Under the pieces are notes generated by a model that ran no database searches, was not told where the DNA came from, and saw only the letters and a program-made list of their open reading frames with translations. Positions 1 to 63,565 of a DNA stretch of 63,565 nt are shown here, piece by piece. The stretch is from contig WHTJ01000014.1 in NCBI GenBank assembly GCA_009377795.1, positions 1 through 63,565 on the forward strand. The letters run 5' to 3'. Position numbers and translations under genes: made by a program. Position 1 is the stretch's first letter, and every line of letters starts with the position of its first letter. The DNA comes from Propionibacteriales bacterium. Lineage in GTDB: Bacteria; Actinomycetota; Actinomycetes; Propionibacteriales; Nocardioidaceae.

Positions 1-261
1 TCATTTCAGACATCAAACGTGTCAAGCGAGCAGGGCGATGACCCGACGGCACCTCGGGTGCATCAGCAGTCCATCCAGAACCACCGACACAAGGATGGTG
101 CACCAGTGAGCCGTGCGGCCGGACATCCTCAGACCCGCGGCCCGACCGTCACGAACGTCCTACCCCGCACCAACTGGGACGTGGTCGACCCGGTGACTGG
201 GCCCTGCTCCCCACCTCCGCCATTGGGTCGGCAAACGGTGGTGGTGGATCGGGCCCGTCCC
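1..261. other. Left margin, no gene recognised
   Basis: I see no convincing gene here. The open frame on the plus strand (19-387) has no recognisable domain, its composition looks like random high-GC translation, and it runs through the palindrome at 262-322 into the 3' end of the livF gene on the other strand. The segment is probably the intergenic space downstream of the minus-strand transport operon, plus whatever lies left of the window. Confidence 0.5.
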
Positions 262-322
262 TCGCGCCGAGATTGCAGAAGTGGCCGATCTCAGATCGGC
301 CACTTCTGCAATCTCGGCGCGA
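262..322. repeat. Perfect 30-bp inverted repeat downstream of livF, possible terminator
   Basis: Two 30-base arms (262-291 and 293-322) are exact reverse complements around a single C at 292. As RNA this would form a very long stem with a tiny loop. It starts 20 bp past the stop codon of the livF-like gene, so it could end transcription of the seven-gene minus-strand operon, although no T-tract follows. Half of the arm (TCGCGCCGAGATTGCA, then CTGGCCGA) recurs at 10702-10730, beyond the other end of the same operon, so this may be a dispersed REP-like element instead. Confidence 0.75.
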
Positions 323-342
323 AACAGGATGGCCGGGTACAG

Positions 343-1047
343 CTAGAGGCCGAGCACGCTGTGCCGGACCTGAGCGTCGTTGCGTAGCTCCTGCGACGTC
401 CCGGCCATGACGATGCGTCCCTCACCGAGCAGGTACCCGCGGCTGGAGAGGGTGAGGGCGCGCTCGATGTCCTGCTCGACGAGCAGCACGCTCACGCCGT
501 CGGCCCGGATCGCCTCGATCGCGGTGAACATCTCGTCGGTCATCACCGGCGCCAGACCGAGCGACGGCTCGTCCATCAGCAGGATCCGGGGCCGCACCAT
601 CAGCGCCCGGCCGATCGCGAGCATCTGCTGCTCGCCCCCGGACAGGTTCACGGCCTGCTGGCGGGAGCGTTCGGCGAGGCGGGGAAACAGCCGCTCCACC
701 CGGGCGAGCGTCTCGCGGTGAACGCGGCGGGCGCCGCGCCGGTACGCACCCAGCAGCAGGTTGTCTCGTACCGACATCTGGGCGAAGACCCGCCTCCCCT
801 CCGGGACGATCGCCAGCCCGTGAGAGCAGACCCGCTGCGGCGCGACCGTGGTCAGGTCCGCGCCGTCCAGCATCACCCGCCCACGGATCGGGCGGAGCAG
901 CCCGGCGATCGCGGTCACCAGGGTGGACTTGCCGGCACCGTTGGGACCGATGACGCTGACGATCTCCGCATCACCCACATCGAGGTCCACCCCCCACAGC
1001 GCCTGGGCATGACCGTGGAACGCGTCCAGTTGCCGGATCTCAAGCAT
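343..1047 (-). CDS. Branched-chain amino acid-type ABC transporter ATP-binding protein (LivF-like)
   Basis: This is a 234-residue ABC ATPase of LivF size. It energises uptake of a small organic substrate together with the fused permease/ATPase and LivH-like permease encoded just upstream. Walker A (GPNGAGKST) is at residues 34-42, the signature LSGGEQ at 135-140 and Walker B (ILLMDEP) at about 155-161. The ATG at 1045-1047 overlaps the end of the fused livM-livG gene by 8 bp, so translation is probably coupled. It is the last gene of a minus-strand operon that starts at 10564. Family identity is clear; the substrate is unknown and, given the hydrolase genes in the operon, need not be an amino acid. 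Confidence 0.93.
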   Translation of the reverse strand: MLEIRQLDAFHGHAQALWGVDLDVGDAEIVSVIGPNGAGKSTLVTAIAGLLRPIRGRVMLDGADLTTVAPQRVCSHGLAIVPEGRRVFAQMSVRDNLLLGAYRRGARRVHRETLARVERLFPRLAERSRQQAVNLSGGEQQMLAIGRALMVRPRILLMDEPSLGLAPVMTDEMFTAIEAIRADGVSVLLVEQDIERALTLSSRGYLLGEGRIVMAGTSQELRNDAQVRHSVLGL

Positions 1048-3088
1048 GCTCGCCCCCCGACTCCCCGACCGGCACTTGTCGCCCGCTGTCGCCGAGGTAG
1101 ACCCGGACGACCTCCGGATCCCGCATCACGGTCCGCGGATCACCGTCGGCCAGCAGACGACCCCGGTCGAGCACCACGAGCCGGCCGGCCAGCCGGTTCA
1201 CCACCCGCAGCAGGTGCTCCACGATCACGATCGTGACGCCGTCGGCGTGGATACGTCGCACGACCTCCACCGCGTTGTCGATCTCGGCGGGGTTCAGCCC
1301 GGCCAATGCCTCGTCGAGCAGCAGCACCCGGGGGCTGGTGGCCAGCGCCCGGGACATCTCCAGGAGCTGCCGCTGGTGCAGGTTGATGTCCTGCGGACGG
1401 GCCGAGGCGAGGTCACCCAACCCGACGAACTCCAGATGCCGGGCCGCCTGCCGCCGGGCCTCGGCGAGCCCCCGCGGCTGGTGGCCGAACATCACCGCCA
1501 TCGCGACGTTGTCCCGCAGCGTCATGGACTGGAACGGCCGCGGGATCTGGTACGTACGCGTGATGCCCACGTGGCTGAACATGTGCGGGGCCAGCCGCGC
1601 CGTGTCGCGACCGGCGACCCGGATGCTCCCGCGGGTGGGCCGCATCGCCCCGGAGAGCAGGTTGACCAGCGTGGTCTTGCCGGACCCGTTGGGCCCGATC
1701 AGCCCGACCAGCTCCCCCTCCCGGATCTGCAGGTCCAGCCCGTCGAGCGCGTGCACGCCGCCGAAGTGGCGCGCCAGTTCGCGGCACTCGACCACGATCT
1801 CGTGGCCCGGCTCGACGGGCCCGGTGGTCTCAGACCGGCGGGCGACCGCGGTGGCCGGTTCGCCGGACGCGCGGTCCGCCGGCTCGGGACTCGGCTCCAG
1901 GCTCGGCTCCGGGCTCGGCTCCGGGCTCGGCTCGGCGCTCGGCTCGGCGCTCGGCTCGGGTTCGGCGGGCGGGGACGCGGCGGGGGTGGCGGCGGCGGTA
2001 CGCAGCCGCGGCGGCACCAAGACGGTCGGCCAGAACGCGACCGCGGCGGTGACCAGCATGGCCAGGGCGACCTGGTCGAGCAGCCCACCGGGCGCGACCA
2101 GCAGGAGGACGACCAGGCTGCCCGTCCAGGCGAGCGCGGTCGCCCGCGGGCGGGCGCGCAGCCGGGACCACAGCCCGTCCGGCGCGAAGATCACCATCGC
2201 CGCCAGCAGGCCGCCGAAGACGATCAGCCGCCAGCTCTCGAACGCACCGCCGGCCAGCCGGTCCTGCAGCAGCACGATCACCGCGGCGCCGATCACCGGG
2301 CCGAGCCAGTGGGTGCGTCCACCCAGGACGCTCATCAAGATCACGAACAGCGGGATGGTGAGGCCGAACACGACCTCGGCCTGGATGAACCCGAACTGCA
2401 GGGCCCAGGCGCTGCCCGCGATCCCGCCGATCGCCCCGGTGGCCGCGATGGCGAGCATCTTCCAGCGGAACGTCGGCACACCCAGGCCCTCGGCGACGTC
2501 CTCGTTGTCGCGGATCGCGGCGAGCGCCCACCCGAAGCGGGAATGGTGGATCGCGTACGCCCCGGCCACGGCGGCCATCGCGATCACCAGCGTGACGAGG
2601 TAGAGGAACTCCTGGAAGACCAGCGGCTCGGGTACCTCCGGCACGGGCACCAGCACCCCCTGGCCGCCGTCGATCGCGCTGCTGAGCCGCGCGACCGCCG
2701 CCAGGATGAACGGCACCGCGAGAGTCAGCAGCGCGAACGTCGCGCCCCGGAACGAGCCGAGCCGGAACGCCACCGCACCGATGCCCAGGGCAAGCAGTGT
2801 GGACAGCACCGCGGCGGCGGGCAGCGTGAGGTAGAAGCTCCACCCGTGCTGGGACGTCAGCACCGCCGTGGTGTAGACGCCCACACCCACGAAGGCGCCC
2901 TGGCCGAAGCTGAAGTAGCCGGTGTAGCCGGACAGGATGTTCCAGCTGGTGGCCTGCGCGGTCCAGAAGAACAGCGTGCTCATCAGGCTGATGTAGAACA
3001 GCGACACCCCGAGTGGCTCGCGGAACACCGCCAGCCCGGCGAGCCCGACCAGCACCAGCAAGAACCCCAGGAGGCCGCGGCGCATCAT
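1040..3088 (-). CDS. LivM-LivG fusion: ABC permease plus ATPase in one chain
   Basis: The 682-residue protein joins a LivM-type inner-membrane permease (about 1-310) to a LivG-type ATPase (about 430-682, Walker A GPNGSGKT near 465-472). Between them are two extra hydrophobic segments (about 322-357) and a low-complexity linker at about 369-405 built from repeated EPS/PEPS units. The ATPase signature is a loose NLHQRQ rather than LSGGQ, and Walker B reads LLLDEALAG. A longer open frame runs further upstream, but that part is the shadow of livH. The start chosen is the first of two ATGs (3086-3088), which overlaps the livH stop by 4 bp. LivM and LivG are usually separate genes. A second, independent fusion lies at 24121-25980. 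Confidence 0.9.
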   Translation of the reverse strand: MMRRGLLGFLLVLVGLAGLAVFREPLGVSLFYISLMSTLFFWTAQATSWNILSGYTGYFSFGQGAFVGVGVYTTAVLTSQHGWSFYLTLPAAAVLSTLLALGIGAVAFRLGSFRGATFALLTLAVPFILAAVARLSSAIDGGQGVLVPVPEVPEPLVFQEFLYLVTLVIAMAAVAGAYAIHHSRFGWALAAIRDNEDVAEGLGVPTFRWKMLAIAATGAIGGIAGSAWALQFGFIQAEVVFGLTIPLFVILMSVLGGRTHWLGPVIGAAVIVLLQDRLAGGAFESWRLIVFGGLLAAMVIFAPDGLWSRLRARPRATALAWTGSLVVLLLVAPGGLLDQVALAMLVTAAVAFWPTVLVPPRLRTAAATPAASPPAEPEPSAEPSAEPSPEPSPEPSLEPSPEPADRASGEPATAVARRSETTGPVEPGHEIVVECRELARHFGGVHALDGLDLQIREGELVGLIGPNGSGKTTLVNLLSGAMRPTRGSIRVAGRDTARLAPHMFSHVGITRTYQIPRPFQSMTLRDNVAMAVMFGHQPRGLAEARRQAARHLEFVGLGDLASARPQDINLHQRQLLEMSRALATSPRVLLLDEALAGLNPAEIDNAVEVVRRIHADGVTIVIVEHLLRVVNRLAGRLVVLDRGRLLADGDPRTVMRDPEVVRVYLGDSGRQVPVGESGGEHA

Positions 3089-3993
3089 CGGGCCACCCTC
3101 GGCAGCCGCCCCCGGCCGGGCAGGGTCACGCCCCATGCCCCCGCGAACAACCCGTACGGCCGCAGCAGCAGCGCCAGGACGATCGCCACGAACACCACCA
3201 GCAAGGACGCGGTCGTCTCCCAGAGCAGCGACGTCACGCTGGCGAGGGCGCCCACCAGCATGCCCGCCACGAGCGTGCCGAGCACCTGGCCGATACCACC
3301 CAGGATCACGACCGCGAACACGATCCCGATCCACTCGAACGGGGCGTCCGGCACGAGCCGGAAGCTCAGCGCCCACAGCATGCCGGCGATCGCCGCGGTG
3401 GCACCGGACGCGCCCGCCAGCAGCATGCCGAGCCGGCCGTGGTCGATGCCGCATGCCGCGGCCATGTCCCGGTCCTCGGCGAACGCGCGCAGCGCGCGGC
3501 CGGTGAAGGTGGTCCGCAGCAGCACCCAGGCGCCGACGATGACCGCCACGCCGAGACCGAACGCGATCAGCCGGGGCATCGGGAGCACCAACGGTCCCAG
3601 GAACCACGACTGCGTGCCGTACGGGTTGACCTGCGGCCCCAGCGCCCGGAAGTCGGCGCTCCACACGTTGTGCACCACCTGGATGGTGATGATCATGACG
3701 CCGAAGCTCACCAGCAGCGAGGTGAACTCGGCCAGCCCGGCCCGCTCGTACACCCAGTGCAGGCCGACGCCCAGCAGGAACAGCAGCGGAGCCGTCACGA
3801 GGATGCTGAGGATCGGGTCGACACCCCACCACCTGCCCAGCTGGAACGTGAAATAGGCACCGAGCAGGATCATCCCGAAGTGCGCCAGGTTGATGATCCG
3901 CAGCATCCCCCACGACACGGACAGCCCCACCGCCATCATCGCGTACATGCCACCGAGCATCGCCCCCGTCACCAGCGCCTGCACGATGCTCAT
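3085..3993 (-). CDS. Branched-chain amino acid-type ABC permease (LivH-like)
   Basis: The 302-residue, very hydrophobic protein has the usual LivH opening (a first helix followed by GMYAMMAVGLS and a helix ending INLAHF) and about eight predicted membrane segments. It forms the second transmembrane half of the importer with the LivM part of the downstream fusion. The stop overlaps the next start (ATGA), and the solute-binding lipoprotein gene lies 44 bp upstream. Glycines and the short cytoplasmic EDRDMAAACG loop resemble the coupling loop of this family. The substrate is not predictable. Confidence 0.9.
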   Translation of the reverse strand: MSIVQALVTGAMLGGMYAMMAVGLSVSWGMLRIINLAHFGMILLGAYFTFQLGRWWGVDPILSILVTAPLLFLLGVGLHWVYERAGLAEFTSLLVSFGVMIITIQVVHNVWSADFRALGPQVNPYGTQSWFLGPLVLPMPRLIAFGLGVAVIVGAWVLLRTTFTGRALRAFAEDRDMAAACGIDHGRLGMLLAGASGATAAIAGMLWALSFRLVPDAPFEWIGIVFAVVILGGIGQVLGTLVAGMLVGALASVTSLLWETTASLLVVFVAIVLALLLRPYGLFAGAWGVTLPGRGRLPRVAR

Positions 3994-4037
3994 CTACGCG
4001 ACCTCATCCGTCGGGGGCGGGACTGTCCACGTGCGGG

Positions 4038-5324
4038 TCAGTTACGGGGCGGCGCCACCTCGGCCGCCGCCCGGTCCTCCGGCCAGACCATGACCCATTC
4101 TCCGTCCTGGATCTGCTTGAGACCCACATTGGTCTCCCAGAAGTTGTTCGACTCCGAGTCGAACTCCAGGTGGCCGTTGAACGTGGTGTCCACGCCGTTC
4201 TCGGCCAGGTAGTTGCACACCTCCTCCTGGTCGACCGTGCCGGCGCCCTCTACGGCACCGGTCAGGATCTCCCAGGTGTTCCACGAGGCGGCCGCCTGCG
4301 TCTCGAACGCGGTGTACGGCAGGCCCTCGGCCTCGGCACGCTGCCGGTACTCCTGGACGATGCCGCTCACCTCCTCGCCGTACTGATCGATCAGCGCCTT
4401 GTTCGGCTCGAACAGCGACACCGACAGGGTGCCTTCGGCGGGCGGGCCCATCTCGAGTAGCGGCCCCGGCGCGGGGAACAGCGAGAAGAGCATCGGTGGC
4501 TGGTAGTTCAGCTGCGCCATGGCCTCGATGATGCCGACCGGGTCCACGGCGACACCGTTGTTGATCACGACGTCCGCGTCGGCGTCGCGCAGCTGGGTGG
4601 CGATCGAGCCCCAGTCCTGGTTGCCGGGCGGGTACGCCAGCTCGGCGACCACCTCAAGGCCGTAGTCCGGGGCGATGCCGAGCATCCCCCCGCCGCCGCC
4701 CTGCTCGGCGAACCCCTCGGTCATCGGCAGGGTCGAGCCGCTCTCGTTGGTGACCAGCGCGATGGTCTCCGGCGGGTCCGGCAATGTCGAGAGCATCTCG
4801 AACAGCAGCTCCGAGGTGAACACATCCGGCTCGGGGTCCATGGACCAGCCCGGGAACTGGCACTCGTAGCCCAGCAGGGGCGCGTGGATCGCCGTGTGGT
4901 GCGGGATCGCGTAGCCGGCACGCTCGGCGACCGCGACCGCGGGGATGATGTTCGGTGTGGCATACGGGCCGAGGATCAGATCCACCTGCTCCTGGTTGAT
5001 CAACCGCTCGTACAGCGGGGTGACCTGGGCGGAGTCGGACTCGTCGTCCAGCACCTGCCATTCCACCTGGCGGCCGAGCAGCCCGCCGTTCTCGTTGAGC
5101 TGCTCGACGAACTGCTCGCCGACGATCCGGTGGATTATCGCGGTCGGGCCGAAGTCACCGGTGAGGGACAACGTCGACCCCACGACGATCGGCTCTTCGC
5201 TCTGCTCGCCGTCGCCGTCGCCGGCGCCCGGGTCGGCGCCGGTTTCGTCGTCCCCACCGCAGGCGGCGAGGACCAGCGCCGTCGCCGCCAGGACCGTGCT
5301 GATGGTGTGTGCACGCCGTCTCAT
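4038..5324 (-). CDS. ABC transporter substrate-binding lipoprotein (LivK/Peripla_BP_6-like)
   Basis: The 428-residue precursor carries a lipoprotein signal: MRRR, a hydrophobic stretch, then LVLAAC with the acylated Cys at about residue 22, followed by a Gly/Asp-rich spacer. The mature part opens with PIVVGSTLSLTGDFGP and contains NENGGLLGRQVE, both typical of receptor-type binding proteins of the Liv class. It should capture the ligand outside the membrane and deliver it to the downstream permeases. The longest open frame starts at 5525, but the signal peptide fixes the start at the ATG 5322-5324. It is the fourth gene of the operon, 34 bp after the amidohydrolase at 5359, so hydrolase products are natural candidate ligands (inference). 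Confidence 0.92.
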   Translation of the reverse strand: MRRRAHTISTVLAATALVLAACGGDDETGADPGAGDGDGEQSEEPIVVGSTLSLTGDFGPTAIIHRIVGEQFVEQLNENGGLLGRQVEWQVLDDESDSAQVTPLYERLINQEQVDLILGPYATPNIIPAVAVAERAGYAIPHHTAIHAPLLGYECQFPGWSMDPEPDVFTSELLFEMLSTLPDPPETIALVTNESGSTLPMTEGFAEQGGGGGMLGIAPDYGLEVVAELAYPPGNQDWGSIATQLRDADADVVINNGVAVDPVGIIEAMAQLNYQPPMLFSLFPAPGPLLEMGPPAEGTLSVSLFEPNKALIDQYGEEVSGIVQEYRQRAEAEGLPYTAFETQAAASWNTWEILTGAVEGAGTVDQEEVCNYLAENGVDTTFNGHLEFDSESNNFWETNVGLKQIQDGEWVMVWPEDRAAAEVAPPRN

Positions 5325-5358
5325 GTCTCGCCTCTTCGTGGTCAGCCCCGAGGGGGTT

Positions 5359-7080
5359 TCATGTCTTGATCTCGCCACTGTCATGTACGACCTCACCGTC
5401 CACGACGGTGAGCACCGAGCCGACCCGCCGGATGTCGTCCTCCGGGACCGTGAAGTAGTCGCGGTCCAGCACGACCAGGTCGGCGAGCTTCCCGGGCTCG
5501 ATCGAGCCGAGCTCGTCGTCGGCACGCAGGAACCAGGCGTTCTCCCGGGTGAACGCGCGAAGCGCCTCCTCGCGGGTGATCTGCTGGCCGTCGTTGATCA
5601 GCTCGCCGAACGCGTTGACGCCGGTCACCGCGTAGTGCATGTGCGGCCACGGCATCAGCGTCGAGATGTGCGCGCCGTCGCCCTCGATGCCCGCCTTGAT
5701 CCCGTGGTCCACGATCGTCCGGAACGGTGCGCCGTTGCTCTGCGCGGTCCCGACCACCCAGGTGAACGCACGCATGACCACGCCGGCGCCCAGCGCGTGG
5801 AGACGATCGAGCAGATCCTCGGTGACGTCGGGAACGTGGTGGACGATGTACCGGTCGCCGGTGATGCCGAACTCGGCGTCGACCGCCTCCCACGCCTCGA
5901 CGACCCGGGTGAGCTCGTCCAGGTTGCCGACTGCGTTCTCGTTTCGCCATCCGGCCTCGGCGACCACCCGCTGCGCCTCGAACCACACGTCGCCGGCGGA
6001 GATCGGCGCGGCCCACTCGCCGATCGCGCCGGTACGCATCATGTCGTCGCCGAAGAACTGGAACTGGTTCTTCAGTCGTTCCCGCAGCTCCGGGAGCTCC
6101 GGGTCGCTCTGGTTGTGCAGGAAGTTGAACTCCATCCGAATGCTCGTCTCGCCGTTGCGGTGCAGGTGCAGCAGCGGGTCGTACATCCGGTAGTGGTCAA
6201 GGTTGGACAGCACCTGGCTGGGGTGCAGCGGTCCGGGCGTCGGGAACAGCACCTTGTCGCTGTGTGCGGTGAGGCCGACGCTCGCCGAGTAGGCCATCAT
6301 GTCCCGGCTGCTGCGCAGCTTGTCGTCGAACGTCTGCAGCGTCCGCAGGACGAACAGGGCGGTGGTCGCCGGCGTCGCCACGCCGAACCCGCCGGAGGCG
6401 ATGGACCCGTCGTCGGCCACGTTGATCTTCACGGCGTCCGGGTGCGGTGGCGGCCCCGCGTCGACCTCGTCGAAGAACGCCTTGCCGAGGCTGTTCGTCG
6501 CGGCCGGCCCCGTGAACCGCTCGTAGAGCAGCACCGGCCGGTCGGGCACCGCGTCGTCGAGCTCGTCAAGGGTCGGCCGCCGGTGCTCGGCCCACTGGTT
6601 CGGGTGCCAGCCGCCGAGCGCGGTGATCCACTGACCGTCCGGCACGTCCGGCCGCCGCGCGGCCAGCGACTCCTGGACGTCCGCGATCGAGGTCGCGCGC
6701 TCGACCTCCGCGACGTGGTACCCGGGCCGGTTCGCCAGGCTCACCGAGTGGACGTGGCTCTCGATGATGCCGGGGACGACGGTACGTCCGCGCAGGTCGA
6801 TCACCCGACCGCCGGGGTCGCCCACGCCGTCGCCGACCGCGACGAACCGGCCGCCTCGGATCGACACCGCGCGGGCGACCGTGTTGTCCGCGTCCATCGT
6901 GTGGATCCTGCCGTTGACCAGGGCCAGCGCATCGTCGCCGGCGCGACCGGGCGGACCGGCACGCGAGCCCCGCGGACCGGTGGCGGCCGCGGGCGCTGCG
7001 CCGACACCCCCCAACGTCGCGGCCACTCCGGCCGCCGCGCCCGTCCTCAGGACGTCCCGCCGGGAGACTCGACCACTCAT
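5359..7080 (-). CDS. Tat-exported amidohydrolase (Amidohydro_3 type), copy 1
   Basis: This 573-residue protein is a metal-dependent hydrolase of the amidohydrolase superfamily. It begins with a twin-arginine signal (SRRDVLRTG, then an Ala/Gly-rich hydrophobic stretch ending AAPAAA), so the folded enzyme should be exported. The family opening VNGRIHTMD precedes the metal motif HVH at residues 109-111. The C-terminal hallmark IEPGKLADLVVLD is present. The closest relatives in the window are the two genes directly upstream. The start at 7080 overlaps the previous stop by 4 bp. The reaction may be cleavage of an amide, carbamate or cyclic ureide-type bond; the substrate is not known. Confidence 0.9.
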   Translation of the reverse strand: MSGRVSRRDVLRTGAAAGVAATLGGVGAAPAAATGPRGSRAGPPGRAGDDALALVNGRIHTMDADNTVARAVSIRGGRFVAVGDGVGDPGGRVIDLRGRTVVPGIIESHVHSVSLANRPGYHVAEVERATSIADVQESLAARRPDVPDGQWITALGGWHPNQWAEHRRPTLDELDDAVPDRPVLLYERFTGPAATNSLGKAFFDEVDAGPPPHPDAVKINVADDGSIASGGFGVATPATTALFVLRTLQTFDDKLRSSRDMMAYSASVGLTAHSDKVLFPTPGPLHPSQVLSNLDHYRMYDPLLHLHRNGETSIRMEFNFLHNQSDPELPELRERLKNQFQFFGDDMMRTGAIGEWAAPISAGDVWFEAQRVVAEAGWRNENAVGNLDELTRVVEAWEAVDAEFGITGDRYIVHHVPDVTEDLLDRLHALGAGVVMRAFTWVVGTAQSNGAPFRTIVDHGIKAGIEGDGAHISTLMPWPHMHYAVTGVNAFGELINDGQQITREEALRAFTRENAWFLRADDELGSIEPGKLADLVVLDRDYFTVPEDDIRRVGSVLTVVDGEVVHDSGEIKT

Positions 7081-8768
7081 CGGCCGGCCTCCCCGGTCTC
7101 GTGCACGATCCGCCCGCCGGCGACCGTCAGCACCGACCGGATCCGGCGGAGCCGCTCGTCCGGCACGGTGAAGTAGTCCTCGTTCAACACGACGAGGTCG
7201 GCCAGCTTGCCCGGCTCGATCGTGCCCAGGCTGTCCTCCTCGCGGAGGAACCAGCCGTTGTCCCGGGTGTACAGGCGCAGGACCTCCTCCCGGGAGATCT
7301 GCTGGCCGTCGTTGATCAGCACACCGCGTGCGTTGAGCCCGGTCGTGGCGTAGTACATGTGGATCCACGGGTTCATCGGGGCGATCTGCATGCCGTCGGA
7401 GCTCATCCCGGCGTTGATCCCGCTGTCCACGATCATCCGGAACGGCGGTCCGTTGCTCGAGGGTGAGCCGGCGAGGTACCGCCAGCCGGTGAGCGACAAC
7501 CCGCCACCCAGGGCCTGGTGCCGGCTCACGTACTCCTCGGTGATGAACGGCACGTGCGCGACCACCCAGCGCAGGTCGGTGATCGGGAACTCCTTGTTGA
7601 CCGCCTCGAACGCCTCGATCTCGTTCACGAAATCGGTCGTGCTCAGTGAATGCACCTCGGCCCGCCAGCCGGCCTCCGCCACGCGCCGCGCCGCGGCCAG
7701 GAACGGGCTGCTCGGTCCGGTGCCCTGGGCGATGAACTCTCCGATACCGCCGGTGCGCACGAAGTCGTCGCCGAAGAACTGGAACGCGTTCCGCAGCCGC
7801 TCGACCAGCTCCGGGGTGGCCGGGTCGGACTCCATGTGCAGGAAGTTGATCCGCAGCCTGGCGAGCAGCTCGCCGTCCTCGTGCACGCTGAGGAACGGCA
7901 GGTGCATGGCGAAGTTGTCCTCGTGGGCCGCACCGTCGGACGCCGTGCCCGTCGTCTGGAAGGCACCCTGGTCCAGGTGCGTGGTCACGCCGAGACCGAG
8001 CCCGTAGTTCAGCGCGTCGACCGCGCCACGCTTGCGGGCCTCGAAGTCCAGGAGCGTCTGGCGCAGCGCGAACGTCGCCTGTCCGGTCGGGCTGGTCCCG
8101 AACCCTCCGGCGATCGAGCCGTCGTCGCCGACCGGTGTCCCCCGCCCTTCGAAGAACGCCTTACCGCGGCTGTTGGTCGTCGACGGTCCGCTGAACGACT
8201 GCGAGATGTACGCGGGGTTGTCCGGAACCGCCTCGTCGAGCTCGGCCAGCGTCGGGAAGCGGGGCGTCTCGCCGGGCGGCACGAGGTGGTTGATGTGGAA
8301 GCCGCCGATCGTCGTGATCCACCCACCGTCCGGGATGCCGGACCCACGCGCCGCGTAGATCTCCTGGACATCGGAGATCGAGGCGGCGTTCTCCAGCGGC
8401 GTGTGGAACCCCGGCCGGTTGCCCATCAGGACGATGTGGTTGTGGTTGTCGATGATCCCCGGGACCACTGTGCGGCCACGCAGGTTGATGGTCCGCGTAC
8501 CCGGTCCCGGGTTGCCCACGTCGTTGCCGACGGTGACGAACCGGCCGTCGCGGATCGACACCGCGCGGGCGACCGTGTTGTCCGCGTCCATCGTGTGGAT
8601 CCTGCCGTTGACCAGGGCGAGCGGCCCGTCGTCGGGACCTCCGGGAGAACCTCCTCCCGAAGGTCCGAACGCCGCCGCCCGACCCGCACCGGCACCACCG
8701 ACCGCGGCAACGACCCCCGCCGCCGCGCCGGTCTTGAGTACGTTCCGTCTGGAGATGCGCCCGTTCAT
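7077..8768 (-). CDS. Tat-exported amidohydrolase (Amidohydro_3 type), copy 2
   Basis: The 563-residue middle member of a tandem triplet has Tat motif SRRNVLKTG and metal motif HNH in the stretch GIIDNHNH. The C-terminal hallmark is IEPGKLADLVVLN. It resembles copy 1 over its whole length and shares with it a 68-bp DNA tract without a single mismatch (8551-8618 versus 6857-6924), evidence of recent duplication or gene conversion. Elsewhere the copies have diverged, for example FSGP versus FTGP in the central region and SHNH-type versus SHVH-type metal sites, so substrate ranges may differ. Both ends overlap neighbours by 4 bp. Confidence 0.9.
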   Translation of the reverse strand: MNGRISRRNVLKTGAAAGVVAAVGGAGAGRAAAFGPSGGGSPGGPDDGPLALVNGRIHTMDADNTVARAVSIRDGRFVTVGNDVGNPGPGTRTINLRGRTVVPGIIDNHNHIVLMGNRPGFHTPLENAASISDVQEIYAARGSGIPDGGWITTIGGFHINHLVPPGETPRFPTLAELDEAVPDNPAYISQSFSGPSTTNSRGKAFFEGRGTPVGDDGSIAGGFGTSPTGQATFALRQTLLDFEARKRGAVDALNYGLGLGVTTHLDQGAFQTTGTASDGAAHEDNFAMHLPFLSVHEDGELLARLRINFLHMESDPATPELVERLRNAFQFFGDDFVRTGGIGEFIAQGTGPSSPFLAAARRVAEAGWRAEVHSLSTTDFVNEIEAFEAVNKEFPITDLRWVVAHVPFITEEYVSRHQALGGGLSLTGWRYLAGSPSSNGPPFRMIVDSGINAGMSSDGMQIAPMNPWIHMYYATTGLNARGVLINDGQQISREEVLRLYTRDNGWFLREEDSLGTIEPGKLADLVVLNEDYFTVPDERLRRIRSVLTVAGGRIVHETGEAGR

Positions 8769-10564
8769 CTGCCGACCTCCCTCGTGTCGTGCACGATCCG
8801 GCCGCCGACGACGGTGAGCGCGGGACGGATCCGCCGCATCTCCTCGTCGCTGACACCGAAGTAGTCCTTGTCGAGCACGAGCAGGTCGGCCAGTTTTCCG
8901 GGCTCGATCGAGCCGAGCTCCTGCTCGCGGTTCAGATACCACGCGTTGCCGCGGGTGTACATGTGCAGCGCCTGCTGGCGGGAGATCTGCTGGCCGGGGT
9001 TGATCTGCTCGCCGAACCAGTTCAGCCCGGTCGTCGCGTAGTGCAGCGCGAAGAACGGGTTGTGCGGGGCGATGTGCACGCCGTCCTCATGCAACCCTAG
9101 GGTGATCCCGCTGGCGACGAGCCTGGGGAACAGCGGCCCTCTCGGCTCACCGGACGCCAACGGGCTGTTCTGCCAGCGGAAGCCGGACGTCGAGACGCCC
9201 ACGTTGAGGTCCCTCAGCCGCCGGAGCTGGTCCTCGGTCGCGAAGTCGCCGTGCTGGAGCCCCCACCGCAGGTCCGTGATGCCGAACTCGGCGTCCATGG
9301 CCTCGTACGTCTCCACGACCTGCTGCACGTTGGTCACGCTGGACTGGCTGTTCTCGTTGCGCCAGCGGGCCTCGGCGACCAGGCGCTGCGCCTCGAACCA
9401 GACCTCGTATCCGGACGGGTTGGATGCCTGCAGGGCGAACGGCGCGGCCCACTCGCCGATCGCTCCGGTCCGGAGCAGGTCGTCGCCGAAGAACTGGAAC
9501 TGGTTCTTCAGCCGCTCGCGCAGCTCCGGGAGCTGGTTCTCCAGGCCGCCGAGATCCGGGTTGTTGCCCTGGTTGTGCAGGAAGTTCATCTGCAGCCGCA
9601 CGAGCGCGTCGCCGTCGCGGTGCACGTCGATCCAGCCGTCGTACATCCGGAAGTGGTCGAGCGTGGCAAGCGCGTGGTTCGGCTGCGGGTCGCGCGGACC
9701 GAAGCCGACCGCCACCAGCGTCTGGTCGAGGTTGGCCGTGATGCCGACCTGGGCGGAGAAGGCCATCGCGTCACGCGCACTGCGCTTCTTGTCCTCGAAC
9801 GTCTGGCGCACTCGCAGGTGGTACAGGGCGGTCGTCGACTGCAGACCGCCGGCGATCGAGCCGTCGTCGCCGACGGTGACCGGTCCGGCCAGCGGCGAGG
9901 TGACGTTCTCGAAGAACTCCTTGCCGAGGTTGTTCACCCGCGACGGCCCGTTGAACCGCTGGAAGAGCAGGACTGGCCGGTCGGGCACCGCCTCGTCGAG
10001 CTCGGCGAGCGTCGGGAGACGCCGCTCGGCCCACTGGTTCGGATGCCAGCCACCGATCGCCGTGATGAACGCACCCTCCGGCACGTCGCCTTGCGCCCGG
10101 CGGGCGGCCAGCATCTCCAGGACCTCGGCGATCGAGCTCGCCAGCTCGAGCTGGGCGACGTGGTGCCCGGGGCGGTTGGCGAGGCTCACGTAGTGCGTGT
10201 GGCTCTCGATCAGGCCCGGGACGACGGTGCGGCCGCGCAGGTCGATGACCCGCCCACCCGGGTTGGGCGCCGCGTCGCCGACGGCGATGAAGCGTCCGTT
10301 CCTCATCGACACCGCGCGGGCCACCGTCCCGGCGTCGTCCATGGTGTGGATCCGGCCGTTGACCAGGGTCAGCGCCTCGTCGCCGGTAGGTCCGCCCGGC
10401 GGGCCCGCACCCGACGGTGGTGCCGCCGCCTGCGCGGCGGCCGCCTCCCCGGTGGTCGCGCCGCCGAGTGCCGCGGCGGCTCCCGCCACCGCACCCGTCC
10501 TGAGGACGTCTCGGCGCGAGATTCCCCTACCCCGAGTCCGATTCTGGCTGTCGTGATCGCCCAT
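8765..10564 (-). CDS. Tat-exported amidohydrolase (Amidohydro_3 type), copy 3, first gene of operon
   Basis: The 599-residue protein has a longer N-terminus before the Tat motif SRRDVLRTG. The metal motif is HTH in GLIESHTH, and the C-terminal hallmark is IEPGKLADLLVLD. It is the promoter-proximal gene of the seven-gene operon reaching 343. The ATG at 10562-10564 is the only strong start ahead of the Tat signal. Compared with copies 1 and 2 it has an insertion after LHNQGN and more substitutions, so it looks like the oldest branch of the triplet. The 204 bp upstream (10565-10768) must hold the promoter and contain GTTAAC at 10672-10677 and the half-repeat at 10702-10730. Confidence 0.9.
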   Translation of the reverse strand: MGDHDSQNRTRGRGISRRDVLRTGAVAGAAAALGGATTGEAAAAQAAAPPSGAGPPGGPTGDEALTLVNGRIHTMDDAGTVARAVSMRNGRFIAVGDAAPNPGGRVIDLRGRTVVPGLIESHTHYVSLANRPGHHVAQLELASSIAEVLEMLAARRAQGDVPEGAFITAIGGWHPNQWAERRLPTLAELDEAVPDRPVLLFQRFNGPSRVNNLGKEFFENVTSPLAGPVTVGDDGSIAGGLQSTTALYHLRVRQTFEDKKRSARDAMAFSAQVGITANLDQTLVAVGFGPRDPQPNHALATLDHFRMYDGWIDVHRDGDALVRLQMNFLHNQGNNPDLGGLENQLPELRERLKNQFQFFGDDLLRTGAIGEWAAPFALQASNPSGYEVWFEAQRLVAEARWRNENSQSSVTNVQQVVETYEAMDAEFGITDLRWGLQHGDFATEDQLRRLRDLNVGVSTSGFRWQNSPLASGEPRGPLFPRLVASGITLGLHEDGVHIAPHNPFFALHYATTGLNWFGEQINPGQQISRQQALHMYTRGNAWYLNREQELGSIEPGKLADLLVLDKDYFGVSDEEMRRIRPALTVVGGRIVHDTREVGR

Positions 10565-10701
10565 CGATGGACACCGCCTTCACACCGTTCGTCCCGGACA
10601 GGACGGGTGCAGCTCTTAGGCGCGGAGTTTAGGCTCACTGAACGTGGTGTGCAATACCGCTGTTCGCAGTTGTTAACACTTCGTTGATCTCCGACTCGAC
10701 G

Positions 10702-10730
10702 TTCGCGCCGAGATTGCACATCTGGCCGAC
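10702..10730. repeat. Partial second copy of the 262-322 repeat arm
   Basis: The stretch TTCGCGCCGAGATTGCA is shared with the left arm at 262-291 (one mismatch at its first bases), followed by a variable CATCT/GAAGT and then GGCCGA. It lies between the first amidohydrolase gene and the regulator gene. Only one arm is present here, so it cannot form the long hairpin seen at 262-322. Confidence 0.6.
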
Positions 10731-10768
10731 CCGGACCCGTCGCGCCGGCGTGGAAGGAACGCCGCCGG

Positions 10769-11587
10769 TCAGTGCGAGGACTCGGCGATGAACCAGACGC
10801 CCACCGCGGGTTCGGAGCCCTCGTTGCGGTAGCCGTGCGGCGTGGTCGAGTCGAAGGAGATGGCGTCCCCCGCCTGCAGATGGTGCTCGTCGAACGCCAG
10901 CGTGAGGATCAGTTCACCCCGGATCAGGTATCCGTACTCCGTGCCCGTGTGGCGCATCAGCGCGCCGGACGTCGAGGACGACCCACCGGGCTGGTAGGTC
11001 ACGAGCAGGAAGTCGGCGTGGATGCCCGGTACCTGCCCGAGCAGCTCCCAGACCACGCCGCTTTCCAGGGTGAGGCCCTCGCGGTCGTCCGGGTGGACCA
11101 CGGGACCGACCCGTCGTCCGCGGTCCCGTCCGACCGTTCGCGGCGTCGGGCGGGCTGACGGCTGGTCGGCCGAGCGGATCGTCCCGATGGCGTGGACCGC
11201 CCCCGCCACCGCCGTCGCGTCGATCGCGGCCGCGTCGGACGGGGCATCGTCGGTGGCGGCCTCGACGGATTCGGGCGCCGCGTCGCCGGGAGCGAAGAGG
11301 TCCTCGATGGAGATGTCCAACGCGGTCGTGATCGCGTACAGAGTGCTCACCGACGGCTGGCTGCGCCCGGTCTCGATCTGGGAGATGAGGCTCGCCGACA
11401 CGCCGATGTCGCGGGCCAGACCCCGGACGGTCACGCCCCGCCTGGCCCGCTCCTCGCGGATTCGTTCTCCGATCGGCGGCACGCTGGGTGGGCTCACGCT
11501 GCGCTCTCCGCTGGACTCTCCGGTCGCCGACAGCGTCGGGCGAAGAGTACCGCCGCCACCGTCGGCTCCACGCGAAACCGGCGTCAT
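10769..11587 (-). CDS. XRE-family transcriptional regulator with C-terminal cupin
   Basis: The 272-residue one-component regulator has a helix-turn-helix of XRE/Cro type (from about residue 40: [14 protein letters not shown], then [13 protein letters not shown]) joined by a roughly 90-residue Ala/Asp-rich spacer to a cupin barrel in the last 90 residues ([14 protein letters not shown], then [17 protein letters not shown]). Such proteins bind DNA with the HTH and sense a small ligand in the cupin. It sits between two divergent units, the exported hydrolase/importer operon and the seven-gene catabolic operon, and is the obvious local regulator of both. A TTG one codon earlier (11590) is an alternative start. 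Confidence 0.88.
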
Positions 11588-11667
11588 CAACCGCCTCCCG
11601 AATCCCGCCGCGCCTGATGATCGTCCGCAGCGGGTTGACGGGTTCGCCCGCGTCGGTTTAACTCATG

Positions 11668-11720
11668 GTAAGCGTTACTGAACATCTCACGCGAACTGTA
11701 CGCGCGACCGGATGTCCGGT
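11668..11720. promoter_or_regulatory. Two palindromes in the regulator/catabolic-operon promoter region
   Basis: Between the regulator start (11587) and the M24 gene start (about 11755) lie GTAA-GCG-TTAC (11668-11678) and ACCGGA-TG-TCCGGT (11707-11720). Either could be the operator of the divergent XRE-cupin protein. Both are seen directly; the assignment to that regulator is inference. Confidence 0.4.
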
Positions 11721-11754
11721 TCGCTCGCGGGTGCACCAGTCGACGAGGAGGTGC

Positions 11755-13092
11755 ATGGACACGATGGCGATCCACACGTACGGCACTAACGCCGTCGACT
11801 GGGAGGAGCGGATCGATCTCGATCGGCTCCGCGACGAGCGACTAGCCAGGCTGCAGACCACGCTCGAGGCCTCGTCATTGGGGTCCCTCCTCACGTTCGA
11901 CTTCTCCAACATCCGCTACATGACCTCCACCCACATCGGCACCTGGGCGATGGACAAGCTGATCCGGTTCGCCGTGCTGCCCCAGGGCGGCAAGCCGGTG
12001 GTCTGGGACTTCGGCTCCGCCGCCAAGCATCACCAGCTCTACAACCCCTGGCTGGAAGGCGAGTCCCGCGCCCGCGCGGGCATCTCCACGCTGCGGGGCG
12101 CGTTCAACCCGGACGCCGGGATCGCCGAGGAGGTCGCCCGCAAGGTGGCCGAGGTGTTGACCGAGCACGGGCTCGAGAAGGAGCCGGTCGGCGTCGACAT
12201 CGTGGAGATGCCCATCCTGGCCGCACTTCGCCAGCAGGGGCTCGACGTGGTCGACGGCCAGCAGGTGTTCCTGAGCGCGCGGCGGATCAAGACGAAGGAC
12301 GAGATCGCGCTGCTCACCCAGGCGTGCTCCATGGTCGATGCGGCGTACGAGGAGCTCTACCGGTTCCTGCGGCCCGGTGTACGCGAGAACGAGTGCGTCG
12401 GGCTGGTCTCGAAGGTGCTGTACGACCTCGGCAGCGAGTACGTCGAAGGGGTCAACGCCATCTCCGGCGAGCGCTGCTCACCGCATCCGCACGTCTACAG
12501 CGACCGGCTGGTCCGTCCCGGCGATCCGGCGTTCTTCGACATCCTGCACAGCCACCTGGGCTACCGCACCTGCTACTACCGCACGTTCGCCGTCGGCAGC
12601 GCGTCCGTCGCGCAGCAGGACGCCTACACCCGGTGCCGGGAGTTCATCGACCATGCCATCTCGCTGGTCAAGCCCGGTGCGACCACCGGCGACATCGTGT
12701 CGGTGTGGCCACGAGCCGAGGAGTTCGGCTTCCCCGACGAGGAGGCCGCCTTCGCCCTGCAGTACGGACACGGCGTCGGGATGTCGATCTGGGAGAAGCC
12801 GATCTTCTCCCGGCTGGTGTCGCTGGACCATCCGGAAACCCTGGAGGAGGGCATGGTCTTCGCCCTCGAGACGTTCTGGCCGGCCGGCGACGGCTGGTCC
12901 GCGGCCCGGATCGAGGAGGAGGTCGTGGTCACCGCGGACGGATGCGAGGTGATCACCAAGTTCCCGGCCGAGGAGCTCCTGGTCGCCGGCCAGAAGTACT
13001 GGACGGCCGGCGGTTCCCTGGACACCCTGCGCGAGGCACAGTCGCACCTGAACACCAACTCCAAGCCGACGAACGATGGCCGTGTCGACTGA
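11755..13092 (+). CDS. M24-family (creatinase/prolidase fold) hydrolase with an altered metal site
   Basis: About 445 residues with a creatinase-type N-terminal domain and a pita-bread C-terminal domain. Four of the five usual M24 metal-ligand positions are visible: Asp in FFDILHS, His in GHGVGMSIW, Glu in MVFALETF and Glu in ARIEEEVVV. The second Asp of the canonical DAG(x)nSD pattern is replaced (GYRTCYYRTF, Cys at the position). It may therefore act without the normal dinuclear metal centre, as creatinase does, or use a modified one. AGGAGG at 11746-11751 fits either ATG 11755 or ATG 11764. It is the first gene of a seven-gene operon, and the next gene starts 17 bp before its end. Confidence 0.82.
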   Translation: MDTMAIHTYGTNAVDWEERIDLDRLRDERLARLQTTLEASSLGSLLTFDFSNIRYMTSTHIGTWAMDKLIRFAVLPQGGKPVVWDFGSAAKHHQLYNPWLEGESRARAGISTLRGAFNPDAGIAEEVARKVAEVLTEHGLEKEPVGVDIVEMPILAALRQQGLDVVDGQQVFLSARRIKTKDEIALLTQACSMVDAAYEELYRFLRPGVRENECVGLVSKVLYDLGSEYVEGVNAISGERCSPHPHVYSDRLVRPGDPAFFDILHSHLGYRTCYYRTFAVGSASVAQQDAYTRCREFIDHAISLVKPGATTGDIVSVWPRAEEFGFPDEEAAFALQYGHGVGMSIWEKPIFSRLVSLDHPETLEEGMVFALETFWPAGDGWSAARIEEEVVVTADGCEVITKFPAEELLVAGQKYWTAGGSLDTLREAQSHLNTNSKPTNDGRVD

Positions 13093-14086
13093 AGCCGGCC
13101 AGCTCACCGACCAGGCAGCGGAGCTGCTGGACCTCTACCAGCAGATGGCGGTCATCCGCCGTACCGAGAAGGCGGCCAACGACCTGTTCCTGGCCGGACT
13201 CGTGAAGGGCACGACCCACCTCGCCGCCGGGCAGGAGGCGGTCGCGGTCGGCGCCAGCGCCGCGTTGCGTCCCGACGACTACGTGTTCGCCACCTATCGC
13301 GGTCACCACCACGCCATGGCGCGCGGGGCGTCGCCGGAGGCCTGTCTCGCCGAGCTGATGAGCAAGTCGACCGGGCTGTGCGGCGCCAAGGGCGGGTCCA
13401 TGCACCTGACCAAGGCCGACACCGGGATGCTCGGGTCGTACGCCATCGTCGGCTCGCACCTGCCGATGGCGACGGGCGCCGCGTGGTCGGCGACCCTGCG
13501 CGGTACGGAGCAGGTGGCGGTGGCGTTCTTCGGCGACGGGGCCACGAACATCGGGGCGTTCCACGAGGCGCTCAACCTGGCCGCGGTATGGCGGCTGCCG
13601 GTGTTGTTCGTCTGCGAGAACAACCTCTACATGGAGTACACCCCGATCGGCTCGGTCACCGCGGTCGCCAACCCGGCGGCCGATCGGGCGTCGGCGCACA
13701 ACCTGCCGTCGGAGGTCATCGACGGCAACGACGTGCTGGTCGTACGCGACCGGATGAGCGAGGCGGTCGCGCGTGCGCGTGCGGGAGGAGGGCCCACCGT
13801 GCTGGAGGCCCGCACCTACCGGCACTACGGGCACAGCCGCACCGACCCGGCGAAGTACCGGCCGGAGGACGAGGTACGCGACTGGATGGCACGCGACCCG
13901 CTGACGGTGACCCGCGAGCAGCTCAGCCGGTTGGGGATCGGAGACGGCCCGCTCGACGAGGCCGACCAGCGCGCCGACCAGATCATCGCGGCCGCGGTCG
14001 ACGCCGCCAAGGCGGCGCCCGGTCCCGACCTCGGTGCCACGTACACCCATGTCTGGGCGGAGGAGAGTACGACATGGCGGACGTGA
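13076..14086 (+). CDS. Thiamine-diphosphate-dependent 2-oxoacid/acetoin dehydrogenase E1, alpha subunit
   Basis: The 336-residue E1 alpha subunit has the ThDP-binding motif from GDGATN (153-158) to ENN (about 181-183). The stretch YRGHHHAMARG and GAKGGSMHL are typical of acetoin/pyruvate dehydrogenase alpha chains. It would decarboxylate or cleave a 2-oxo acid or acetoin-like substrate together with the beta subunit encoded next (13-bp overlap). No E2 acyltransferase or E3 gene is seen in the operon, so either it borrows components from elsewhere or it works with another acceptor. Acetoin-type AcoA is the closest named comparison, but the substrate is unproven. Confidence 0.9.
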   Translation: MAVSTEAGQLTDQAAELLDLYQQMAVIRRTEKAANDLFLAGLVKGTTHLAAGQEAVAVGASAALRPDDYVFATYRGHHHAMARGASPEACLAELMSKSTGLCGAKGGSMHLTKADTGMLGSYAIVGSHLPMATGAAWSATLRGTEQVAVAFFGDGATNIGAFHEALNLAAVWRLPVLFVCENNLYMEYTPIGSVTAVANPAADRASAHNLPSEVIDGNDVLVVRDRMSEAVARARAGGGPTVLEARTYRHYGHSRTDPAKYRPEDEVRDWMARDPLTVTREQLSRLGIGDGPLDEADQRADQIIAAAVDAAKAAPGPDLGATYTHVWAEESTTWRT

Positions 14087-15051
14087 CTTACCGAGATGCT
14101 GTCGCCGACGGCATCGCCCGCGAGATGCGGCGCGATCCGACCGTCGTCTGCCTGGGCGAGGATATCGGAGCGGCCGAGGGCGTGTTCAAGACCACGGTCG
14201 GACTGTTCCAGGAGTTCGGCCCGAAACGGGTGTGGGACACCCCTATCTCGGAGCAGGCGATCGTCGGCGCCGCGCTGGGCGCGGCGATGACCGGGATGCG
14301 CCCGGTCGCCGAGATCATGTTCTCCGACTTCCTCGCGTGCTGCTGGGACTACATGGCCAACGAGATCCCGAAGGTGCGTTACATGACCGGCGGCCAGCTG
14401 AGCGCGCCGCTGGTGGTGCGCACCGCCAACGGCGGCGGGCTCGGCTTCGGGGCGCAACACTCGCAGGCGGTGGAGAACTGGACGTTCACCGTACCCGGCC
14501 TCAAGGTCGTCGCCCCGTCGACGCCGGCCGACGTGGTGGGGTTGATGGCCTCGGCGATTCGCAGCGAGGACCCCGTGGTCTTCTTCGAGCACAAGGGACT
14601 CCTGGCAACCAAGGGCCCGGCGGCACCCGACGATCACGTGGTGCCGCTCGGCGAGGCGGCGGTCGTACGAGACGGCAGCGACGTCACGCTGGTGGCTCTC
14701 GCGTCCACCGTGCCGACATCGCTCGCCGCCGCCGACGTGCTGGCCGAGGAGGGGATCTCGGCGGAGGTCGTCGACCTGCGCTGCCTCGTCCCGCTCGACA
14801 TGCGCCGGGTCCTGGACTCGGTGCAACGTACCTCGCGACTGGTCATCGTCGAGGAGAACCCGTACCAGGGTGGTTGGGGAGGCACGGTGGCGTCGATCGT
14901 CGCCGACGAGGGCTTCGAGCTGCTCGACGCACCCATCCGCCGGGTGGCGGCGGCATGCGTGCCGCTGCCGTTCGCCGACGTACTCGAGGCCGAGGCCATC
15001 CCCTCCGCCGACGACGTTGTCGACACCGTGCGCCGACTGACCGCCTACTGA
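14074..15051 (+). CDS. Thiamine-diphosphate-dependent dehydrogenase E1, beta subunit
   Basis: The 325-residue beta partner of the preceding gene has the family opening TYRDAVADGIAREM, CLGEDIG and DTPISEQAIVGAALGAA, followed by the transketolase C-terminal domain (CLVPLD, EENPYQGGWG). The start is the ATG at 14074, preceded by AGGAGAG (14061-14067). The open frame extends 5', but that part is a shadow of the alpha gene. The alpha and beta genes overlap by 13 bp, consistent with a stoichiometric heterotetramer. Confidence 0.92.
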   Translation: MADVTYRDAVADGIAREMRRDPTVVCLGEDIGAAEGVFKTTVGLFQEFGPKRVWDTPISEQAIVGAALGAAMTGMRPVAEIMFSDFLACCWDYMANEIPKVRYMTGGQLSAPLVVRTANGGGLGFGAQHSQAVENWTFTVPGLKVVAPSTPADVVGLMASAIRSEDPVVFFEHKGLLATKGPAAPDDHVVPLGEAAVVRDGSDVTLVALASTVPTSLAAADVLAEEGISAEVVDLRCLVPLDMRRVLDSVQRTSRLVIVEENPYQGGWGGTVASIVADEGFELLDAPIRRVAAACVPLPFADVLEAEAIPSADDVVDTVRRLTAY

Positions 15052-15086
15052 CCGACGACATCCATCCACGCAGGAGGGTCAGGCAC

Positions 15087-16439
15087 ATGAGCAACAAGAT
15101 GCTTGTTCGGGGCGGTCATGTCATATCCATGGACCCGGAGATCGGTGATCTCCCATCGGGAGGCGTGCTCATCGAGGACGACAAGATCGCGGCCGTCCAA
15201 CCGGAGATCCAGGCCGACGCCGAGGTCGTCGACGCCACCGGAAGCATCGTCATCCCTGGATTCGTCGACACCCACCGGCACACCTGGGAGGCCGCCATCC
15301 GGGGCTGCGCGCCGAACGCCACACTGGACGACTACTTCGTCGAGGTCCTGGACACGTTCGCTCCGCTCTACCGGGCCGAGGACGTCTACGCATCCAACCT
15401 GGCCGGAGCGCTGGAGTGCCTCGACGCCGGCATCACGACGCTGGTCGACTGGTCGCACATCAACAACACACCCGACCACCCGGACGCCGCGATCCGCGCG
15501 CTCCAGGAGGTCGGCATCCGGTCGCAGTACGCGTACGGCAGCGCCAACACGTCGCTGGCGGACTACTGGTTCGAGAGCAAGCTGGTGATGCCGGACGACG
15601 ACATCCGGCGGATCCGGGACACGTACTTCTCCTCCGACGACGGGCTGCTCACGCTGGCGCTGGCCACCCGCGGTCCGGGCTTCTGCCTCGCCGACGTGGT
15701 CCAGTCCGAGTGGGCGCTGGCACGCGAGCTCTCCGTCCCGATCACCGTGCACGTCGCGATGGGCAGGCTGGCCGGCCGGTTCGGCATGGTCAAGCAGCTG
15801 CACGACATGAACCTGCTGGGGTCCGACACGACGTACGTGCACTGCTGCTATTTCAGCGACGAGGAGTGGCAGCTGGTGGCCGACAGCGGCGGCACCGTCT
15901 CCATCGCGCCCCAGGTCGAGATGCAGATGGGACACGGCTGGCCGCCGACCATGAAGGCGATCGAGTACGGCCTGCGGCCGAGCCTGTCCATCGACGTCGT
16001 GACCACCGTGCCGGGCGACATGTTCAGCCAGATGCGGGCCGCGTTCGGGTCGGACCGGGCCCGGGTCAACGCCGAGTGCTGGCAGGCCGACGAGCCTGTA
16101 CCGGAGACGATGCTCACCGCCCGGCAGATGCTGGAGATGGCGACCGTCAACGGCGCGTACGTCGCCGGGCTGGAGGACCGGACCGGCTCGCTGACGCCGG
16201 GCAAGCAGGCCGACCTCGTGGTGCTGGACGCGGGCTCGCTCAACGTGGCGCCGGTGATCGACCCGGTGGCCGCGGTGACACTGTGCGCCGACACCTCCAA
16301 CGTTGACACCGTGATCGTGGGCGGCGTCGTACGCAAGCGGGACGGCAAGCTGCTCGCGGACGTGGACAATGCCCGTCGGCAGGTGGAGGCGTCCCGCGAC
16401 TACCTGGTGGGCCAGGTAGAGGAGCGGAAGTCGGCATGA
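15087..16439 (+). CDS. Amidohydrolase (cytosine deaminase/TrzN-like)
   Basis: The 450-residue cytosolic metal-dependent hydrolase has HRH at about residues 63-65 (DTHRHTWE), HVAMG in the middle, a later DVVTT segment and the C-terminal TGSLTPGKQADLVVLD. This subgroup includes chlorohydrolases and deaminases acting on N-heterocycles and guanidino-type compounds. The ATG at 15087 follows a good site (CAGGAGGG). There is no signal peptide, unlike the three hydrolases across the divergent promoter, so it probably acts on an imported product. The stop overlaps the bicupin start by 4 bp. Confidence 0.88.
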   Translation: MSNKMLVRGGHVISMDPEIGDLPSGGVLIEDDKIAAVQPEIQADAEVVDATGSIVIPGFVDTHRHTWEAAIRGCAPNATLDDYFVEVLDTFAPLYRAEDVYASNLAGALECLDAGITTLVDWSHINNTPDHPDAAIRALQEVGIRSQYAYGSANTSLADYWFESKLVMPDDDIRRIRDTYFSSDDGLLTLALATRGPGFCLADVVQSEWALARELSVPITVHVAMGRLAGRFGMVKQLHDMNLLGSDTTYVHCCYFSDEEWQLVADSGGTVSIAPQVEMQMGHGWPPTMKAIEYGLRPSLSIDVVTTVPGDMFSQMRAAFGSDRARVNAECWQADEPVPETMLTARQMLEMATVNGAYVAGLEDRTGSLTPGKQADLVVLDAGSLNVAPVIDPVAAVTLCADTSNVDTVIVGGVVRKRDGKLLADVDNARRQVEASRDYLVGQVEERKSA

Positions 16440-17341
16440 CGTCCTCGTCTCGGCACGTCGTACGCCGGGCCTCGGAGGCGACGTACGCCGCACCCACCGA
16501 AGAGTCGGCGACCGGCAGCACCGGATTCTCCTGCTGGCGGGCCGTCGACGAGACCACGCCGGCCGTGCACACCGGCTTCGCAGTCTGCCGCCTGGAGCCC
16601 GGCGGATCGGTGCCGGCCGGCGTGCAGTCGTTCGAGGAATGCGTGTACGTCCTCGACGGTACGGTCGTGCTCACGACCCCCGAGGGCGACAGGGCGCTGG
16701 GGCCGGGCGACTACGGCCTCATACCGATCGGGCTCCCCCATGCGTGGCGCAACGACGGGGACGAGCCCGCCCGGTGGGCGCGGATGCTCGCGCCACAGCC
16801 ACGGTCCCGGTACGCCGGAGACGCGATCGCGGTCCCCACCCTGCCGGCCGGCTCCGCGGCCGCGGTCGACGTCCGCGACCCGCGCAACCGGCTGTTCGGG
16901 CACATCGAGCTGGAGAACATGGACGTCGGCAAGCAGTCACAGGACCTGCTCGCGGCGTCGGCGAGCATGCGTACCGCGTTGCTCGTCTACAGCGGGATCA
17001 CCGTGAAGATGATGGTGGACTCCGACCTGGGTGCCCAGCACACGACCATGTTCATGGTGCACTACGACCCGGATGGGGTGGCCGGGCCGCATGACCATCC
17101 GTTCGAGGAGACGTACCTCTTCCTCGAGGGCCGGGTCGAGGCCGAGTTCGACGGCGAGCGGTACGAGCTGGGGCCCGGCGACGTCGCGTTCGCGGGCGTC
17201 GGATGCGTACACAGCTTCCGCAACCTGGGCCACGGCCCGCTGCGGTGGCTGGAGACGCAGGCTCCGCAGCCGCCGAGCCGGCACTCCTACCGGTTCGTCC
17301 GGGACTGGGACTACCTGCGCAGCGCGCTGGAAGGGAGCTGA
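16436..17341 (+). CDS. Two-domain cupin protein (bicupin)
   Basis: The 301-residue protein has two cupin barrels. The first (about 45-125) has EECVYVLDG and LIPIGLPHAWRN; the second (about 205-285) has GPHDHPFEETYLFLEG and GVGCVHSFRN, with the HxH...E...H metal ligands intact in the second barrel and degraded in the first. The architecture resembles (S)-ureidoglycine aminohydrolase and other ureide-processing bicupins, which would suit a nitrogen-rich substrate, but I cannot assign the reaction. The ATGA overlap with the amidohydrolase gene suggests a consecutive or accessory step. Confidence 0.8.
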   Translation: MTSSSRHVVRRASEATYAAPTEESATGSTGFSCWRAVDETTPAVHTGFAVCRLEPGGSVPAGVQSFEECVYVLDGTVVLTTPEGDRALGPGDYGLIPIGLPHAWRNDGDEPARWARMLAPQPRSRYAGDAIAVPTLPAGSAAAVDVRDPRNRLFGHIELENMDVGKQSQDLLAASASMRTALLVYSGITVKMMVDSDLGAQHTTMFMVHYDPDGVAGPHDHPFEETYLFLEGRVEAEFDGERYELGPGDVAFAGVGCVHSFRNLGHGPLRWLETQAPQPPSRHSYRFVRDWDYLRSALEGS

Positions 17342-17344
17342 ACG

Positions 17345-18022
17345 ATGTCGGTCGTGGTGGTCGGCGGGACGGCGGGCCTCGGGCACGAGGTCGCAAGGCA
17401 CTATGCGGACGCCGGACGAGAGGTCGTGATCACCGGGCGGGACCCGGACCGGGCGAAGTCCGTGGCCGCGGAGCTCGGCGGCTCCGTGAGCGGGGTGGGT
17501 TTCGACCTCTCCGAGCCGGAGGGCATCGCTGACGCGCTGTCGGACGTCGGCGAGGTCGACCACCTCGTGCTCGTCGCCGTCGACCGCGACCAGAACTCCG
17601 TGGCCGACTACGACATCGGGCAGGCCCGGCATCTCGCGACCCTGAAGCTGGTGGGCTACACCGAGACCGTGCACACGCTGCTGCCGCGGATGTCGGAGGA
17701 CGCCTCGATCGTGATGTTCGGCGGCCAGGCGCTGGAACGGCCCTACCCGGGGTCGACGACGGTGTCCACGGTGAACGCCGGGGTCACCGGGATGGTCCGG
17801 ACGCTCTCGGTCGAGCTGGCGCCGATCCGGGTCAACTCGATCCATCCGGGCATCGTGGGCGACAGCCCGTACTGGGTCGACAAGCCGCTCGACGCCTTCC
17901 GGGCCGGCACCCTGACCGGGCGGCTGGCGACTACTCAGGACATCGTGGGCGCGGTGGTGTTCCTGCTGGAGAATCCCGGGGTCAACGGCGTACATCTGGT
18001 CGTCGACGGGGGCTGGCGGTAA
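17345..18022 (+). CDS. SDR-family protein lacking the catalytic Ser-Tyr-Lys residues
   Basis: The 225-residue Rossmann protein has the cofactor motif GGTAGLGHEVA (about 7-17) and SDR landmarks (VELAPIRVNSIHPG, VVDGG at the C-terminus). Aligned on these, the active-site YxxxK has become V-STV-N (in TTVSTVNAGV) and the catalytic Ser is a Gly (FGGQ). It may therefore use unusual chemistry or play a binding or regulatory role. The start lies 3 bp after the bicupin stop, and its TAA shares one base with the next ATG. Confidence 0.85.
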   Translation: MSVVVVGGTAGLGHEVARHYADAGREVVITGRDPDRAKSVAAELGGSVSGVGFDLSEPEGIADALSDVGEVDHLVLVAVDRDQNSVADYDIGQARHLATLKLVGYTETVHTLLPRMSEDASIVMFGGQALERPYPGSTTVSTVNAGVTGMVRTLSVELAPIRVNSIHPGIVGDSPYWVDKPLDAFRAGTLTGRLATTQDIVGAVVFLLENPGVNGVHLVVDGGWR

Positions 18023-18906
18023 TGAGCCCGTCGGTCCCTGCTGACCGGGTTGCGGTGGTCGGCCTGGGCCGGATGGGCGCCGCGATGGCACGCCGGTTGA
18101 GTGGCGCCGGTCGCCCGCTGGTGGTCTTCAACCGCACCGCCGCCCGGGCCGCCGAGGTGGCTGAGCCTACCGGCGCGGCCGTCGCCGGCAGCCCGGGCGA
18201 GGCCGCGGCCGGTGCCGACGTGGTGCTGGTGTCGCTCGCCGACGACGCTGCCGTGGAGGCGACGTACGGCGGGCCGGACGGGCTCGCGGCCGGTCTGCGT
18301 TCCGGCGGCGTCGTGCTGGAGACCAGCACCGTCGCACCCGCGACCGTAAGGGCGCAGGCGCCGCTGGTCGAGCAGCGGTCGGCCACCCTGCTCGACGCCC
18401 CCGTGTCCGGCAGCGTGCCGCTCGTGGAGTCGGGCCAGCTGACGTTCATGGTCGGTGGCGACGAGGACGCGCTGGACCGGGTCCGGCCGGTGCTCGACAT
18501 CCTCGCGGGCCGGGTGTTCCATCTGGGTGAGCTCGGGAACGGCGCGACGATGAAGCTCGCCGTCAACTCCGCGCTGCACGGCCTGAACCAGGCGCTGTCC
18601 GAGGCCCTGGTCCTCGCCGAGAAGGCCGGGCTCGACCGGCGTCAGGCGTACGACGTGTTCGCGGCCAGTGCGCTGGGCGCGCCGTGGGTGCAGTACAAGC
18701 GCGAGGCGTTCGAGCGACCCGAGGACGCCGGGGTCGCGTTCATGCTCGACCTGGTCGCCAAGGACCTCGAGCTCGTGGACGCGCTGGCCCGGTCCGTGGG
18801 CGCGCGGATGGAGCAGCTCGCCGCCAACCGGCGGCTCGTCCGCGAGGCCGTGGACTCCGGCTACGGGCAGCGGGACATGAGCGCGCTCGCCGTACTGCTT
18901 CGCTAG
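18022..18906 (+). CDS. beta-Hydroxyacid dehydrogenase (3-hydroxyisobutyrate/tartronate semialdehyde reductase family)
   Basis: The 294-residue NAD(P)-dependent enzyme has nucleotide motif VGLGRMGAAMA near 14-24, substrate motif DAPVSGSVP and the catalytic Lys in GNGATMKLAVN. It should reduce a semialdehyde or oxidise a beta-hydroxyacid at the end of the pathway encoded by this operon. It is the last gene of the seven; its stop codon is also the first part of a 37-bp direct repeat. A homologue of the same family sits at 30630-31577 in the next unit. Confidence 0.9.
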   Translation: MSPSVPADRVAVVGLGRMGAAMARRLSGAGRPLVVFNRTAARAAEVAEPTGAAVAGSPGEAAAGADVVLVSLADDAAVEATYGGPDGLAAGLRSGGVVLETSTVAPATVRAQAPLVEQRSATLLDAPVSGSVPLVESGQLTFMVGGDEDALDRVRPVLDILAGRVFHLGELGNGATMKLAVNSALHGLNQALSEALVLAEKAGLDRRQAYDVFAASALGAPWVQYKREAFERPEDAGVAFMLDLVAKDLELVDALARSVGARMEQLAANRRLVREAVDSGYGQRDMSALAVLLR

Positions 18907-19108
18907 CTGAGCGCGGTCCGTTCGAGCATGCCGCCGAGGTCGGGTCGGTTTGTGCTCGCGGTGGTGGATGCTTCGGCATCGGCGGGGCTTCCCCATCCGT
19001 GCGGTGGCACGATTGGTCACGGTACGACGCCCGCGGGCGTGGCCGTGCGTGTCATGGTGACGGCGACCCCACTAGCTGAGCGCGGCCCGTTCCAGCAGGG
19101 CGCCGAGG
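18903..19108. repeat. 37-bp direct repeat framing an intergenic remnant
   Basis: Positions 18903-18939 and 19072-19108 match at 33 of 37 bases. On the minus strand each copy encodes the same kind of protein tail ending with a TAG stop (LGGMLERTALS and LGALLERAALS). Nothing else in this 250-bp convergent gap looks like a gene. The copies may be the surviving 3' ends of two related genes, or one duplicated end. Confidence 0.6.
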
Positions 19109-19156
19109 ATTCTGGCCGTGTCGGTGTGATCCGTTTCTGGCCCGGCTGGCCGACGA

Positions 19157-19741
19157 TCAGGACAACGTACGAACCCGGTCGGCGGCCTCCTCGGTCAGTC
19201 CGGCGGTCGTGTCGCGGTCCAGGTCACCGTGCTGAATTCCCAATGTCTTCAGGAACTTCTGCTGCCCCATGGTCAGCCCGATGAAGTATCCGAGCTCGAC
19301 GATCTCGGGCTCGGTGAAGTGGGTGTGCAGCTGCTTCCACACGGCGTCGTCGGCCATCGCCGGGTCCCAGGCGATCGCCTCCGCGAACAGCAGTGCGGCC
19401 TTCTCCCGGTCGCTCAGCACCGTGGACTCGCGGAACTCGATCACCTCGTCGAACTCGCGCTCGGACAGCTCCGCCTGATGCGAGCGCTGGCCGGCGCAGT
19501 AACCGCACTCCAGCGTCTTGGCGATGAACACCCGCGCCAGCTCCTTGACCGAGTGATCGAGCACGCCCTCCCGGAACGTCTTCTGCCAGGTCTGGTTGAA
19601 CGTGCGCAGCACCTCCGGTACGTGGGCGCGGATCGCCTGGCTCTCCAGCCGAGGCGTCCCGTGGCGGCGGGACGCCTCCAGGTACGCCACGAGCTCCGGG
19701 TCGGTGATCGAGTCGGGGTCGACATACGAGATACGGGACAT
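19157..19741 (-). CDS. Carboxymuconolactone decarboxylase/AhpD-family protein
   Basis: The 194-residue all-helical protein carries the redox-type motif ECGYCAGQRSH, which in AhpD-like members supplies the two catalytic cysteines and a proton-relay His. Either peroxidase/disulfide chemistry or gamma-carboxymuconolactone-type decarboxylation is possible; the CxxC favours the first. It is the last gene of the eight-gene minus-strand operon controlled from 28120, 18 bp after the amidohydrolase gene. Confidence 0.87.
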   Translation of the reverse strand: MSRISYVDPDSITDPELVAYLEASRRHGTPRLESQAIRAHVPEVLRTFNQTWQKTFREGVLDHSVKELARVFIAKTLECGYCAGQRSHQAELSEREFDEVIEFRESTVLSDREKAALLFAEAIAWDPAMADDAVWKQLHTHFTEPEIVELGYFIGLTMGQQKFLKTLGIQHGDLDRDTTAGLTEEAADRVRTLS

Positions 19742-19759
19742 GGTGCTCTCCTTTCGGTC

Positions 19760-20767
19760 TCAGCTCCACCGTCGGATCAGCCGGCGCGCGTTGCCGCCGA
19801 GCACGGACTCCTCGGCGACGGGCTCCATGCCGAGCCGGCGGACCGAGCCGGCCGGGTCCGGGTCGCCCATGTCGAAGGGATGGTCCGATCCGAGCACCAC
19901 GCGGTCGTGCCCGGCGAAGTCCACGAGAGCCGCGAGCACGTCGCGGTCGTGCACGACGGTGTCGAAATGCAGCCTGCGCAACGAGTCCTCCGGCGCGCCC
20001 GCGAGCCGGGTCCCGGCGGCGGCCACGTTCGCGTGCGCGTGCCGCAGCCGCCCGCGCAGCCCGGTCACCGCGCCGCCGCCGTGCGAGAGCAGGATGCGCA
20101 GGTCGGGGTGGCGTTCGAGTACGCCGGACAGGACGAGGTGCGCGGCCGCGATCGTGACCTCGACCGGGTTCCCGACCGCGTTCCACAGGTAGTACTGCGA
20201 GAACACCTCGGCGTCGAACGCCGACGTGGTCGGATGCACGAAGACGAGTGCGCCGGACTCCTCGGCGGCCTGCCAGACCGGCTCGAACCGGTCGTCGCCG
20301 AGGTAGGTCCCGCGCACGCTGGCGGTGATCTCGACCCCGCTCAGCGTGCCGGCGTCCATCAGCGCGCGGAGCTCTCCGGCCGCGAGCTCCGGATCCTGCA
20401 TCGGTACGGCGCCGACCGCGCTCACCGCGTCCGGGTGAGCGCGGACCATCCCGGCCAGCCCCTCGTTCTGCAGCCGGCACCGCTCGAGACAGACCTCCGG
20501 CTCGGCCTCGGCGTAGAGCAGCGGCACGAACGGGCTCAGGACGACGCCGTCGACACCCCGGCTCCGCTGCGCCTCCAGGATGGCCTCGACGTCGACGATC
20601 TCACCCACCGCGGACCGGAGTCGCCGGCCGCCGATCTCCACGATCTGGCCCTGCGCGTCCCGGCGTACGTCGGGCCGCCAGGTCTCCCCCGGCGCCGCCG
20701 AGCGCAGCAGCTCGGGCACCACCACGTGACAGTGGACGTCGACGCAACGCGGATCAGCGGCCGGCAA
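19760..20767 (-). CDS. Amidohydrolase 2 family protein (ACMSD-like)
   Basis: The 335-residue TIM-barrel metal hydrolase or decarboxylase begins with the metal motif DVHCHVVVP, followed by VHPTTS, LSHGGGAV and GSDHPFDMG, the classic order in the 2-amino-3-carboxymuconate semialdehyde decarboxylase group. This group decarboxylates or hydrolyses aromatic or ring-cleavage acids. The start is a TTG (20765-20767) inside the end of the preceding alpha/beta-hydrolase gene (14-bp overlap), so translational coupling is likely. Confidence 0.88.
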   Translation of the reverse strand: MPAADPRCVDVHCHVVVPELLRSAAPGETWRPDVRRDAQGQIVEIGGRRLRSAVGEIVDVEAILEAQRSRGVDGVVLSPFVPLLYAEAEPEVCLERCRLQNEGLAGMVRAHPDAVSAVGAVPMQDPELAAGELRALMDAGTLSGVEITASVRGTYLGDDRFEPVWQAAEESGALVFVHPTTSAFDAEVFSQYYLWNAVGNPVEVTIAAAHLVLSGVLERHPDLRILLSHGGGAVTGLRGRLRHAHANVAAAGTRLAGAPEDSLRRLHFDTVVHDRDVLAALVDFAGHDRVVLGSDHPFDMGDPDPAGSVRRLGMEPVAEESVLGGNARRLIRRWS

Positions 20768-21815
20768 GGTGATCCGCCATCCAGTCCGCGATCATCGGCC
20801 GCGCCACACTCGGCAGGTTCGACGCGCCGTGGTTGCCCTCGGGGTAGCAGACGAACTCGCCCATCGGCGTGTGGTCGGCCTGCGCCTGCGTCTGCTGCCA
20901 GGGGATCAGCCGGTCCAGCGCCCCGGTGACATAGAGCGCGGGGACCTCGATCCGCTCGCATACTCCGGTCAGGTCGAGTGCCGCGGCACGGGCCCGTCCG
21001 TCGTCGTCGCTGCCGCCGCCGGACTTCACGGTGAAGGTGTCGCGGGTCAGCTGCGGCAGGTCGTCCCACAGGTCGACCCACCGGTACGGCCCGCTGATCC
21101 CGACGGCGGCCCGTACCCGCGGTTCGTACGCCGCCACCCGCGGCGCGTAGTAGCCGCCAAGGCTGACACCCACCAGGCCGATCCGCTCCGGGTCCAGGTC
21201 CGCTCGTGCGGTCACCACGTCCAGCAGTGGCGCGATCCCGGTCTCGTAGTCGTGCCGGATCGGAAGCCGCACGCCGGTCTCACCCTGGCCCGGACCGTCT
21301 ACCGATACCGTCGCCATACCCCGGTCGAGAAATGCCTGCTCCAGAAAGAAGAACTCCTCCTTGGTCGAGTCCAGCCCGGGCACGAGCACCACCAACGGCG
21401 GCCGCTCCGCCCCGGGCGGCCGGCGGAGGTTGGCGGCCAGCGGCGCCCCGTCGACCTCGGCCGTGAGCCGCTCGGCCGTCGGGTCGAGAAGGCGAAGCGC
21501 GTTGCCCATCTCCTGGACGCTGCGCCGCGTGGCATCGGCGGCCAGGTCGGCATCGAGCGTCCACACGAACTTGCCGAAGTGCCGGTCGACGGCGGCGCTC
21601 CGCCATGCCTGTCCTGCGGTGAGCGGGTGCCCGTCGTCCTCCTCCCGGGCCGCGCGCTCGGCGTGCTCGTCGGCCGTGCGGTTCCACTCGGGCAGCCAGT
21701 CCGCCCAGGTATGGGTCCGCGCGGTGGTGCGTACGAAGTCGTTGTAGTCGACGCCGTTCTGGATCATCCGCGGCCCCCAGTGCTCGATGGCCGCTTCGAC
21801 GCGGGCGTCAGGCAT
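20754..21815 (-). CDS. Alpha/beta hydrolase (pseudooxynicotine hydrolase/FrsA-like)
   Basis: The 353-residue enzyme has an N-terminal helical cap and an alpha/beta core. It shows the oxyanion strand VVLVPGLDSTKEEF, the nucleophile elbow GVSLGGYY (Ser), an acid in TGALDRLIPW and the terminal His in GNHGAS. The layout matches hydrolases that cut C-C bonds in nicotine-type degradation, which makes a ring-opened dione a possible substrate (inference). The start at 21815 lies within the oxidoreductase gene end (8-bp overlap). The frame extends further 5' only as a shadow of that gene. Confidence 0.85.
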   Translation of the reverse strand: MPDARVEAAIEHWGPRMIQNGVDYNDFVRTTARTHTWADWLPEWNRTADEHAERAAREEDDGHPLTAGQAWRSAAVDRHFGKFVWTLDADLAADATRRSVQEMGNALRLLDPTAERLTAEVDGAPLAANLRRPPGAERPPLVVLVPGLDSTKEEFFFLEQAFLDRGMATVSVDGPGQGETGVRLPIRHDYETGIAPLLDVVTARADLDPERIGLVGVSLGGYYAPRVAAYEPRVRAAVGISGPYRWVDLWDDLPQLTRDTFTVKSGGGSDDDGRARAAALDLTGVCERIEVPALYVTGALDRLIPWQQTQAQADHTPMGEFVCYPEGNHGASNLPSVARPMIADWMADHLAGR

Positions 21816-23385
21816 CGAGCACCTCCCGCAGGGACGTGCCGAGGTCGCCGAGCAGGACCTGGGCGGCGTTGCGTCCCGGACCGCCGGTGATCGAACCGCC
21901 GGGATGGGTAGTGCCGCCGGTCTGGTACAGGCCCGGTATCGGGGTCCGGTGCGAGGCCCAGCCCGGCGCCGGGCGCTGTGGTCCGGCGTACGCGAGGCTG
22001 CGGTCGCCCCCATGGAACGTGCCGCGCACCATGTGCGGGTTGGCCGCCTCGAAGTCGTACGGCCCCTTGACCAGCGAGCCGAGGATCACGTCGTCGCTCA
22101 ACCCGGGACAGAAGCGACGCAGGTGCATGAGCAGCTCGCGCATCCGGCGCTCCTTGAGCACCGGCCAGGTCTCGCCCTCCGGCAGCCGCCATCCATGCGG
22201 GGCCAGCAGCTTCACCGTGTGGTTGCCGGCCGGGGCACGGGACGCATCGGCCAGCGTGGGCGTCGCCACCAGCAGCCAGGGCACGTCGTCGGTCCACCGG
22301 CCGTCGGACATGTCGCGTCCGAACCGCACGACGTCCTCCGGCCAGCCGACCGTGCCCGCGGAGACCGCGGTCCGCACGCTGCCGTTGACGACGAACTCCG
22401 GGGGCCGGGTGGTCGCGAAGTAGACGGCCAGTCCCGAGGCGCCGAGGTCGTAGGTCTCGACGCCGAAACGCCAGTCGTCCGGCCACACCTCACGGGGGGC
22501 CATGCCCAGCAGGTGCGTGACATGGATGCTCGACACCACCGCCGTCCGCGCCCGGTACTGCTCGCCGTCGCTGGTCTCGACACCGACGCATCGTTCGCCC
22601 TCCAGCAACAGCCTGCGCACCGTCCGGTCGCACAGCACCGAGCCGCCGTACGACGCCAGGCAGCGCACGAGCGCCTCCGTGAGCGCACCGGAGCCGCCGA
22701 CCGGGATCGTCCAGCTGCGGCGCTGCCGCGAGCTGACGGTGGAGTACGCGAGGACGCCGGATCCGGCGGCGTCCGGGCGGACGAACGTCTGGTACGCCTG
22801 CCAGAGCATGTAGGCGCGCACGTGCCGGCTCTCGTACTCGTGGCGGATCACGTCCCAGGCGCTCATGACCCGCCGGCGCTTCCAGACGTTGCCCCGCGGG
22901 TGATCCGACAGCCGCTGCTCCAGGGACGGCCCATCGCCGATCGGGCGGAACTGGCCGCCGGCGAACACCTCCTTCACGTCGTCCCACTCCCGCAGCATCC
23001 GGCCGTACGCCGCGGCGTCGGCCCGGGAGAACCGGGCGATCTCCTCACTGGTGCGCGCCGGGTCGAGCCAATGGGTCAGGTGCTCGCCGTCGGGGAACGC
23101 GACGTGCGCCACCGGGTCCGGGTCGATGTAGGCGAGCCCGTGCTCCTTCAGCAGGCCGAGCTCGTCCTCGGCGATCAGCGGGTTGCCCTGGATGATCGTG
23201 TGTCCGGTCGAGCAGGAGTCGATCAGGTAGCCCGGCAGCAACGGCTCCTCGGTCGCCGCGCCGCCGCCCGGTATGGGGCGGGCATCCAGGACCTGGACCC
23301 GGTATCCGGCCTTGGCGAGGTAGCACGCCGTGATCAGGCTGTTGTGGCCCGCGCCCGCGACGACGATGTCGGCCTTGTCAGTCAT
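21808..23385 (-). CDS. FAD-dependent oxidoreductase (phytoene desaturase/CrtI-like fold)
   Basis: The 525-residue flavoprotein has the N-terminal dinucleotide motif [11 protein letters not shown] and [11 protein letters not shown], a mid-section [15 protein letters not shown] and a C-terminal FAD closure [19 protein letters not shown]. It belongs to the crtI/amine oxidase-like group used for desaturation of diverse substrates. It overlaps the LivF gene upstream by 4 bp and the hydrolase gene downstream by 8 bp, so it is co-expressed with the importer, and an oxidation directly after uptake is likely. There is no evidence for a carotenoid role. Confidence 0.87.
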
Positions 23386-24116
23386 GATGCCGCCGGGGTG
23401 GTTCCGGGCGTGCCGCCGAAGTACAGCCGGGCGATCTCCGGATCGTCCACGACCGCCTTGGCCGGCCGCTGGGTGACTACCCGCCCGCTCTCCATCACGA
23501 TGCCGTCGGTGGCGAGCCGCATGCCGAAGCGGACGTTCTGCTCCACGATCAGGAGGGTCTTGCCGTGCTCGCGCATGAGGACGACCGAGTCGCGAACCGC
23601 CCGCAACGCCCGCGGTTCGAGGCCGAGCGACGGCTCGTCAAGCATGACCAGGACGGGGTCGAGCATGAGCGACCTGGCGAACTCGATCATCCGGCGCTGT
23701 CCGCCGGACAGGTTGCCGGCCTTGTCGTTCGACCGGTCCGCGACAATCGGGAAGACCTCCTTCACCTCGTCGTACCGGCGCCGGATCAGCGCACGGTCGC
23801 GACGGAAGAGGTAGCCGCCGAGCAGCACGTTCTCCCGCACCGTGAGGCTGGGGAACAACGCGTCGGACTGCGGCACCTGGCTGACCCCCAGACCGAGGAT
23901 CTGCGCCGGGGTCAGGTGGTCGATGCGCCGGCCGTCGAGGGTGATCTCCCCCAGCCTGGGCCTGAGCAACCCGCTGACGGCGCGCAGGACGGTGGACTTG
24001 CCGGCGCCGTTCGGACCCACGATGCAGGCGACGGACTCCCTCGCCACCTCGATGTCGACGCCCTGTAGCACGTCGCCGCCGCCGTAGCCGGCGACCACTC
24101 CAGACAACCGCAGCAT
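23382..24116 (-). CDS. Liv-type ABC transporter ATP-binding protein (LivF-like), second system
   Basis: The 244-residue ABC ATPase has Walker [10 protein letters not shown] near residue 34, signature LSGGQRR and Walker [11 protein letters not shown]. The start is the ATG 24114-24116 with GAGGAG just upstream; the 5' extension of the frame overlaps the LivM-LivG fusion gene and is not coding here. The gap to that gene is 4 bp. It completes the second importer with the fusion protein, LivH and lipoprotein. Confidence 0.92.
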
Positions 24117-24120
24117 CGCC

Positions 24121-25980
24121 TCACGCTCCTCGACTCGACTCGGATTCGAGGGAGAAGTCCTCGCCCAGATAGGCATCGACCACACTGGAGTCGGCCTGGA
24201 CCTCCTTCGCCGTTCCGGACGAGATGCACCGCCCTCGGGCCAGTACATGTACGGGGTCGCAGAGCCCCAGCACGAACGGCATGTTGTGCTCGACGATCAG
24301 GAACGACGTACCGTGCGAGTTCAGCTCGCGGATCATGTCGGCCATCCGCTCGATGAGCACGGGGTTGATGCCGCCGGCCGGCTCGTCGAGCAGGATCAGC
24401 CGCGGCTCGAGCATGAGCACCTGCGCGAGCTCGAGGAGCTTCTGCTGGCCGTACGAGAGATCGGCGGCGCGCTGGTTACGGAAGTCCCCCATACCGACGA
24501 AGTCGAGCAGCTCCTCGGCACGCCGGGCCTCCGGGCCGCTCACCGCGATCCGGGCGAGCTGTGACCAGGAGAACGAGCGCTGCGGTGCGACGACGTTCTG
24601 CAGCACGGTCATCTCCCGGAACAGCCGGGTGATCTGGAAGGTGCGGCCCAGTCCGCGGTGGGCACGCTGCCACGACGGCAGCCGGTCGATCCGCTCACCG
24701 GCCAGCCAGATCTCGCCGGCCTGGGCGCGCAGCGTGTCGTCCACGACGTTGAACAAGGTCGTCTTGCCCGATCCGTTGGGACCGATGAGGCCGGTGATCG
24801 AGCCGTCCGGCACGGTCAGCGACGCGCCGTCGAGGGCGCAGATCCCACCGAACCGGCGTTCGACGCCCCTGACCTCCAGCAGCGGGGTGTCCGCGGGCGT
24901 CGGTGGACCAGCCGGCCGGTCGTGGGCGACCGGGAAGTCGCCGCCGGGCTCGACCCGGGCACCGACCAGGCCGGCCTTCCCCTTCGTACGGCGGCGGACG
25001 AGGAACCGCTCCAACTGCGGAAGTATGCCGTTGGGCAGGAACAACACCAGGCCCACGAGCAGGCCGCCGAAGATCAGCAGCCTGGTGTTGCCGCCGCCCA
25101 GGTTGTTGTTGGCCACCTCGTTGAGCCACTCGATGAGGAACGCGCCGATGACCGGACCCCAGAGCGTTCCCTTGCCGCCGACCAGCAGCGAGAGCACGAT
25201 CTGGACGCTCAGCAGGATGCTGAACATCCCTCGCGGGTCGATGAACGTCAGGTAGTAGCCGTACACCGCACCGGCGGCGCCGACGAAGACCGTGCTGGCG
25301 GTGAACGCCAGGATCTTCTCCACCGGCAGGTTGATGCCGATCGTCGCCGCCTTGGTCTCGTCCTCGCGGATGGCCACCAGGCCCATCCCCAGCTTGGTCC
25401 GCTGGATCCACCACATCAGCAGCTGCTGCAGCGCGAGGATCGCGCACAGGATGTAGTAGAACGGCCAGTTGATGATGTCCACGCTCCAGGTCGGCGGCGG
25501 CAGCGACAGGCCGGCGGTGCCGTTGGTCAGCGACGTCCAGTTGATCGCTATGACCTGCACCAGGAACAGGAACGCGACCGTGATGATGACGAACGACGGC
25601 CCGCGGGTACGCAGGGAGACGAACCCCAGCACGAGGGCCACCACGCCGGTCACGACCGCGGCGACAGGGACCCACCACCACGGCGAGATCGAGTCGAACC
25701 GGGTCGCGAGGACGCCGACCGTGTAACCGCCGAGCCCGACGAACGCGCCCTGACCGAGCGACACGTACCCGGCGAGGCCGGTGATGATGTTCAGCCCGCT
25801 GGCCGCGATCGCGAAGACCAGCGAGAGGACGTACATGTTCTGGTAGTACGCATCGTCGGACAGCAGCGGATACGCCAGGATGTAGGCGCTCGCGACCGCG
25901 ATCGCGATCCGGCCGAGCCACACCGGCCGGTCGGCGACTCGCCGCACGGTGTCCGGTTGCTCGCCGCCGACTTCGCTCAC
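24121..25980 (-). CDS. LivM-LivG fusion: ABC permease plus ATPase, second system
   Basis: The 619-residue chain has a LivM permease (about 1-330; [20 protein letters not shown]) joined by a short polar linker (about 335-375) to a LivG ATPase (Walker [17 protein letters not shown] as signature; [13 protein letters not shown] as Walker B). The GTG start (25978-25980) overlaps the LivH stop as GTGA. The long 5' extension of the frame is a shadow of livH. Compared with the first fusion it lacks the two extra helices and the PEPS repeat linker, so the two fusions do not look like simple duplicates. Confidence 0.9.
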
Positions 25981-26861
25981 GTGGCAACCACGTCCTCGCG
26001 GAGCCTCGACCCGAGCAGGCCCTGTGGACGCGCCAGGAGTACGGCGAACATGATGGCGTAGGGCACCGCGGTCGCCCACGCCGGCGACACATACGCCGAC
26101 GTCATCGTCTCGGCCACCCCGAACATGACCGCGCCGAGCACGGCACCGCCCATGCTCCCCATCCCCCCGAGCACGACGATGGCCAGCACCCGGGCGATCC
26201 ACAGATAGTGCGAACCGGGGACGAACGGGTAGAGGACGGCGGCGATCGCGCCGCCGGCGCCGGCGGTCGCGATCCCGATGGCGAATACGAGTGCGGCGAC
26301 GGCCGAGATCCTGATGCCGACCAGCTCGGCGCCGGTGGGATTGCTGGCGGCGGCCCGGATCGCCCGGCCGATCCAGGTGCGCGTGAGCAGTACGTACAGT
26401 CCGCCGAGCACGACGATCGCGAGCAGGCCGCCGTAGACCTGGCTCTTGGGCAGGAACAACTCGCCGATGGTGAACGACTCGTCGACGTAACTCGGACGGA
26501 TCGACGTCGAGTTGTTGCCCCAGACGAAACCCATGACGGCCTCCAGCACGAGCGCCAACCCGAAGGTCAGCAGGACCGTGGAGGCCATGGGCGCCGTCCG
26601 GATGGGCGCGACGACCAACCGGTAGACCAGCCAGCCGAACGCGAAGATCAGCGGTGTCGTGAGCAGGATCCCGAGCAGCGGGTCGATCCCGAGCCACGTC
26701 CAGGCGGTGTAGCTGACGAAGCCGGCCAGGATCAGGAACGCTCCGTGCGCGATGTTGATGACCCGCATGACGCCGAAGATCAGCGTCAGGCCGCTGGCCA
26801 CCAGGGCATACACACCCCCCAAGAGCAACCCGAGGAGCAGGTTCTGGACGAGCTGCTCCAT
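25977..26861 (-). CDS. Branched-chain amino acid-type ABC permease (LivH-like), second system
   Basis: The 294-residue membrane protein opens with LLLGGVYALVASGLTLIFGV and INIAHGAFL, hallmarks of LivH, and has about eight hydrophobic helices. The ATG at 26859-26861 overlaps the lipoprotein stop by one base (TGATG). An upstream in-frame start (26885) is possible but would lie inside the lipoprotein gene. It partners the LivM half of the fusion. Confidence 0.92.
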   Translation of the reverse strand: MEQLVQNLLLGLLLGGVYALVASGLTLIFGVMRVINIAHGAFLILAGFVSYTAWTWLGIDPLLGILLTTPLIFAFGWLVYRLVVAPIRTAPMASTVLLTFGLALVLEAVMGFVWGNNSTSIRPSYVDESFTIGELFLPKSQVYGGLLAIVVLGGLYVLLTRTWIGRAIRAAASNPTGAELVGIRISAVAALVFAIGIATAGAGGAIAAVLYPFVPGSHYLWIARVLAIVVLGGMGSMGGAVLGAVMFGVAETMTSAYVSPAWATAVPYAIMFAVLLARPQGLLGSRLREDVVAT

Positions 26862-28120
26862 CAGTTGGCGTCTCCGGGCTTCCACCCCATCACGATGTGG
26901 TCAGTGGTGGCCGCCTCTTCCGGCAGGACGTACTCGACCTGGCCGTCCTGCCACTGGCCGACCAGGAAATCTCCTTCGGTAGCTCCGGTTTCGTCCCAGC
27001 TCAGCGGCCCGAGGATGGTCTCGACCTCGTTCTCCCGCAGCCAGTCGGCCAGGGCCGCCTGGTCCTCGATGCTGCCGACCCCCTCGACCGCGGCCTGCAG
27101 CACCTGTCCCGAGGCGAATGCGTCGGCGGCGTCCTCCGGTGGCAGCCCGCCGAGCATCTCGTCGTACTTCGCGACGAACTCCTCGTTGCCCGGCGTCTCC
27201 GCCTCCGGCGCGTGGCTGATCGCGAACATGACGCCCTCGGTGTTCTCGGGTCCGATCCCCTCCGCGTACTGGTCGCCGAGCGACGGCGCCGTGCTCTGGT
27301 ACAGCCAGCCTGGCGCGAAGCCCGCCTTGCGCATCGCCCGGATGAGCCCGATGCCATCCTCGAAGATCGCGCCGTTGACGACGAGGTCGGGCTGCTCGGC
27401 CTTCAGCCGGTTGACGATGGTGTCGAAGTTCTTCGTGTCGATCGCGTACGTCTCCCGGTAGACGGTCTCGATCCCGGCGTCGACGAGGATCTCCTCGATG
27501 CCCTCCGAGGTCGGGATGGCGAACGGGTCGTCGAGAGTCGGGTATGCCGCGGTCTTCGGCCGCTGGTCCTCGGGGAGCGAGATCAGCCACTCCGCGAACA
27601 CCTGACCCTGCCGGTCGACGGGGGCCTGCTGGGTGAAGAACAGGTACTCGAAGCCACGATTGAACATCTCCGGCGATCCGCCGGCCGGCTCGACGTACAG
27701 CATCTGGTTGCGCTCGGCGACCGCGGACGCCGGGAGGTTGAGCAGCGACGAGAACGTGCCGAGCAGCAGGTCGACGTTGTCCTGGCTGATCAGCGCGTTG
27801 TAGTCGGCGACGATGGTGTTCTGGTTGGACGCGTCGTCCTTGATGATCAGCTCGACCTGCCGGCCGAGCAGGCCGCCCTCGGCGTTGACCATCTCCTGCC
27901 AGACCTCGTAGCCCTCCTTGGCGGCCTGACCGGGCTGAGAGAATTCGCCGGTGAGTGGCAACGAAGCGCCGATCGTGATCGGGCCGGCGTCCTGCTCGCC
28001 GGCCTCGTCACCTCCTCCTCCGATGCCGCAGGCAGACGCGGCAAGGGAGAGCGCCGCGACGGCTGCGATGAGCGTGACGCTGGCTCGAACTCGACCTCCG
28101 GGATGGGGCAGGGGTGCCAT
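26861..28120 (-). CDS. ABC transporter substrate-binding lipoprotein, second system, first gene of operon
   Basis: The 419-residue precursor has an N-terminal hydrophobic segment and lipobox LAASAC (Cys at about residue 31), then a Gly/Asp/Glu spacer and the family start ITIGASLPLTGEFS with AEGGLLGRQVEL. It is the ligand receptor of the second Liv-type importer and the promoter-proximal gene of the eight-gene operon ending at 19157. A 12-bp LacI-type palindrome lies 18 bp upstream of its start, so repression near the promoter is likely. Confidence 0.92.
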   Translation of the reverse strand: MAPLPHPGGRVRASVTLIAAVAALSLAASACGIGGGGDEAGEQDAGPITIGASLPLTGEFSQPGQAAKEGYEVWQEMVNAEGGLLGRQVELIIKDDASNQNTIVADYNALISQDNVDLLLGTFSSLLNLPASAVAERNQMLYVEPAGGSPEMFNRGFEYLFFTQQAPVDRQGQVFAEWLISLPEDQRPKTAAYPTLDDPFAIPTSEGIEEILVDAGIETVYRETYAIDTKNFDTIVNRLKAEQPDLVVNGAIFEDGIGLIRAMRKAGFAPGWLYQSTAPSLGDQYAEGIGPENTEGVMFAISHAPEAETPGNEEFVAKYDEMLGGLPPEDAADAFASGQVLQAAVEGVGSIEDQAALADWLRENEVETILGPLSWDETGATEGDFLVGQWQDGQVEYVLPEEAATTDHIVMGWKPGDAN

Positions 28121-28138
28121 GGGGACCCTCCAGGAATC

Positions 28139-28150
28139 GCAATCGATTGC
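28139..28150. promoter_or_regulatory. LacI-type operator O1
   Basis: The perfect 12-bp palindrome GCAATCGATTGC lies 18 bp upstream of the lipoprotein start (28120). It matches three further sites (28249-28260, 30517-30528, 30599-30610) around the LacI-family gene at 29489-30508, and the central CG is typical of LacI/GalR operators. It is the probable binding site of that regulator. Confidence 0.75.
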
Positions 28151-28248
28151 AGCCCGTTGGGCCTCATCATGTGACCCCTATCACCTGCTGTCAAGAGCAC
28201 ACTTCCGCCAAGTGACGATGATGGCTTCGATGCGTGCGGCCAACTTCT

Positions 28249-28260
28249 ACAATCGATTGC
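28249..28260. promoter_or_regulatory. LacI-type operator O2
   Basis: ACAATCGATTGC differs from O1 by one base. It is 110 bp from O1 and 55 bp upstream of the MFS transporter start, so both arms of the divergent promoter region carry a site. DNA looping between O1 and O2 is conceivable. Confidence 0.72.
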
Positions 28261-28315
28261 TCGCCGCTCCGGCACTCCTGGCCGGACGCGACGCGGGCCG
28301 GGGGCGAGGAGAGGC

Positions 28316-29479
28316 GTGAACGAGCGAGAGCTGGGCCGCGACGGCGTCCGGCTGCAGACCACGGCGTTCGTCATCACGTTCGACCGGTTCGCGATGCCGC
28401 CGCTGCTGTTCGCGATCTCGCGCGACCTCGCCGTTCCGCTGGCCGCCGTGGCCGGAGCCGCGGGCGCGTACTTCCTGGCGTACGGGCTGATGCAACCGGT
28501 ATGGGGCCTGGTCTCGGAGCGGGTGGGGTTCGCCCGGGCGATCCGCTGGGCGGTGCTCGGTGGCGCGGTCATGACCCTCGCCTCCGCGCTGGCCACGGAC
28601 GTCGCGACCCTCACCCTGGCCCGCGTAGGGGCCGGTCTGTGCTTCTCCGCGGCGTTCCCCTCCACGCTCACCTACATCGGCGAGACCGTGCCGGTGATCC
28701 GGCGGCAACGGGAGGTGTCGCGCCTGATGGCCGGCGTGGCACTGGGTACGGCGTCCTCGACCATGATCGCCGGCGCGGTGGCCGACACCGTGGGTTGGCG
28801 CTGGGTGTTCGCCGGCAGCGGAGCGCTCGCCGCGCTGACCGCGTGGTTCGTGTGGTCACTGTCCGACGTACCGCGACGGCCCGAACGGCGGGCCGCCTGG
28901 GTGCCGGTGGTCCGCATGTTCCGCAATCCGCGGGCGCTGATGCTGCTCGGTCTGGTGGCCGCCGAGGGTGCCGGTCTGCTCGGCGCGTTCACGTTCATCC
29001 CAGCCGCGGTGGAGTCCACCGGGTGGGGTCCGGCGGCGGCTGCGGCGCCGGCCGCGCTCTTCGGGCTCGCGATACTGGCCTCGGTCGGCGTTGTGGGCCG
29101 GCTCTCGACCCACGTGCCCGCGTCGCGGTTCATCGCGGTCGGCTCCGTCCTCGGCGTTCTGGGCTGCCTGCTGGTCAGCGAGCGCCAGTCACCAGCGGTC
29201 GCGGCCGGAACCTGCCTGCTGCTCGGCCTGTGCTGGGCCTCGATGCACACCTCGCTGCAGACCTGGGCCACCGAGGTGGCGCCCGAGGAGCGAGCGACGG
29301 TCGTCGCGTTCTTCGCCGGCTCGCTGTTCGCCGGATCCGCGCTCACCGCGACGGTCGGCGGGCGCCTCGCCGACGACGGCCGGTTCGCGCTGATCTTCGC
29401 CGGGTGTGCGGTGCTGACCGGCCTGGTCGGAGTACTCGGGAGCCTCACACGTGTCCGCTGGGAACGGGACAGGCGCTAA
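28316..29479 (+). CDS. MFS transporter
   Basis: The 387-residue major facilitator has about 12 hydrophobic helices and family loops (WGLVSERVG between helices 2 and 3, GARVGAG-like segments, and a second-half repeat with GRLADDG). The GTG start follows GAGGAGAGG. It is the first gene of the divergent arm of the LacI-controlled unit and lies 9 bp before the regulator gene. Its partner role could be efflux of a pathway product or alternative uptake of the same substrate. Confidence 0.88.
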   Translation: MNERELGRDGVRLQTTAFVITFDRFAMPPLLFAISRDLAVPLAAVAGAAGAYFLAYGLMQPVWGLVSERVGFARAIRWAVLGGAVMTLASALATDVATLTLARVGAGLCFSAAFPSTLTYIGETVPVIRRQREVSRLMAGVALGTASSTMIAGAVADTVGWRWVFAGSGALAALTAWFVWSLSDVPRRPERRAAWVPVVRMFRNPRALMLLGLVAAEGAGLLGAFTFIPAAVESTGWGPAAAAAPAALFGLAILASVGVVGRLSTHVPASRFIAVGSVLGVLGCLLVSERQSPAVAAGTCLLLGLCWASMHTSLQTWATEVAPEERATVVAFFAGSLFAGSALTATVGGRLADDGRFALIFAGCAVLTGLVGVLGSLTRVRWERDRR

Positions 29480-29488
29480 CCTTCCGGC

Positions 29489-30508
29489 GTGGGACGGGTC
29501 ACGCTCAAAGAGGTCGCGGAACACGCCGGAGTCCATCCGGCGACCGCATCACGCGCGCTCAACGCCGCCACCCGCGGTCTGGTTAATCCGCAGACCGCCG
29601 AGCGCGTCGACCAGGCCGCACAGCATCTGGGGTACATCCCGAACTCGATCGCTCGCAGCCTCAAGACCGCACGTTCGGCGAGCATCGGCCTGCTGCTCCC
29701 GGACCTCACGAACCCGCTGTTCCCTCCGATCGTGCGCGGCATCGAGGACGTACTGCGGACCGTCGGGTACAACGCCTGGATCGTCAACACCGACAACGAG
29801 CCCGAGCGGGAGGCGGACGCGATCGCGTCGTTCCGCGGTCGGAACGTCGAGGGCTTCGTCGCCGCGACCGCCCGGCTCCGCGACCCGTTGCTCGAGGAGC
29901 TGGCCGAGAGCGGTACACCGCTGGTACTGGTCAACCGCCGCGTGGACTCGCCCAACGTCCCGTCCGTGACGGTCGACGACAAGGCGGGCGTCATGATGGC
30001 CGTCCGCCACCTGTTCGAGCTCGGCCACCGCGAGTTGGTACATCTGGCCGGACCACAGGATCTGTCCACCGGCGTGGCTCGCCTGCAGGCGTTCCGTCAG
30101 GCGCTCGAGGATCTCGGGCTCCCGGCCGAGCCGGAACGGATCGTCGAAGCCGCGAGCTGGTCGGCGACCGGGGGCGCGGACGCCATGGAGACGGTGGTGG
30201 AGAGCGGCCCGTCGTACACGGCGGTGGTCGCCGGCAACGATCTGATCGCGCTCGGCTGCTACGACATCCTGGCGCGCCATGGGCTGCGCTGCCCGGACGA
30301 CGTCAGCGTGGTCGGGTTCAACGACATGTCCTTCATCGACCGGGTGGCGCCGCCGCTCACGTCGGTGCGGGTGCCCCATTACGAGATCGGTACGGAGGCC
30401 GCCCGCCTGCTGCTCGAGGCGCTGGAGCATCCGGATCGGCATCCGCGCTCGCTGGTGCTGCCGCCGACCCTGAGCGTACGCCGGTCGACCGCGCCGCCGC
30501 CGGGCTGA
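29489..30508 (+). CDS. LacI-family transcriptional regulator
   Basis: The 339-residue repressor type has an N-terminal HTH (VTLKEVAEHAGVHPATASRAL), the hinge helix region (IARSLKTAR) and a periplasmic-binding-protein-like effector domain (SIGLLLPDLTNPLFPPI, GNDLIALGCYDI, VVGFNDM). It starts at a GTG. It is embedded in its own regulon: matching palindromes lie upstream of the MFS/lacI pair, upstream of the importer operon, and between its own stop and the dehydrogenase gene. The effector is likely the imported compound or its first metabolite. Confidence 0.92.
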   Translation: MGRVTLKEVAEHAGVHPATASRALNAATRGLVNPQTAERVDQAAQHLGYIPNSIARSLKTARSASIGLLLPDLTNPLFPPIVRGIEDVLRTVGYNAWIVNTDNEPEREADAIASFRGRNVEGFVAATARLRDPLLEELAESGTPLVLVNRRVDSPNVPSVTVDDKAGVMMAVRHLFELGHRELVHLAGPQDLSTGVARLQAFRQALEDLGLPAEPERIVEAASWSATGGADAMETVVESGPSYTAVVAGNDLIALGCYDILARHGLRCPDDVSVVGFNDMSFIDRVAPPLTSVRVPHYEIGTEAARLLLEALEHPDRHPRSLVLPPTLSVRRSTAPPPG

Positions 30509-30516
30509 GGGCCGCC

Positions 30517-30528
30517 GCAATCGGTTGC
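30517..30528. promoter_or_regulatory. LacI-type operator O3
   Basis: GCAATCGGTTGC is one change from a perfect palindrome and 8 bp after the lacI stop codon. It is 82 bp from O4, and together they frame the promoter of the dehydrogenase at 30630. Confidence 0.7.
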
Positions 30529-30598
30529 GCAGAACAATCGCCGCATCTGGTGGGCCACGGTCCGCACTTGACATGACGGCGATACCCGAGTGACGATT

Positions 30599-30610
30599 GC
30601 AACCGTTTGC
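30599..30610. promoter_or_regulatory. LacI-type operator O4
   Basis: GCAACCGTTTGC, extended by TT to the left and AG to the right, lies 19 bp upstream of the ATG at 30630. It overlaps the place where transcription of the dehydrogenase gene should begin. Confidence 0.7.
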
Positions 30611-30629
30611 AGTCGGCCCAGGAGCGTCT

Positions 30630-31577
30630 ATGAGTTCGTCCCACCACGACCCACGGATCGGATGGATCGGCGCCGGACGAATGGGCGCGGCCATGGCGGA
30701 GCGCCTCGTCTCGGCCGGCCACGACGTCTCGGTCTTCAACCGCACCCGGTCCAAGGCGGAGGCCGTCGCCGGCGGTGCCGCAACCGTCGTCGACCGGCCG
30801 GTCGACCTCGCCGACCGGGACGTGGTCTTCACCATGGTCTCGGCGTCGGCCGACTTCGAGCAGGTGGTGCTGGGAACCGACGGCCTGCTCTCCGGTGAGG
30901 GGCCGGTGCCGAAGATCCTGGTCGACTCCTCTACGGTGTCGGCCGAGTCGTCGCAGGTCGTACGCGATGCGGCCGCCGAGCGGGGTACGACGCTGCTCGC
31001 GGCGCCGGTCAGCGGGAACCCTTCCGTGGTCGCCGCCGGCAGGCTGACGCTCGCGGTGTCGGGACCCCGCGCCGCGTACGAGCAGGTGCATTCGCTGCTC
31101 CAGATCCTCGGCAGGTCGGCAACGTACGTCGGCGAAGGCGAGACCGCCCGCCTGGTGAAGATCTGCCACAACGTCCTCCTCGGCGTCGTCACCCAGTCGG
31201 TGGCCGAGATCACCCTGCTCGCCCAGCGCGGAGGGACCAGCCGCGAGGCCTTTCTGGCATTCCTCAACGACTCGGTGATGGGGTCGACGTTCACCCGCTA
31301 CAAGACCCCCGCCCTGGTCAACCTCGACTTCACACCGACCTTCACCAACCCGCTCCTGCTCAAGGACATCGAGCTCGGACTCGACGCCGGTCGGCGGCTC
31401 GGCGTCCCGCTCCCGGTGGCCGCGCTCGCCGCCCAGCTGGTCGCCTCCGCGATCGGCGCCGGGTACGACAAGGAGGACTTCGCGACGCTCCTCCTCGAAC
31501 AGGCCCGGCGCTCCGGCGTCGAGCTGACCCCGGAGGATGCCGACGTCTCCGATGGCCTGGCCGGGGAGGACGGCTGA
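30630..31577 (+). CDS. beta-Hydroxyacid dehydrogenase (3-hydroxyisobutyrate dehydrogenase family), LacI regulon member
   Basis: The 315-residue NAD(P)-dependent dehydrogenase has nucleotide motif IGWIGAGRMGAAMA, the family motif AAPVSGNPSV and the catalytic Lys in ARLVKICHN. The start is the ATG at 30630 after AGGAG, not the upstream TTG at 30597, which would put operator O4 inside the gene. It probably catalyses a late redox step of the pathway fed by the second importer. It is homologous to, but well diverged from, the enzyme at 18022-18906. Confidence 0.9.
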   Translation: MSSSHHDPRIGWIGAGRMGAAMAERLVSAGHDVSVFNRTRSKAEAVAGGAATVVDRPVDLADRDVVFTMVSASADFEQVVLGTDGLLSGEGPVPKILVDSSTVSAESSQVVRDAAAERGTTLLAAPVSGNPSVVAAGRLTLAVSGPRAAYEQVHSLLQILGRSATYVGEGETARLVKICHNVLLGVVTQSVAEITLLAQRGGTSREAFLAFLNDSVMGSTFTRYKTPALVNLDFTPTFTNPLLLKDIELGLDAGRRLGVPLPVAALAAQLVASAIGAGYDKEDFATLLLEQARRSGVELTPEDADVSDGLAGEDG

Positions 31578-31968
31578 TTTCAACCAGCCCGGGTGACGCG
31601 ACCGCGTACTGCCATTGACCGTCACCGGAGAGCCACTTAGCGTAACGATCATCTGAGGGCCGTGGGGTCCGGCCATCAGAGGGTCGTGGGGGTCCGGCCG
31701 ATGATCGTGGGGGTGCCGGCCGATGATCGTGGGGGTGCCGGCCGTCCCGCCGCCGCCCCTCGAGGGGCAGGGAGGCCGGCATATGCGACCCGGGGAGCCG
31801 TCGACCCCTTCTGGTCTGCACCTCTTGATCCCGGCGACTCCAGTCCACGCGAGGGCGCCGGCTGAGGAGCGTGCGGTCAACCGGCAACGCGCATTTGAGG
31901 AGACCCGCCGTCCCCACGACTGCAGCGGCTTCCGGATCACCGAACAAGGGAGGAAAGGTGATTTTGCC
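31578..31968. other. 391-bp intergenic region with GC-rich tandem repeats
   Basis: I find no gene between the dehydrogenase and the M14 peptidase. The left part holds the tandem repeats annotated at 31651-31744. The rest is open on the plus strand in frame with the peptidase, but without a signal peptide or domain, and the peptidase clearly starts at 31969. The promoter of the peptidase gene must lie here. Confidence 0.6.
31651..31744. repeat. Degenerate tandem repeat, about four units of 22-26 bp
   Basis: The unit is close to ATGATCGTGGGGGTGCCGGCCG. The last two units are identical 22-mers; the first two are diverged (ATCTGAGGGCCGTGGGG..., ATCAGAGGGTCGTGGGGG...). It lies between two divergently regulated genes and has no CRISPR-like spacers. 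Confidence 0.8.
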
Positions 31969-33948
31969 ATGAGCACGATGATTACCCGAAGGGTTCGATT
32001 CCGTGGAGACGCGACGCGACTCTGGATCGCTGTCGCCCTGGTCTTCGCGTTGGCTTTCGCGTTGCTCGCAGCTTCCGTACGCCCGGCGGTCGCCGAGCAG
32101 GCAGCGCCGACCGGAGTCTCCGTGGAGCAGGGACAGGGTTTTGCCACGGTGTCGTGGGACGTGGTCGAGGGTGCGACCGAGTACCAGATCGAACGCACTC
32201 CGCTGGACGGTGACGAACCTGCCGGGCCCGGCGAGGTCGTGGGCGTATGGTTCCCGAACCGCCACCTCGGTCCGCCGCCGGAAGGAAACCCGACCGGGGA
32301 TCTGACCTTCGCGGACTCCGGATTCGTCCTCGGCGATCGTTACCAGTGGCGGGTGCGCGCGGTGATGGACGACACGGAGGGCGAGTGGTCGGAGCCGGTC
32401 GCCGGTGGGACGCAGGAACCGGTCGGCCCCGAGGAGTTCCGCACGGGATTCGAGCTGAGCGATGGTCAAGAGTGGACGACCCACGAGGACGAGGTCGAGG
32501 TGGTGGAGGCCATCGCCGCCGCCAGCGACCGGGTGCGTCTCGACACGATCGGCGAGACCTATGAGGGTCGGCCGATGCAGCTGGCAACCGTGGGTTTCCC
32601 GGAGGCTCCCGACGCCGACCAGATCGCCGATTCCCCCTCGGTGTTCATCATGTGCACCATCCACGGGGCCGAGCGGTCGGGACGTGAGGCGTGCATGATC
32701 CTGTTGCGCGAGCTCGCGTTCTCCGACGACGAGCGGGTGACCGACATCCTCAGCCAGGCGACCGTGCTGATCAACCCCACCGCCAACCCCGACGGGCAGT
32801 CCATCGCCCGCCGGACCAACACCGCCGGGCAGGACCTCAACCGGGACAGCCTGCTGCTCCGCCATCCCGAGACGTTCCCGTTGGCGGAGGCGATCCGGGA
32901 CTACGAACCCGAGCTGATCGTCGACGCGCACGAGAAGGGCGGCGGACCCGACACCGACCCCTCGTGGCCGCGCAGCCAGATCATCAACGAGGAGCTGGTC
33001 TCGCTCGCCCAGAACGACCTGGTCATCGGCCGGCTCTTCGGCGACGGCAACCAGGCCGGCTGGTCGATGCGGCCGTACACCGGGTGGGCCAACAACAACT
33101 GGGAGGCATGGCACCACAACATGGCCGGGATGAAGAACGCGCTGGGAACCCTGCTGGAGACCGCGCGGGCGACACCGGCGTCCCGACCCGCCGAGGGGAA
33201 TGTGGGCGGATTCGACCAGCCAGGTAGCCAGCCGCGTCGCGTCTACACGCATCTGTGGTCGCTGCACACGCTCCTGGACTACCACCACGAGAACCTCTCG
33301 ACCATCGAGGACGTCCTCGCCGTCTCCGAGGCGGCCAACACCGCCAACCAGGGGCCGGTCTACGTCGACGGCGCCTACGCGCCGCCGTACGATCCGCCGT
33401 TCTCGAGGGTCGAGCCGTTCACCGTGGAGCTGGATCCGTTCTGCGGCTACCGCCTGTCCGGCGAGCAGTACCAGGTGCGGGACAGCGGCACGCTCATCGG
33501 TCCACTCGCAGGTCAGGAGTGGACGTCGGCCACCGTCGAGGATCGCCTCGCCGCACACGGTGTCGAGGTCGAGGATGTCGGCGCGGGGATCGTGCAGGTG
33601 CCGCTGGCCCAGCCGCTGCGGCCGCTGCTCCCGTACGTGCTCGACCCGGAGCTGGACACCGCGGTACGCCCGATCGGCACTCCGAACCTCGGCATGGTCG
33701 ACGCCGTCCGGCTCGACGACCGCCGGGCCACCGTGGTCGTCGGCGACGTCGACAGTGGTGTGCCGAACCGCGTCGATGACGTCAACTGCTCGATCAACGA
33801 CCTCATCGCCGACGAGCAGGCCTGGCCGGCTCACGGTCGCTTCCTCATGCATGTCGACGGCGTCGTGCGCGAACTGGTGGCCGACGGGTTGATCGACCGT
33901 CGGGAAGCCGCGGCGATCCGGAGGGCCGCCGCCGAGTCCGACGTCTGA
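31969..33948 (+). CDS. Secreted M14-family zinc carboxypeptidase with fibronectin-III-like N-domain
   Basis: The 659-residue protein has a Sec signal (hydrophobic stretch from about 19 to 35, likely cleavage after RPAVAEQ), a fibronectin type III-like domain (about 46-150: VSVEQGQGFATVSWD, YQWRVRAV) and an M14 peptidase domain. Zinc ligands are visible as HGAE (H232, E235) and H321 (VDAHE), with the general-base Glu in LLETAR (E397). It should trim peptides or amide-linked glycans outside the cell. The start is the ATG at 31969 with AGGGAGGAAAGG upstream. A C-terminal segment of about 200 residues has no domain I recognise. Confidence 0.88.
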   Translation: MSTMITRRVRFRGDATRLWIAVALVFALAFALLAASVRPAVAEQAAPTGVSVEQGQGFATVSWDVVEGATEYQIERTPLDGDEPAGPGEVVGVWFPNRHLGPPPEGNPTGDLTFADSGFVLGDRYQWRVRAVMDDTEGEWSEPVAGGTQEPVGPEEFRTGFELSDGQEWTTHEDEVEVVEAIAAASDRVRLDTIGETYEGRPMQLATVGFPEAPDADQIADSPSVFIMCTIHGAERSGREACMILLRELAFSDDERVTDILSQATVLINPTANPDGQSIARRTNTAGQDLNRDSLLLRHPETFPLAEAIRDYEPELIVDAHEKGGGPDTDPSWPRSQIINEELVSLAQNDLVIGRLFGDGNQAGWSMRPYTGWANNNWEAWHHNMAGMKNALGTLLETARATPASRPAEGNVGGFDQPGSQPRRVYTHLWSLHTLLDYHHENLSTIEDVLAVSEAANTANQGPVYVDGAYAPPYDPPFSRVEPFTVELDPFCGYRLSGEQYQVRDSGTLIGPLAGQEWTSATVEDRLAAHGVEVEDVGAGIVQVPLAQPLRPLLPYVLDPELDTAVRPIGTPNLGMVDAVRLDDRRATVVVGDVDSGVPNRVDDVNCSINDLIADEQAWPAHGRFLMHVDGVVRELVADGLIDRREAAAIRRAAAESDV

Positions 33949-34016
33949 GGCCGATCCAACGGGAGGAGGGAGCCCGGGCACGCGTCCGTCCCGCGGCAGA
34001 TGGTTTTGCACCGGAC

Positions 34017-34688
34017 CTATGTGAACAGCTGGTGGCGGCTCGATAGGTCCAGCTTCCGCAGGATGTTGCTGACGTGCGTCTTCACCGTCGAGAGCTCGAT
34101 GTACAGCTCCTTGGCGATCTGGGAATTGGTGTAGTGCTGCAACATGAATCCGAGAACCTCGCGCTCCCGCGGTGTGAGCCCGGACTCTTCGACCGCACGC
34201 CGCAGCCGGGACGTGTGCTCGTGGGTCGTTGCATCGGCGACCCACACCCGCTTGCCGGTGCACGTCGACCTGACACTGGTCAGCAGCCGCCCGGACTCCG
34301 CTCCCTTATAGACAAAGCCGTCTGCTCCCGACAAAAAGCTCGACGCGACGTCCTCACTGGTGTTGAAGGACGTGTAGATGAGCACCACTGGCGCGTGCGG
34401 CAGGTTCTTGAGCTCGCGGCACACCTCGACACCGCAGAGCCGACCCTCCAACCGCAAGGCCAGGATTACCACATCGGGGACAATCCTGGTCGCGAGTAGC
34501 ACTGCGTCCGCCGCCGTCTCGGCTTCGCCGACAACCTCCATGTCCGGCTGCGCGTCGATGACCGTCTTCACTCCCAGGCGCACAACCGGGTGATCCTCTA
34601 CGAGCATGATCCGGAATGCCCCAGGCATTGCGCGGAACTCGTGACGCGTGGGGCGATGCACGACACAGTGGTGGCTGCGGTTCGCCAT
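34017..34688 (-). CDS. NarL/LuxR-type response regulator lacking the phospho-acceptor Asp
   Basis: The 223-residue protein has a receiver domain with the acidic pair in LVEDHP (E31, D32), the switch region (VLIYTSFN) and Lys in FVYKGAE, then a LuxR-type HTH (LTPREREVLGF ... YTNSQIAKELYIELSTVKTH). The usual phospho-acceptor Asp in the sequence pattern PDVVLMD is replaced by Ala (PDVVILALRL, A77). No histidine kinase gene is nearby. It may be phosphorylation-independent or ligand/redox-controlled. A second ATG at 34628 (MPGAFRIMLVED) would give a tighter receiver domain. It is downstream of, and codirectional with, the gamma-glutamyltranspeptidase gene. Confidence 0.85.
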   Translation of the reverse strand: MANRSHHCVVHRPTRHEFRAMPGAFRIMLVEDHPVVRLGVKTVIDAQPDMEVVGEAETAADAVLLATRIVPDVVILALRLEGRLCGVEVCRELKNLPHAPVVLIYTSFNTSEDVASSFLSGADGFVYKGAESGRLLTSVRSTCTGKRVWVADATTHEHTSRLRRAVEESGLTPREREVLGFMLQHYTNSQIAKELYIELSTVKTHVSNILRKLDLSSRHQLFT

Positions 34689-34782
34689 GGGATCCCTCTA
34701 CATCAGGCGCTCTCGATCGTAACGCCCGAAGCCACTCCGCGCCTCCAAGAGATCGAGGACCTCGCGTCAGTGCCCGCGGCGG

Positions 34783-36579
34783 TCAGTCGCGGGACGGGCG
34801 GACGACGACCGCGCTACCACCGCCGAGGCGGACCGGCTCCGCGGCGGCCTGCATCCGCCCGTCGGGCAGGAAGGCGACGCCGGTGACGTTCCCGATCGTT
34901 CCCGAGCTGAAACTGTGGCCGCGGCCCTGAAGGGCATCTACCGGTATCCCCGATTCGGCCAGGGTGGTCGGCGAGTTGGTATTGGACAGCCGCGGGGCGG
35001 CTATCGCCTCCGGCAGGCTCATCCCGAAGTCGAGCTGGTTGATCGCCACCTGCAGGACGGTCGTGATGATCCGCGCCCCGCCCGGGGATCCGAACGCGAC
35101 CAGCGGCTGATCGTCCTCTCCGAGCACGATCGTCGGGCTCATGCTGCTGCGCGGTCGCTTGTTACCGGCCGGCGCATTGGCGGGATGGTCGGGATCGGCA
35201 CTGAAATCGGTGAGCTCGTTGTTGAGCAGGAAACCGAAGCCGGGTACGGCGATGCCACTCCCGGAGATCGATTCGATCGTGAAGTTGTAGCTCACGGCGT
35301 TGCCCCACTTGTCAGCCACCGCGAGGTGAGTCGTCGAGCCATCGACGCGTCCGCTCACCGCGGGTGCCGCGGCCCCCTCGCCGCCGTTGAACGCCCACGG
35401 GTCGCCGGCCGCCACCGGCTTCGCGGCCGCCGTGTCACCGATCAACTCACGTCGCTCGTCCGCGAACTCCTGCGACAGCAGGCCCCTCAGCGGCACGTCG
35501 ACGAAGTCGCTGTCACCGAGGTACGCGTTGCGATCAGCGAACGACAGCGCCGAACTCTCGATCAATAGGTGCAGCGCCTCCTCGCGGGACAGGCCGCTCA
35601 GGTCGAATCCCTCGAGGATGTTGAGCGCCTCCCCGACCGTCGAGCCACCGCTGGAGGGCGGGCCCATGCCGAACACCTTGTTGCCGCGGTACTCGGCCAC
35701 CGTCGGAGCACGCTCGATCGCCCGATATGCGGCGAGATCCGCGACCGTCATCTTGCCGGGTCGGACGTTCCGCGTGGTCTCTGGGACTACCGGCGGGTCG
35801 GTGACCGTCTCGGCGATCGCCTCGGCGATCTCGCCCTCATAGAACACCGGCGGGCCGTGACGGCTCAGGAGCCGGTAGGTGCGTGCCATCTCGGGGTTGC
35901 GGAAGATGGTGCCGACCTGTGGCGCCTCGCCATCGATGAGGAACGTATCGCGGCTGGAGGTGAAGTCGCGCAGTCTCGCCAGGTTGCTCTCGGTACGGCC
36001 CTGGTACTGCTCGTCGACGACGAAACCCCGCTGGGCGACTGTCGTCGCCGGCTGCAGCACCTGAGACAGCCGCATCGTGCCGTACTTCGAGAGCGCCGAC
36101 TCCCACCCTCGCAGCAGGCCCGGTACGCCGATCGACAGACCGGACACCCGCCGTTCCTCGAACGGGAGCGCCTGACCGGTCTCCGGGTCAAGGAAGTGGT
36201 CGGGTTCCACCTCGGACCCGGCAGCCTCACGGGAGTCGATGGTGGTGACTTCGCCGGTGTCCGCGGAGTAGATCACGAAGAACCCGCCACCGCCGACGCT
36301 GCCGTCGTACGGACGGGTAACGCCGAGCATGGCGGACGCGGCAACCGCCGCGTCCACGGCGTTGCCGCCCCGGCGCAGGATCTCCAGTCCGGCGTGCGCG
36401 CCGTAAGGATCGAGGGAGGCGACCGCACCGCCGTGGCCGGTCGCAGTCGGCTGTTTGTCGAGCTCCCGAGGAATGCCCTCGGCCTGGACGTTGGGTGTGT
36501 GCACGAGCGTGAGCGCCAGCGCACCAGATGCGATCGCTGCGAGCGCGGCGAATCTCCGCCGCGGTTGGATGACGGACAC
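34783..36579 (-). CDS. Secreted gamma-glutamyltranspeptidase
   Basis: The 598-residue precursor has an N-terminal signal segment (RRRFAALAAIASGALALTLVH). It is an Ntn-hydrolase: the large subunit has NAVDAAVAASAMLGV and SVGGGGFF, and the small subunit starts at the self-cleaving Thr of GSTTHLAV (about T416), followed by GNAVSYNFTIES, LLNNELTDFS and GSPGGARI. It hydrolyses or transfers gamma-glutamyl groups (for example from glutathione or gamma-glutamyl peptides) outside the membrane. I prefer the GTG at 36577-36579 because GGGAGG lies just upstream; an ATG at 36633 is an alternative. Confidence 0.9.
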   Translation of the reverse strand: MSVIQPRRRFAALAAIASGALALTLVHTPNVQAEGIPRELDKQPTATGHGGAVASLDPYGAHAGLEILRRGGNAVDAAVAASAMLGVTRPYDGSVGGGGFFVIYSADTGEVTTIDSREAAGSEVEPDHFLDPETGQALPFEERRVSGLSIGVPGLLRGWESALSKYGTMRLSQVLQPATTVAQRGFVVDEQYQGRTESNLARLRDFTSSRDTFLIDGEAPQVGTIFRNPEMARTYRLLSRHGPPVFYEGEIAEAIAETVTDPPVVPETTRNVRPGKMTVADLAAYRAIERAPTVAEYRGNKVFGMGPPSSGGSTVGEALNILEGFDLSGLSREEALHLLIESSALSFADRNAYLGDSDFVDVPLRGLLSQEFADERRELIGDTAAAKPVAAGDPWAFNGGEGAAAPAVSGRVDGSTTHLAVADKWGNAVSYNFTIESISGSGIAVPGFGFLLNNELTDFSADPDHPANAPAGNKRPRSSMSPTIVLGEDDQPLVAFGSPGGARIITTVLQVAINQLDFGMSLPEAIAAPRLSNTNSPTTLAESGIPVDALQGRGHSFSSGTIGNVTGVAFLPDGRMQAAAEPVRLGGGSAVVVRPSRD

Positions 36580-36717
36580 CGCTGCCTCCCCTTGCGCGTG
36601 GAGCGGGTCGGACCCCATAACCCAGGAGATCATTCGACCGTGCGCACGTTAACGCCGGTCTGGCCGATACGAATCCTCCTACGAGGATGATTTCTTTCCA
36701 GCCCAGCCGCTAGGGCG

Positions 36718-36742
36718 CAGATCATCCCAAGAGGATGATCTG
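36718..36742. promoter_or_regulatory. Perfect 10-bp inverted repeat upstream of the TRAP unit
   Basis: CAGATCATCC (36718-36727) and GGATGATCTG (36733-36742) are separated by 5 bases. The related GAGGATGAT appears at 36683-36691 with a second small inverted repeat (ATCCTC ... GAGGAT, 36673-36688). The site is 72 bp upstream of the TTG start of the dehydrogenase gene, in the divergent region shared with the gamma-glutamyltranspeptidase gene. No regulator gene lies next to it. Confidence 0.55.
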
Positions 36743-36813
36743 TGCCGCTCAATACCCGATGTAGCGTGCTCGTCGTCCACCTCATCCGAGACCTGTCGCA
36801 AGGAGGGTGACAC

Positions 36814-37866
36814 TTGGACGTCATTCTGTACGGTCTCGGTCCCATTGGCCGCCAGATCCTCGACGTGGCCGCGAGATCAGAGACGCTCCACATCCTGGGT
36901 GCGGTCGACATCGACCCTGCGTTGGTCGGCCGGGACGTCGCGACGCTCTCGACGCACAGCCGCCAGGCCGGCCCTCAGGTCGTGGCCACGGTCGACGACC
37001 TGCCGACCGAACTTTACACCCGGAATGGCGCCACAGCTCTGCACGCCACCGGCTCCCGGCTGTCCGACGTATGGCCGCAACTCCGGCAGCTGCTCGATGC
37101 AGGACTGTCGGTTGTATCGACGTGTGAAGAACTCTCCTACCCGTGGCATCAGCACCCAGAGCTGTCCAAAGAGATCGACCGGTACGCACGTGAGCGGGGC
37201 CGGACGGTTCTCGGCACGGGCGTCAACCCGGGATTCGTCATGGATGTGCTCCCGATGTGTCTGACGGCCGTATTCGACGACGTGCAAGGCATTCACGTGA
37301 CCCGAGAGGTCGACGTGTCCTCCAGGCGTGTGCCCCTACAGCGGAAGGTCGGCGTCGGCCTGGAGCCTACGAGGTTCGCTCAGATGGCTGCGACGGGCAA
37401 GATCGGGCACGTCGGCCTGGAAGAGTCGGCCCGTCTCGTGGCGCACGGTCTGAGCTGGGAGATCGACGGGATCACCAACGCCATCGAGCCGACGATCGCC
37501 ACGGCCCGCCACCGGGTGGAGCTGGGTGAGTTGCTCCCCGGTGAGGTGGACGGACTCGCTCAGAGATGCGTAGCCACCACCAAGGACGGGCGGACCATCG
37601 AGCTCGATCTCGTCATGCGGGTGGAAGTCGAGCAGAAGGACGAGATCGTCGTGACCGGTGCCGAGCGACACCGAGTAGTCATTCCCGGCGGCCTACCGGG
37701 TGACACGGCGACCGCCGCGATCACCGTCAACTGCGCCGAGAGGATCGGCGGCATGGATAAGGGACTTCTGACAATGGCAGAGGCAGGCCTGCCCAGATAC
37801 CAACACCGGAGCTTCGGCCGTGGGTCTCCTCTGCCACAAGACCAGAGCAAGGAGGAAGACAGGTGA
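36814..37866 (+). CDS. DapB-like NAD(P)-dependent dehydrogenase (2,4-diaminopentanoate dehydrogenase-like)
   Basis: The 350-residue protein has the N-terminal Rossmann motif LYGLGPIGRQI, DIDPALVGRDV, a central segment STCEELSYPW ... VLGTGVNPGFVMD, and a C-terminal domain without the classic DapB substrate motifs. It resembles the 2,4-diaminopentanoate dehydrogenase branch of the dihydrodipicolinate reductase-type family, which acts in ornithine-type amino acid breakdown. The TTG start follows AGGAGGG (36801-36807). Its last codon overlaps the TAXI protein start (GTGA), so it is co-translated with the transporter. Confidence 0.8.
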   Translation: MDVILYGLGPIGRQILDVAARSETLHILGAVDIDPALVGRDVATLSTHSRQAGPQVVATVDDLPTELYTRNGATALHATGSRLSDVWPQLRQLLDAGLSVVSTCEELSYPWHQHPELSKEIDRYARERGRTVLGTGVNPGFVMDVLPMCLTAVFDDVQGIHVTREVDVSSRRVPLQRKVGVGLEPTRFAQMAATGKIGHVGLEESARLVAHGLSWEIDGITNAIEPTIATARHRVELGELLPGEVDGLAQRCVATTKDGRTIELDLVMRVEVEQKDEIVVTGAERHRVVIPGGLPGDTATAAITVNCAERIGGMDKGLLTMAEAGLPRYQHRSFGRGSPLPQDQSKEEDR

Positions 37867-38867
37867 GCAACGCGAGAAGGTGGGTAGCGCTGACGCTCGG
37901 GGCCTCCGCGTTGGCAGTGGTCACGAGCTGTGACACGGGAAACGGCGACGCGGAGACCGCCGGAGAGGGTGACGGCAACTTCACGACAAGCCTGCAGCTC
38001 GGAACGGGCAGCGTGGGGGGAGTCTACTTTCCGCTAGGACAGGAATACGCCAACCTCTTCGAGCAGAATATCGAGGTCGAGGACCTGTCGGTCAATGCTG
38101 TCGAGACCGGCGCCTCCGTGGAGAACATCGCACAGATAAACCGTCAGGAGCTCCAGCTCGGTCTCTCGCAGCACAACACCGCCAATGACGCTGTGGCGGG
38201 GGTCGGCGAGTTCGAAGGAGCTGAGATCGACAATGTGGGGTTCATCGGCCAGCTCTATCCCGAGGCAGCACAGGTGATCACCCTGGAGTCCACGGGAATC
38301 GAGTCCATCAGCGATCTCAAGGGCAAACGGGTCGCGATCGGGCCACCTGGCGGCGGCACCCGTGCGGCAGCCGAGGCGATCCTGGCGGCCTATGACATCA
38401 GTGAGGGCGATTACCAGCCCCTCGAGGAAGGATTCGAGGACGCCAAGACCAAGCTCCAGGACGGGAATGCCGACGCCTCGATCGAGATTCTCGGTGTGCC
38501 GGCAGCCAGCCTGGAAGAACTCGAGGCGGCAGCCGGTGGGGTGAGACTTCTGCCGATCGAAGGAGACGCGCTGGACGAGATCGTTGCCGAGGGTGTGTTC
38601 GAGACCTACGAGATCCAGACCGATTCCTACAGCTTCCTGGACGAGCCGGTCAGCACGGTGACCGTGTTTGCCTGCATGCTCGCCTCCACGAGCCAGGTCA
38701 GCGAGGATCTCGGGTATGAGATCACCCGGGTGATCTACGAGCACGCGGAGGAGCTGACATTGCCACAGAAGAACCTGATCAACATCGACGACGCACTTCT
38801 CGGCCAAGGGGACGTTCCGCTGCATCCGGGTGCCGAGAGGTACTTCGAGGAACAAGGGATCCTGTAG
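37863..38867 (+). CDS. TAXI-type TRAP transporter solute-binding lipoprotein
   Basis: The 334-residue lipoprotein has lipobox VVTSC (Cys at about residue 23) and a mature TAXI-family fold: LGTGSVGGVYFPLGQEYANL, GIESISDLKGKRVAIGPPGGGTR, and the repeated YEITRVIYEHAEEL near the C-terminus. It delivers the ligand to the fused permease encoded next. The GTG start overlaps the dehydrogenase stop, and AAGGAGGAAG precedes it. The ligand is unknown; the coupled dehydrogenase suggests an amino acid or diamine-derived compound. Confidence 0.93.
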   Translation: MSNARRWVALTLGASALAVVTSCDTGNGDAETAGEGDGNFTTSLQLGTGSVGGVYFPLGQEYANLFEQNIEVEDLSVNAVETGASVENIAQINRQELQLGLSQHNTANDAVAGVGEFEGAEIDNVGFIGQLYPEAAQVITLESTGIESISDLKGKRVAIGPPGGGTRAAAEAILAAYDISEGDYQPLEEGFEDAKTKLQDGNADASIEILGVPAASLEELEAAAGGVRLLPIEGDALDEIVAEGVFETYEIQTDSYSFLDEPVSTVTVFACMLASTSQVSEDLGYEITRVIYEHAEELTLPQKNLINIDDALLGQGDVPLHPGAERYFEEQGIL

Positions 38868-38871
38868 CAAG

Positions 38872-40788
38872 TTGGCAGATTCCACTCCGGCCGTCGATCA
38901 GCAGACAGCACGCAAGTACGACCCAGAGAGTCGCTACCGCCGAGAGCTTGGCTGGTGGAGGTTGGCCGTCGCTCCGCTCGCGATCGCGCTCACCCTCTTC
39001 CAGTTGTACACCGCGTTGTTCGGCACCTACACGTCGCTCATCCAGGGAGCCATCCACGTGGGTGCGGCGATGGGTCTGATCTTCCTGCTCTACCCCGCCA
39101 GACGTGGGTGGAGCGAACGCCCGGGCATGGCCTGGTACGACGTCGTACTCGCCGGCGCGGCCTTGTGGACCAACCTCTACATCGTGCTCAACTACGAGCG
39201 ACTCATCACCGAGGCGGTGATATTCGGCTTCACCACTTTGGACTATGTGGTAGCCACGCTGGCCATCCTGCTCATTCTGGAGGGCACTCGGCGTTGCGTC
39301 GGACTTCCAATCGTGGTGCTCGCCACCGCGGCCCTCGCCTACGGGGTGTTCGGACCGTACATGCCCATCTTTCCGCACGCCGGATTCTCGTGGCAGCGGT
39401 TCTCGACGGAGACGTTCTTCAGCTCTACCTCGATCTTCGGCACTCCCATCCAGGTCTCCTCGACGTTCATCTACCTATTCCTGTTTTTCGGCGTTCTGCT
39501 GATCAAAACCAACATTGGGCGGTTCTTCGACAACCTGGCCTACGCCGCCACCGGACGCTTCACTGGCGGCACAGCCAAGGCCTGCGTCCTCTCCAGTGGG
39601 CTCCAAGGCACGGTGTCCGGCAGCTCGGTGGCCAATACGGTGAGCTCGGGCGCGTTCACGATCCCGATGATGAAACGCGCGGGTTTCCCGCCTGCATCGG
39701 CGGCCGCGGCCGAAGCATCGTCCTCGACCGGCGGGCAGCTCGTGCCGCCGGTCATGGGTGCGGCGGTCTTCCTCATGGCGGAGTACACCGGAATCCCCTA
39801 CTACGAGATCATCGTTCTGGCGATCATTCCGGCGGCCCTGTTCTACGTCGGCCTGTTCTTCGGAGTCCACTTCGAGGCGCGACGGCACGGGATCCTTGGT
39901 CTTCCACGAAGCCAGCTCCCCGCCTTCGGCCCGTTGCTCAGACGCCTTGACCTCCTCCTCCCACTGGCCGTGATCGTGGTTTTGTTGTTCAACGGCCGAT
40001 CCCCTGCGAATGCTGCCCTCTGGGGCGTTCTGGCTGCGTTCCTGATCAGCCTTCTACGCAGGGATACGCGGCTGTCATTGAGCGGCACCATCAAACTGCT
40101 CGAGGACGGGGCAAGAGCCGCCCTCCCGGTGATCGCGGCCTGTGCGAGCGCAGGCATCGTCGCCGGGACGGTGACCAAGACCGGCCTAGGCGGCAAACTG
40201 GCCGGTGGACTCCTGGATCTGGCCCAAGGCAACTTCCTGCTGATCCTCATGCTGACCATGCTGGCGTGCCTGATTCTCGGTATGGGACTGCCGACCACCG
40301 CCAACTACGTCGTCACGGCGACTGTCGCAGCGCCTGTCCTCGTACAGTTCGACATGCCGTTGGTCGCGGCCCACCTTTTCGTCTTCTACTTCGGCATCCT
40401 GGCGGACATCACGCCGCCGGTCTGCCTGGCCGCGTATGCCGGCGCAGGCATCGCAGGTTCCAACCCCATGCGGACGGGGGTGGACTCGGTGCGACTGGCT
40501 GCCGGAGGATTCATCGTCCCCTTTGTATTCGCCATAGAGCCGGCGATTCTCTTGCAGGATGCAACATTCGGCACTTTGGTCCCCTTGCTGGCCACCGTCC
40601 TGCTCGGGATGATGGCGATCAGTGCCGGCTTGGCCGGGCACCTCCTGCAGGATCTGAACGGATTTCAACGCGCCGCGCTCATCGCCGGAGGCGTGGTACT
40701 GGTCTACCCGAATCTCCTCGTCTCGCTCGTCGGGCTTGCGGCACTCGTGGTCATCGCATTCACCCAGCGCCTCAAGAGGCGCCGCTGA
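38872..40788 (+). CDS. TRAP transporter, fused 4TM/12TM permease
   Basis: About 638 residues with roughly 18 hydrophobic helices: a small DctQ-like part at the N-terminus followed by the DctM-like 12TM domain (ACVLSSGLQGTVSGSSVANTV, MGMGLPTTANYVVTATVAAP, DITPPVCLAAYAGAGIAG). Fused permeases of this type go with TAXI binding proteins. The start I favour is the TTG at 38872, 4 bp after the lipoprotein stop; the track start at 38830 lies inside that gene. It is the last gene of the unit. Confidence 0.92.
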   Translation: MADSTPAVDQQTARKYDPESRYRRELGWWRLAVAPLAIALTLFQLYTALFGTYTSLIQGAIHVGAAMGLIFLLYPARRGWSERPGMAWYDVVLAGAALWTNLYIVLNYERLITEAVIFGFTTLDYVVATLAILLILEGTRRCVGLPIVVLATAALAYGVFGPYMPIFPHAGFSWQRFSTETFFSSTSIFGTPIQVSSTFIYLFLFFGVLLIKTNIGRFFDNLAYAATGRFTGGTAKACVLSSGLQGTVSGSSVANTVSSGAFTIPMMKRAGFPPASAAAAEASSSTGGQLVPPVMGAAVFLMAEYTGIPYYEIIVLAIIPAALFYVGLFFGVHFEARRHGILGLPRSQLPAFGPLLRRLDLLLPLAVIVVLLFNGRSPANAALWGVLAAFLISLLRRDTRLSLSGTIKLLEDGARAALPVIAACASAGIVAGTVTKTGLGGKLAGGLLDLAQGNFLLILMLTMLACLILGMGLPTTANYVVTATVAAPVLVQFDMPLVAAHLFVFYFGILADITPPVCLAAYAGAGIAGSNPMRTGVDSVRLAAGGFIVPFVFAIEPAILLQDATFGTLVPLLATVLLGMMAISAGLAGHLLQDLNGFQRAALIAGGVVLVYPNLLVSLVGLAALVVIAFTQRLKRRR

Positions 40789-40789
40789 T

Positions 40790-40830
40790 CCGCCGGTCGG
40801 CAACATGCCGGGAAGTTGGCGGGTCGGCGG
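40790..40830. terminator. Possible hairpin terminator after the TRAP permease gene
   Basis: CCGCCGGTCGGCAAC and GTTGGCGGGTCGGCGG form an imperfect stem with a short loop directly after the stop codon. There is no T-tract, as is common in high-GC actinomycete terminators. Confidence 0.35.
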
Positions 40831-41045
40831 GACCCGGTCGGACCGAATCCCCGCGACGGCGCTCATTTCCACAAGATCGCACCCAGACCAGTACAAGCGA
40901 CGTGTGTCGGCATCAGTTACGCGCGCCTGTTGTCAACGGCGCCCGACTCCAGCAGAATCTTGTTGGGCGAAGGTAAAGCAGCCAAGCGCACCCATTGCTG
41001 CTGCCGGTCGGCGACGACCGGTGAGGCTTGGTTGGAGGACGATTC

Positions 41046-41354
41046 GTGGGTAAGCCAACGAACCGGCCATCGATCTCCGAGCGCGAGCTCGGAGATGCGT
41101 TTGCCGACGCGGCTCGCACGTCGTCCCGGGCCAGCCTTCTCGGTGCCCTCGGTTTCGGATTCGCCCTTCTCATGGGCTTGCGGCTCGCCAGCGAAGACGG
41201 TTTCTTCGTACGCGGCTTCGGGCTGGATCTGCTGTTGTTCGTCGGTGGTCTCGGCGGCGGTGTCGTCTTCACTGTGCTCGCGCTTCGAGCTGCGCGGGTC
41301 GCGACACTGTGTCGCCGCCAACTGGAGCGACTCGAAGGAGGCCGTAAGTCATGA
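41046..41354 (+). CDS. Small two-helix membrane protein upstream of the symporter
   Basis: The 102-residue protein has a polar N-terminus, two hydrophobic segments (about 33-52 and 60-84) and a basic C-terminus ending RRQLERLEGGRKS. GGAGGA (41034-41039) sits 6 bp ahead of the GTG at 41046; a TTG at 41028 would be too close. It overlaps the symporter start by 4 bp (ATGA). I do not recognise a named family; the placement resembles the small DUF-type proteins that precede many SSS-family transporters and may assist folding or trafficking. Confidence 0.72.
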   Translation: MGKPTNRPSISERELGDAFADAARTSSRASLLGALGFGFALLMGLRLASEDGFFVRGFGLDLLLFVGGLGGGVVFTVLALRAARVATLCRRQLERLEGGRKS

Positions 41355-43204
41355 GTACGGCGGCATGGGTGTGGCTGTTCGCGAGTGCCTACTGGGCGTA
41401 TTGCATCTTCTGGGGAATCAAGGGGTTCTTCTGGGCACGCAACTCGAACCAGTGGACGATCGCCGGGAGGGGCCTGCCGATGTGGCTGTTCCTGCTCGCG
41501 GCGACGGCCACGTCCTTCAGCGGGTGGACGTACGTCGGCCACCCCGGCCTGATCGCGTTCGAAGGGCTCGCGTACGCCTTCGCGTCGTTCTATGTGATCA
41601 CCATCCCGATCACCGCGACGTTCTTCGCCAAGCGCCTGTGGATGCTGGGTCGCCGGTACGAGTTCGTCACCCCCGGCGACCTCTACTCGTACTACTACGG
41701 TGCCGAGCGCGGGTGGGGGGAGGCGATCCGCTGGCTCATCGTCCTCATCGCGTTTCTGTTCAGCTCCTTCTACACCGCCGTCCAGCTGGTCGCCGCGGGG
41801 CAGATCTTCTCCATCACGACCGGTGTCCCGGTCGTGATCGGGAGCCTGCTGCTGGCCGGGATCGTGTTCTTCTACGTCGCCGCGGGCGGCCTCCGCAGCA
41901 CCGCCTGGGTGGACGCGTTGCAAGCCGGCCTGCTGTGGGTCGGGATCGTCCTCATCGGCGCCATGGTGCTCAATCACTTCGGCGGCTGGGACGCCTTCAC
42001 AGAACAGCTGGACTCGTTGGGTCCCGAATATCTGGAGGTGCCGAGCGCTTGGAGTCCCACGCTGGTCGGTGAGACCGAGTGGTCGGGTCTGTTCCAGATG
42101 ACGTACATGTTCTCGCTGATGGGGATCATGGCCTCGCCGGCGTTCCACATGTGGACGTTCGCCAACCGCGATCCGCGACCGTTCCCCTGGCAGCAGGTCT
42201 TCGCGTCCTCGCTGTTCATCGGCTTCGCGCTGTTCTTCTTCACCGCCATCCAGGGTCTCGGCGGCCGGATTCTCACCAACCAGGGGCTCATCGACCCGGC
42301 CAACGACGGTCAGGTGGTTCCCGCCCTGATACGGGAGCTCATCGGAGGACCCGCCGCCGGGATCGTGATCGTCGGTGCCCTGGCCGCGATGCAGTCCACC
42401 GGTGCGGCGTACATGGGCACCGGAGCATCGATGCTGATGCGCGACATCTACGTGCGTTACCTGCGTCCCGACGCCGACAACGCAGAGCAGATCTGGGTGG
42501 GGCGGTTGCTCGTCCTGGCCATCGTGACGGTGGCCCTCGGTGTCGCGTTCACCAACGAGGCGGCGATCGTGCTGCTCGGCGGGCTGGCGACCGCATTCGG
42601 CTTCCTGCTGTACGTGCCGCTGCTCGACGTGTTGTACCTGCGGAAGTTCACGGCACCGGCCATGGCGTGGGCGCTGGCGCTCGGAATCATCGCGGTGGCG
42701 GTGACCTACTCGATCGACTCCATCATCTACCCGTTCAACATCCACAGCGCAGGATGGGGCGGCATCGTCGGCTTCGGGACCGCGATCATCGTCACCTTGC
42801 TGACCCGCAGCCGCGAGTCTGAGCTGCGACCGTACGCCGTCGAAGCACGTCACGAGATGACGCGGTGGCTGGACGACGTGGATTCACCCACGCCTCGCGA
42901 GAAATCCTGGCGCCGCGCGATGTGGGTGGTCGCACCGCTGTGGTTCATCTTCGCGATCGGACCGGGGATGATCCTCGGCAACGACTTCATCAGCTTCGCC
43001 GGCCTGCCGCCGGTGTGGGCGTGGCAGATCACCTGGTGGATCATCGGCTTCGTGATGATGTGGGGGATGGCGTTCAAGGCGGGCATGTCGAAACCGCTGG
43101 ATTCGCAGATCGAGCGGGCGCACGCCGAGACCAAGCCCGTCGTCACCGAGGTCGGCCTGCGCCGGACCGAGCGCGCGACCGGCTCGGCCGGCGGGTCGAG
43201 CTGA
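41351..43204 (+). CDS. Sodium:solute symporter (SSS family)
   Basis: The 617-residue permease has about 14 hydrophobic helices, SSS landmarks (AGRGLPMWLFLLAATATSFSG, GGLRSTAWVDALQAGLLW, MQSTGAAYMGTGASMLMRDI) and a charged tail. Loop and tail residues after position 490 are unusually long and include WRRAMWVVAPLWFIF, a further hydrophobic pair. It is expected to take up a small organic solute driven by sodium. The start overlaps the gene before; three mini-proteins flank it. Confidence 0.9.
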   Translation: MSTAAWVWLFASAYWAYCIFWGIKGFFWARNSNQWTIAGRGLPMWLFLLAATATSFSGWTYVGHPGLIAFEGLAYAFASFYVITIPITATFFAKRLWMLGRRYEFVTPGDLYSYYYGAERGWGEAIRWLIVLIAFLFSSFYTAVQLVAAGQIFSITTGVPVVIGSLLLAGIVFFYVAAGGLRSTAWVDALQAGLLWVGIVLIGAMVLNHFGGWDAFTEQLDSLGPEYLEVPSAWSPTLVGETEWSGLFQMTYMFSLMGIMASPAFHMWTFANRDPRPFPWQQVFASSLFIGFALFFFTAIQGLGGRILTNQGLIDPANDGQVVPALIRELIGGPAAGIVIVGALAAMQSTGAAYMGTGASMLMRDIYVRYLRPDADNAEQIWVGRLLVLAIVTVALGVAFTNEAAIVLLGGLATAFGFLLYVPLLDVLYLRKFTAPAMAWALALGIIAVAVTYSIDSIIYPFNIHSAGWGGIVGFGTAIIVTLLTRSRESELRPYAVEARHEMTRWLDDVDSPTPREKSWRRAMWVVAPLWFIFAIGPGMILGNDFISFAGLPPVWAWQITWWIIGFVMMWGMAFKAGMSKPLDSQIERAHAETKPVVTEVGLRRTERATGSAGGSS

Positions 43205-43253
43205 CCGGGTGCAGGTGCCGGCCCGGGTCTACGCTTGTTCAAGGAGGTGAGTG

Positions 43254-43334
43254 ATGGCCCTCGAGGACCGCTTGCTGTTGGTTGCGCTCGCGCTCATCGC
43301 GGTATGGCTCGTTCTGCTGGGAACGGTGCTGTAG
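43254..43334 (+). CDS. 26-residue single-helix membrane protein downstream of the symporter
   Basis: The peptide reads MALEDRLLLVALALIAVWLV plus LLGTVL, one helix after a short acidic start. A perfect AAGGAGGTGA sits at 43241-43250, 3 bp before ATG 43254, so it is almost certainly translated. It is too short for standard ORF cut-offs. Its TAG shares one base with the next GTG. Small helices of this size accompany other Na+-coupled transporters (for example MetS-like and symporter small accessory proteins); a stabilising role is likely here. Confidence 0.72.
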   Translation: MALEDRLLLVALALIAVWLVLLGTVL

Positions 43335-43591
43335 TGACCGTCGTACCCCTGCCATTACTGCGTGAGTTCCACGGGGACTCCTGGCGTCGGGGCCGTGGGG
43401 TCCCTTGCGGCGCGGGCGGTGACCGCGGTGGCGACGCGGGCCCCGGCGGCGGGCGAGGCGGCGCTCAGGGCGAGTGGCCGGTGTGGCTCGCCGTCATCGT
43501 CGTGGTCTTGTTCGCGGCCATGCTCACCCTGCTGGGGATGGCGACGCAGATCATGGCCAGCCTCGCCGGCAGCCAGCTCCCGGGCGCGTAA
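43334..43591 (+). CDS. Small single-helix membrane protein, last gene of the symporter unit
   Basis: About 85 residues: a Gly/Arg-rich N-terminal half (GAGGDRGGDAGPGGGRGG) of low complexity, then one strong helix (WLAVIVVVLFAAMLTLLGMA) and a short tail. The GTG start overlaps the stop of the 26-residue gene by one base, so coupling is likely. I recognise no family. The Gly/Arg stretch may be disordered; alternatively the frame could begin later, at an internal start before the helix. Confidence 0.55.
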   Translation: MTVVPLPLLREFHGDSWRRGRGVPCGAGGDRGGDAGPGGGRGGAQGEWPVWLAVIVVVLFAAMLTLLGMATQIMASLAGSQLPGA

Positions 43592-43661
43592 AGGACGAAT
43601 CTCTCGGAGAGCGAGGCTTCAGGATTCTGTGTCCGGAGCGGTTTGGAGCGCTGGAATCGAG

Positions 43662-43871
43662 GTGACCTGTTCCGTGCTCAGGTTGGCGAAGACGGGCGCA
43701 CTGGACGAGTCGATTGTGATATCGCAGGACGCGCTTTCACATCCCGCGGTTGACGGGTCTCAACGGCTGCGGGACACGCTTCGAGACACAGCCGCTGCAT
43801 TGGCTCGACAGCAGTACCGGCCCGCCCGCAGTTTCGCGGCGACGCTGCCCAGACTTCTCCCGGCGACATGA
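43662..43871 (+). pseudogene. Remnant of an XRE/TPR-type regulator C-terminus
   Basis: The 69-codon frame ends with LAKTGALDESIVIS ... GSQRLRDTLRDTAAALARQQ, which resembles the tail of the tetratricopeptide-containing regulators common in actinomycetes. There is no HTH or other N-terminal part upstream. Its TGA overlaps the start of the broken acetyltransferase gene by 4 bp, suggesting that the two once formed an operon. It could also be a short gene starting at the GTG 43662. Confidence 0.45.
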
Positions 43872-44445
43872 CCGATCTCAGCAATGTGGTCCTGACGATC
43901 CATGGACCAGGAACGGCGGCTGGGCTGCTGGATGTTGTGACAGATGTGTATGCCGACGCCTTCGGCCACGCAACACTGGACGCGGATTTCGAACGAGAGT
44001 TGAAGTTCCTTGTCGACTCTTGGCCGCGCCGACTAACCAGCCCTGGTTTCCGCTTGGTGGTTGCCGCGCACGAGAACGACGCGATCGGCGCAGTCTATGG
44101 CCATGAGCTGATGCCAGACGGGCGATGGTGGGAAGGCGAAAATGCTCCTTGACGGTGTGCCGGATGACATGACGGCTGAATGGCCTGGGCGCACTCTTGC
44201 AATCATCGACATGATGGTTCGTCCGAACTGGCAGCGTCGCGGCATAGCCGAGGCAATGCACGCTCACCCCCCTTCTGGCGGGCAGGTCCGTGGAACGCGT
44301 AACCCTTGGCGTCGAGCCAGAGAACGTGCCAGCGCATCGTGCATACGAGAAGTGGGGCTACAAGCAGCTGGGCCGAAACAAGCCTTTCGACTATTCGCCC
44401 GTTTACGACTCGATGGTTCTTGATCTGAGCCGACCCGCTGGATGA
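43868..44445 (+). pseudogene. GNAT-family acetyltransferase broken by two frameshifts
   Basis: Three segments in three successive frames together make one GNAT protein: 43868 to about 44135 (VYADAFGHATLDADFE, VVAAHENDAIGAVYG), about 44142 to 44268 (TLAIIDMMVRPNWQRRGIAEA, containing the acetyl-CoA site RRGIAEA) and about 44270 to 44445 (RSVERVTLGVEPEN, AHRAYEKWGYK, ending at TGA 44443-44445). The first shift is near GGCGAAAATG at about 44135-44145, the second at a CCCCCC tract near 44267-44273. Both need +1 changes. Decay is most likely; a sequencing error at the C tract cannot be excluded for the second. Confidence 0.8.
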
Positions 44446-44593
44446 CCGCTTCCTCCACCAACACGCGCTTACTCCGCGCGCAGAGTCCCTCCATCTGCAA
44501 GCGCCCCGTCGAGTGGCCCGATTCGACCGCTGACACCGGCGTGTCACGTACAGATAGGGCCACTCGATGAAGAGCATGGACGGCTCAGCCGGC

Positions 44594-45955
44594 TCAGCCA
44601 TTCGCCAGGTCGCTCACGTGGTCGGCCGCCAGGTAGGCGAGCCCAAACGCCGGGAGCAGGCCGTTGCCGGCCAGATATCCGCCGGCTCCGTGACCGGAGA
44701 TGCTCATCGCGGCTCCGCCGGATGCGTACAGACCCACGATCGGGTCCCCGTCGGCGGTGAGCACCCGCGCGTGCTCGTCGACCACGAGGCCGCCCTGGGT
44801 GTGGAAGAGCGCCGGCTTGACCGCGATGGCCGCGTAGCGCGGCCGGAGCGGCTGCTCCCAGTGCGTGCGTCCGTGCGGGTCCGGCCACCCGCCGGCGCAC
44901 GCCACGGAGTCGGCCACGGTCGCGGCCAGCGTCTGCGCGGGCAGTCCGCAGGCCTCGGCGAGCGCATCGACGGTGTGGCACCACCTGACGGCACCGGATT
45001 CGGCGGTGTCCCGGTAGTCCTGGAAGGCCTGGCATGCCTCGTGGATCCGTTCGTCGAGGATGATCCACGCCTCGCCGTCCGCCCGCTCCAGGACCTGGGC
45101 GGCGTACTCGGAGTAGCCGGTCGTCTCGTCCCCGAACCGCCTGCCCTGCCGGTCGACGAGGAACGCGCCATGCATCACCGTCGCCCAGCCCGCGAGCGTG
45201 GCCGCCGGCATCGCCAGCGCGGCGTGCCCCTGGTAGGCGTCCAGGTACGCCGTCGCGGCCCCCAGCCGTTCGCCGATACGCAGCGCGTCACCGGTCGATC
45301 CCTCGCTGCCGTGGTAGACGGCACCCGCGATCTCCGGGAGGTGGGTACGCACCAGGTCGGCGTCCGCCCCGAAGCCGTTGGTCGCCAGCAGCACCGCCCG
45401 CGTGGGAATGGTCTCCTCCCCCGCCGGACTGCTCACCACGGCGGCCTCCACGCCCTCGGCGCCCATCACCACGTCGGTCAGCGTGGCCGGCACCAGCATG
45501 TCCACCGACGCGGAGCGCCGGACCTGACGGATCACCTGCTGAAGCAGGAGACGCCCGGCTCGCCCCGGGACGGTGTGACAGCGGTACGCCGAGTGGCCGG
45601 GATAGGGAAAGTCGGTCACCAGGGACATCGGGAGGTCCAGGCCGTCCGCCATCCACTCGACCAGCGGGGCGCTCACCTCGGCCAGCGCGCGGGCGAGCCG
45701 CTCGTCGGCCTCCCCGTGCGTCTTGGCCATGATGTCGCCGACGAACCGGTCGGGCGAATCCTCGATCCCCGCCTCGCGCTGCCAGCGGCTCCCCGCCCCC
45801 GGGACCATGGCGGTCGACATCGCCGAGTTGTTGCCGACGGCGAAGTGCTCGTTGCGCTCCACCACCAGCACGGACAGCCCGCGCGAGGCCGCGCGCAGCG
45901 CGCCCATCAGACCCCCGCCCGCACCGGCGACGACGAGGTCCGGGCCCTCGGTCAT
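44594..45955 (-). CDS. FAD-dependent oxidoreductase (fumarate reductase/KSTD-like flavoprotein)
   Basis: The 453-residue flavoprotein has N-terminal FAD motif LVVAGAGGGLMGALRAASRG, a middle segment AVLLATNGFGAD, and the C-terminal FAD closure GHGAGGYLAGNGLLPAFGLA with ALFHTQGGLVVDEHARVL. This group reduces or dehydrogenates alpha,beta-positions of carboxylic acids or ketosteroid-like compounds. The start is the ATG at 45953-45955, overlapping the racemase stop by 4 bp. The much longer open frame extending to 46885 is a shadow of the racemase gene and promoter. Confidence 0.87.
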   Translation of the reverse strand: MTEGPDLVVAGAGGGLMGALRAASRGLSVLVVERNEHFAVGNNSAMSTAMVPGAGSRWQREAGIEDSPDRFVGDIMAKTHGEADERLARALAEVSAPLVEWMADGLDLPMSLVTDFPYPGHSAYRCHTVPGRAGRLLLQQVIRQVRRSASVDMLVPATLTDVVMGAEGVEAAVVSSPAGEETIPTRAVLLATNGFGADADLVRTHLPEIAGAVYHGSEGSTGDALRIGERLGAATAYLDAYQGHAALAMPAATLAGWATVMHGAFLVDRQGRRFGDETTGYSEYAAQVLERADGEAWIILDERIHEACQAFQDYRDTAESGAVRWCHTVDALAEACGLPAQTLAATVADSVACAGGWPDPHGRTHWEQPLRPRYAAIAVKPALFHTQGGLVVDEHARVLTADGDPIVGLYASGGAAMSISGHGAGGYLAGNGLLPAFGLAYLAADHVSDLANG

Positions 45956-46590
45956 ACCGCCGCCTGCGAGCCGAACTCGCTGATCATCCGCAATGCCGTC
46001 GCGGTGGGGTCGAGCAGGATCGTGCGTCCCGGGGCCTGCTCGATCTCCACCGCGGAGCAGGCGTTGATCAGGGCGTCGACGTCCAGCTCCGCCGCGGTCC
46101 GCCGGACGGCGTGCGCCCAGGTCGCGTCGTCGGCGATGTCGTCCACCGAGAGTTCCAACACCGCGGTCTCCTGGGTCAGGGGCAGGCCGTACCCGGTCAG
46201 CTTGCGGTCCAGCTCCGCCGCAATGGCACGGTTGCGCGCGACCGCGCCGACCCGTACCCCGAAACCGGCCAGGAAGTAGGCGCTGAGCCGGCCGAGGCCG
46301 TACGTGGGCAGGGGAAGTACCGATGGGTGCTCGACCGCGGGATCGAGAACGCAGTCCGGCAGCAGGCCGTCGAATCCGGTGAGGTCCGCTGTGGAGTACC
46401 GCTCCAGCAGAGCGGCCTCGGACGCCGCGACGTCGTCGGCGGTCTCGAGCGCGCGGGGCGCCTCCGACCCGGTTCCGAGGTTCTCCAGCCGTACCGACAA
46501 GCCCGCGGGCGCCAGCCGGTCGTAGCGGGCCTGTCGTCGCGCGAGCTCCTCCGCACGCACGCTGATCGGTGTGATGCCCAGCAGTCGCAT
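45952..46590 (-). CDS. Aspartate/glutamate/hydantoin racemase-family protein
   Basis: The 212-residue protein has the family's two-domain cysteine pair: LLPDCVLDPA (C80) and LINACSAVEI (C178), and begins LLGITPISVRAEE. The cysteines are the acid/base pair of cofactor-independent amino acid or hydantoin racemases and of maleate isomerase relatives. AGGAG lies ahead of the ATG 46588-46590. Its place in a cluster with a hydantoinase-like enzyme makes a racemisation or isomerisation step plausible. Confidence 0.82.
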   Translation of the reverse strand: MRLLGITPISVRAEELARRQARYDRLAPAGLSVRLENLGTGSEAPRALETADDVAASEAALLERYSTADLTGFDGLLPDCVLDPAVEHPSVLPLPTYGLGRLSAYFLAGFGVRVGAVARNRAIAAELDRKLTGYGLPLTQETAVLELSVDDIADDATWAHAVRRTAAELDVDALINACSAVEIEQAPGRTILLDPTATALRMISEFGSQAAV

Positions 46591-46628
46591 CGGCGGTCTC
46601 CTTTCTCGGTACGGCGAGCGCGTACCGG

Positions 46629-46715
46629 TCAATCGGCAGAGATACCCAGCTCTCTCGGGTCGTTCGGATGGACGGCCAGCGGGTGGACCTCGATGTCCAT
46701 CCACGGATGTCCCAT
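46629..46715 (-). CDS. Possible 28-residue peptide at the start of the racemase transcript
   Basis: The frame MGHPWMDIEVHPLAVHPNDP plus RELGISAD starts at ATG 46713-46715, 6 bp after GGAGGG, and ends 38 bp ahead of the racemase gene. It has four His and many Pro/Asp residues but no recognisable family. It could be a small protein, a regulatory leader or the remnant of a longer gene. I list it because the ribosome site is good. Confidence 0.35.
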   Translation of the reverse strand: MGHPWMDIEVHPLAVHPNDPRELGISAD

Positions 46716-46749
46716 CGCCTGCCCTCCATGCCGTCGCGGCCCGTAAGCG

Positions 46750-46766
46750 GTTCCCCTTGGAGGAAC
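46750..46766. promoter_or_regulatory. IclR-type operator A (GTTCC-N7-GGAAC)
   Basis: GTTCCCCTTGGAGGAAC, the same 5-7-5 layout as the sites at 46895, 53649 and 53805. It lies 35 bp upstream of the possible small ORF and 160 bp upstream of the racemase gene. A weaker half-site (GTTCCGCTCAGTGGTGT) follows at 46785-46801. Confidence 0.6.
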
Positions 46767-46894
46767 GACCTCGACGCGAGGGGTGTTCCGCTCAGTGGTG
46801 TGCACCATCGCGCAGACCACACATCATCCTCGGAGTATCGCATGACACGCCGCGTGTTTCTAGGGCTGGAACCCAACCTCCTCACGGTGATACG

Positions 46895-46911
46895 GTTCCG
46901 TTCAGCGGAAC
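46895..46911. promoter_or_regulatory. IclR-type operator B (GTTCC-N7-GGAAC)
   Basis: GTTCCGTTCAGCGGAAC, with GTTCCG/CGGAAC as an inner 6-bp palindrome, 15 bp upstream of the iclR-like start. Position and form fit autoregulation by the IclR-family protein encoded next; the family commonly binds GTTCCGCT-like palindromes. Confidence 0.7.
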
Positions 46912-46926
46912 AATCATCGGAGGGTC

Positions 46927-47718
46927 ATGACGAAGAACCAGACCGGCGCACCCGCGCGCATCGATACCAGCCGCGGCACCGCGTCCGCCGACCGCGTGGC
47001 CGACGTGCTGCTGCTGTTCGCCCAGGCCGACCGCCCCCTCGGCGTCAGCCAGGTCGCGCGGTCGCTGTCGCTCAGCAAGGCGGTGGTCCACCGGATCCTG
47101 CAGTCGCTGATGTCCCGATCCCTGATCCAGGTGGTGACCAGCGACTCCACGTACATCCTCGGACCCGCCGCGGCCACGCTCAGCGCCAAGGCCTGGAGCC
47201 AGCTCGACCTTCGATCGGTCGCCGCACCCATCCTCCGCAAGCTGCGCGACGACACCCGCGAGACCACCACACTGTCCGTGCTCATGGGACACCAGCGGAT
47301 CTACCTCGACCAGTTCGAGAGCCTGCAGGAGGTGAAGATGATCGTCGAGCTCGGCCCGCGCTTTCCGCTGCACTCGGGGGCCTCCAGCCGGGCGATCCTC
47401 GCCAACCTGCCTCAGACCTTCGTCGACGACGCCGTGCGAGAGCTGCGCGAGCTCAAGCCCGACGTCGACGTCGACGACTACCTGCACCAACTAGAGGAGG
47501 TACGCAGCAAGGGGTACGCCGTCTCCCGCAACGAGCGCGGCACCGGCGCATCCTCGATCGCAGCACCCTACTTCGACGGCGCCGGCAACGTACTGGGATC
47601 GATCAGTTCCTCAGGGCCGGTCTTCCGTTACGGCGAGGAGGGCCACGAGGACCACGTCCGCATGGTCATCACCGCCGCCGACGCGATCACCGCAACCCTG
47701 TCCCGTCCCAGGAGGTAA
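46927..47718 (+). CDS. IclR-family transcriptional regulator
   Basis: The 263-residue regulator has an N-terminal winged HTH (SADRVADVLLLFA, LGVSQVARSLSLSKAVVHRIL) and the IclR effector domain (LRKLRDDTRETTTLSVL, LGPRFPLHSGASSRAIL, SKGYAVSRNERGTGASSIAAP). It stands between the flavoprotein/racemase arm and the lyase gene. Operator-like palindromes at its own start, at the racemase promoter and at the CoA-transferase/MmgE-PrpD divergent promoter define a probable local regulon. Confidence 0.92.
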   Translation: MTKNQTGAPARIDTSRGTASADRVADVLLLFAQADRPLGVSQVARSLSLSKAVVHRILQSLMSRSLIQVVTSDSTYILGPAAATLSAKAWSQLDLRSVAAPILRKLRDDTRETTTLSVLMGHQRIYLDQFESLQEVKMIVELGPRFPLHSGASSRAILANLPQTFVDDAVRELRELKPDVDVDDYLHQLEEVRSKGYAVSRNERGTGASSIAAPYFDGAGNVLGSISSSGPVFRYGEEGHEDHVRMVITAADAITATLSRPRR

Positions 47719-47721
47719 CCG

Positions 47722-48642
47722 GTGACCACAACCGCCCCAGTCCCGACCCTGCCCCGCTCCTTCCTCTACGTACCCGCCACCCGACCGGAACTCTTCGCCA
47801 ATGCATCCAGCAGCCAGGCCGACGCGCTGATCCTCGACCTCGAGGACGCCGTCCCGGTCACCCACAAAAGCGCCGCCCGCCGCTCGGTCCGCCAGTGGCT
47901 GACGCAGGGTCCCGACGGCACGGGCTCGGACGACCGCCCCGCCCAGTGGGTACGCGTCAACGCCGAATCGGTCGACGACGACCTGGAGGCCGTCACCCAC
48001 CCAGCACTCGACGGCGTATTCCTCGCCAAATGCTCACCCAGCGCACTCGACGAGCTGGCCGCCGCACTCGAACGGCTCGAACCCGAACGCGGGCTCACCG
48101 CAGGCTCACTGAAGGCGATCGGACTGGTCGAAAGCGCCCACGCCCTGCTCCAACTCGCCGAGATGGCGCAGCATCCGCGGCTGCTCACCTTCGGCATCGG
48201 CGAGGTCGACCTCCTCGCCGACCTCCGGATGACACGCACCGAACGATCCGCAGCCGCGCTGGACAGCCTACGCAGCCAGATCATCCTGCACTGCGCAGCC
48301 GCCCAACTCGCGCCACCGGTCGCACCGACCTCCACAGCGTTCCGAGACCTCGACGCCTTCGCCGACTCCACCCGCCACCTGCACGACCTCGGCTTCCGCT
48401 CACGCACCGCCATCCACCCCGCCCAAGTACCAGTCATCCACACCGTGCTCACCCCCGACACCTCCGCGGTCGAGTCCGCACGAGACGTGATGGCACGCTT
48501 CGACGCCGCCGGTGCCGGCGTCACCACCGACGCGGACGGCCGGATGATCGACGCCGCCGTGATACGCCAAGCCCGCGAAACCCTCGGCCGCGCAGACCTC
48601 CTCCAGGGTCAGGAGCCGCCAGACCCGGACCTACGCAGGTAG
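47722..48642 (+). CDS. CitE-like (HpcH/HpaI) aldolase/lyase
   Basis: The 306-residue TIM-barrel lyase has SFLYVPATRPELFANA, LILDLEDAVP, AIGLVESAHALL and FGIGEVDLLADL, then RTAIHPAQVPVI. CitE-like enzymes cleave CoA thioesters such as citramalyl-, malyl- or citryl-CoA into an acyl-CoA and a 2-oxo acid. The GTG start is 3 bp after the iclR stop. The CoA-transferase at 52441 could supply its CoA substrate. Its last 34 bp overlap the 3' end of the opposite-strand hydrolase gene. Confidence 0.88.
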   Translation: MTTTAPVPTLPRSFLYVPATRPELFANASSSQADALILDLEDAVPVTHKSAARRSVRQWLTQGPDGTGSDDRPAQWVRVNAESVDDDLEAVTHPALDGVFLAKCSPSALDELAAALERLEPERGLTAGSLKAIGLVESAHALLQLAEMAQHPRLLTFGIGEVDLLADLRMTRTERSAAALDSLRSQIILHCAAAQLAPPVAPTSTAFRDLDAFADSTRHLHDLGFRSRTAIHPAQVPVIHTVLTPDTSAVESARDVMARFDAAGAGVTTDADGRMIDAAVIRQARETLGRADLLQGQEPPDPDLRR

Positions 48643-50084
48643 CGACCCCGAGGCTCGCCCACGATCTTCTCGTCCTGCCAGACCGGCTCGCCCCGGAGGA
48701 ACGTGTCGGTGACCCGGGCGGTCGACGTGAAGCCCTCGAACGGCGTGTATTCCTGCGAGGACAGCGAATCCTCAGCCCGGACCACGTACTCGACATCGTC
48801 GTCCAGCAGGCAGAAGTCGGCGTCGAAGCCGACCGCGAGGTCGCCCTTGTTCTTCATGCCGAACCGCTCGGCCGGGTTCCGCGAGACCAGCTCGGCGATC
48901 CGGTTGTACGACAGGCCGCGCTTGCGCCCCTCCGACACCATCCCGGGGAGCAGGTACTCGGTGCCGCCGAACCCGGACTTGGCGAGGAAGACGTTGTCCC
49001 GCGGGTCCCCGAACTTCGTCTCGTCGCGGCAGCACGCGTGGTCGGACGTCACCCACGAGAAGTCCCCGGCCAGCACATGCTCCCACAGGGCCTCCACGTC
49101 CGCGCGCGAGCGCAGCGGCGGGTTCACCTTGCCGCCGAGGTTGGCGGTGTGGAAGTCGGCCAGCAGGTGGCCCACCGTCACCTCCCGACGGAAGTTGATG
49201 TGCGGGAACGTCTGCTGCATCAGCATCGCCGCCTCGATCGCCTTGCGTGAGCTCAGGTGCAGCAGGTTGATGTTGGGCAGCTCGGTCTCGTGTGCGAGAT
49301 AGGACGCGATCGTGATCGCCAGTCCCTCCGAGTGCGGCGGCCGTGAGGCGCTGTAGGCCTCCAGACCGCTCAGCTTGCCCTCCGCCTCGACCAGCTTCGT
49401 GTAGGCGGTCATGATCTCGGCGGTCTCGCAGTGCAGGGACAGCGAGATGGCGTCTCGGTCCTGGGCGAACCGCTGCTCCTGTCGCGCCTTCTGGATGCCG
49501 CGCATCACGAACTCGAAGTGCGCCAGGTTGTACGCGTGGTCCTCCGGGATCATCAGGAACTGCCGCTGGTCTGCGGAGGCGCCGTGCAGGCCGTGTCCGC
49601 CGTAGAACATGAAGATCTTGAACGACGGCACCCCGAACTCCTCGATGAGGGTGGGGATCTCGTCGATGTGCTCCGCGAGGATCGGCGCCACGTGGAACCC
49701 GTAGTCGACGTACGCCCGGTCCTGGACCGCCGAGAGCAACTCTGGGTACAGCTCGCGGTAGGGGCCGCTGCGGTTCAGGTAGTAGGCGCCCGTCCGGATG
49801 TAGGTGATGCCCGCGGTGACACCGCCCTGGGCGGCGGCGCGGCTTTCGGAGTCCGCGTCCTCGCCGAGCTCGTTGTAGATGCCCCAGTGCTGGTGGACGT
49901 CGACGACGCCCGGGAAGAGGTGCTTGCCGCCCGCGTCCACCACCCGCCCACTCCGCGAGGCGTCGATGGACTCCTCGAACGCGGCGAACCTGCCGTCCTT
50001 GACCGCCACGTCGAGCCGCTCGGGTCTGTCGGCACCCGGACGCACGACGAGCGCGTTGTGGATCACCAGATCGAACTCATGCAT
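48609..50084 (-). CDS. Dihydropyrimidinase/hydantoinase-like cyclic amidohydrolase
   Basis: The 491-residue metal hydrolase has HQH at residues 64-66 (DVHQHWG), the likely carbamylated Lys in SFKIFMF (K156), HC in SLHCETAE, HLSS in NLLHLSSRKA and Asp in TSDHACC. These fit the ring-opening amidohydrolases acting on hydantoins, dihydropyrimidines or allantoin. With a racemase of the Asp/Glu/hydantoin class in the same unit, an N-heterocycle such as a substituted hydantoin is a candidate substrate (inference). The C-terminus overlaps the lyase gene convergently. Confidence 0.88.
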   Translation of the reverse strand: MHEFDLVIHNALVVRPGADRPERLDVAVKDGRFAAFEESIDASRSGRVVDAGGKHLFPGVVDVHQHWGIYNELGEDADSESRAAAQGGVTAGITYIRTGAYYLNRSGPYRELYPELLSAVQDRAYVDYGFHVAPILAEHIDEIPTLIEEFGVPSFKIFMFYGGHGLHGASADQRQFLMIPEDHAYNLAHFEFVMRGIQKARQEQRFAQDRDAISLSLHCETAEIMTAYTKLVEAEGKLSGLEAYSASRPPHSEGLAITIASYLAHETELPNINLLHLSSRKAIEAAMLMQQTFPHINFRREVTVGHLLADFHTANLGGKVNPPLRSRADVEALWEHVLAGDFSWVTSDHACCRDETKFGDPRDNVFLAKSGFGGTEYLLPGMVSEGRKRGLSYNRIAELVSRNPAERFGMKNKGDLAVGFDADFCLLDDDVEYVVRAEDSLSSQEYTPFEGFTSTARVTDTFLRGEPVWQDEKIVGEPRGRYLRRSGSGGS

Positions 50085-50136
50085 TGTTCTCCCTCACTCC
50101 TGGGTCGGTTCGGGCGACCGGCGGGTCGGGTCGGGG

Positions 50137-51558
50137 TCAACTCCGGGAATTGTCCACCTCGGCCAGTGGTCGCAGCATCGCTGCCAGGTCCGTGCAGGCG
50201 TCGAGGTTCCGGCATGCCGCCGCGAGCGCGTCGGTCTCGGACTCGGAGAGCAGGCGCCGGGCGTTGTCGCGGAACTTCGTGGTCAGCTCCTCGAACGACA
50301 GCGGGCGCTCCGGGCCACCGCGGGTAGTGAGCACCCGCCGTACCACCTCCCGGCCGTCGACGAGCCTCGCGGTCAGCACCGCGGGGAACTGGTGGGGGAA
50401 GATCTCCGTGCACTGCTCGTCGGCGACCACGTCGACCTTGGCCATCAGCGCGCGCCGTGCCGGGTCGGCGGCCAGCTCGTCGGTGTAGTCCTCGAGGCCC
50501 GCGCCGAGACCGGCGCCCCCGAACATCCCCACTGCGACGGCGTACGGACCGCTGAACTGGGCCATGTAACCGGTCTGCGGCGCCCGCTTGACCTCGATCG
50601 GCTCACCGACGGTGCGCAGGTTGGGTGCCGGAACGCCGAGGACGAGCCGCTCGACGTCCTCGGGCCCGATACCGGACGCGCGCAGCTCGGCGGCGGCGTC
50701 CACCGCCGCGTGGGTGAAGTGGTTCGCGGGATAGGGCTTGAAGAAGATCCCGGGCACCAGCCAAGTGGTGCCGAGCCCCTCCGTCACCGCCAGCGGGTCG
50801 AACCGGCCGTGCAGCCAGGCCTGGAAGAACCCGAACCGCCCCTCCAGCACCGTGGGGGGCCCGGTCAGCCCATGGGTGACGAGCTCGGCGGCGCAGACGG
50901 CCGCATGTGCCGCCCAACCGCAGTGCAACCGCTTGACGGTGCCTCCGGTCCGGTTGGCCTCGATGATGCCCGAGGACATCGACGCCGCCACACCGAGCGA
51001 GTCGAGCACCGTCCGCTCCTTGCCGAGGAGGACGGCCGCGGCGACCGCACCCCCCATGGCGCCACAGATCGAGGTGGCGTGCTGCCCGTGCTCGAAGAAG
51101 GTGGAGTTCTTGCCCTCCTTGTCGTACCCGGCCATGCCGAGGCGGACGGTGGTCTCCAGGCCCACGGCGATGGCGTGGATCAGCCGCCTGCCGTCGGCAC
51201 CGGTCCTCTCCGCCGCGGCCAGTGCCGCCGGGACCACCGCGGCGCTCGGGTGCAGCACGGACGGCAGGTGCGTGTCGTCGTAGTCGAGGGAGTGGGCAAG
51301 CACGCCGTTGACGAGACCGGCAAGCGCCGCGGGGAGCCGGTGCGCCACCCCGACGGCCGAGGCCATCTCGGCACCGCCCTGCTCGACCGCCCAGGCCCGT
51401 GCCGCCCGGCTGGTGTCCAGTGGCGAGGCCGCGACGGCGATGCCGAGGGTGTCGAGTACGCGCATCTTGACGCTGTCCACGACGTCGGCCGGGAGATCGT
51501 CGTACGTCGAGGTGGCGGCGAAGGCCGCGATCCGCTCGGCCAGCGTCGGCTCGCTCAC
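50137..51558 (-). CDS. MmgE/PrpD-family protein, copy 1
   Basis: The 473-residue protein has the family layout: LDTLGIAVAASP, LDYDDTHLPSVLHPSAAVVPA, GLETTVRLGMA, RTGGTVKRLHCGWAAHAAV and a final helical region. The family includes 2-methylcitrate dehydratase and related dehydratases or isomerases of tricarboxylic acids. I place the start at the GTG 51556-51558 with GAGGAGAGAG upstream. The 52-bp gap to the hydrolase gene suggests one operon from the CoA-transferase at 53640. Another, diverged MmgE/PrpD gene lies at 53788. Confidence 0.86.
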   Translation of the reverse strand: MSEPTLAERIAAFAATSTYDDLPADVVDSVKMRVLDTLGIAVAASPLDTSRAARAWAVEQGGAEMASAVGVAHRLPAALAGLVNGVLAHSLDYDDTHLPSVLHPSAAVVPAALAAAERTGADGRRLIHAIAVGLETTVRLGMAGYDKEGKNSTFFEHGQHATSICGAMGGAVAAAVLLGKERTVLDSLGVAASMSSGIIEANRTGGTVKRLHCGWAAHAAVCAAELVTHGLTGPPTVLEGRFGFFQAWLHGRFDPLAVTEGLGTTWLVPGIFFKPYPANHFTHAAVDAAAELRASGIGPEDVERLVLGVPAPNLRTVGEPIEVKRAPQTGYMAQFSGPYAVAVGMFGGAGLGAGLEDYTDELAADPARRALMAKVDVVADEQCTEIFPHQFPAVLTARLVDGREVVRRVLTTRGGPERPLSFEELTTKFRDNARRLLSESETDALAAACRNLDACTDLAAMLRPLAEVDNSRS

Positions 51559-51631
51559 GCTCTCTCCTCGCTGCGCTCGTCGGTCGCGTTCGCTGGCACG
51601 CTGAGTTGAATTGTTCGCTCGCAATGCTCGC

Positions 51632-52444
51632 TCACGACGACACCACCGCCAGCGGCCGGACCGGCGACCCGGTGGCGCCGTAGATGTTGAGCGGGACCAT
51701 CACGAACGTGAACTCGTACACCTCACGGGCGGCGAGCTCCTCGAGGTCGAGCGCCTCGATGATGTAGATGCCGCTCTCGACGAGCAGCACCCGGTGCGCC
51801 GGGAGCAGCGCGTGTCCGCCCTGGGGCGCCAGCCGCTCGAAGGCGATGGTGTCCGCTCCGACCGCGTGCGCGGACTGACCGGCGAGCCAGCGGGCTCCAG
51901 CCTCCCCCACGCCCGGTACGCCGGTGTCACGCCCGATGTACGCGTCACCCTCGGCGAAGCGCCGACCCCATCCGCTGCGGATCAGCACCACGTCACCGGG
52001 CCGCATCACCAGGCCTTGGCGGGTCACGGTCCGCTCGAGATCGTCGACGGTGATCTCGTGGCCGCCCTCGCAGGCGTCGAGACCCAACGTCGCCGGTACG
52101 TCGAGCAGCACTCCCCGGCGCACCATCGGCTCGATGGTGTGGACCCCCAGTTGGTCGTACTTGCCGCCCACCAGCGCCTCGTCGGTGTCGATCCCGCCGT
52201 ACAGCTTGCCGTCGTGGGAGACGTGCGAGAGGGCGTCGATGTGGGTGCCGACATGGGTGCCCATGGAGAGCATGTCGTTGGCCGCGCTGCCGCCGTCGGC
52301 ACGGGACATGTCGCCGTGCCGCCGCGGCAGGGTGTGCCAGAACTGGGGATGGTTCGGCGACTGCGGCATGCCCACCCGCAGTTGTCGTCCCAGGTCGATC
52401 AGCTGCACACCTGCCTGGACGGCGGCCAGGAGCGGATCACTCAC
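51632..52444 (-). CDS. Cyclase/kynurenine formamidase-like metal hydrolase
   Basis: The 270-residue protein has the cyclase-family metal motif GTHVGTHIDALSHVSHDGKLYGG (three His plus Asp), GDVVLIRSGWG and a C-terminal FTFVMVPLNIYGATGSPVR. The family hydrolyses N-formyl amides and cyclic or amide intermediates with a mononuclear metal. The GTG start at 52442-52444 overlaps the CoA-transferase stop by 4 bp (GTGA). It lies between the CoA-transferase and the first MmgE/PrpD gene. Confidence 0.86.
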   Translation of the reverse strand: MSDPLLAAVQAGVQLIDLGRQLRVGMPQSPNHPQFWHTLPRRHGDMSRADGGSAANDMLSMGTHVGTHIDALSHVSHDGKLYGGIDTDEALVGGKYDQLGVHTIEPMVRRGVLLDVPATLGLDACEGGHEITVDDLERTVTRQGLVMRPGDVVLIRSGWGRRFAEGDAYIGRDTGVPGVGEAGARWLAGQSAHAVGADTIAFERLAPQGGHALLPAHRVLLVESGIYIIEALDLEELAAREVYEFTFVMVPLNIYGATGSPVRPLAVVSS

Positions 52445-53640
52445 CGGATCACCTCGTGCTTTCTCAATTCGGCGATCTCCTGCTCGTCGTACCCGAGCTC
52501 CGCCAGCACGGAGTCGGTGTCCTGGCCCAGGGCGCGTCCGGTGAAGCGGATCCGGCCCGGACTCTCGGACATCCGCCACAGCACGTCGTGCTGCAGCATC
52601 GGTCCCAGATCCTCGTCGTCGACCTCACGCAGCATCTGGGTCTCCCGTACGTGCGGATCCTCGACCAGGTCCTTGGCGTTGTACACCGGCGCGATGGCCG
52701 CGCCGGCCTCGGTGAAGGCGACCAGCACCTCCTCCCGGGTGCGCTCGGCGATCCAGTCGCCGACATAGGCGTCGAGCAGCTCGACGTGCTGCGCCCTGCC
52801 CCGCCCGGACTGGAACCACGGCTCCCCGACGACCTCCGGATGCCCGACCAGCTCCATGACGCGTTCGGCGATGCGCTGGGCGCTGGTGGAGATCGCCACC
52901 CACTTCCCGTCCGACGTCCGGTAGGTGTTGCGCGGGGCGTTGTTGGTGGAGCGGTTGCCGTGCCTCTCCTCGACGATCCCGAGCTGCTGGTACACCGTCG
53001 GCGAAGGCCCGACGGCGGTCATGATCGGCAGGAGGATGTTCATGTCGATGACCTGGCCGCGTCCCGAGTTCTGCCGGTGCCAGAGCGCCATCATCACGGC
53101 CGAGGACGCGGCGATGCCGCAGATGCTGTCCGCCAGCCCGAAGGCGGGCAGTGTCGGCGGCCGGTCCGCCTCACCGGTGAGGTCGGCAAAGCCGCTCATC
53201 GCCTCGGCGAGAGTGCCGAAACCGGGGCGGTTCGCGTACGGGCCGGTCTGGCCGAAACCGGTCAGCCGGACGACGACCAGGCGAGGGTTCAGCTCATGGA
53301 GCACGTCCGGGCCGATACCCCACCGTTCCAGGGTTCCGGGCCGGAAGTTCTCCACGAGCACGTCGGCGGTCGCGGCCAGCCGGCGCAGCACCGCCGCGCC
53401 CTCCGCGGCCTTGAGGTCGAGGGCGACGGTGCGCTTGTTGCGGCTGATCTCCTTCCACCACAACGGGACGCCGTCCTTGCTTCCGCCGTGTCCGCGCATG
53501 TTGTCGCCCCGCGACGGGTGCTCGACCTTGATCACGTCCGCGCCGTAGTCACCCAGGATCTGACCGCACAGCGGCCCGGCCAGGATGGTGGACGCGTCGA
53601 TGACACGCAGCCCTTTCAGCGGTAGCGAATCCACACGCAC
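52441..53640 (-). CDS. CaiB/BaiF family III CoA-transferase, first gene of the minus-strand arm
   Basis: The 399-residue enzyme has the catalytic Asp in GLADSICG (D171), the N-terminal CoA fold (LKGLRVIDASTILAGPLCGQ, YGADVIKVEHP, NKRTVALDLK) and FRPGTLERWGIG. It activates a carboxylate to its CoA ester with another acyl-CoA as donor. The GTG start at 53638-53640 is 9 bp from an IclR-type operator. It probably prepares the substrate for the CitE-like lyase. Confidence 0.92.
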   Translation of the reverse strand: MRVDSLPLKGLRVIDASTILAGPLCGQILGDYGADVIKVEHPSRGDNMRGHGGSKDGVPLWWKEISRNKRTVALDLKAAEGAAVLRRLAATADVLVENFRPGTLERWGIGPDVLHELNPRLVVVRLTGFGQTGPYANRPGFGTLAEAMSGFADLTGEADRPPTLPAFGLADSICGIAASSAVMMALWHRQNSGRGQVIDMNILLPIMTAVGPSPTVYQQLGIVEERHGNRSTNNAPRNTYRTSDGKWVAISTSAQRIAERVMELVGHPEVVGEPWFQSGRGRAQHVELLDAYVGDWIAERTREEVLVAFTEAGAAIAPVYNAKDLVEDPHVRETQMLREVDDEDLGPMLQHDVLWRMSESPGRIRFTGRALGQDTDSVLAELGYDEQEIAELRKHEVIR

Positions 53641-53648
53641 CTCTCGAC

Positions 53649-53665
53649 GTTCCGCTCATAGAAAC
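53649..53665. promoter_or_regulatory. IclR-type operator C
   Basis: GTTCCGCTCATAGAAAC, one mismatch from GTTCC-N7-GGAAC, 9 bp upstream of the CoA-transferase start. Confidence 0.55.
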
Positions 53666-53787
53666 GATCTTGGATATCCCAGAGACTGTACCCCGAGACC
53701 CAACACGGAGGGAAGACCACTGTCTTGCATGCAGTCGCACCGAGGTCGACCGTTGACCACCACGTCCGGGCGCACTAGCGTCAGTCC

Positions 53788-55152
53788 ATGACTCGCACAG
53801 GGATGTTCCGCTTACAGGAACAGACAGCTGAGGCGTCCGACGCCCTGGCGGCGTGGGCCGCCGCGTTGGAGTACGACATCCTGCCCGACCCGGTACGGCG
53901 TCGGCTCCCCGTGATGCTCACAGACCTTCTCGGCGTCACGCTGGCCGGCATGCGCACGCCGGAGCTGGACCGGCTGGTGAACGCCTGGGACTGCCCACCG
54001 GGCGATGCGCCTCTGCTCGGGACGTCGGTCCGCACGGTACCCGACACCGCCGCCTACCTGGCCGCGGTGGCCGCATGCAGCCTGGAGCTGGACGAGGGCA
54101 ATAAGCAGGCCGCCGGACACCCCGCGGCGCACGTGGTGTTCGCCGCCATGGCGGCGGCCCGCACATCGGACGAGACGATCACCGGGCGCCGGTTCCTGAC
54201 CGCCGTGGCCGCCGGGTACGAGGTGGCCGCGCGGTTCGGACACGCCACCATACGCGACCCGGCGTGGCACCCCCACGGCAACTGGGCCGCGACCGGCGCC
54301 GCATGCGCATCGGCTCTGCTGCACGGCTGCTCCGCGGCGGCTACCGCCGCCGCGATCGATGCGTCCACCGGTCTGATGCACGTGACGCCGTGGGCCACCG
54401 TGCTCGCCGGCGACTTCACCCGCAACCTGTGGATCGCCGGGGCGAACCTCGCCGGCTTGCATGCCGCGCGGCTCGCGAGGGCCGGCGTGGCCGGCAACCA
54501 CGGTGCCGCCGCGAACTCCCTCGGTGCGCTGATGGGCGACCTGGATCCGGACGCTCTGGTCGGCGGGCTCGGTGAGCGCTGGCTGGTGGCCGAGGGCTAC
54601 CTGAAGATGCACTCGTCGTGTTCCTACACACATCCCGCCGTCGACATCGTCCAGAGCCTCCGGGCATCCCGTTCCTGGCAGGTCGAGGAGATCAGCAGGG
54701 TGGTCGTCCGGACGAACTCCCTCGCGCGGCCCCTGCTGCGGCGCCATCCCGACACCCGCCTGGCGGCCATGTTCTCCCTGCCGTTCGTGGTGAGCACGGC
54801 GGTGGTCAGCGGGAGCGTCGATTCGCGGACGATGGAACCGGGATCACCGCAGTTCCTCACCGCCGAGGCGTTCAGCGAGCGCGTCCAGGTGGAGGTCGAC
54901 GAGACGTTGGACGCGCTGCTCCCGGACCGGCGGTGCACCGAGGTGACGATCGAGTTCGCCGACGGCCAGTTCCTGAGTCTGGGCCAGCCCAACCCGCTCG
55001 GAGATGCCGACCACTTCCCCCTCACCGACGAGCAGGTGATGACGAAGCTCTCCGGGCTCCTCGGTTCGGCCGACGCCGCCCGGGTCGGCGACGTCGTCGG
55101 GTCGCTGGCCGGCGCGCCGGACGCCGTCGCGGCACTCGACCAGCTCGTCTAG
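53788..55152 (+). CDS. MmgE/PrpD-family protein, copy 2
   Basis: The 454-residue protein has LTDLLGVTLAG, SLELDEGNKQAAGHPAAHVVFA, GYEVAARFGHA, HPHGNWAATGAAC and KMHSSCSYTHPAVD, the usual MmgE/PrpD landmarks. It is divergent from the CoA-transferase arm. The IclR-type palindrome at 53805-53821 lies inside the first codons if the ATG at 53788 is used, so either the start is further downstream (for example TTG 53866) or the repressor acts as a roadblock. The two MmgE/PrpD proteins of the cluster are only distantly similar and may act in sequence or on different stereoisomers. Confidence 0.85.
   Translation: MTRTGMFRLQEQTAEASDALAAWAAALEYDILPDPVRRRLPVMLTDLLGVTLAGMRTPELDRLVNAWDCPPGDAPLLGTSVRTVPDTAAYLAAVAACSLELDEGNKQAAGHPAAHVVFAAMAAARTSDETITGRRFLTAVAAGYEVAARFGHATIRDPAWHPHGNWAATGAACASALLHGCSAAATAAAIDASTGLMHVTPWATVLAGDFTRNLWIAGANLAGLHAARLARAGVAGNHGAAANSLGALMGDLDPDALVGGLGERWLVAEGYLKMHSSCSYTHPAVDIVQSLRASRSWQVEEISRVVVRTNSLARPLLRRHPDTRLAAMFSLPFVVSTAVVSGSVDSRTMEPGSPQFLTAEAFSERVQVEVDETLDALLPDRRCTEVTIEFADGQFLSLGQPNPLGDADHFPLTDEQVMTKLSGLLGSADAARVGDVVGSLAGAPDAVAALDQLV
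53805..53821. promoter_or_regulatory. IclR-type operator D (GTTCC-N7-GGAAC)
   Basis: GTTCCGCTTACAGGAAC, extendable to TGTTCC...GGAACA (53804-53822). It sits at the beginning of the second MmgE/PrpD gene, 156 bp from operator C. Confidence 0.65.
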
Positions 55153-55160
55153 CCGTCAGC

Positions 55161-55664
55161 TCAGGCGCCGTAGCGCGCAGGGTCGTCCGCGAACGCCTGC
55201 CGGCAGCCGGGTCCGCAGAAGAACCAGGTCCTCCCGTCGCGCTCCAGCCGCAGGCTCACCGGGGTCATCGGCACGCTCATACCGCAGACCGGGTCGACGG
55301 CTTCCGAGATCGGCGCCGTTTCGGAACCGGCCGCCGTCTCCGAGGTGGCCCGGGTCGCACGCGCTGCCTGCCGGGTCGGTGTACCCCGAGGCCGGCAGGC
55401 GATGATCTCGGCGAACTCCGAGCCGGCGCTGTCCGCGGACGTCGATGCCGTGGTAGTCGCCTCACACGGTCAAGACGAGGAACCGGGTCGTTTGCGCACA
55501 CGTCCCGCCGACGAATCCCTCGATGCTCCCATCCGGCAAGACCAGGGCCGCGTCCCGAGCCGTGAACTCGCCGGGGGTTCGGTCCGCACCACGGTCGCGA
55601 GCACGAACGGCGTACGCCCAGCCCGCAGCTCGTTCGCGCGGATCAGCAGGTCGGTGCGTGACAC
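55161..55664 (-). pseudogene. xdhC-like gene, internally deleted and frameshifted
   Basis: An N-terminal start with a good site (GGGGAGGG, GTG 55662-55664) reads SRTDLLIRANELRAGRTPFV and ATVVRTEPP, typical of XdhC/CoxF insertion chaperones for molybdenum hydroxylases. Further on, the sense continues in another frame (DGSIEGFVGGTCAQTTRFLV), then the C-terminus returns in the original frame with EFAEIIAC and a YHS-like finger (AVDPVCGMSVP ... WFFCGPGCRQAF). The Rossmann domain of a complete XdhC is missing. It followed a CO-dehydrogenase-type large subunit gene, of which only the end remains next door. Confidence 0.75.
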
Positions 55665-55678
55665 CGCGGACCCTCCCC

Positions 55679-56050
55679 TCAGGTGATCGCGAGGTCGCTA
55701 AGCAGCGGACGCCCCTGCGTCGCGCACCAGACGGCGGCTGGGGTGAGCGGCATGTCGATGTGCCGGACGCCGTACGGCTCGAGGGCGTCCACCACCGCGT
55801 TCACCACACACGCCGGCGACCCGACGGTGGCGGACTCGCCTACCCCCTTGGCGCCGAGCGGGTGGTGTGGCGACGGCGTCACCGTCCCGCCCAGTTGCCA
55901 TGACGGGCACTCCATCGAGGTGGGCAACAGATAGTCCGGCGGAAGCGGACTCGCCGACGACCTCGATGTCGCCATCCGCCTCAGCAGAGCGCGCAGGCCA
56001 CGGCGCACGATCTCGTGATCGTCTACCAGGTACACCCGGATGGTCGACAT
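55679..56050 (-). pseudogene. Chimeric remnant: DosR-like response regulator start joined to CoxL/XdhA C-terminus
   Basis: From ATG 56048-56050 the frame reads MSTIRVYLVDDHEIVRRGLR, the receiver start of a NarL/DosR regulator. After RALL one base is missing, so its continuation (EADGDIEVVGESASA) shifts frame. At about 55945 the sequence changes to DYLLPTSMECPSW, TPSPHHPLGAKGVGESATVG and VVNAVVDALEPYGVRHIDMP, the C-terminal end of a molybdenum hydroxylase large subunit (CoxL-like). It is a deletion junction, not a real two-domain protein. Confidence 0.82.
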
Positions 56051-56117
56051 CTCGTTCACCCCTCCGTTGTACGCAGCCGTGGCACACCTCTCAGGTCCTC
56101 GAACGTCTCGGAGTCCC

Positions 56118-56131
56118 GGGACGTTCGACCC
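56118..56131. promoter_or_regulatory. DosR-like box 1 (GGGACGTTCGACCC)
   Basis: A 14-bp near-palindrome of pattern GGGAC-N4-GACCC, 67 bp upstream of the truncated regulator start. Its pattern matches the core of the actinobacterial DosR/DevR box (GGGAC...GTCCC-like). A second copy lies at 56226-56239. Confidence 0.45.
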
Positions 56132-56225
56132 AAATCCATGCGTATCCCTGCGCCCTGCGCGTCGCTGGCGCAGGATCGGGTAGCGGCGGACCAGCGGGAC
56201 GCGATCCCCAGACAGGCCACACGAC

Positions 56226-56239
56226 GGGACTAGCGACCC
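56226..56239. promoter_or_regulatory. DosR-like box 2 (GGGACTAGCGACCC)
   Basis: Same pattern as box 1, 35 bp upstream of the pyridoxamine-oxidase-like gene. This would be the right place for a DosR site driving that gene, whose relatives are typical members of DosR-type dormancy regulons. Confidence 0.45.
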
Positions 56240-56274
56240 TTCTCCAACGCGTCCGCTTCGGGTTGGGTTGAACG

Positions 56275-56727
56275 GTGACCACCGCTCCGCGGATGCGCAG
56301 GGAACTGACCGAGGAGGAGTCAATACGGCTCCTCGGCAGCGTCTCACTGGGCAGGATCGTCTTCACCGACGGCGCCCTCCCCGCAATCCGCCCGGTCAAC
56401 CACATCATCGACGGCGGAGACGTCATCATCTGCACCCATGAAGGCGCCGCGGTCATCCCCGACGCGGCCTCGGGCGTAGTCGTCTGCTACGAAGCCGACA
56501 GCATCGATCCGATCAGCCACCTCGGCTGGAGCGTCATCGTCACCGGAATCGCCCAACTCGTACTCGACCCCGCGCGGGCCGCCCACTACCGGAAAGCCGT
56601 CCGGCCCTGGGTGAGCGGAAGCATGGCCCACGTCATCCGAATCCGCCCGGAGTTGATCACGGGTTTCGAACTGGTCGACGATGCACCGTCCCAGAATGAG
56701 CAACACATCCGGAACGGCGCCGCCTGA
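56275..56727 (+). CDS. Pyridoxamine 5'-phosphate oxidase-family (flavin/F420 split-barrel) protein
   Basis: The 150-residue split-barrel protein begins with RELTEEESIRLLGSVSLGRIV and ALPAIRPVNHIIDGGDVII, then VVVCYEADSIDPISHLGWSVIVTG and a C-terminal ITGFELV. Members bind FMN, F420 or haem and act as small redox or stress proteins. The GTG start lies 224 bp from the truncated regulator. In many actinomycetes such genes are controlled by DosR/DevR, which fits the neighbouring box and regulator fragment. Confidence 0.85.
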   Translation: MTTAPRMRRELTEEESIRLLGSVSLGRIVFTDGALPAIRPVNHIIDGGDVIICTHEGAAVIPDAASGVVVCYEADSIDPISHLGWSVIVTGIAQLVLDPARAAHYRKAVRPWVSGSMAHVIRIRPELITGFELVDDAPSQNEQHIRNGAA

Positions 56728-56799
56728 CCATGAACACCATCGTCACGGCATGAAGTCAACGTCACGGCGAGTGGACTCGAAGGACACGCCGCGCCACCG

Positions 56800-57120
56800 A
56801 TGTGGAAATTCCTCGAAGACCTCGCCCAAGCGGGTGGCGCAGCATCACCCAGCGATCACGAGGCATATGGATTCAACGACCGTACACATATGCGCAAGAA
56901 CGTCGTCGAACTCGAAGGCTATTCACTCGCAGAGAGCAGCCGTGATGAGACAGATCAGCGGCGTCGCTCCATCACGCTGACGTCCAAAGGCTGGCTCGTG
57001 CACTTCGCACGCAAGACTGAGCTGATCGGCCAGCCTGCGCTTCGAAATCGACTCAACGGCCGATGGCGACTGGCTATCGACGGAGTTCCCATGCGCAACG
57101 CCACTCTCAATTTGTTCTGA
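56800..57120 (+). pseudogene. Degenerate MarR-like fragment
   Basis: The 106-codon frame contains RDETDQRRRSITLTSKG, which looks like the wing and following helix of a MarR-family repressor (the DRR...LTxxG pattern), but there is no preceding HTH helix pair of normal form, and the flanks look random. I regard it as a decayed regulator. A functional small protein is possible but unlikely. It adds to the other broken genes between 55.1 and 57.7 kb. Confidence 0.4.
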
Positions 57121-57124
57121 CGTC

Positions 57125-57580
57125 TCAGCTGGCGGTGCGATCCTCCAGCAGAGCCTTGAGGTTCTCGACGAAACGGGCGTTCCGCCTTCCGGCCGATGGC
57201 GCGATGAGCGGTCGCATCAGGCGGAACATGCCATACAGCGGGATATCCACGTGCCGGCGAAAGCGTGTGCCGCCGCCGGCAGGCTCCAAGCGGTAGGTCG
57301 TGGTAGGTCTCAGCGGGCCGCTCTTGGTCGTGATCTCCACCAGCCGGTTCGGCTGGAACCCCGTCACTTCCACCTCATACTCGTTGCGCCCCATGAAGCT
57401 CACCATCACGATCCACCTACTTCCCAGCCCGCGACCGACGTCCGAGCCCGGCGCGGGGCGGATCTCAAGGATGTCGGTGTGCCACGTGGGCTCGTTCGCC
57501 TGATCCGACGCGAAGGCGAACACCTCCTCGACGGGCCTTGCGATCACGGTGCTTGCTTCGACGCTGATCGCTGACCGCAT
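57125..57580 (-). CDS. SRPBCC/polyketide-cyclase-like protein
   Basis: The 151-residue START-like protein has SVEASTVIARPVEEVFAFAS, EPTWHTDILEIRP, EVEVTGFQPNRLVEI and TTYRLEPAGGGTRFRRHV, the helix-grip fold pattern of the SRPBCC group. It binds hydrophobic ligands or acts as a coenzyme-like chaperone; the function is unknown. The frame appears intact even though its neighbours are decayed. Confidence 0.82.
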   Translation of the reverse strand: MRSAISVEASTVIARPVEEVFAFASDQANEPTWHTDILEIRPAPGSDVGRGLGSRWIVMVSFMGRNEYEVEVTGFQPNRLVEITTKSGPLRPTTTYRLEPAGGGTRFRRHVDIPLYGMFRLMRPLIAPSAGRRNARFVENLKALLEDRTAS

Positions 57581-57582
57581 GC

Positions 57583-57693
57583 AACAACAGCAAGATCAGC
57601 GTCACCATGGAGGTCTACACCCATGTTCCGGACGAGCTGACCCGCCAGGCGCTCAAGAAGCTCGGCGACAGCCTGGAGGAGCTGGCCTCGTGA
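57583..57693 (+). pseudogene. Tyrosine recombinase (phage-type integrase) C-terminal remnant
   Basis: Reading toward TGA 57691-57693, the frame gives SKISVTMEVYTHVPDEL, then TRQALKKLGDSLEELAS. The first part matches the end of actinomycete phage-type integrases, where the catalytic Tyr lies in the VYTHV/IYSHV segment. Nothing of the rest of the enzyme is present, and the SRPBCC gene begins 3 bp away on the other strand. The tRNA-Ala 3' end is 90 bp downstream, the usual location of an integrase and attachment site. Confidence 0.75.
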
Positions 57694-57780
57694 CGGTTCG
57701 GACCCGACGTACTGCTGTACTTTGCTGTACGGCCCGAAACGGCGCCTCCCCCGGACAACCGAAACGGGCCTCTGACCTGG

Positions 57781-57855
<75 letters not shown>

Positions 57856-57939
57856 AAGCGTGTTCGACCGAACCTGCTCAGACCAAACCCGGAAAGTGTA
57901 GCCAACCCGACCGGCGAGGGCGAAACCGCACCACGCCGG

Positions 57940-58593
57940 TCAGGACTCCGGGGCCAGCTCGTCGTCCGAGAGCACCGGCTCCGGCAGCGAGCCCGCGTTG
58001 AAATCGACGATACGCCAGCCACGGCGCCATTCCGACAGCACGACCCAGGCGCAGTTCGACACCCCGGCGAAGAGATGCCAGTGCTCCTCGGGCAGACCGA
58101 GGAATCGGCACAGCCCGGTGCGGATCGCCACCCCGTGCGACACCAGTACGCCGACCTCGCCGGACGCCAGCGCGGCGCCGGCCTCCCCGATCACGGCCGC
58201 CACCCGCTCGCCGACCTCGCGGTCCACCTCACCGCCGACCGCGCGCGGCGGATCCTCGCCGAGCTGCCACGCCTGGTAGACCTCGGGAAACCGCGACCGC
58301 ACGTCGTCCTGCGTCAGGCCCTCACGCTCCCCCATCCGGATCTCCCGGAGCCTCGGCTCCGACCGCACGTCTAGACCGGTCAGCCCGGCCAGCTCCCCGG
58401 CGGTGTCCCGAGCGCGAGAGAGGTCGCTGCTCCAGATGAACGCCGGCTTCAGCGACGCCAGCCGGGCCGCCGCGGAACGCGCCTGCTCGCGACCCACGTC
58501 GTCCAGCGGTACGTCGGTCATGCCCTGGGCCCGGCCCTGCACGTTCCAGTCCGTGCGGCCGTGTCGCCACAAGACCACCTGCCGCCAGGTCAT
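57940..58593 (-). CDS. Histidine phosphatase (phosphoglycerate mutase-like)
   Basis: The 217-residue cytosolic phosphatase has the catalytic LWRHGRTDWN (about 8-17), RARDTA, REIRMGEREG and the second catalytic His in LVSHGVAIRTG. Homologues in this chromosomal place (after rsfS) in actinobacteria include glucosyl-3-phosphoglycerate phosphatase, but substrate specificity cannot be read from the sequence. Its start overlaps rsfS by 4 bp. Confidence 0.88.
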   Translation of the reverse strand: MTWRQVVLWRHGRTDWNVQGRAQGMTDVPLDDVGREQARSAAARLASLKPAFIWSSDLSRARDTAGELAGLTGLDVRSEPRLREIRMGEREGLTQDDVRSRFPEVYQAWQLGEDPPRAVGGEVDREVGERVAAVIGEAGAALASGEVGVLVSHGVAIRTGLCRFLGLPEEHWHLFAGVSNCAWVVLSEWRRGWRIVDFNAGSLPEPVLSDDELAPES

Positions 58594-58979
58594 GAAGCCG
58601 GGCCGCGCTGCCCGCTCGTCACCGACTCCGGCAGCGGGATCATCGGACAGTCACGCCACAGGCGTTCGAGGGTGTAGAACTCGCGCTCCTCCTCGTGCTG
58701 GACGTGTACGACGATGTCGTCGTAGTCCATCAACACCCATCGGCCCTCGCGCTCACCCTCCCGGCGTACCGGCTTGGCGTCGAGCCCACGCAACCGCTCC
58801 TCGATCGCGTCGACGATCGCCTTGACCTGCCGGTCGTTGTGCGCCGAGCACAGCACGAACGCGTCGGTGATCACCAGCTGGTCGGACACGTCGAAGGCAA
58901 TGATGCGATCGGCGAGCTTGTCCGCGGCGGCCGAGGCGGCGGCCTCGACCAGTTCCACGGCGCGTTCATCGGCCGGCAC
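58590..58979 (-). CDS. rsfS: Ribosome silencing factor RsfS
   Basis: The 129-residue protein has the RsfS/Iojap features [23 protein letters not shown] and [18 protein letters not shown], and [14 protein letters not shown]. It binds ribosomal protein uL14 and blocks subunit joining in starving cells. I choose the GTG 58977-58979, 8 bp after GAGG; a GTG at 58986-58988 is an alternative. The frame overlaps the end of nadD by 14 bp, the usual arrangement. Confidence 0.92.
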
Positions 58980-59607
58980 GGGACTCACCTCGATCGTTGT
59001 TCGGGCGGTAGAGCGAACGCTTGGCGATGTACTGCACCACGCCGTCCGGCACGAGGTACCAGACCGGCTCACCGGCCATGACCCGCTCACGGCACTCCGT
59101 GGACGAGATCGCCAGCGCCGGGATCTCCACGATCGACACCCGGTCACGCGGCAGACCCTCGAGGGTGAGATCGGTGATCTGATGGCCCGGACGGGTGCAT
59201 CCCACGAAGTACGCCCGGTCGAACACCTCGTCGGGCTCGCGCCAGGTGACGATCTGCGCCAGCGCGTCGGCACCGGTGATGAAGTAGAAGTCCGCGTCCG
59301 GGTAGGGCTTCTGCAGGTCGCGGAGCGTGTCCACGGTGTACGTCGGGCCCTCCCGGTCGATGTCCACCCGGCTCACCGAGAACCGCGGGTTCGAGGCGGT
59401 CGCGATCACCGTCATCAGGTAGCGATCCTCGGCCGCCGACACCTCCCGCTCGGTCTTCTGCCACGGCTGTCCGGTGGGCACGAACACGACCTCGTCCAGG
59501 TCGAACCACGCCTGGACCTCGCTCGCCGCCACCAGGTGACCGTTGTGAACGGGATCGAACGTGCCGCCCATGACACCGATCCGGCGCCGCCGCACGTCCT
59601 CAGCCAC
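58966..59607 (-). CDS. nadD: Nicotinate-nucleotide adenylyltransferase
   Basis: The 213-residue enzyme converts nicotinate mononucleotide and ATP to deamido-NAD. The nucleotidyltransferase motif [12 protein letters not shown] is at residues 14-25 and the C-terminal ISSTECRER motif is intact. [11 protein letters not shown] and [11 protein letters not shown] are also typical. It is followed by rsfS with overlap and preceded by a small membrane protein gene. Confidence 0.95.
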
Positions 59608-59645
59608 GCGCGGCGCTATCTGGGATGACCGGGTCCATTGGCACC

Positions 59646-59795
59646 TCAGGAGTGCGGGCGACCCTTGCCGAACATCAAGAGGCCGATGATCAGCGCCAGG
59701 AAGACTAATAACACGGTCCCTCCGAAGACGAGCGGATCGACGGGAAGCTCGGACGTCGCTTCGGCGGTCTCGGCGGCCAGAATGCTCAACTGCAT
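59646..59795 (-). CDS. 49-residue membrane protein between proA and nadD
   Basis: Begins [20 protein letters not shown], then a single helix ([15 protein letters not shown]) and a short polar tail GKGRPHS. ATG 59793-59795, stop 59646-59648. Similar short single-helix proteins occur at this spot in many actinomycetes. The function is unknown. It is too short for a standard ORF list. Confidence 0.68.
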
Positions 59796-59847
59796 GTGCG
59801 CAATCTACCGGACGCCGGTAGCGCGTTCGCGTCGAGACCCATCGCGC

Positions 59848-61125
59848 CTAACCGCGGGTATGACCCTCGCCGGTCACGACGTACTTCGTGGACGTCAGCT
59901 CCGGCAGCCCTATCGGTCCGCGCGCGTGCAGCTTCTGCGTCGAGATCCCGATCTCGGCGCCGAAGCCGAACTCCCCACCGTCGGTGAAACCGGTCGCCGC
60001 GTTCACCATGACCGCCGCCGAGTCGACCAGCTGGGCGAACCGCCGCGCGGCCGACTGCGACCGGGTGACGATGGCGTCGGTGTGGCCGGAGCCGTGGGTC
60101 CGGATGTGGGTGAGCGCGTCGTCCATCGTGTCCACGACCGCCGCGGCGATGTCGTACGAGAGGTACTCCGCGTCGTAGTCCTCCTCGGTCGCCGGCACGA
60201 CCGCCCCGTCGTACGACTGGACCCGCTTGTCGCCGTGCACGGTCACGCCCGCCTCGCGCAACGCGGCGAGGGCGCGGGGCAGGAACTCGTCGGCGATGTC
60301 CGCGTGTACGAGGAAGGTCTCCGCCGCGTTGCACACGCTCACCCGGCGCGCCTTCGAGTTGACCAGGACGTCCACCGCGGTGTCGACCTCGGCGCTCTCG
60401 TCGACGTACACGTGGCAGTTGCCCACCCCGGTCTCGATGACCGGGACCGTCGAGTCCTCGACCACGCTCCGGATGAGCCCGGCTCCCCCGCGCGGGATGA
60501 GCACGTCGACCAGGCCCCGCGCCCGCATCAGGTGGCCGACCGCCTCCCGTCCCTCGCCGGGGACGAGCTGGACCGCGTCGACCGGAAGTCCGGCCTCGCG
60601 CACGGCGTCCCGGAGCACACCGACGATCGCGGTGTTGGAAACGACAGCCGACGACGACCCGCGCAGCAGCACGGCGTTCCCGCTCTTCAGGCAGAGCCCG
60701 GCCGCGTCCGCGGTGACGTTCGGCCGACCCTCGTAGATGATCCCCACGACACCGAACGGCACCCGGATCTGGCGCACCTCGAGCCCATTGGGGAGGGTGT
60801 AGCCGCGCAGGACCTCTCCCACCGGGTCGACGAGCCCGGCGATGTCGCGCAGGCCGCCGGCCATGCCGGCGACCCGGCCCTCGTCGAGCCGCAACCGGTC
60901 GATGAAGCCGGCTTGCAGCCCGGCCTGCTCTGCGGCGGCCACATCGCGCGCGTTGACGTCGAGGATCTCGGCGGTCCGGGTGATCAGTGCGTCGGCCATC
61001 GCGGCCAGCGCGTGGTCCTTCTGCTCCCGGGTGCGGGTCGCCAGGTCGGCGGCCGCCTCGCGGGCCCGGGACGCGGCCGCGAGTACGTCGGTTCGGATCT
61101 GGTCGGTCTGGGTCACGGGTTCCAC
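59848..61125 (-). CDS. proA: Gamma-glutamyl phosphate reductase
   Basis: The 425-residue NADPH-dependent reductase makes glutamate 5-semialdehyde for proline. It has [28 protein letters not shown], the catalytic Cys in [12 protein letters not shown], and [21 protein letters not shown] near the C-terminus, all classic for ProA. The GTG start at 61123-61125 gives MEPVTQTD; a GTG three codons later is possible. It is the beginning of the conserved proA-nadD-rsfS block. Confidence 0.95.
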
Positions 61126-61201
61126 GGTACGCCGTTACACCCCGACAACGCTCTGGTCGTCCACCATCCGACGACCGCCCCCGCGTGTAAGAATCGCGCT
61201 C

Positions 61202-62257
61202 ATGATGTCGGAGCCACGGCGCACCCGCGCCGCGCTCACCGGTGCCCTGATCACCGGCATCACCCTGGTCCTCGCGGGTGCCCTGGTCGCCGTGCTCGTG
61301 CTCCTCGCCGACGAGGACGACGGTGCCGACCAGGCCGGCGAGCGGCCGCCCGGCTCGTCGTCCGGAGTGCGGCCCGGAGTGCGGCCCGGAGACCGGCCGG
61401 TGAAGAGCCTCCCGAAGTGGGAGCAGGTCTCGCCGATCGGAACCCCGCGCGACGACTTCGCGCACGTCGTGATCGGCGACGAGATCTGGACGTTCGGCGG
61501 GATGACCGGCGCGCGCGCCACCCGCCTGGTCACCACCGAGATCTACGACACCGGCAGCGACACCTGGCGGTCCGGGCCGGACCTGCCGAAGGGGCTGGCG
61601 TCCTTCGAAGGCGTGGCGATCGGCGACGAGGCGTACCTCTTCGGCGGGCTGAACCTCCAGGGACGGGCGGACGACTTCTCCGCCGTTCTGGACACGACGA
61701 CCGGGGAATGGCGGCGGCTGCCGGCGCTCCCACACGCGCGTTACGGGCACGACGTCGACCTCGTCGGCGGGAAGATCCACGTCGTGGGCGGAACCGGCAA
61801 CGACACGCGGGCGGTCGCCGAGGTCGACGTCTTCGACCCCGAGACCCGCACGTGGTCGCAGGCCGCGCCGATGCCGGCCGCGCGGTCGAACCTCGACATC
61901 GTCCCGGTACGCGGCGAGCTGTACGCCGTCGGCGGCTGGCTCGGCGCCCGCGAGACGAGGAGGATGCAGATCTACGACCCGGCGACGGACTCCTGGCGCG
62001 ACACGACGCCGCTGCCCCGGCCGATGGCGCGCGGCGGAGTCGCGTTCGTCGACGGCAAGCTCTATGCGTCCCACCACGAGTGGTCCGCGGTCTACGACCT
62101 CGCGACCCGGCAGTGGTCGAGGGCCAACCCACTGACCGTCTCCCGGCACGGCCTGGGCTACATCGCGGTCGGCTCGAAGATCTACGGCATCGGCGGGTGC
62201 ACGCCGTCGCCACTGCGGGACGTCACGTACGTCGACGTGCTGGACCTCTCCGAGTGA
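61202..62257 (+). CDS. Membrane-anchored Kelch-repeat protein
   Basis: The 351-residue protein has one N-terminal transmembrane segment (about 12-36), a short proline/glycine linker with repeated VRPG, and five or six Kelch units (for example EIWTFGGM, AYLFGGLN, KIHVVGGTG, LYAVGGW, KIYGIGG) forming a beta-propeller outside the membrane. The start is the ATG at 61202, directly followed by another ATG. It is divergent from proA with 76 bp between, so a bidirectional promoter is likely. A sugar-binding or scaffold role is possible. Confidence 0.85.
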   Translation: MMSEPRRTRAALTGALITGITLVLAGALVAVLVLLADEDDGADQAGERPPGSSSGVRPGVRPGDRPVKSLPKWEQVSPIGTPRDDFAHVVIGDEIWTFGGMTGARATRLVTTEIYDTGSDTWRSGPDLPKGLASFEGVAIGDEAYLFGGLNLQGRADDFSAVLDTTTGEWRRLPALPHARYGHDVDLVGGKIHVVGGTGNDTRAVAEVDVFDPETRTWSQAAPMPAARSNLDIVPVRGELYAVGGWLGARETRRMQIYDPATDSWRDTTPLPRPMARGGVAFVDGKLYASHHEWSAVYDLATRQWSRANPLTVSRHGLGYIAVGSKIYGIGGCTPSPLRDVTYVDVLDLSE

Positions 62258-62589
62258 GCCGAGCCCGCGCCGCCACCGGCTTCCGGGAGGCCGTACGACG
62301 GTTGGCCCCTTGCGTGGCGCGTTCTGGTTGTGATTCTTCGGTGTGTCGCAACCAGAACTCGCCACACACCGCGAGGCCGCGGCGGGGCCGGCGGGGCGGC
62401 TAGGAGACTGCTGAAGAAGGCTGCTTCGGCGGTTGACTAGTGCGTATGGTGACGGGCGGGGACCCGCAAGGCGGTCTGTGCGGCGTGTGTTTGGTCAGCG
62501 CTCGAGGCGCGACAACGAGTTGTCCCTGCCCGTCGGAGGCATCGTGACCCCGGTCCAGGGGCGTGGTCAAGGGGTCTGGGGCCCCGCGT
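62258..62589. other. 332-bp intergenic region before the transposase
   Basis: No gene is seen. The region holds the hairpins at 62314-62370 and, from about 62403, a GAGACTGCTGAAGAAGGC stretch of the kind found at IS1182-family ends, preceded by CTAG at 62399-62402. The element's right end lies outside the window, so the border is unconfirmed. Confidence 0.4.
62314..62370. repeat. Two overlapping hairpins downstream of the Kelch gene
   Basis: Hairpin 1: GTGGCGCGTTCTGGTTG (62314-62330) pairs with CAACCAGAACTCGCCAC (62349-62365) with one mismatch and an 18-base loop. Hairpin 2: CGGTGTGT (62339-62346) pairs with ACACACCG (62364-62371). The two share sequence and exclude each other. Both lie in the first 120 bp after the stop codon of the Kelch gene, so they may act in termination. 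Confidence 0.55.
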
Positions 62590-63565
62590 TCAGACGATCT
62601 GCCAGGTTCCGGCTTGGTGGTCGAGGCCGAGGGCGAGGAGCCGGCGCAGGTTGAGGGCGGCGACGCGGTGGTGGAGCCAGGCGTTGTTCTTGATCACGCC
62701 TCGGTAGGGCACGCGTCGGTTGCCTCGGACCAGCCAGGCGATGGAGCGTTCGACCATCGGTCGATGGGTTCGGTAGACCGTCTGGAAGTCGGGGCTCTTG
62801 GCGCGTTCACGGTGGGCGCGTTGCAATGTCTCATGCGGGTGGAGCGTGATGCTGCGTCCGTCCTTGGCGCTGGTGCAGCGTTCCTTCAACGGGCAGCCGC
62901 GGCAGGCGACTCCGAAGGTGGCGGTCCGTTTCGGTGACAAATCTCGAGTGACGCTGGCCGGGCAGGTCAGTGTGCCGGCGGCCTCGTCGTAGGTGAAGTC
63001 GTCGATGGTGAACCCGCCGACGACAGCCGGCTTGGTCGGCCAGGGCTTGATCACCGGTGAGTACCCGGCCTTGTCGAGAGCGGCGAGCATCTCCCCGGTG
63101 CCGTAGGCCGAGTCGCCGAGCACCTCCACCTCGGCCACCGGCTGGTTCTCCTCCGCGGCCCCGGTCGAGGTGGCCAGGGTGGTGTCGGTGGCCAACAAGG
63201 CGGCACCGACGGATGCGTCGCTGTTCTCGGTTCCGTTAGTCTTGGTCACCGCTACCGCGGTGGACAGGCCGGTGGCGGGTTCGATCACGATGTGGGCCTT
63301 GAATCCGTCCTGGCGTCGCTCTCGGGTCTTGTGCGCGTGCCGGGCCTCCGGATCGACGGTGGAGATCACCCGATCTGGTGCGACCTTGCGGGCGATGCGC
63401 CAGCGACCATCGGTGCCATCGGAGTCCTCGGCCGGCTCGACGTCTTGGCCGGCGACTAGCGCCAGCAACGCGAGTGCCTCAGCCGGTTTGCCGCCGACCT
63501 TCTCGATCGCCTCGAGGTCGAGGGCGGCCAGCAGCGTGAGCGCGTCGTTGACCAGCGCGGAGACC
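62590..63565 (-). mobile_element. IS1182-family transposase, 5' end beyond the window
   Basis: About 324 residues of an IS1182-type DDE transposase are visible, the N-terminus lying outside the window at 63565. Landmarks: ISTVDPEARHAHKTRERRQDG, VLGDSAYGTGEML (second Asp), a Cys-containing CRGCPLKERCTSAKDG, and MVERSIAWLVRGNRRVPYRG (Glu region). The frame has no stop in the visible part, so the copy may be active. It lies immediately behind core genes. Confidence 0.87.

Follow-up and report, generated by a model that had tools for sequence, protein, structure and literature searches.

A conserved gene island in a Propionibacteriales bacterium, located in the 63,565-nucleotide stretch analysed here (the window), probably serves catabolism: exported hydrolases would cleave a small molecule outside the cell, an importer would bring in the product, and cytosolic enzymes would break it down inside. 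The general scheme, in which hydrolysis outside the cell precedes ABC uptake, is already known; new here are the joint occurrence of two hydrolase metal-site classes and the presence of related candidate motifs at both divergent promoters.

Organisation of the island and its encoded proteins

As the preliminary description had it, three tandem Amidohydro_3 genes with Tat signals, coupled by 4-bp overlaps, are followed by a lipoprotein and an importer, and these genes face a cytosolic module, which comprises seven genes, across an XRE-cupin gene:

343-1047, minus: LivF-type ATPase (ABC_tran, 100.4 bits)
1040-3088, minus: LivM-LivG fusion, permease plus ATPase (BPD_transp_2, 115.4 bits; ABC_tran, 89.6 bits)
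3085-3993, minus: LivH-type permease (BPD_transp_2, 108.7 bits)
4038-5324, minus: substrate-binding lipoprotein, LivJ/HAAT type (Pfam Peripla_BP_6, 114.2 bits against 31.7)
5359-7080, minus: hyd3, Tat-motif Amidohydro_3, variant class, other subclade than hyd1 (Pfam, tree)
7077-8768, minus: hyd2, Tat-signal Amidohydro_3, canonical class (H109, H111, H373, H405, D458)
8765-10564, minus: hyd1, Tat-signal Amidohydro_3, variant metal-site class, lacking the strand-5 His (Pfam)
10769-11590, minus: XRE-type helix-turn-helix plus Cupin_2 regulator (Pfam HTH_3, 48.6 bits; Cupin_2, 61.6 bits)
11755-13092, plus: M24-family enzyme, DddP-like (Pfam, 130.1 bits)
13076-14086, plus: E1 alpha subunit, thiamine-diphosphate dehydrogenase type (Pfam E1_dh, 233.2 bits)
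14074-15051, plus: E1 beta subunit (NCBIfam PRK09212, 345.6 against 321)
15087-16439, plus: cytosolic amidohydrolase, PRK08204 subfamily, function unnamed (638.3 against 391)
16436-17341, plus: bicupin (Cupin_2, two stretches, 110.4 bits)
17345-18022, plus: short-chain dehydrogenase (Pfam adh_short_C2, 98.8 bits)
18022-18906, plus: 3-hydroxyisobutyrate-dehydrogenase-like reductase (Pfam NAD_binding_2, 138.7 bits)

In window coordinates, the 4-bp overlaps join hyd1 to hyd2 and hyd2 to hyd3, gaps of 34 and 44 bp separate hyd3 from the lipoprotein gene and the latter from LivH, and overlaps of 4 and 8 bp link LivH to LivMG and LivMG to LivF. The operon-like spacing described earlier is thereby borne out, and hyd1 to LivF would, judging by it, form a single operon. 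The XRE-cupin gene lies upstream of hyd1 on the same strand and points away from the divergent plus-strand operon (11755-18906). Three features had been overlooked in the preliminary description: LivM and LivG are a single fused gene, the opposite operon includes an M24-type enzyme and both E1 subunits, and the three hydrolases split into two metal-site classes.

The hydrolases (563-599 aa) match Amidohydro_3 (PF07969) at 189.5, 188.1, and 193.6 bits for hyd1, hyd2, and hyd3, respectively, against a curated Pfam cut-off of 29.7, and the match stops 7 residues short of the C-terminus in all three. Hyd1 and hyd2 were modelled with AF2 (pLDDT 89.5 and 89.7), and both models match the amidohydrolase barrel fold. 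The nearest solved structures to hyd2 in Foldseek are 3icj (E 6.8e-30) and 3igh, two uncharacterised Pyrococcus Amidohydro_3 proteins that share 17-18% identity with it. In VIA-align, these two structures are the best matches of hyd1 (Z 34.7 and 33.2), and the hyd2 list is headed by a triazine hydrolase at Z 32.0, where 3igh reaches 30.0. Plasmid relatives of the hydrolases (532 records) reached about 30% identity at best and gave no substrate clue.

The export signals claimed for these enzymes were recovered as twin-arginine motifs, SRRDVLRTG in hyd1 and hyd3 and SRRNVLKTG in hyd2; the Pfam TAT_signal model gives 25.9, 23.2, and 20.3 bits for hyd1, hyd2, and hyd3 against a cut-off of 22.7, hyd3 thus scoring below it with the motif present. 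The RR motif occurs in all 27 hydrolases inspected (13 genomes, window included). In the J. anatolica and J. aurantiaca hyd1 proteins, however, the hydrophobic stretch behind it is short, so export of these two is doubtful. On the strength of the motif, hyd1-3 are predicted to leave the cell by the Tat route.

The importer is complete, with a Peripla_BP_6 binding protein, two BPD_transp_2 permease domains, and two ATPases (Pfam); the lipobox of the lipoprotein, LAAC, was seen by eye. It shares all five functions with the LivJHMGF and UrtABCDE (HAAT) importers, but differs from them in its LivM-LivG fusion, which is also found in importer relatives, in the Tat-signal hydrolases encoded upstream, and in scoring below the NCBIfam equivalog cut-offs for branched-chain amino acid and urea transport (LivF, 232.5 against 441; UrtB, 137.1 against 250.3; UrtD, 164.4 against 304.1; likewise LivG and LivH).

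Within the cytosolic module, the best NCBIfam model for the M24 protein is the DMSP lyase DddP, yet the score of 132.1 bits lies far under the equivalog cut-off of 600; its closest PDB chains, among them 4s00, which we take to be a DddP, carry only the label "Peptidase M24". The start of this gene may be at 11665. The HIBADH-like reductase falls under every named NCBIfam equivalog cut-off shown. E1 alpha and beta are present without E2 or E3 among the seven genes, so the module does not encode a complete pyruvate dehydrogenase complex; in a looser relative (L114), E2 adjoins E1. Function transfer was rejected for two proteins after one region was read for each: the plasmid relatives of the cytosolic amidohydrolase (45% at best) and those of the bicupin (6 records) are too distant.

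Two metal-site classes and their pairing

In amidohydrolases, the metal ligands are provided by an HxH motif on strand 1, a His on strand 5, a His on strand 6, and an Asp on strand 8, and this pattern was used as the reference, with strands placed from the hyd2 model. Hyd2 carries the full set, whereas hyd1 and hyd3 retain HxH, the strand-6 His, and the Asp and lack the strand-5 His. Classes were assigned from the strand-5 column itself rather than from a looser sequence pattern, which had mislabelled the variant rows L015, L017, and L031 as canonical and left L028 unlabelled. On this basis, the strand-5 His is present in 21/21 alignment rows of the canonical class, which includes hyd2, and gone in 29/29 rows of the variant class, which includes hyd1 and hyd3 and has a new His near the catalytic Asp; Asn372, Trp345, and His461 occur in all 29 variant rows and His456 in 27 of them. 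Since a metal-ligand His that is universal in the canonical rows is missing from hyd1 and hyd3, the three hydrolases should not be pictured as equivalent enzymes.

The neighbouring paralogues, with hyd2 and hyd3 being 53 and 60% identical to hyd1, could suggest a tandem duplication that is recent, specific to the lineage, and unaccompanied by any functional division. This is contradicted by a 50-row tree, built from the three window copies and 47 of the 50 locus copies (L006:2515, L022, and L033 omitted, and no row contributed to the locus-copy list by L037, L038, L040, L042, and L043), in which hyd2 groups with the canonical rows and hyd1 and hyd3 fall in separate variant subclades, with distinct relatives of each in other genera and phyla. 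Moreover, the classes differ at fixed alignment columns. Such a duplication is therefore highly improbable, and only an alignment artefact could revive it.

The two classes tend to occur together, the canonical copy being also present in 28 of the 31 variant-bearing genomes, in a count of 39 genomes that together account for 41 of the 44 loci (the genomes of L038, L042, and L043 left out), all selected for holding a hydrolase. The first batch (17 genomes, E<=1e-120) has the variant copy throughout and the canonical one in 16; because the second batch was searched at 1e-90, the exception, G457, may still hold a distant canonical copy. Two weaker extra hydrolase copies in G463, also of the first batch, were left out of class assignment. 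Among the 22 genomes of the second batch, 13 have a variant, accompanied by a canonical copy in 11, eight have a canonical copy only, and one (G490) gave no match; in the two exceptions, G480 and G485, the variants are divergent and have lost the strand-8 Asp as well. Some canonical copies in this batch are distant. It can tentatively be proposed that the hydrolases constitute a near-obligate two-part extracellular enzyme, in which a canonical member and a partner with a rebuilt metal site may act one after the other or as a complex that Tat exports in folded form, and in actinomycetes would supply a dedicated importer.

Conservation and relation to known systems

Hydrolases, importer, regulator, and module lie at one locus in four Jiangella genomes and in Virgisporangium; two of these five loci are cut by contig ends, which is why LivG and LivF are missing from view in J. 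asiatica and the HIBADH-like gene in J. ureilytica. The preliminary description had made conservation beside the importer its own test, and hydrolases are indeed kept there in Jiangella, Virgisporangium, Phytohabitans, and Dactylosporangium. Conservation does not extend to the triplet, as copy number varies from one to three across genomes: the Jiangella islands have two hydrolases in 4/4 genomes found, Virgisporangium has three within a single locus, of which two follow LivF, and Phytohabitans suffuscus has a single one at the cut-off, together with an importer showing apparent frame breaks.

Besides the window genome, twelve actinomycete holders were counted, belonging to Jiangella (4), Micromonosporaceae (7), and Microbacterium (1). 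In eight of them, 30-145 bp separate a hydrolase from the binding-protein match downstream, and a ninth has a hydrolase beside LivF; the binding protein is found at 54-69% identity in ten, and M24 at >=75% identity in eleven (two matches partial or split), in comparison with M24 at >=70% in just 8/395 other sampled genomes of the phylum; the holders are related to each other, so these counts are not independent. At E<=1e-60 no binding protein was found in Microbacterium (G456) or a Micromonosporaceae MAG (G460), where hydrolases and M24 are present, and at E<=1e-100 no M24 was found in Dactylosporangium sucinum (G461), where hydrolases and importer are present. Two further Actinomycetota holders that were not counted, an Acidimicrobiia MAG (L025) and Solirubrobacter (L032), show no importer within the fetched stretch. 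Outside Actinomycetota, the importer is visible at 1/29 loci (L010) in the fetched stretches, and the neighbours of the hydrolases, read at eight such loci among 12, have no shared theme. Hydrolases at E<=1e-120 occur in 0/5 module-only genomes; since the cytosolic module also exists without them, the export and import genes seem to be an addition to it.

The scarcity of the importer in the stretches fetched outside Actinomycetota and the two actinomycete holders without a binding protein at the cut-off would suit defensive or detoxifying exo-enzymes acting on an antibiotic, a toxin, or a signal, with the importer serving the cytosolic pathway independently. Against this, the hydrolase directly precedes the binding protein in most holders, the hydrolases are coupled by 4-bp overlaps in the window, and they co-occur with the catabolic module across genomes, so that a detoxifying set seems unlikely. 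The export signals, spacing, and conservation favour the earlier proposal of extracellular cleavage and product uptake, except for its polymer substrate: nothing tested indicates a polymer, and amidohydrolase barrels and LivJ-type importers act on small molecules. The nitrogen content proposed for the substrate can be called no more than possible, as importer relatives in two Proteobacteria have catechol-type dioxygenase-like genes nearby.

A narrower form of the catabolic reading, which we regard as rather doubtful, is that the hydrolases free an aromatic acid or amine from an aromatic or phenolic conjugate, the importer takes it in, and the bicupin is a dioxygenase. Importer relatives that share the LivM-LivG fusion and have 37-38% identical binding proteins occur in Rhizobium, with an HpaD-like dioxygenase and an FAA hydrolase in the vicinity, and in Schlegelella, where the neighbourhood includes a catechol-1,2-dioxygenase-like gene together with a variant hydrolase, but these dioxygenases fall under the NCBIfam equivalog cut-offs. 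The bicupin weakly matches quercetin 2,3-dioxygenase (39.1 bits), but about equally weakly ureidoglycine aminohydrolase (34.9 bits against an NCBIfam cut-off of 200). Moreover, the window operon has no ring-cleavage enzyme apart from the cupin, and a looser relative (L089) has RidA as well as a semialdehyde-dehydrogenase-like gene, which suggest nitrogen or aldehyde chemistry.

PF07969 exceeds 100,000 sequences, and most of the superfamily is uncharacterised, according to the accessible part of a paper (PMC13081902) that also describes the metal-dependent bile salt hydrolases of Bilophila, Amidohydro_3 enzymes that are secreted and cleave a known substrate, a small conjugate with an amide bond. 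Hyd1-3 resemble them in family and in their predicted secretion; however, the Bilophila enzymes are larger (~101 kDa) and have an extra C-terminal domain, and that part of the paper mentions no importer, which is coupled here by gene order (PMC13081902). The YtcJ-like PA2699 of Pseudomonas aeruginosa is a Tat-dependent exoprotein of PF07969 and thus shares family and route with hyd1-3, whose export is predicted; the available portion of its source mentions neither importer, paralogue pair, nor substrate, whereas the window locus has importer and paralogues (PMC4899797). The preliminary description knew of no system with this exact hydrolase-importer arrangement, and none was found in the accessible parts of open-licence papers.

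Proposed regulation and pathway

A homologue of the XRE-cupin gene occupies the equivalent position in Jiangella and Virgisporangium; in the window, its translation may actually begin at a GTG near 11497. Two candidate operators, both suggestive only, flank it:

10626-10665: candidate operator region ahead of hyd1, with the minus-strand sequences GTTCAGTGAGCCTAAAC (10627-10643) and GAACAGCGGTATTGCACA (10648-10665)
11666-11684: candidate operator between the XRE and M24 genes, with the minus-strand sequence GTTCAGTAACGCTTACC (11667-11683)

The related motifs at both divergent promoters are a hint of one regulon. The EM motif scored 220.5 against 133.8-138.7 in six shuffles, a control that overstates it, since the sites at the two promoters were picked jointly, which favours likeness. 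A fairer measure, the number among 500 resampled sequences scoring as high, gave strong (0, 0, 1, 3), middling (15, 18, 28, 29, 31), and weak (54, 147, 191) results over 12 tests, the two from the window being 15 and 1. A model of the hyd-promoter site ranks the site of the other promoter second in the window (13.6, next 13.0), as was also found in J. anatolica, but outside the top two in J. asiatica, Virgisporangium, the Dino MAG, and P. suffuscus. Dyad counts gave words found in up to 8/17 regions, compared with 4-6 for shuffled sequences, and several of these words were confined to Jiangella; searches for perfect palindromes and k-mers shared between the two promoters found nothing common beyond 9-mers in three species, and sigma-70 promoter and terminator scans found no excess over chance.

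In the catabolic pathway that we favour, the XRE-cupin regulator would sense a pathway compound and control both divergent operons, and hyd1-3 would be exported folded through the Tat route. Outside the membrane, canonical hyd2 and its variant partners, hyd1 and hyd3, would hydrolyse a small conjugate at what could be an amide, cyclic amide, carbamate, or ester bond. The released product would be taken up by the LivJ-type lipoprotein and the fused LivMG importer, and then degraded to central metabolites by the M24, E1alpha-E1beta, amidohydrolase, bicupin, SDR, and HIBADH-like enzymes.

Because one PF07969 branch here shares an island with an importer, a regulator, and the enzymes of a cytosolic pathway, the substrate can be searched for through the ligands of one lipoprotein and the induction of one regulon. 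Pairing poses the testable question of why an enzyme with an altered metal site rarely occurs without a canonical relative and, if the two-part enzyme proposed above is real, it would represent a new kind of paired exo-amidohydrolase, present in several phyla.

Gene organization and candidate shared control of the island

The genes proposed in the preliminary description, i.e., three Tat-type amidohydrolases with an ABC importer, facing a cytosolic operon across a regulator, are borne out in existence and position by coordinates and Pfam profiles:

343-1047, minus strand, LivF
1040-3088, minus strand, LivM-LivG fusion
3085-3993, minus strand, LivH
4038-5324, minus strand, LivJ-type binding lipoprotein
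5359-7080, minus strand, hydrolase hyd3
7077-8768, minus strand, hydrolase hyd2
8765-10564, minus strand, hydrolase hyd1
10769-11590, minus strand, XRE-cupin gene
11755-18906, plus strand, cytosolic module

All three hydrolase genes encode full-length Amidohydro_3 proteins bearing a twin-arginine (RR) motif, the Tat signal of hyd3 scoring 20.3 bits, under the Pfam cut-off of 22.7, and both junctions, hyd1/hyd2 and hyd2/hyd3, show a 4-bp overlap. The RR motif is present in all 27 hydrolases from the window and 12 actinomycete genomes holding relatives (two extra copies in Jiangella ureilytica, G463, left out), as read by script in 23, by eye in two and in a separate later reading in two, the starts having been picked with an eye to this motif. 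J. anatolica and J. aurantiaca have a short hydrophobic stretch behind the RR of hyd1. Liv-type importers form a large, established family; here, four genes supply all five Liv functions, LivM and LivG being fused, and the view of the operon ends at LivF, where the contig edge coincides with the window start. The cytosolic module comprises, in addition to the M24 enzyme encoded first, E1 alpha, E1 beta, a PRK08204 amidohydrolase, a bicupin, an SDR and an HIBADH-like reductase.

The XRE-cupin gene lies 204 bp upstream of hyd1 on the same strand, and its product probably controls both operons through shared candidate sites predicted from sequence. An EM search of 17 intergenic stretches yielded an 18-bp motif scoring 220.5, vs. 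133.8-138.7 in six shuffles. With a model of XRE-M24 sites built without the window, the XRE-M24 site of the window ranks first in 63.5 kb and the hyd1 promoter (10626-10644) next, scoring 11.6 vs. 10.5 for the best other place; the reverse model, from hyd-promoter sites, places 10648 first and 11667 second (13.6 vs. 13.0 for the next place). Among 12 motif cross-checks, four were strong, five middling and three weak. A 17-base pattern from both candidate sites has no other match in the 4.58-Mb genome with up to one mismatch and two with two mismatches, vs. six with up to two mismatches for the reversed control pattern.

Other systems occur in the window. A second Liv-type system (23385-28120, minus strand; Peripla_BP_6 binding protein, 194 bits, and ABC ATPase) adjoins a flavin amine-oxidase-like gene (21811-23385) and an alpha/beta hydrolase (20757-22013). 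At 37863-43204 (plus strand), an NMT1-like (TAXI-type) binding protein, a large DctM permease and a sodium:solute symporter stand in a row. A further catabolic stretch (46927-55152) includes an HpcH/HpaI aldolase (47722-48642) and another amidohydrolase (48612-50084); the surrounding IclR-like, MmgE/PrpD-like and CaiB-like genes were assigned by eye only.

Two hydrolase classes and their pairing

Alignment of 50 copies separates two classes by a histidine placed on strand 5 in the predicted model of hyd2 (H373, which we take to be a metal-ligand position): it is present in all 21 canonical, hyd2-like rows and in none of the 29 variant, hyd1/hyd3-like rows, and further columns track the same split. 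Variant rows share Trp345, Asn372 and His461 (29/29) and His456 (27/29, hyd3 being among the two exceptions), and form one branch with 100/100 support, in which hyd1 and hyd3 fall into separate subclades, and both have relatives in other phyla. Since the catalytic Asp458 is kept in 28/29 and the strand-6 His in 26/29, the variants do not look like simple dead copies, and their predicted metal site looks rebuilt. Predicted models of hyd2 and hyd1 (pLDDT 89.7 and 89.5) adopt the amidohydrolase fold, with 3icj, 3igh, triazine hydrolase, cyclic deaminases and imidazolonepropionase as nearest structures.

Canonical-variant pairing is a strong pattern. A variant copy occurs in every one of the first 17 genomes and a canonical one in 16 of them; in Phytohabitans suffuscus, the exception, the latter was not found at the cut-off. 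Among the next 22, a variant occurs in 13, of which 11 have a canonical partner, the two others (G480, G485) carrying a divergent variant that lacks the strand-8 Asp; the canonical class alone occurs in eight, and one gave no match at the cut-off. Including the window, 28 of 31 variant genomes thus hold a canonical partner, a count to be read as a pattern and not a probability because possession of a hydrolase was the selection criterion and some of the genomes are related. Two more adjacent Amidohydro_3 relatives (E about 1e-132) lie outside the island in J. ureilytica (G463, contig C107:30939-34098).

Conservation of the island

A scan with two conserved peptides over 84,980 species, one genome each, found at least 44 loci. 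The relatives belong to Jiangella, Micromonosporaceae, Microbacterium, Acidobacteria, Burkholderiales and others, a scatter which suggests horizontal spread. Judging from these relatives and from base composition, the source organism is probably an actinomycete. Among 57 further genomes of its family or order, none gave a hydrolase match at E<=1e-40, nor did any of 395 others from the phylum sample at E<=1e-120 (three candidates were scored in the listed genomes).

The island is kept in four Jiangella genomes with two hydrolases, in the order hyd2 then hyd1; the contig of J. asiatica ends before LivG and LivF come into view, that of J. ureilytica before HIBADH does. A single Virgisporangium locus holds the module, XRE, hyd2, the importer and then two variant hydrolases. 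Hydrolase and importer are together in Phytohabitans and Dactylosporangium, the cytosolic module of Phytohabitans being at a separate place beside another XRE-cupin gene. In eight of the 12 actinomycete holders besides the window, a hydrolase gene immediately precedes that of the binding protein (30-145 bp between matches), and in a ninth one adjoins LivF; in G452, hydrolase and binding protein are encoded on different contigs, and the binding protein was not found at E<=1e-60 in G456 and G460. Outside Actinomycetota, the importer was found in the fetched stretch at one of 29 loci (L010).

In P. suffuscus (among loci L013, L131, L014 and L117), LivF is in two pieces and LivM and LivG are in different frames, and in P. 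flavus LivG and M24 are each in two pieces, which may reflect either decay of the island or sequencing errors. Nearly identical hydrolase pairs (L005:8022-11665, L006:539-4161) occur in MAGs labelled Rokubacteria and Acidobacteria, as judged from the canonical copies in the tree and from near-equal match scores, and one bin label is probably wrong. The label of L031, Bordetella parapertussis, is doubtful; this copy clusters with one from Acidobacteria.

The cytosolic module and the proposed pathway

M24 was sought in 17 hydrolase genomes. Of the 12 actinomycete holders, 11 have it with at least 75% identity (a partial match in G456, a split one in G458); of the five other genomes, G467 reaches 64% and G465 and G468 51-53%, with no match at E<=1e-100 in G464 and G466. 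In the phylum sample, M24 reaches at least 70% identity in eight of 395 other genomes and at least 79% in three. No hydrolase was found at E<=1e-120 in five module genomes (close module in G070, G085 and G185, with HIBADH outside the view in G185; looser module in G175 and G442); therefore, the cytosolic module is found more widely than are the hydrolases, and the export-import part resembles an add-on to it. Among looser relatives of the module there are RidA, a semialdehyde-dehydrogenase-like gene and a lipoyl E2, and also other importers, the latter judged by eye. In Microbacterium, two M24 genes and looser module genes lie close to a divergent hydrolase pair. Loci L112 and L114 hold a looser module (M24 73-75%, E1 alpha-beta fused), with lipoyl E2 and a VOC protein also in L114 (Pfam) and, by eye, GntR, a different ABC system and ALDH (L114).

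Among known secreted Amidohydro_3 enzymes are the metallo bile salt hydrolases (PMC13081902) and PA2699, which is Tat-dependent (PMC4899797). Neither the hydrolase-importer-module arrangement nor the canonical-variant pair was found described in the literature searched, which was mostly without subscription papers.

Pointers to the substrate, none of them decisive, diverge. An aromatic compound is suggested by relatives of the importer that share its LivM-LivG fusion: in Rhizobium they neighbour an FAA hydrolase and an HpaD-like dioxygenase, and in Schlegelella they stand next to a variant hydrolase and close to a catechol-1,2-dioxygenase-like gene. These dioxygenases score below their own equivalog cut-offs. 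Nitrogen or aldehyde chemistry is suggested by the closeness of the cytosolic amidohydrolase to cyclic deaminases and by RidA in a looser cluster. In the pathway that we favour, the exported hydrolases would cut a small conjugate outside the cell, and the dedicated LivMG-fusion importer would take in the product, which would then be degraded in the cytosol.
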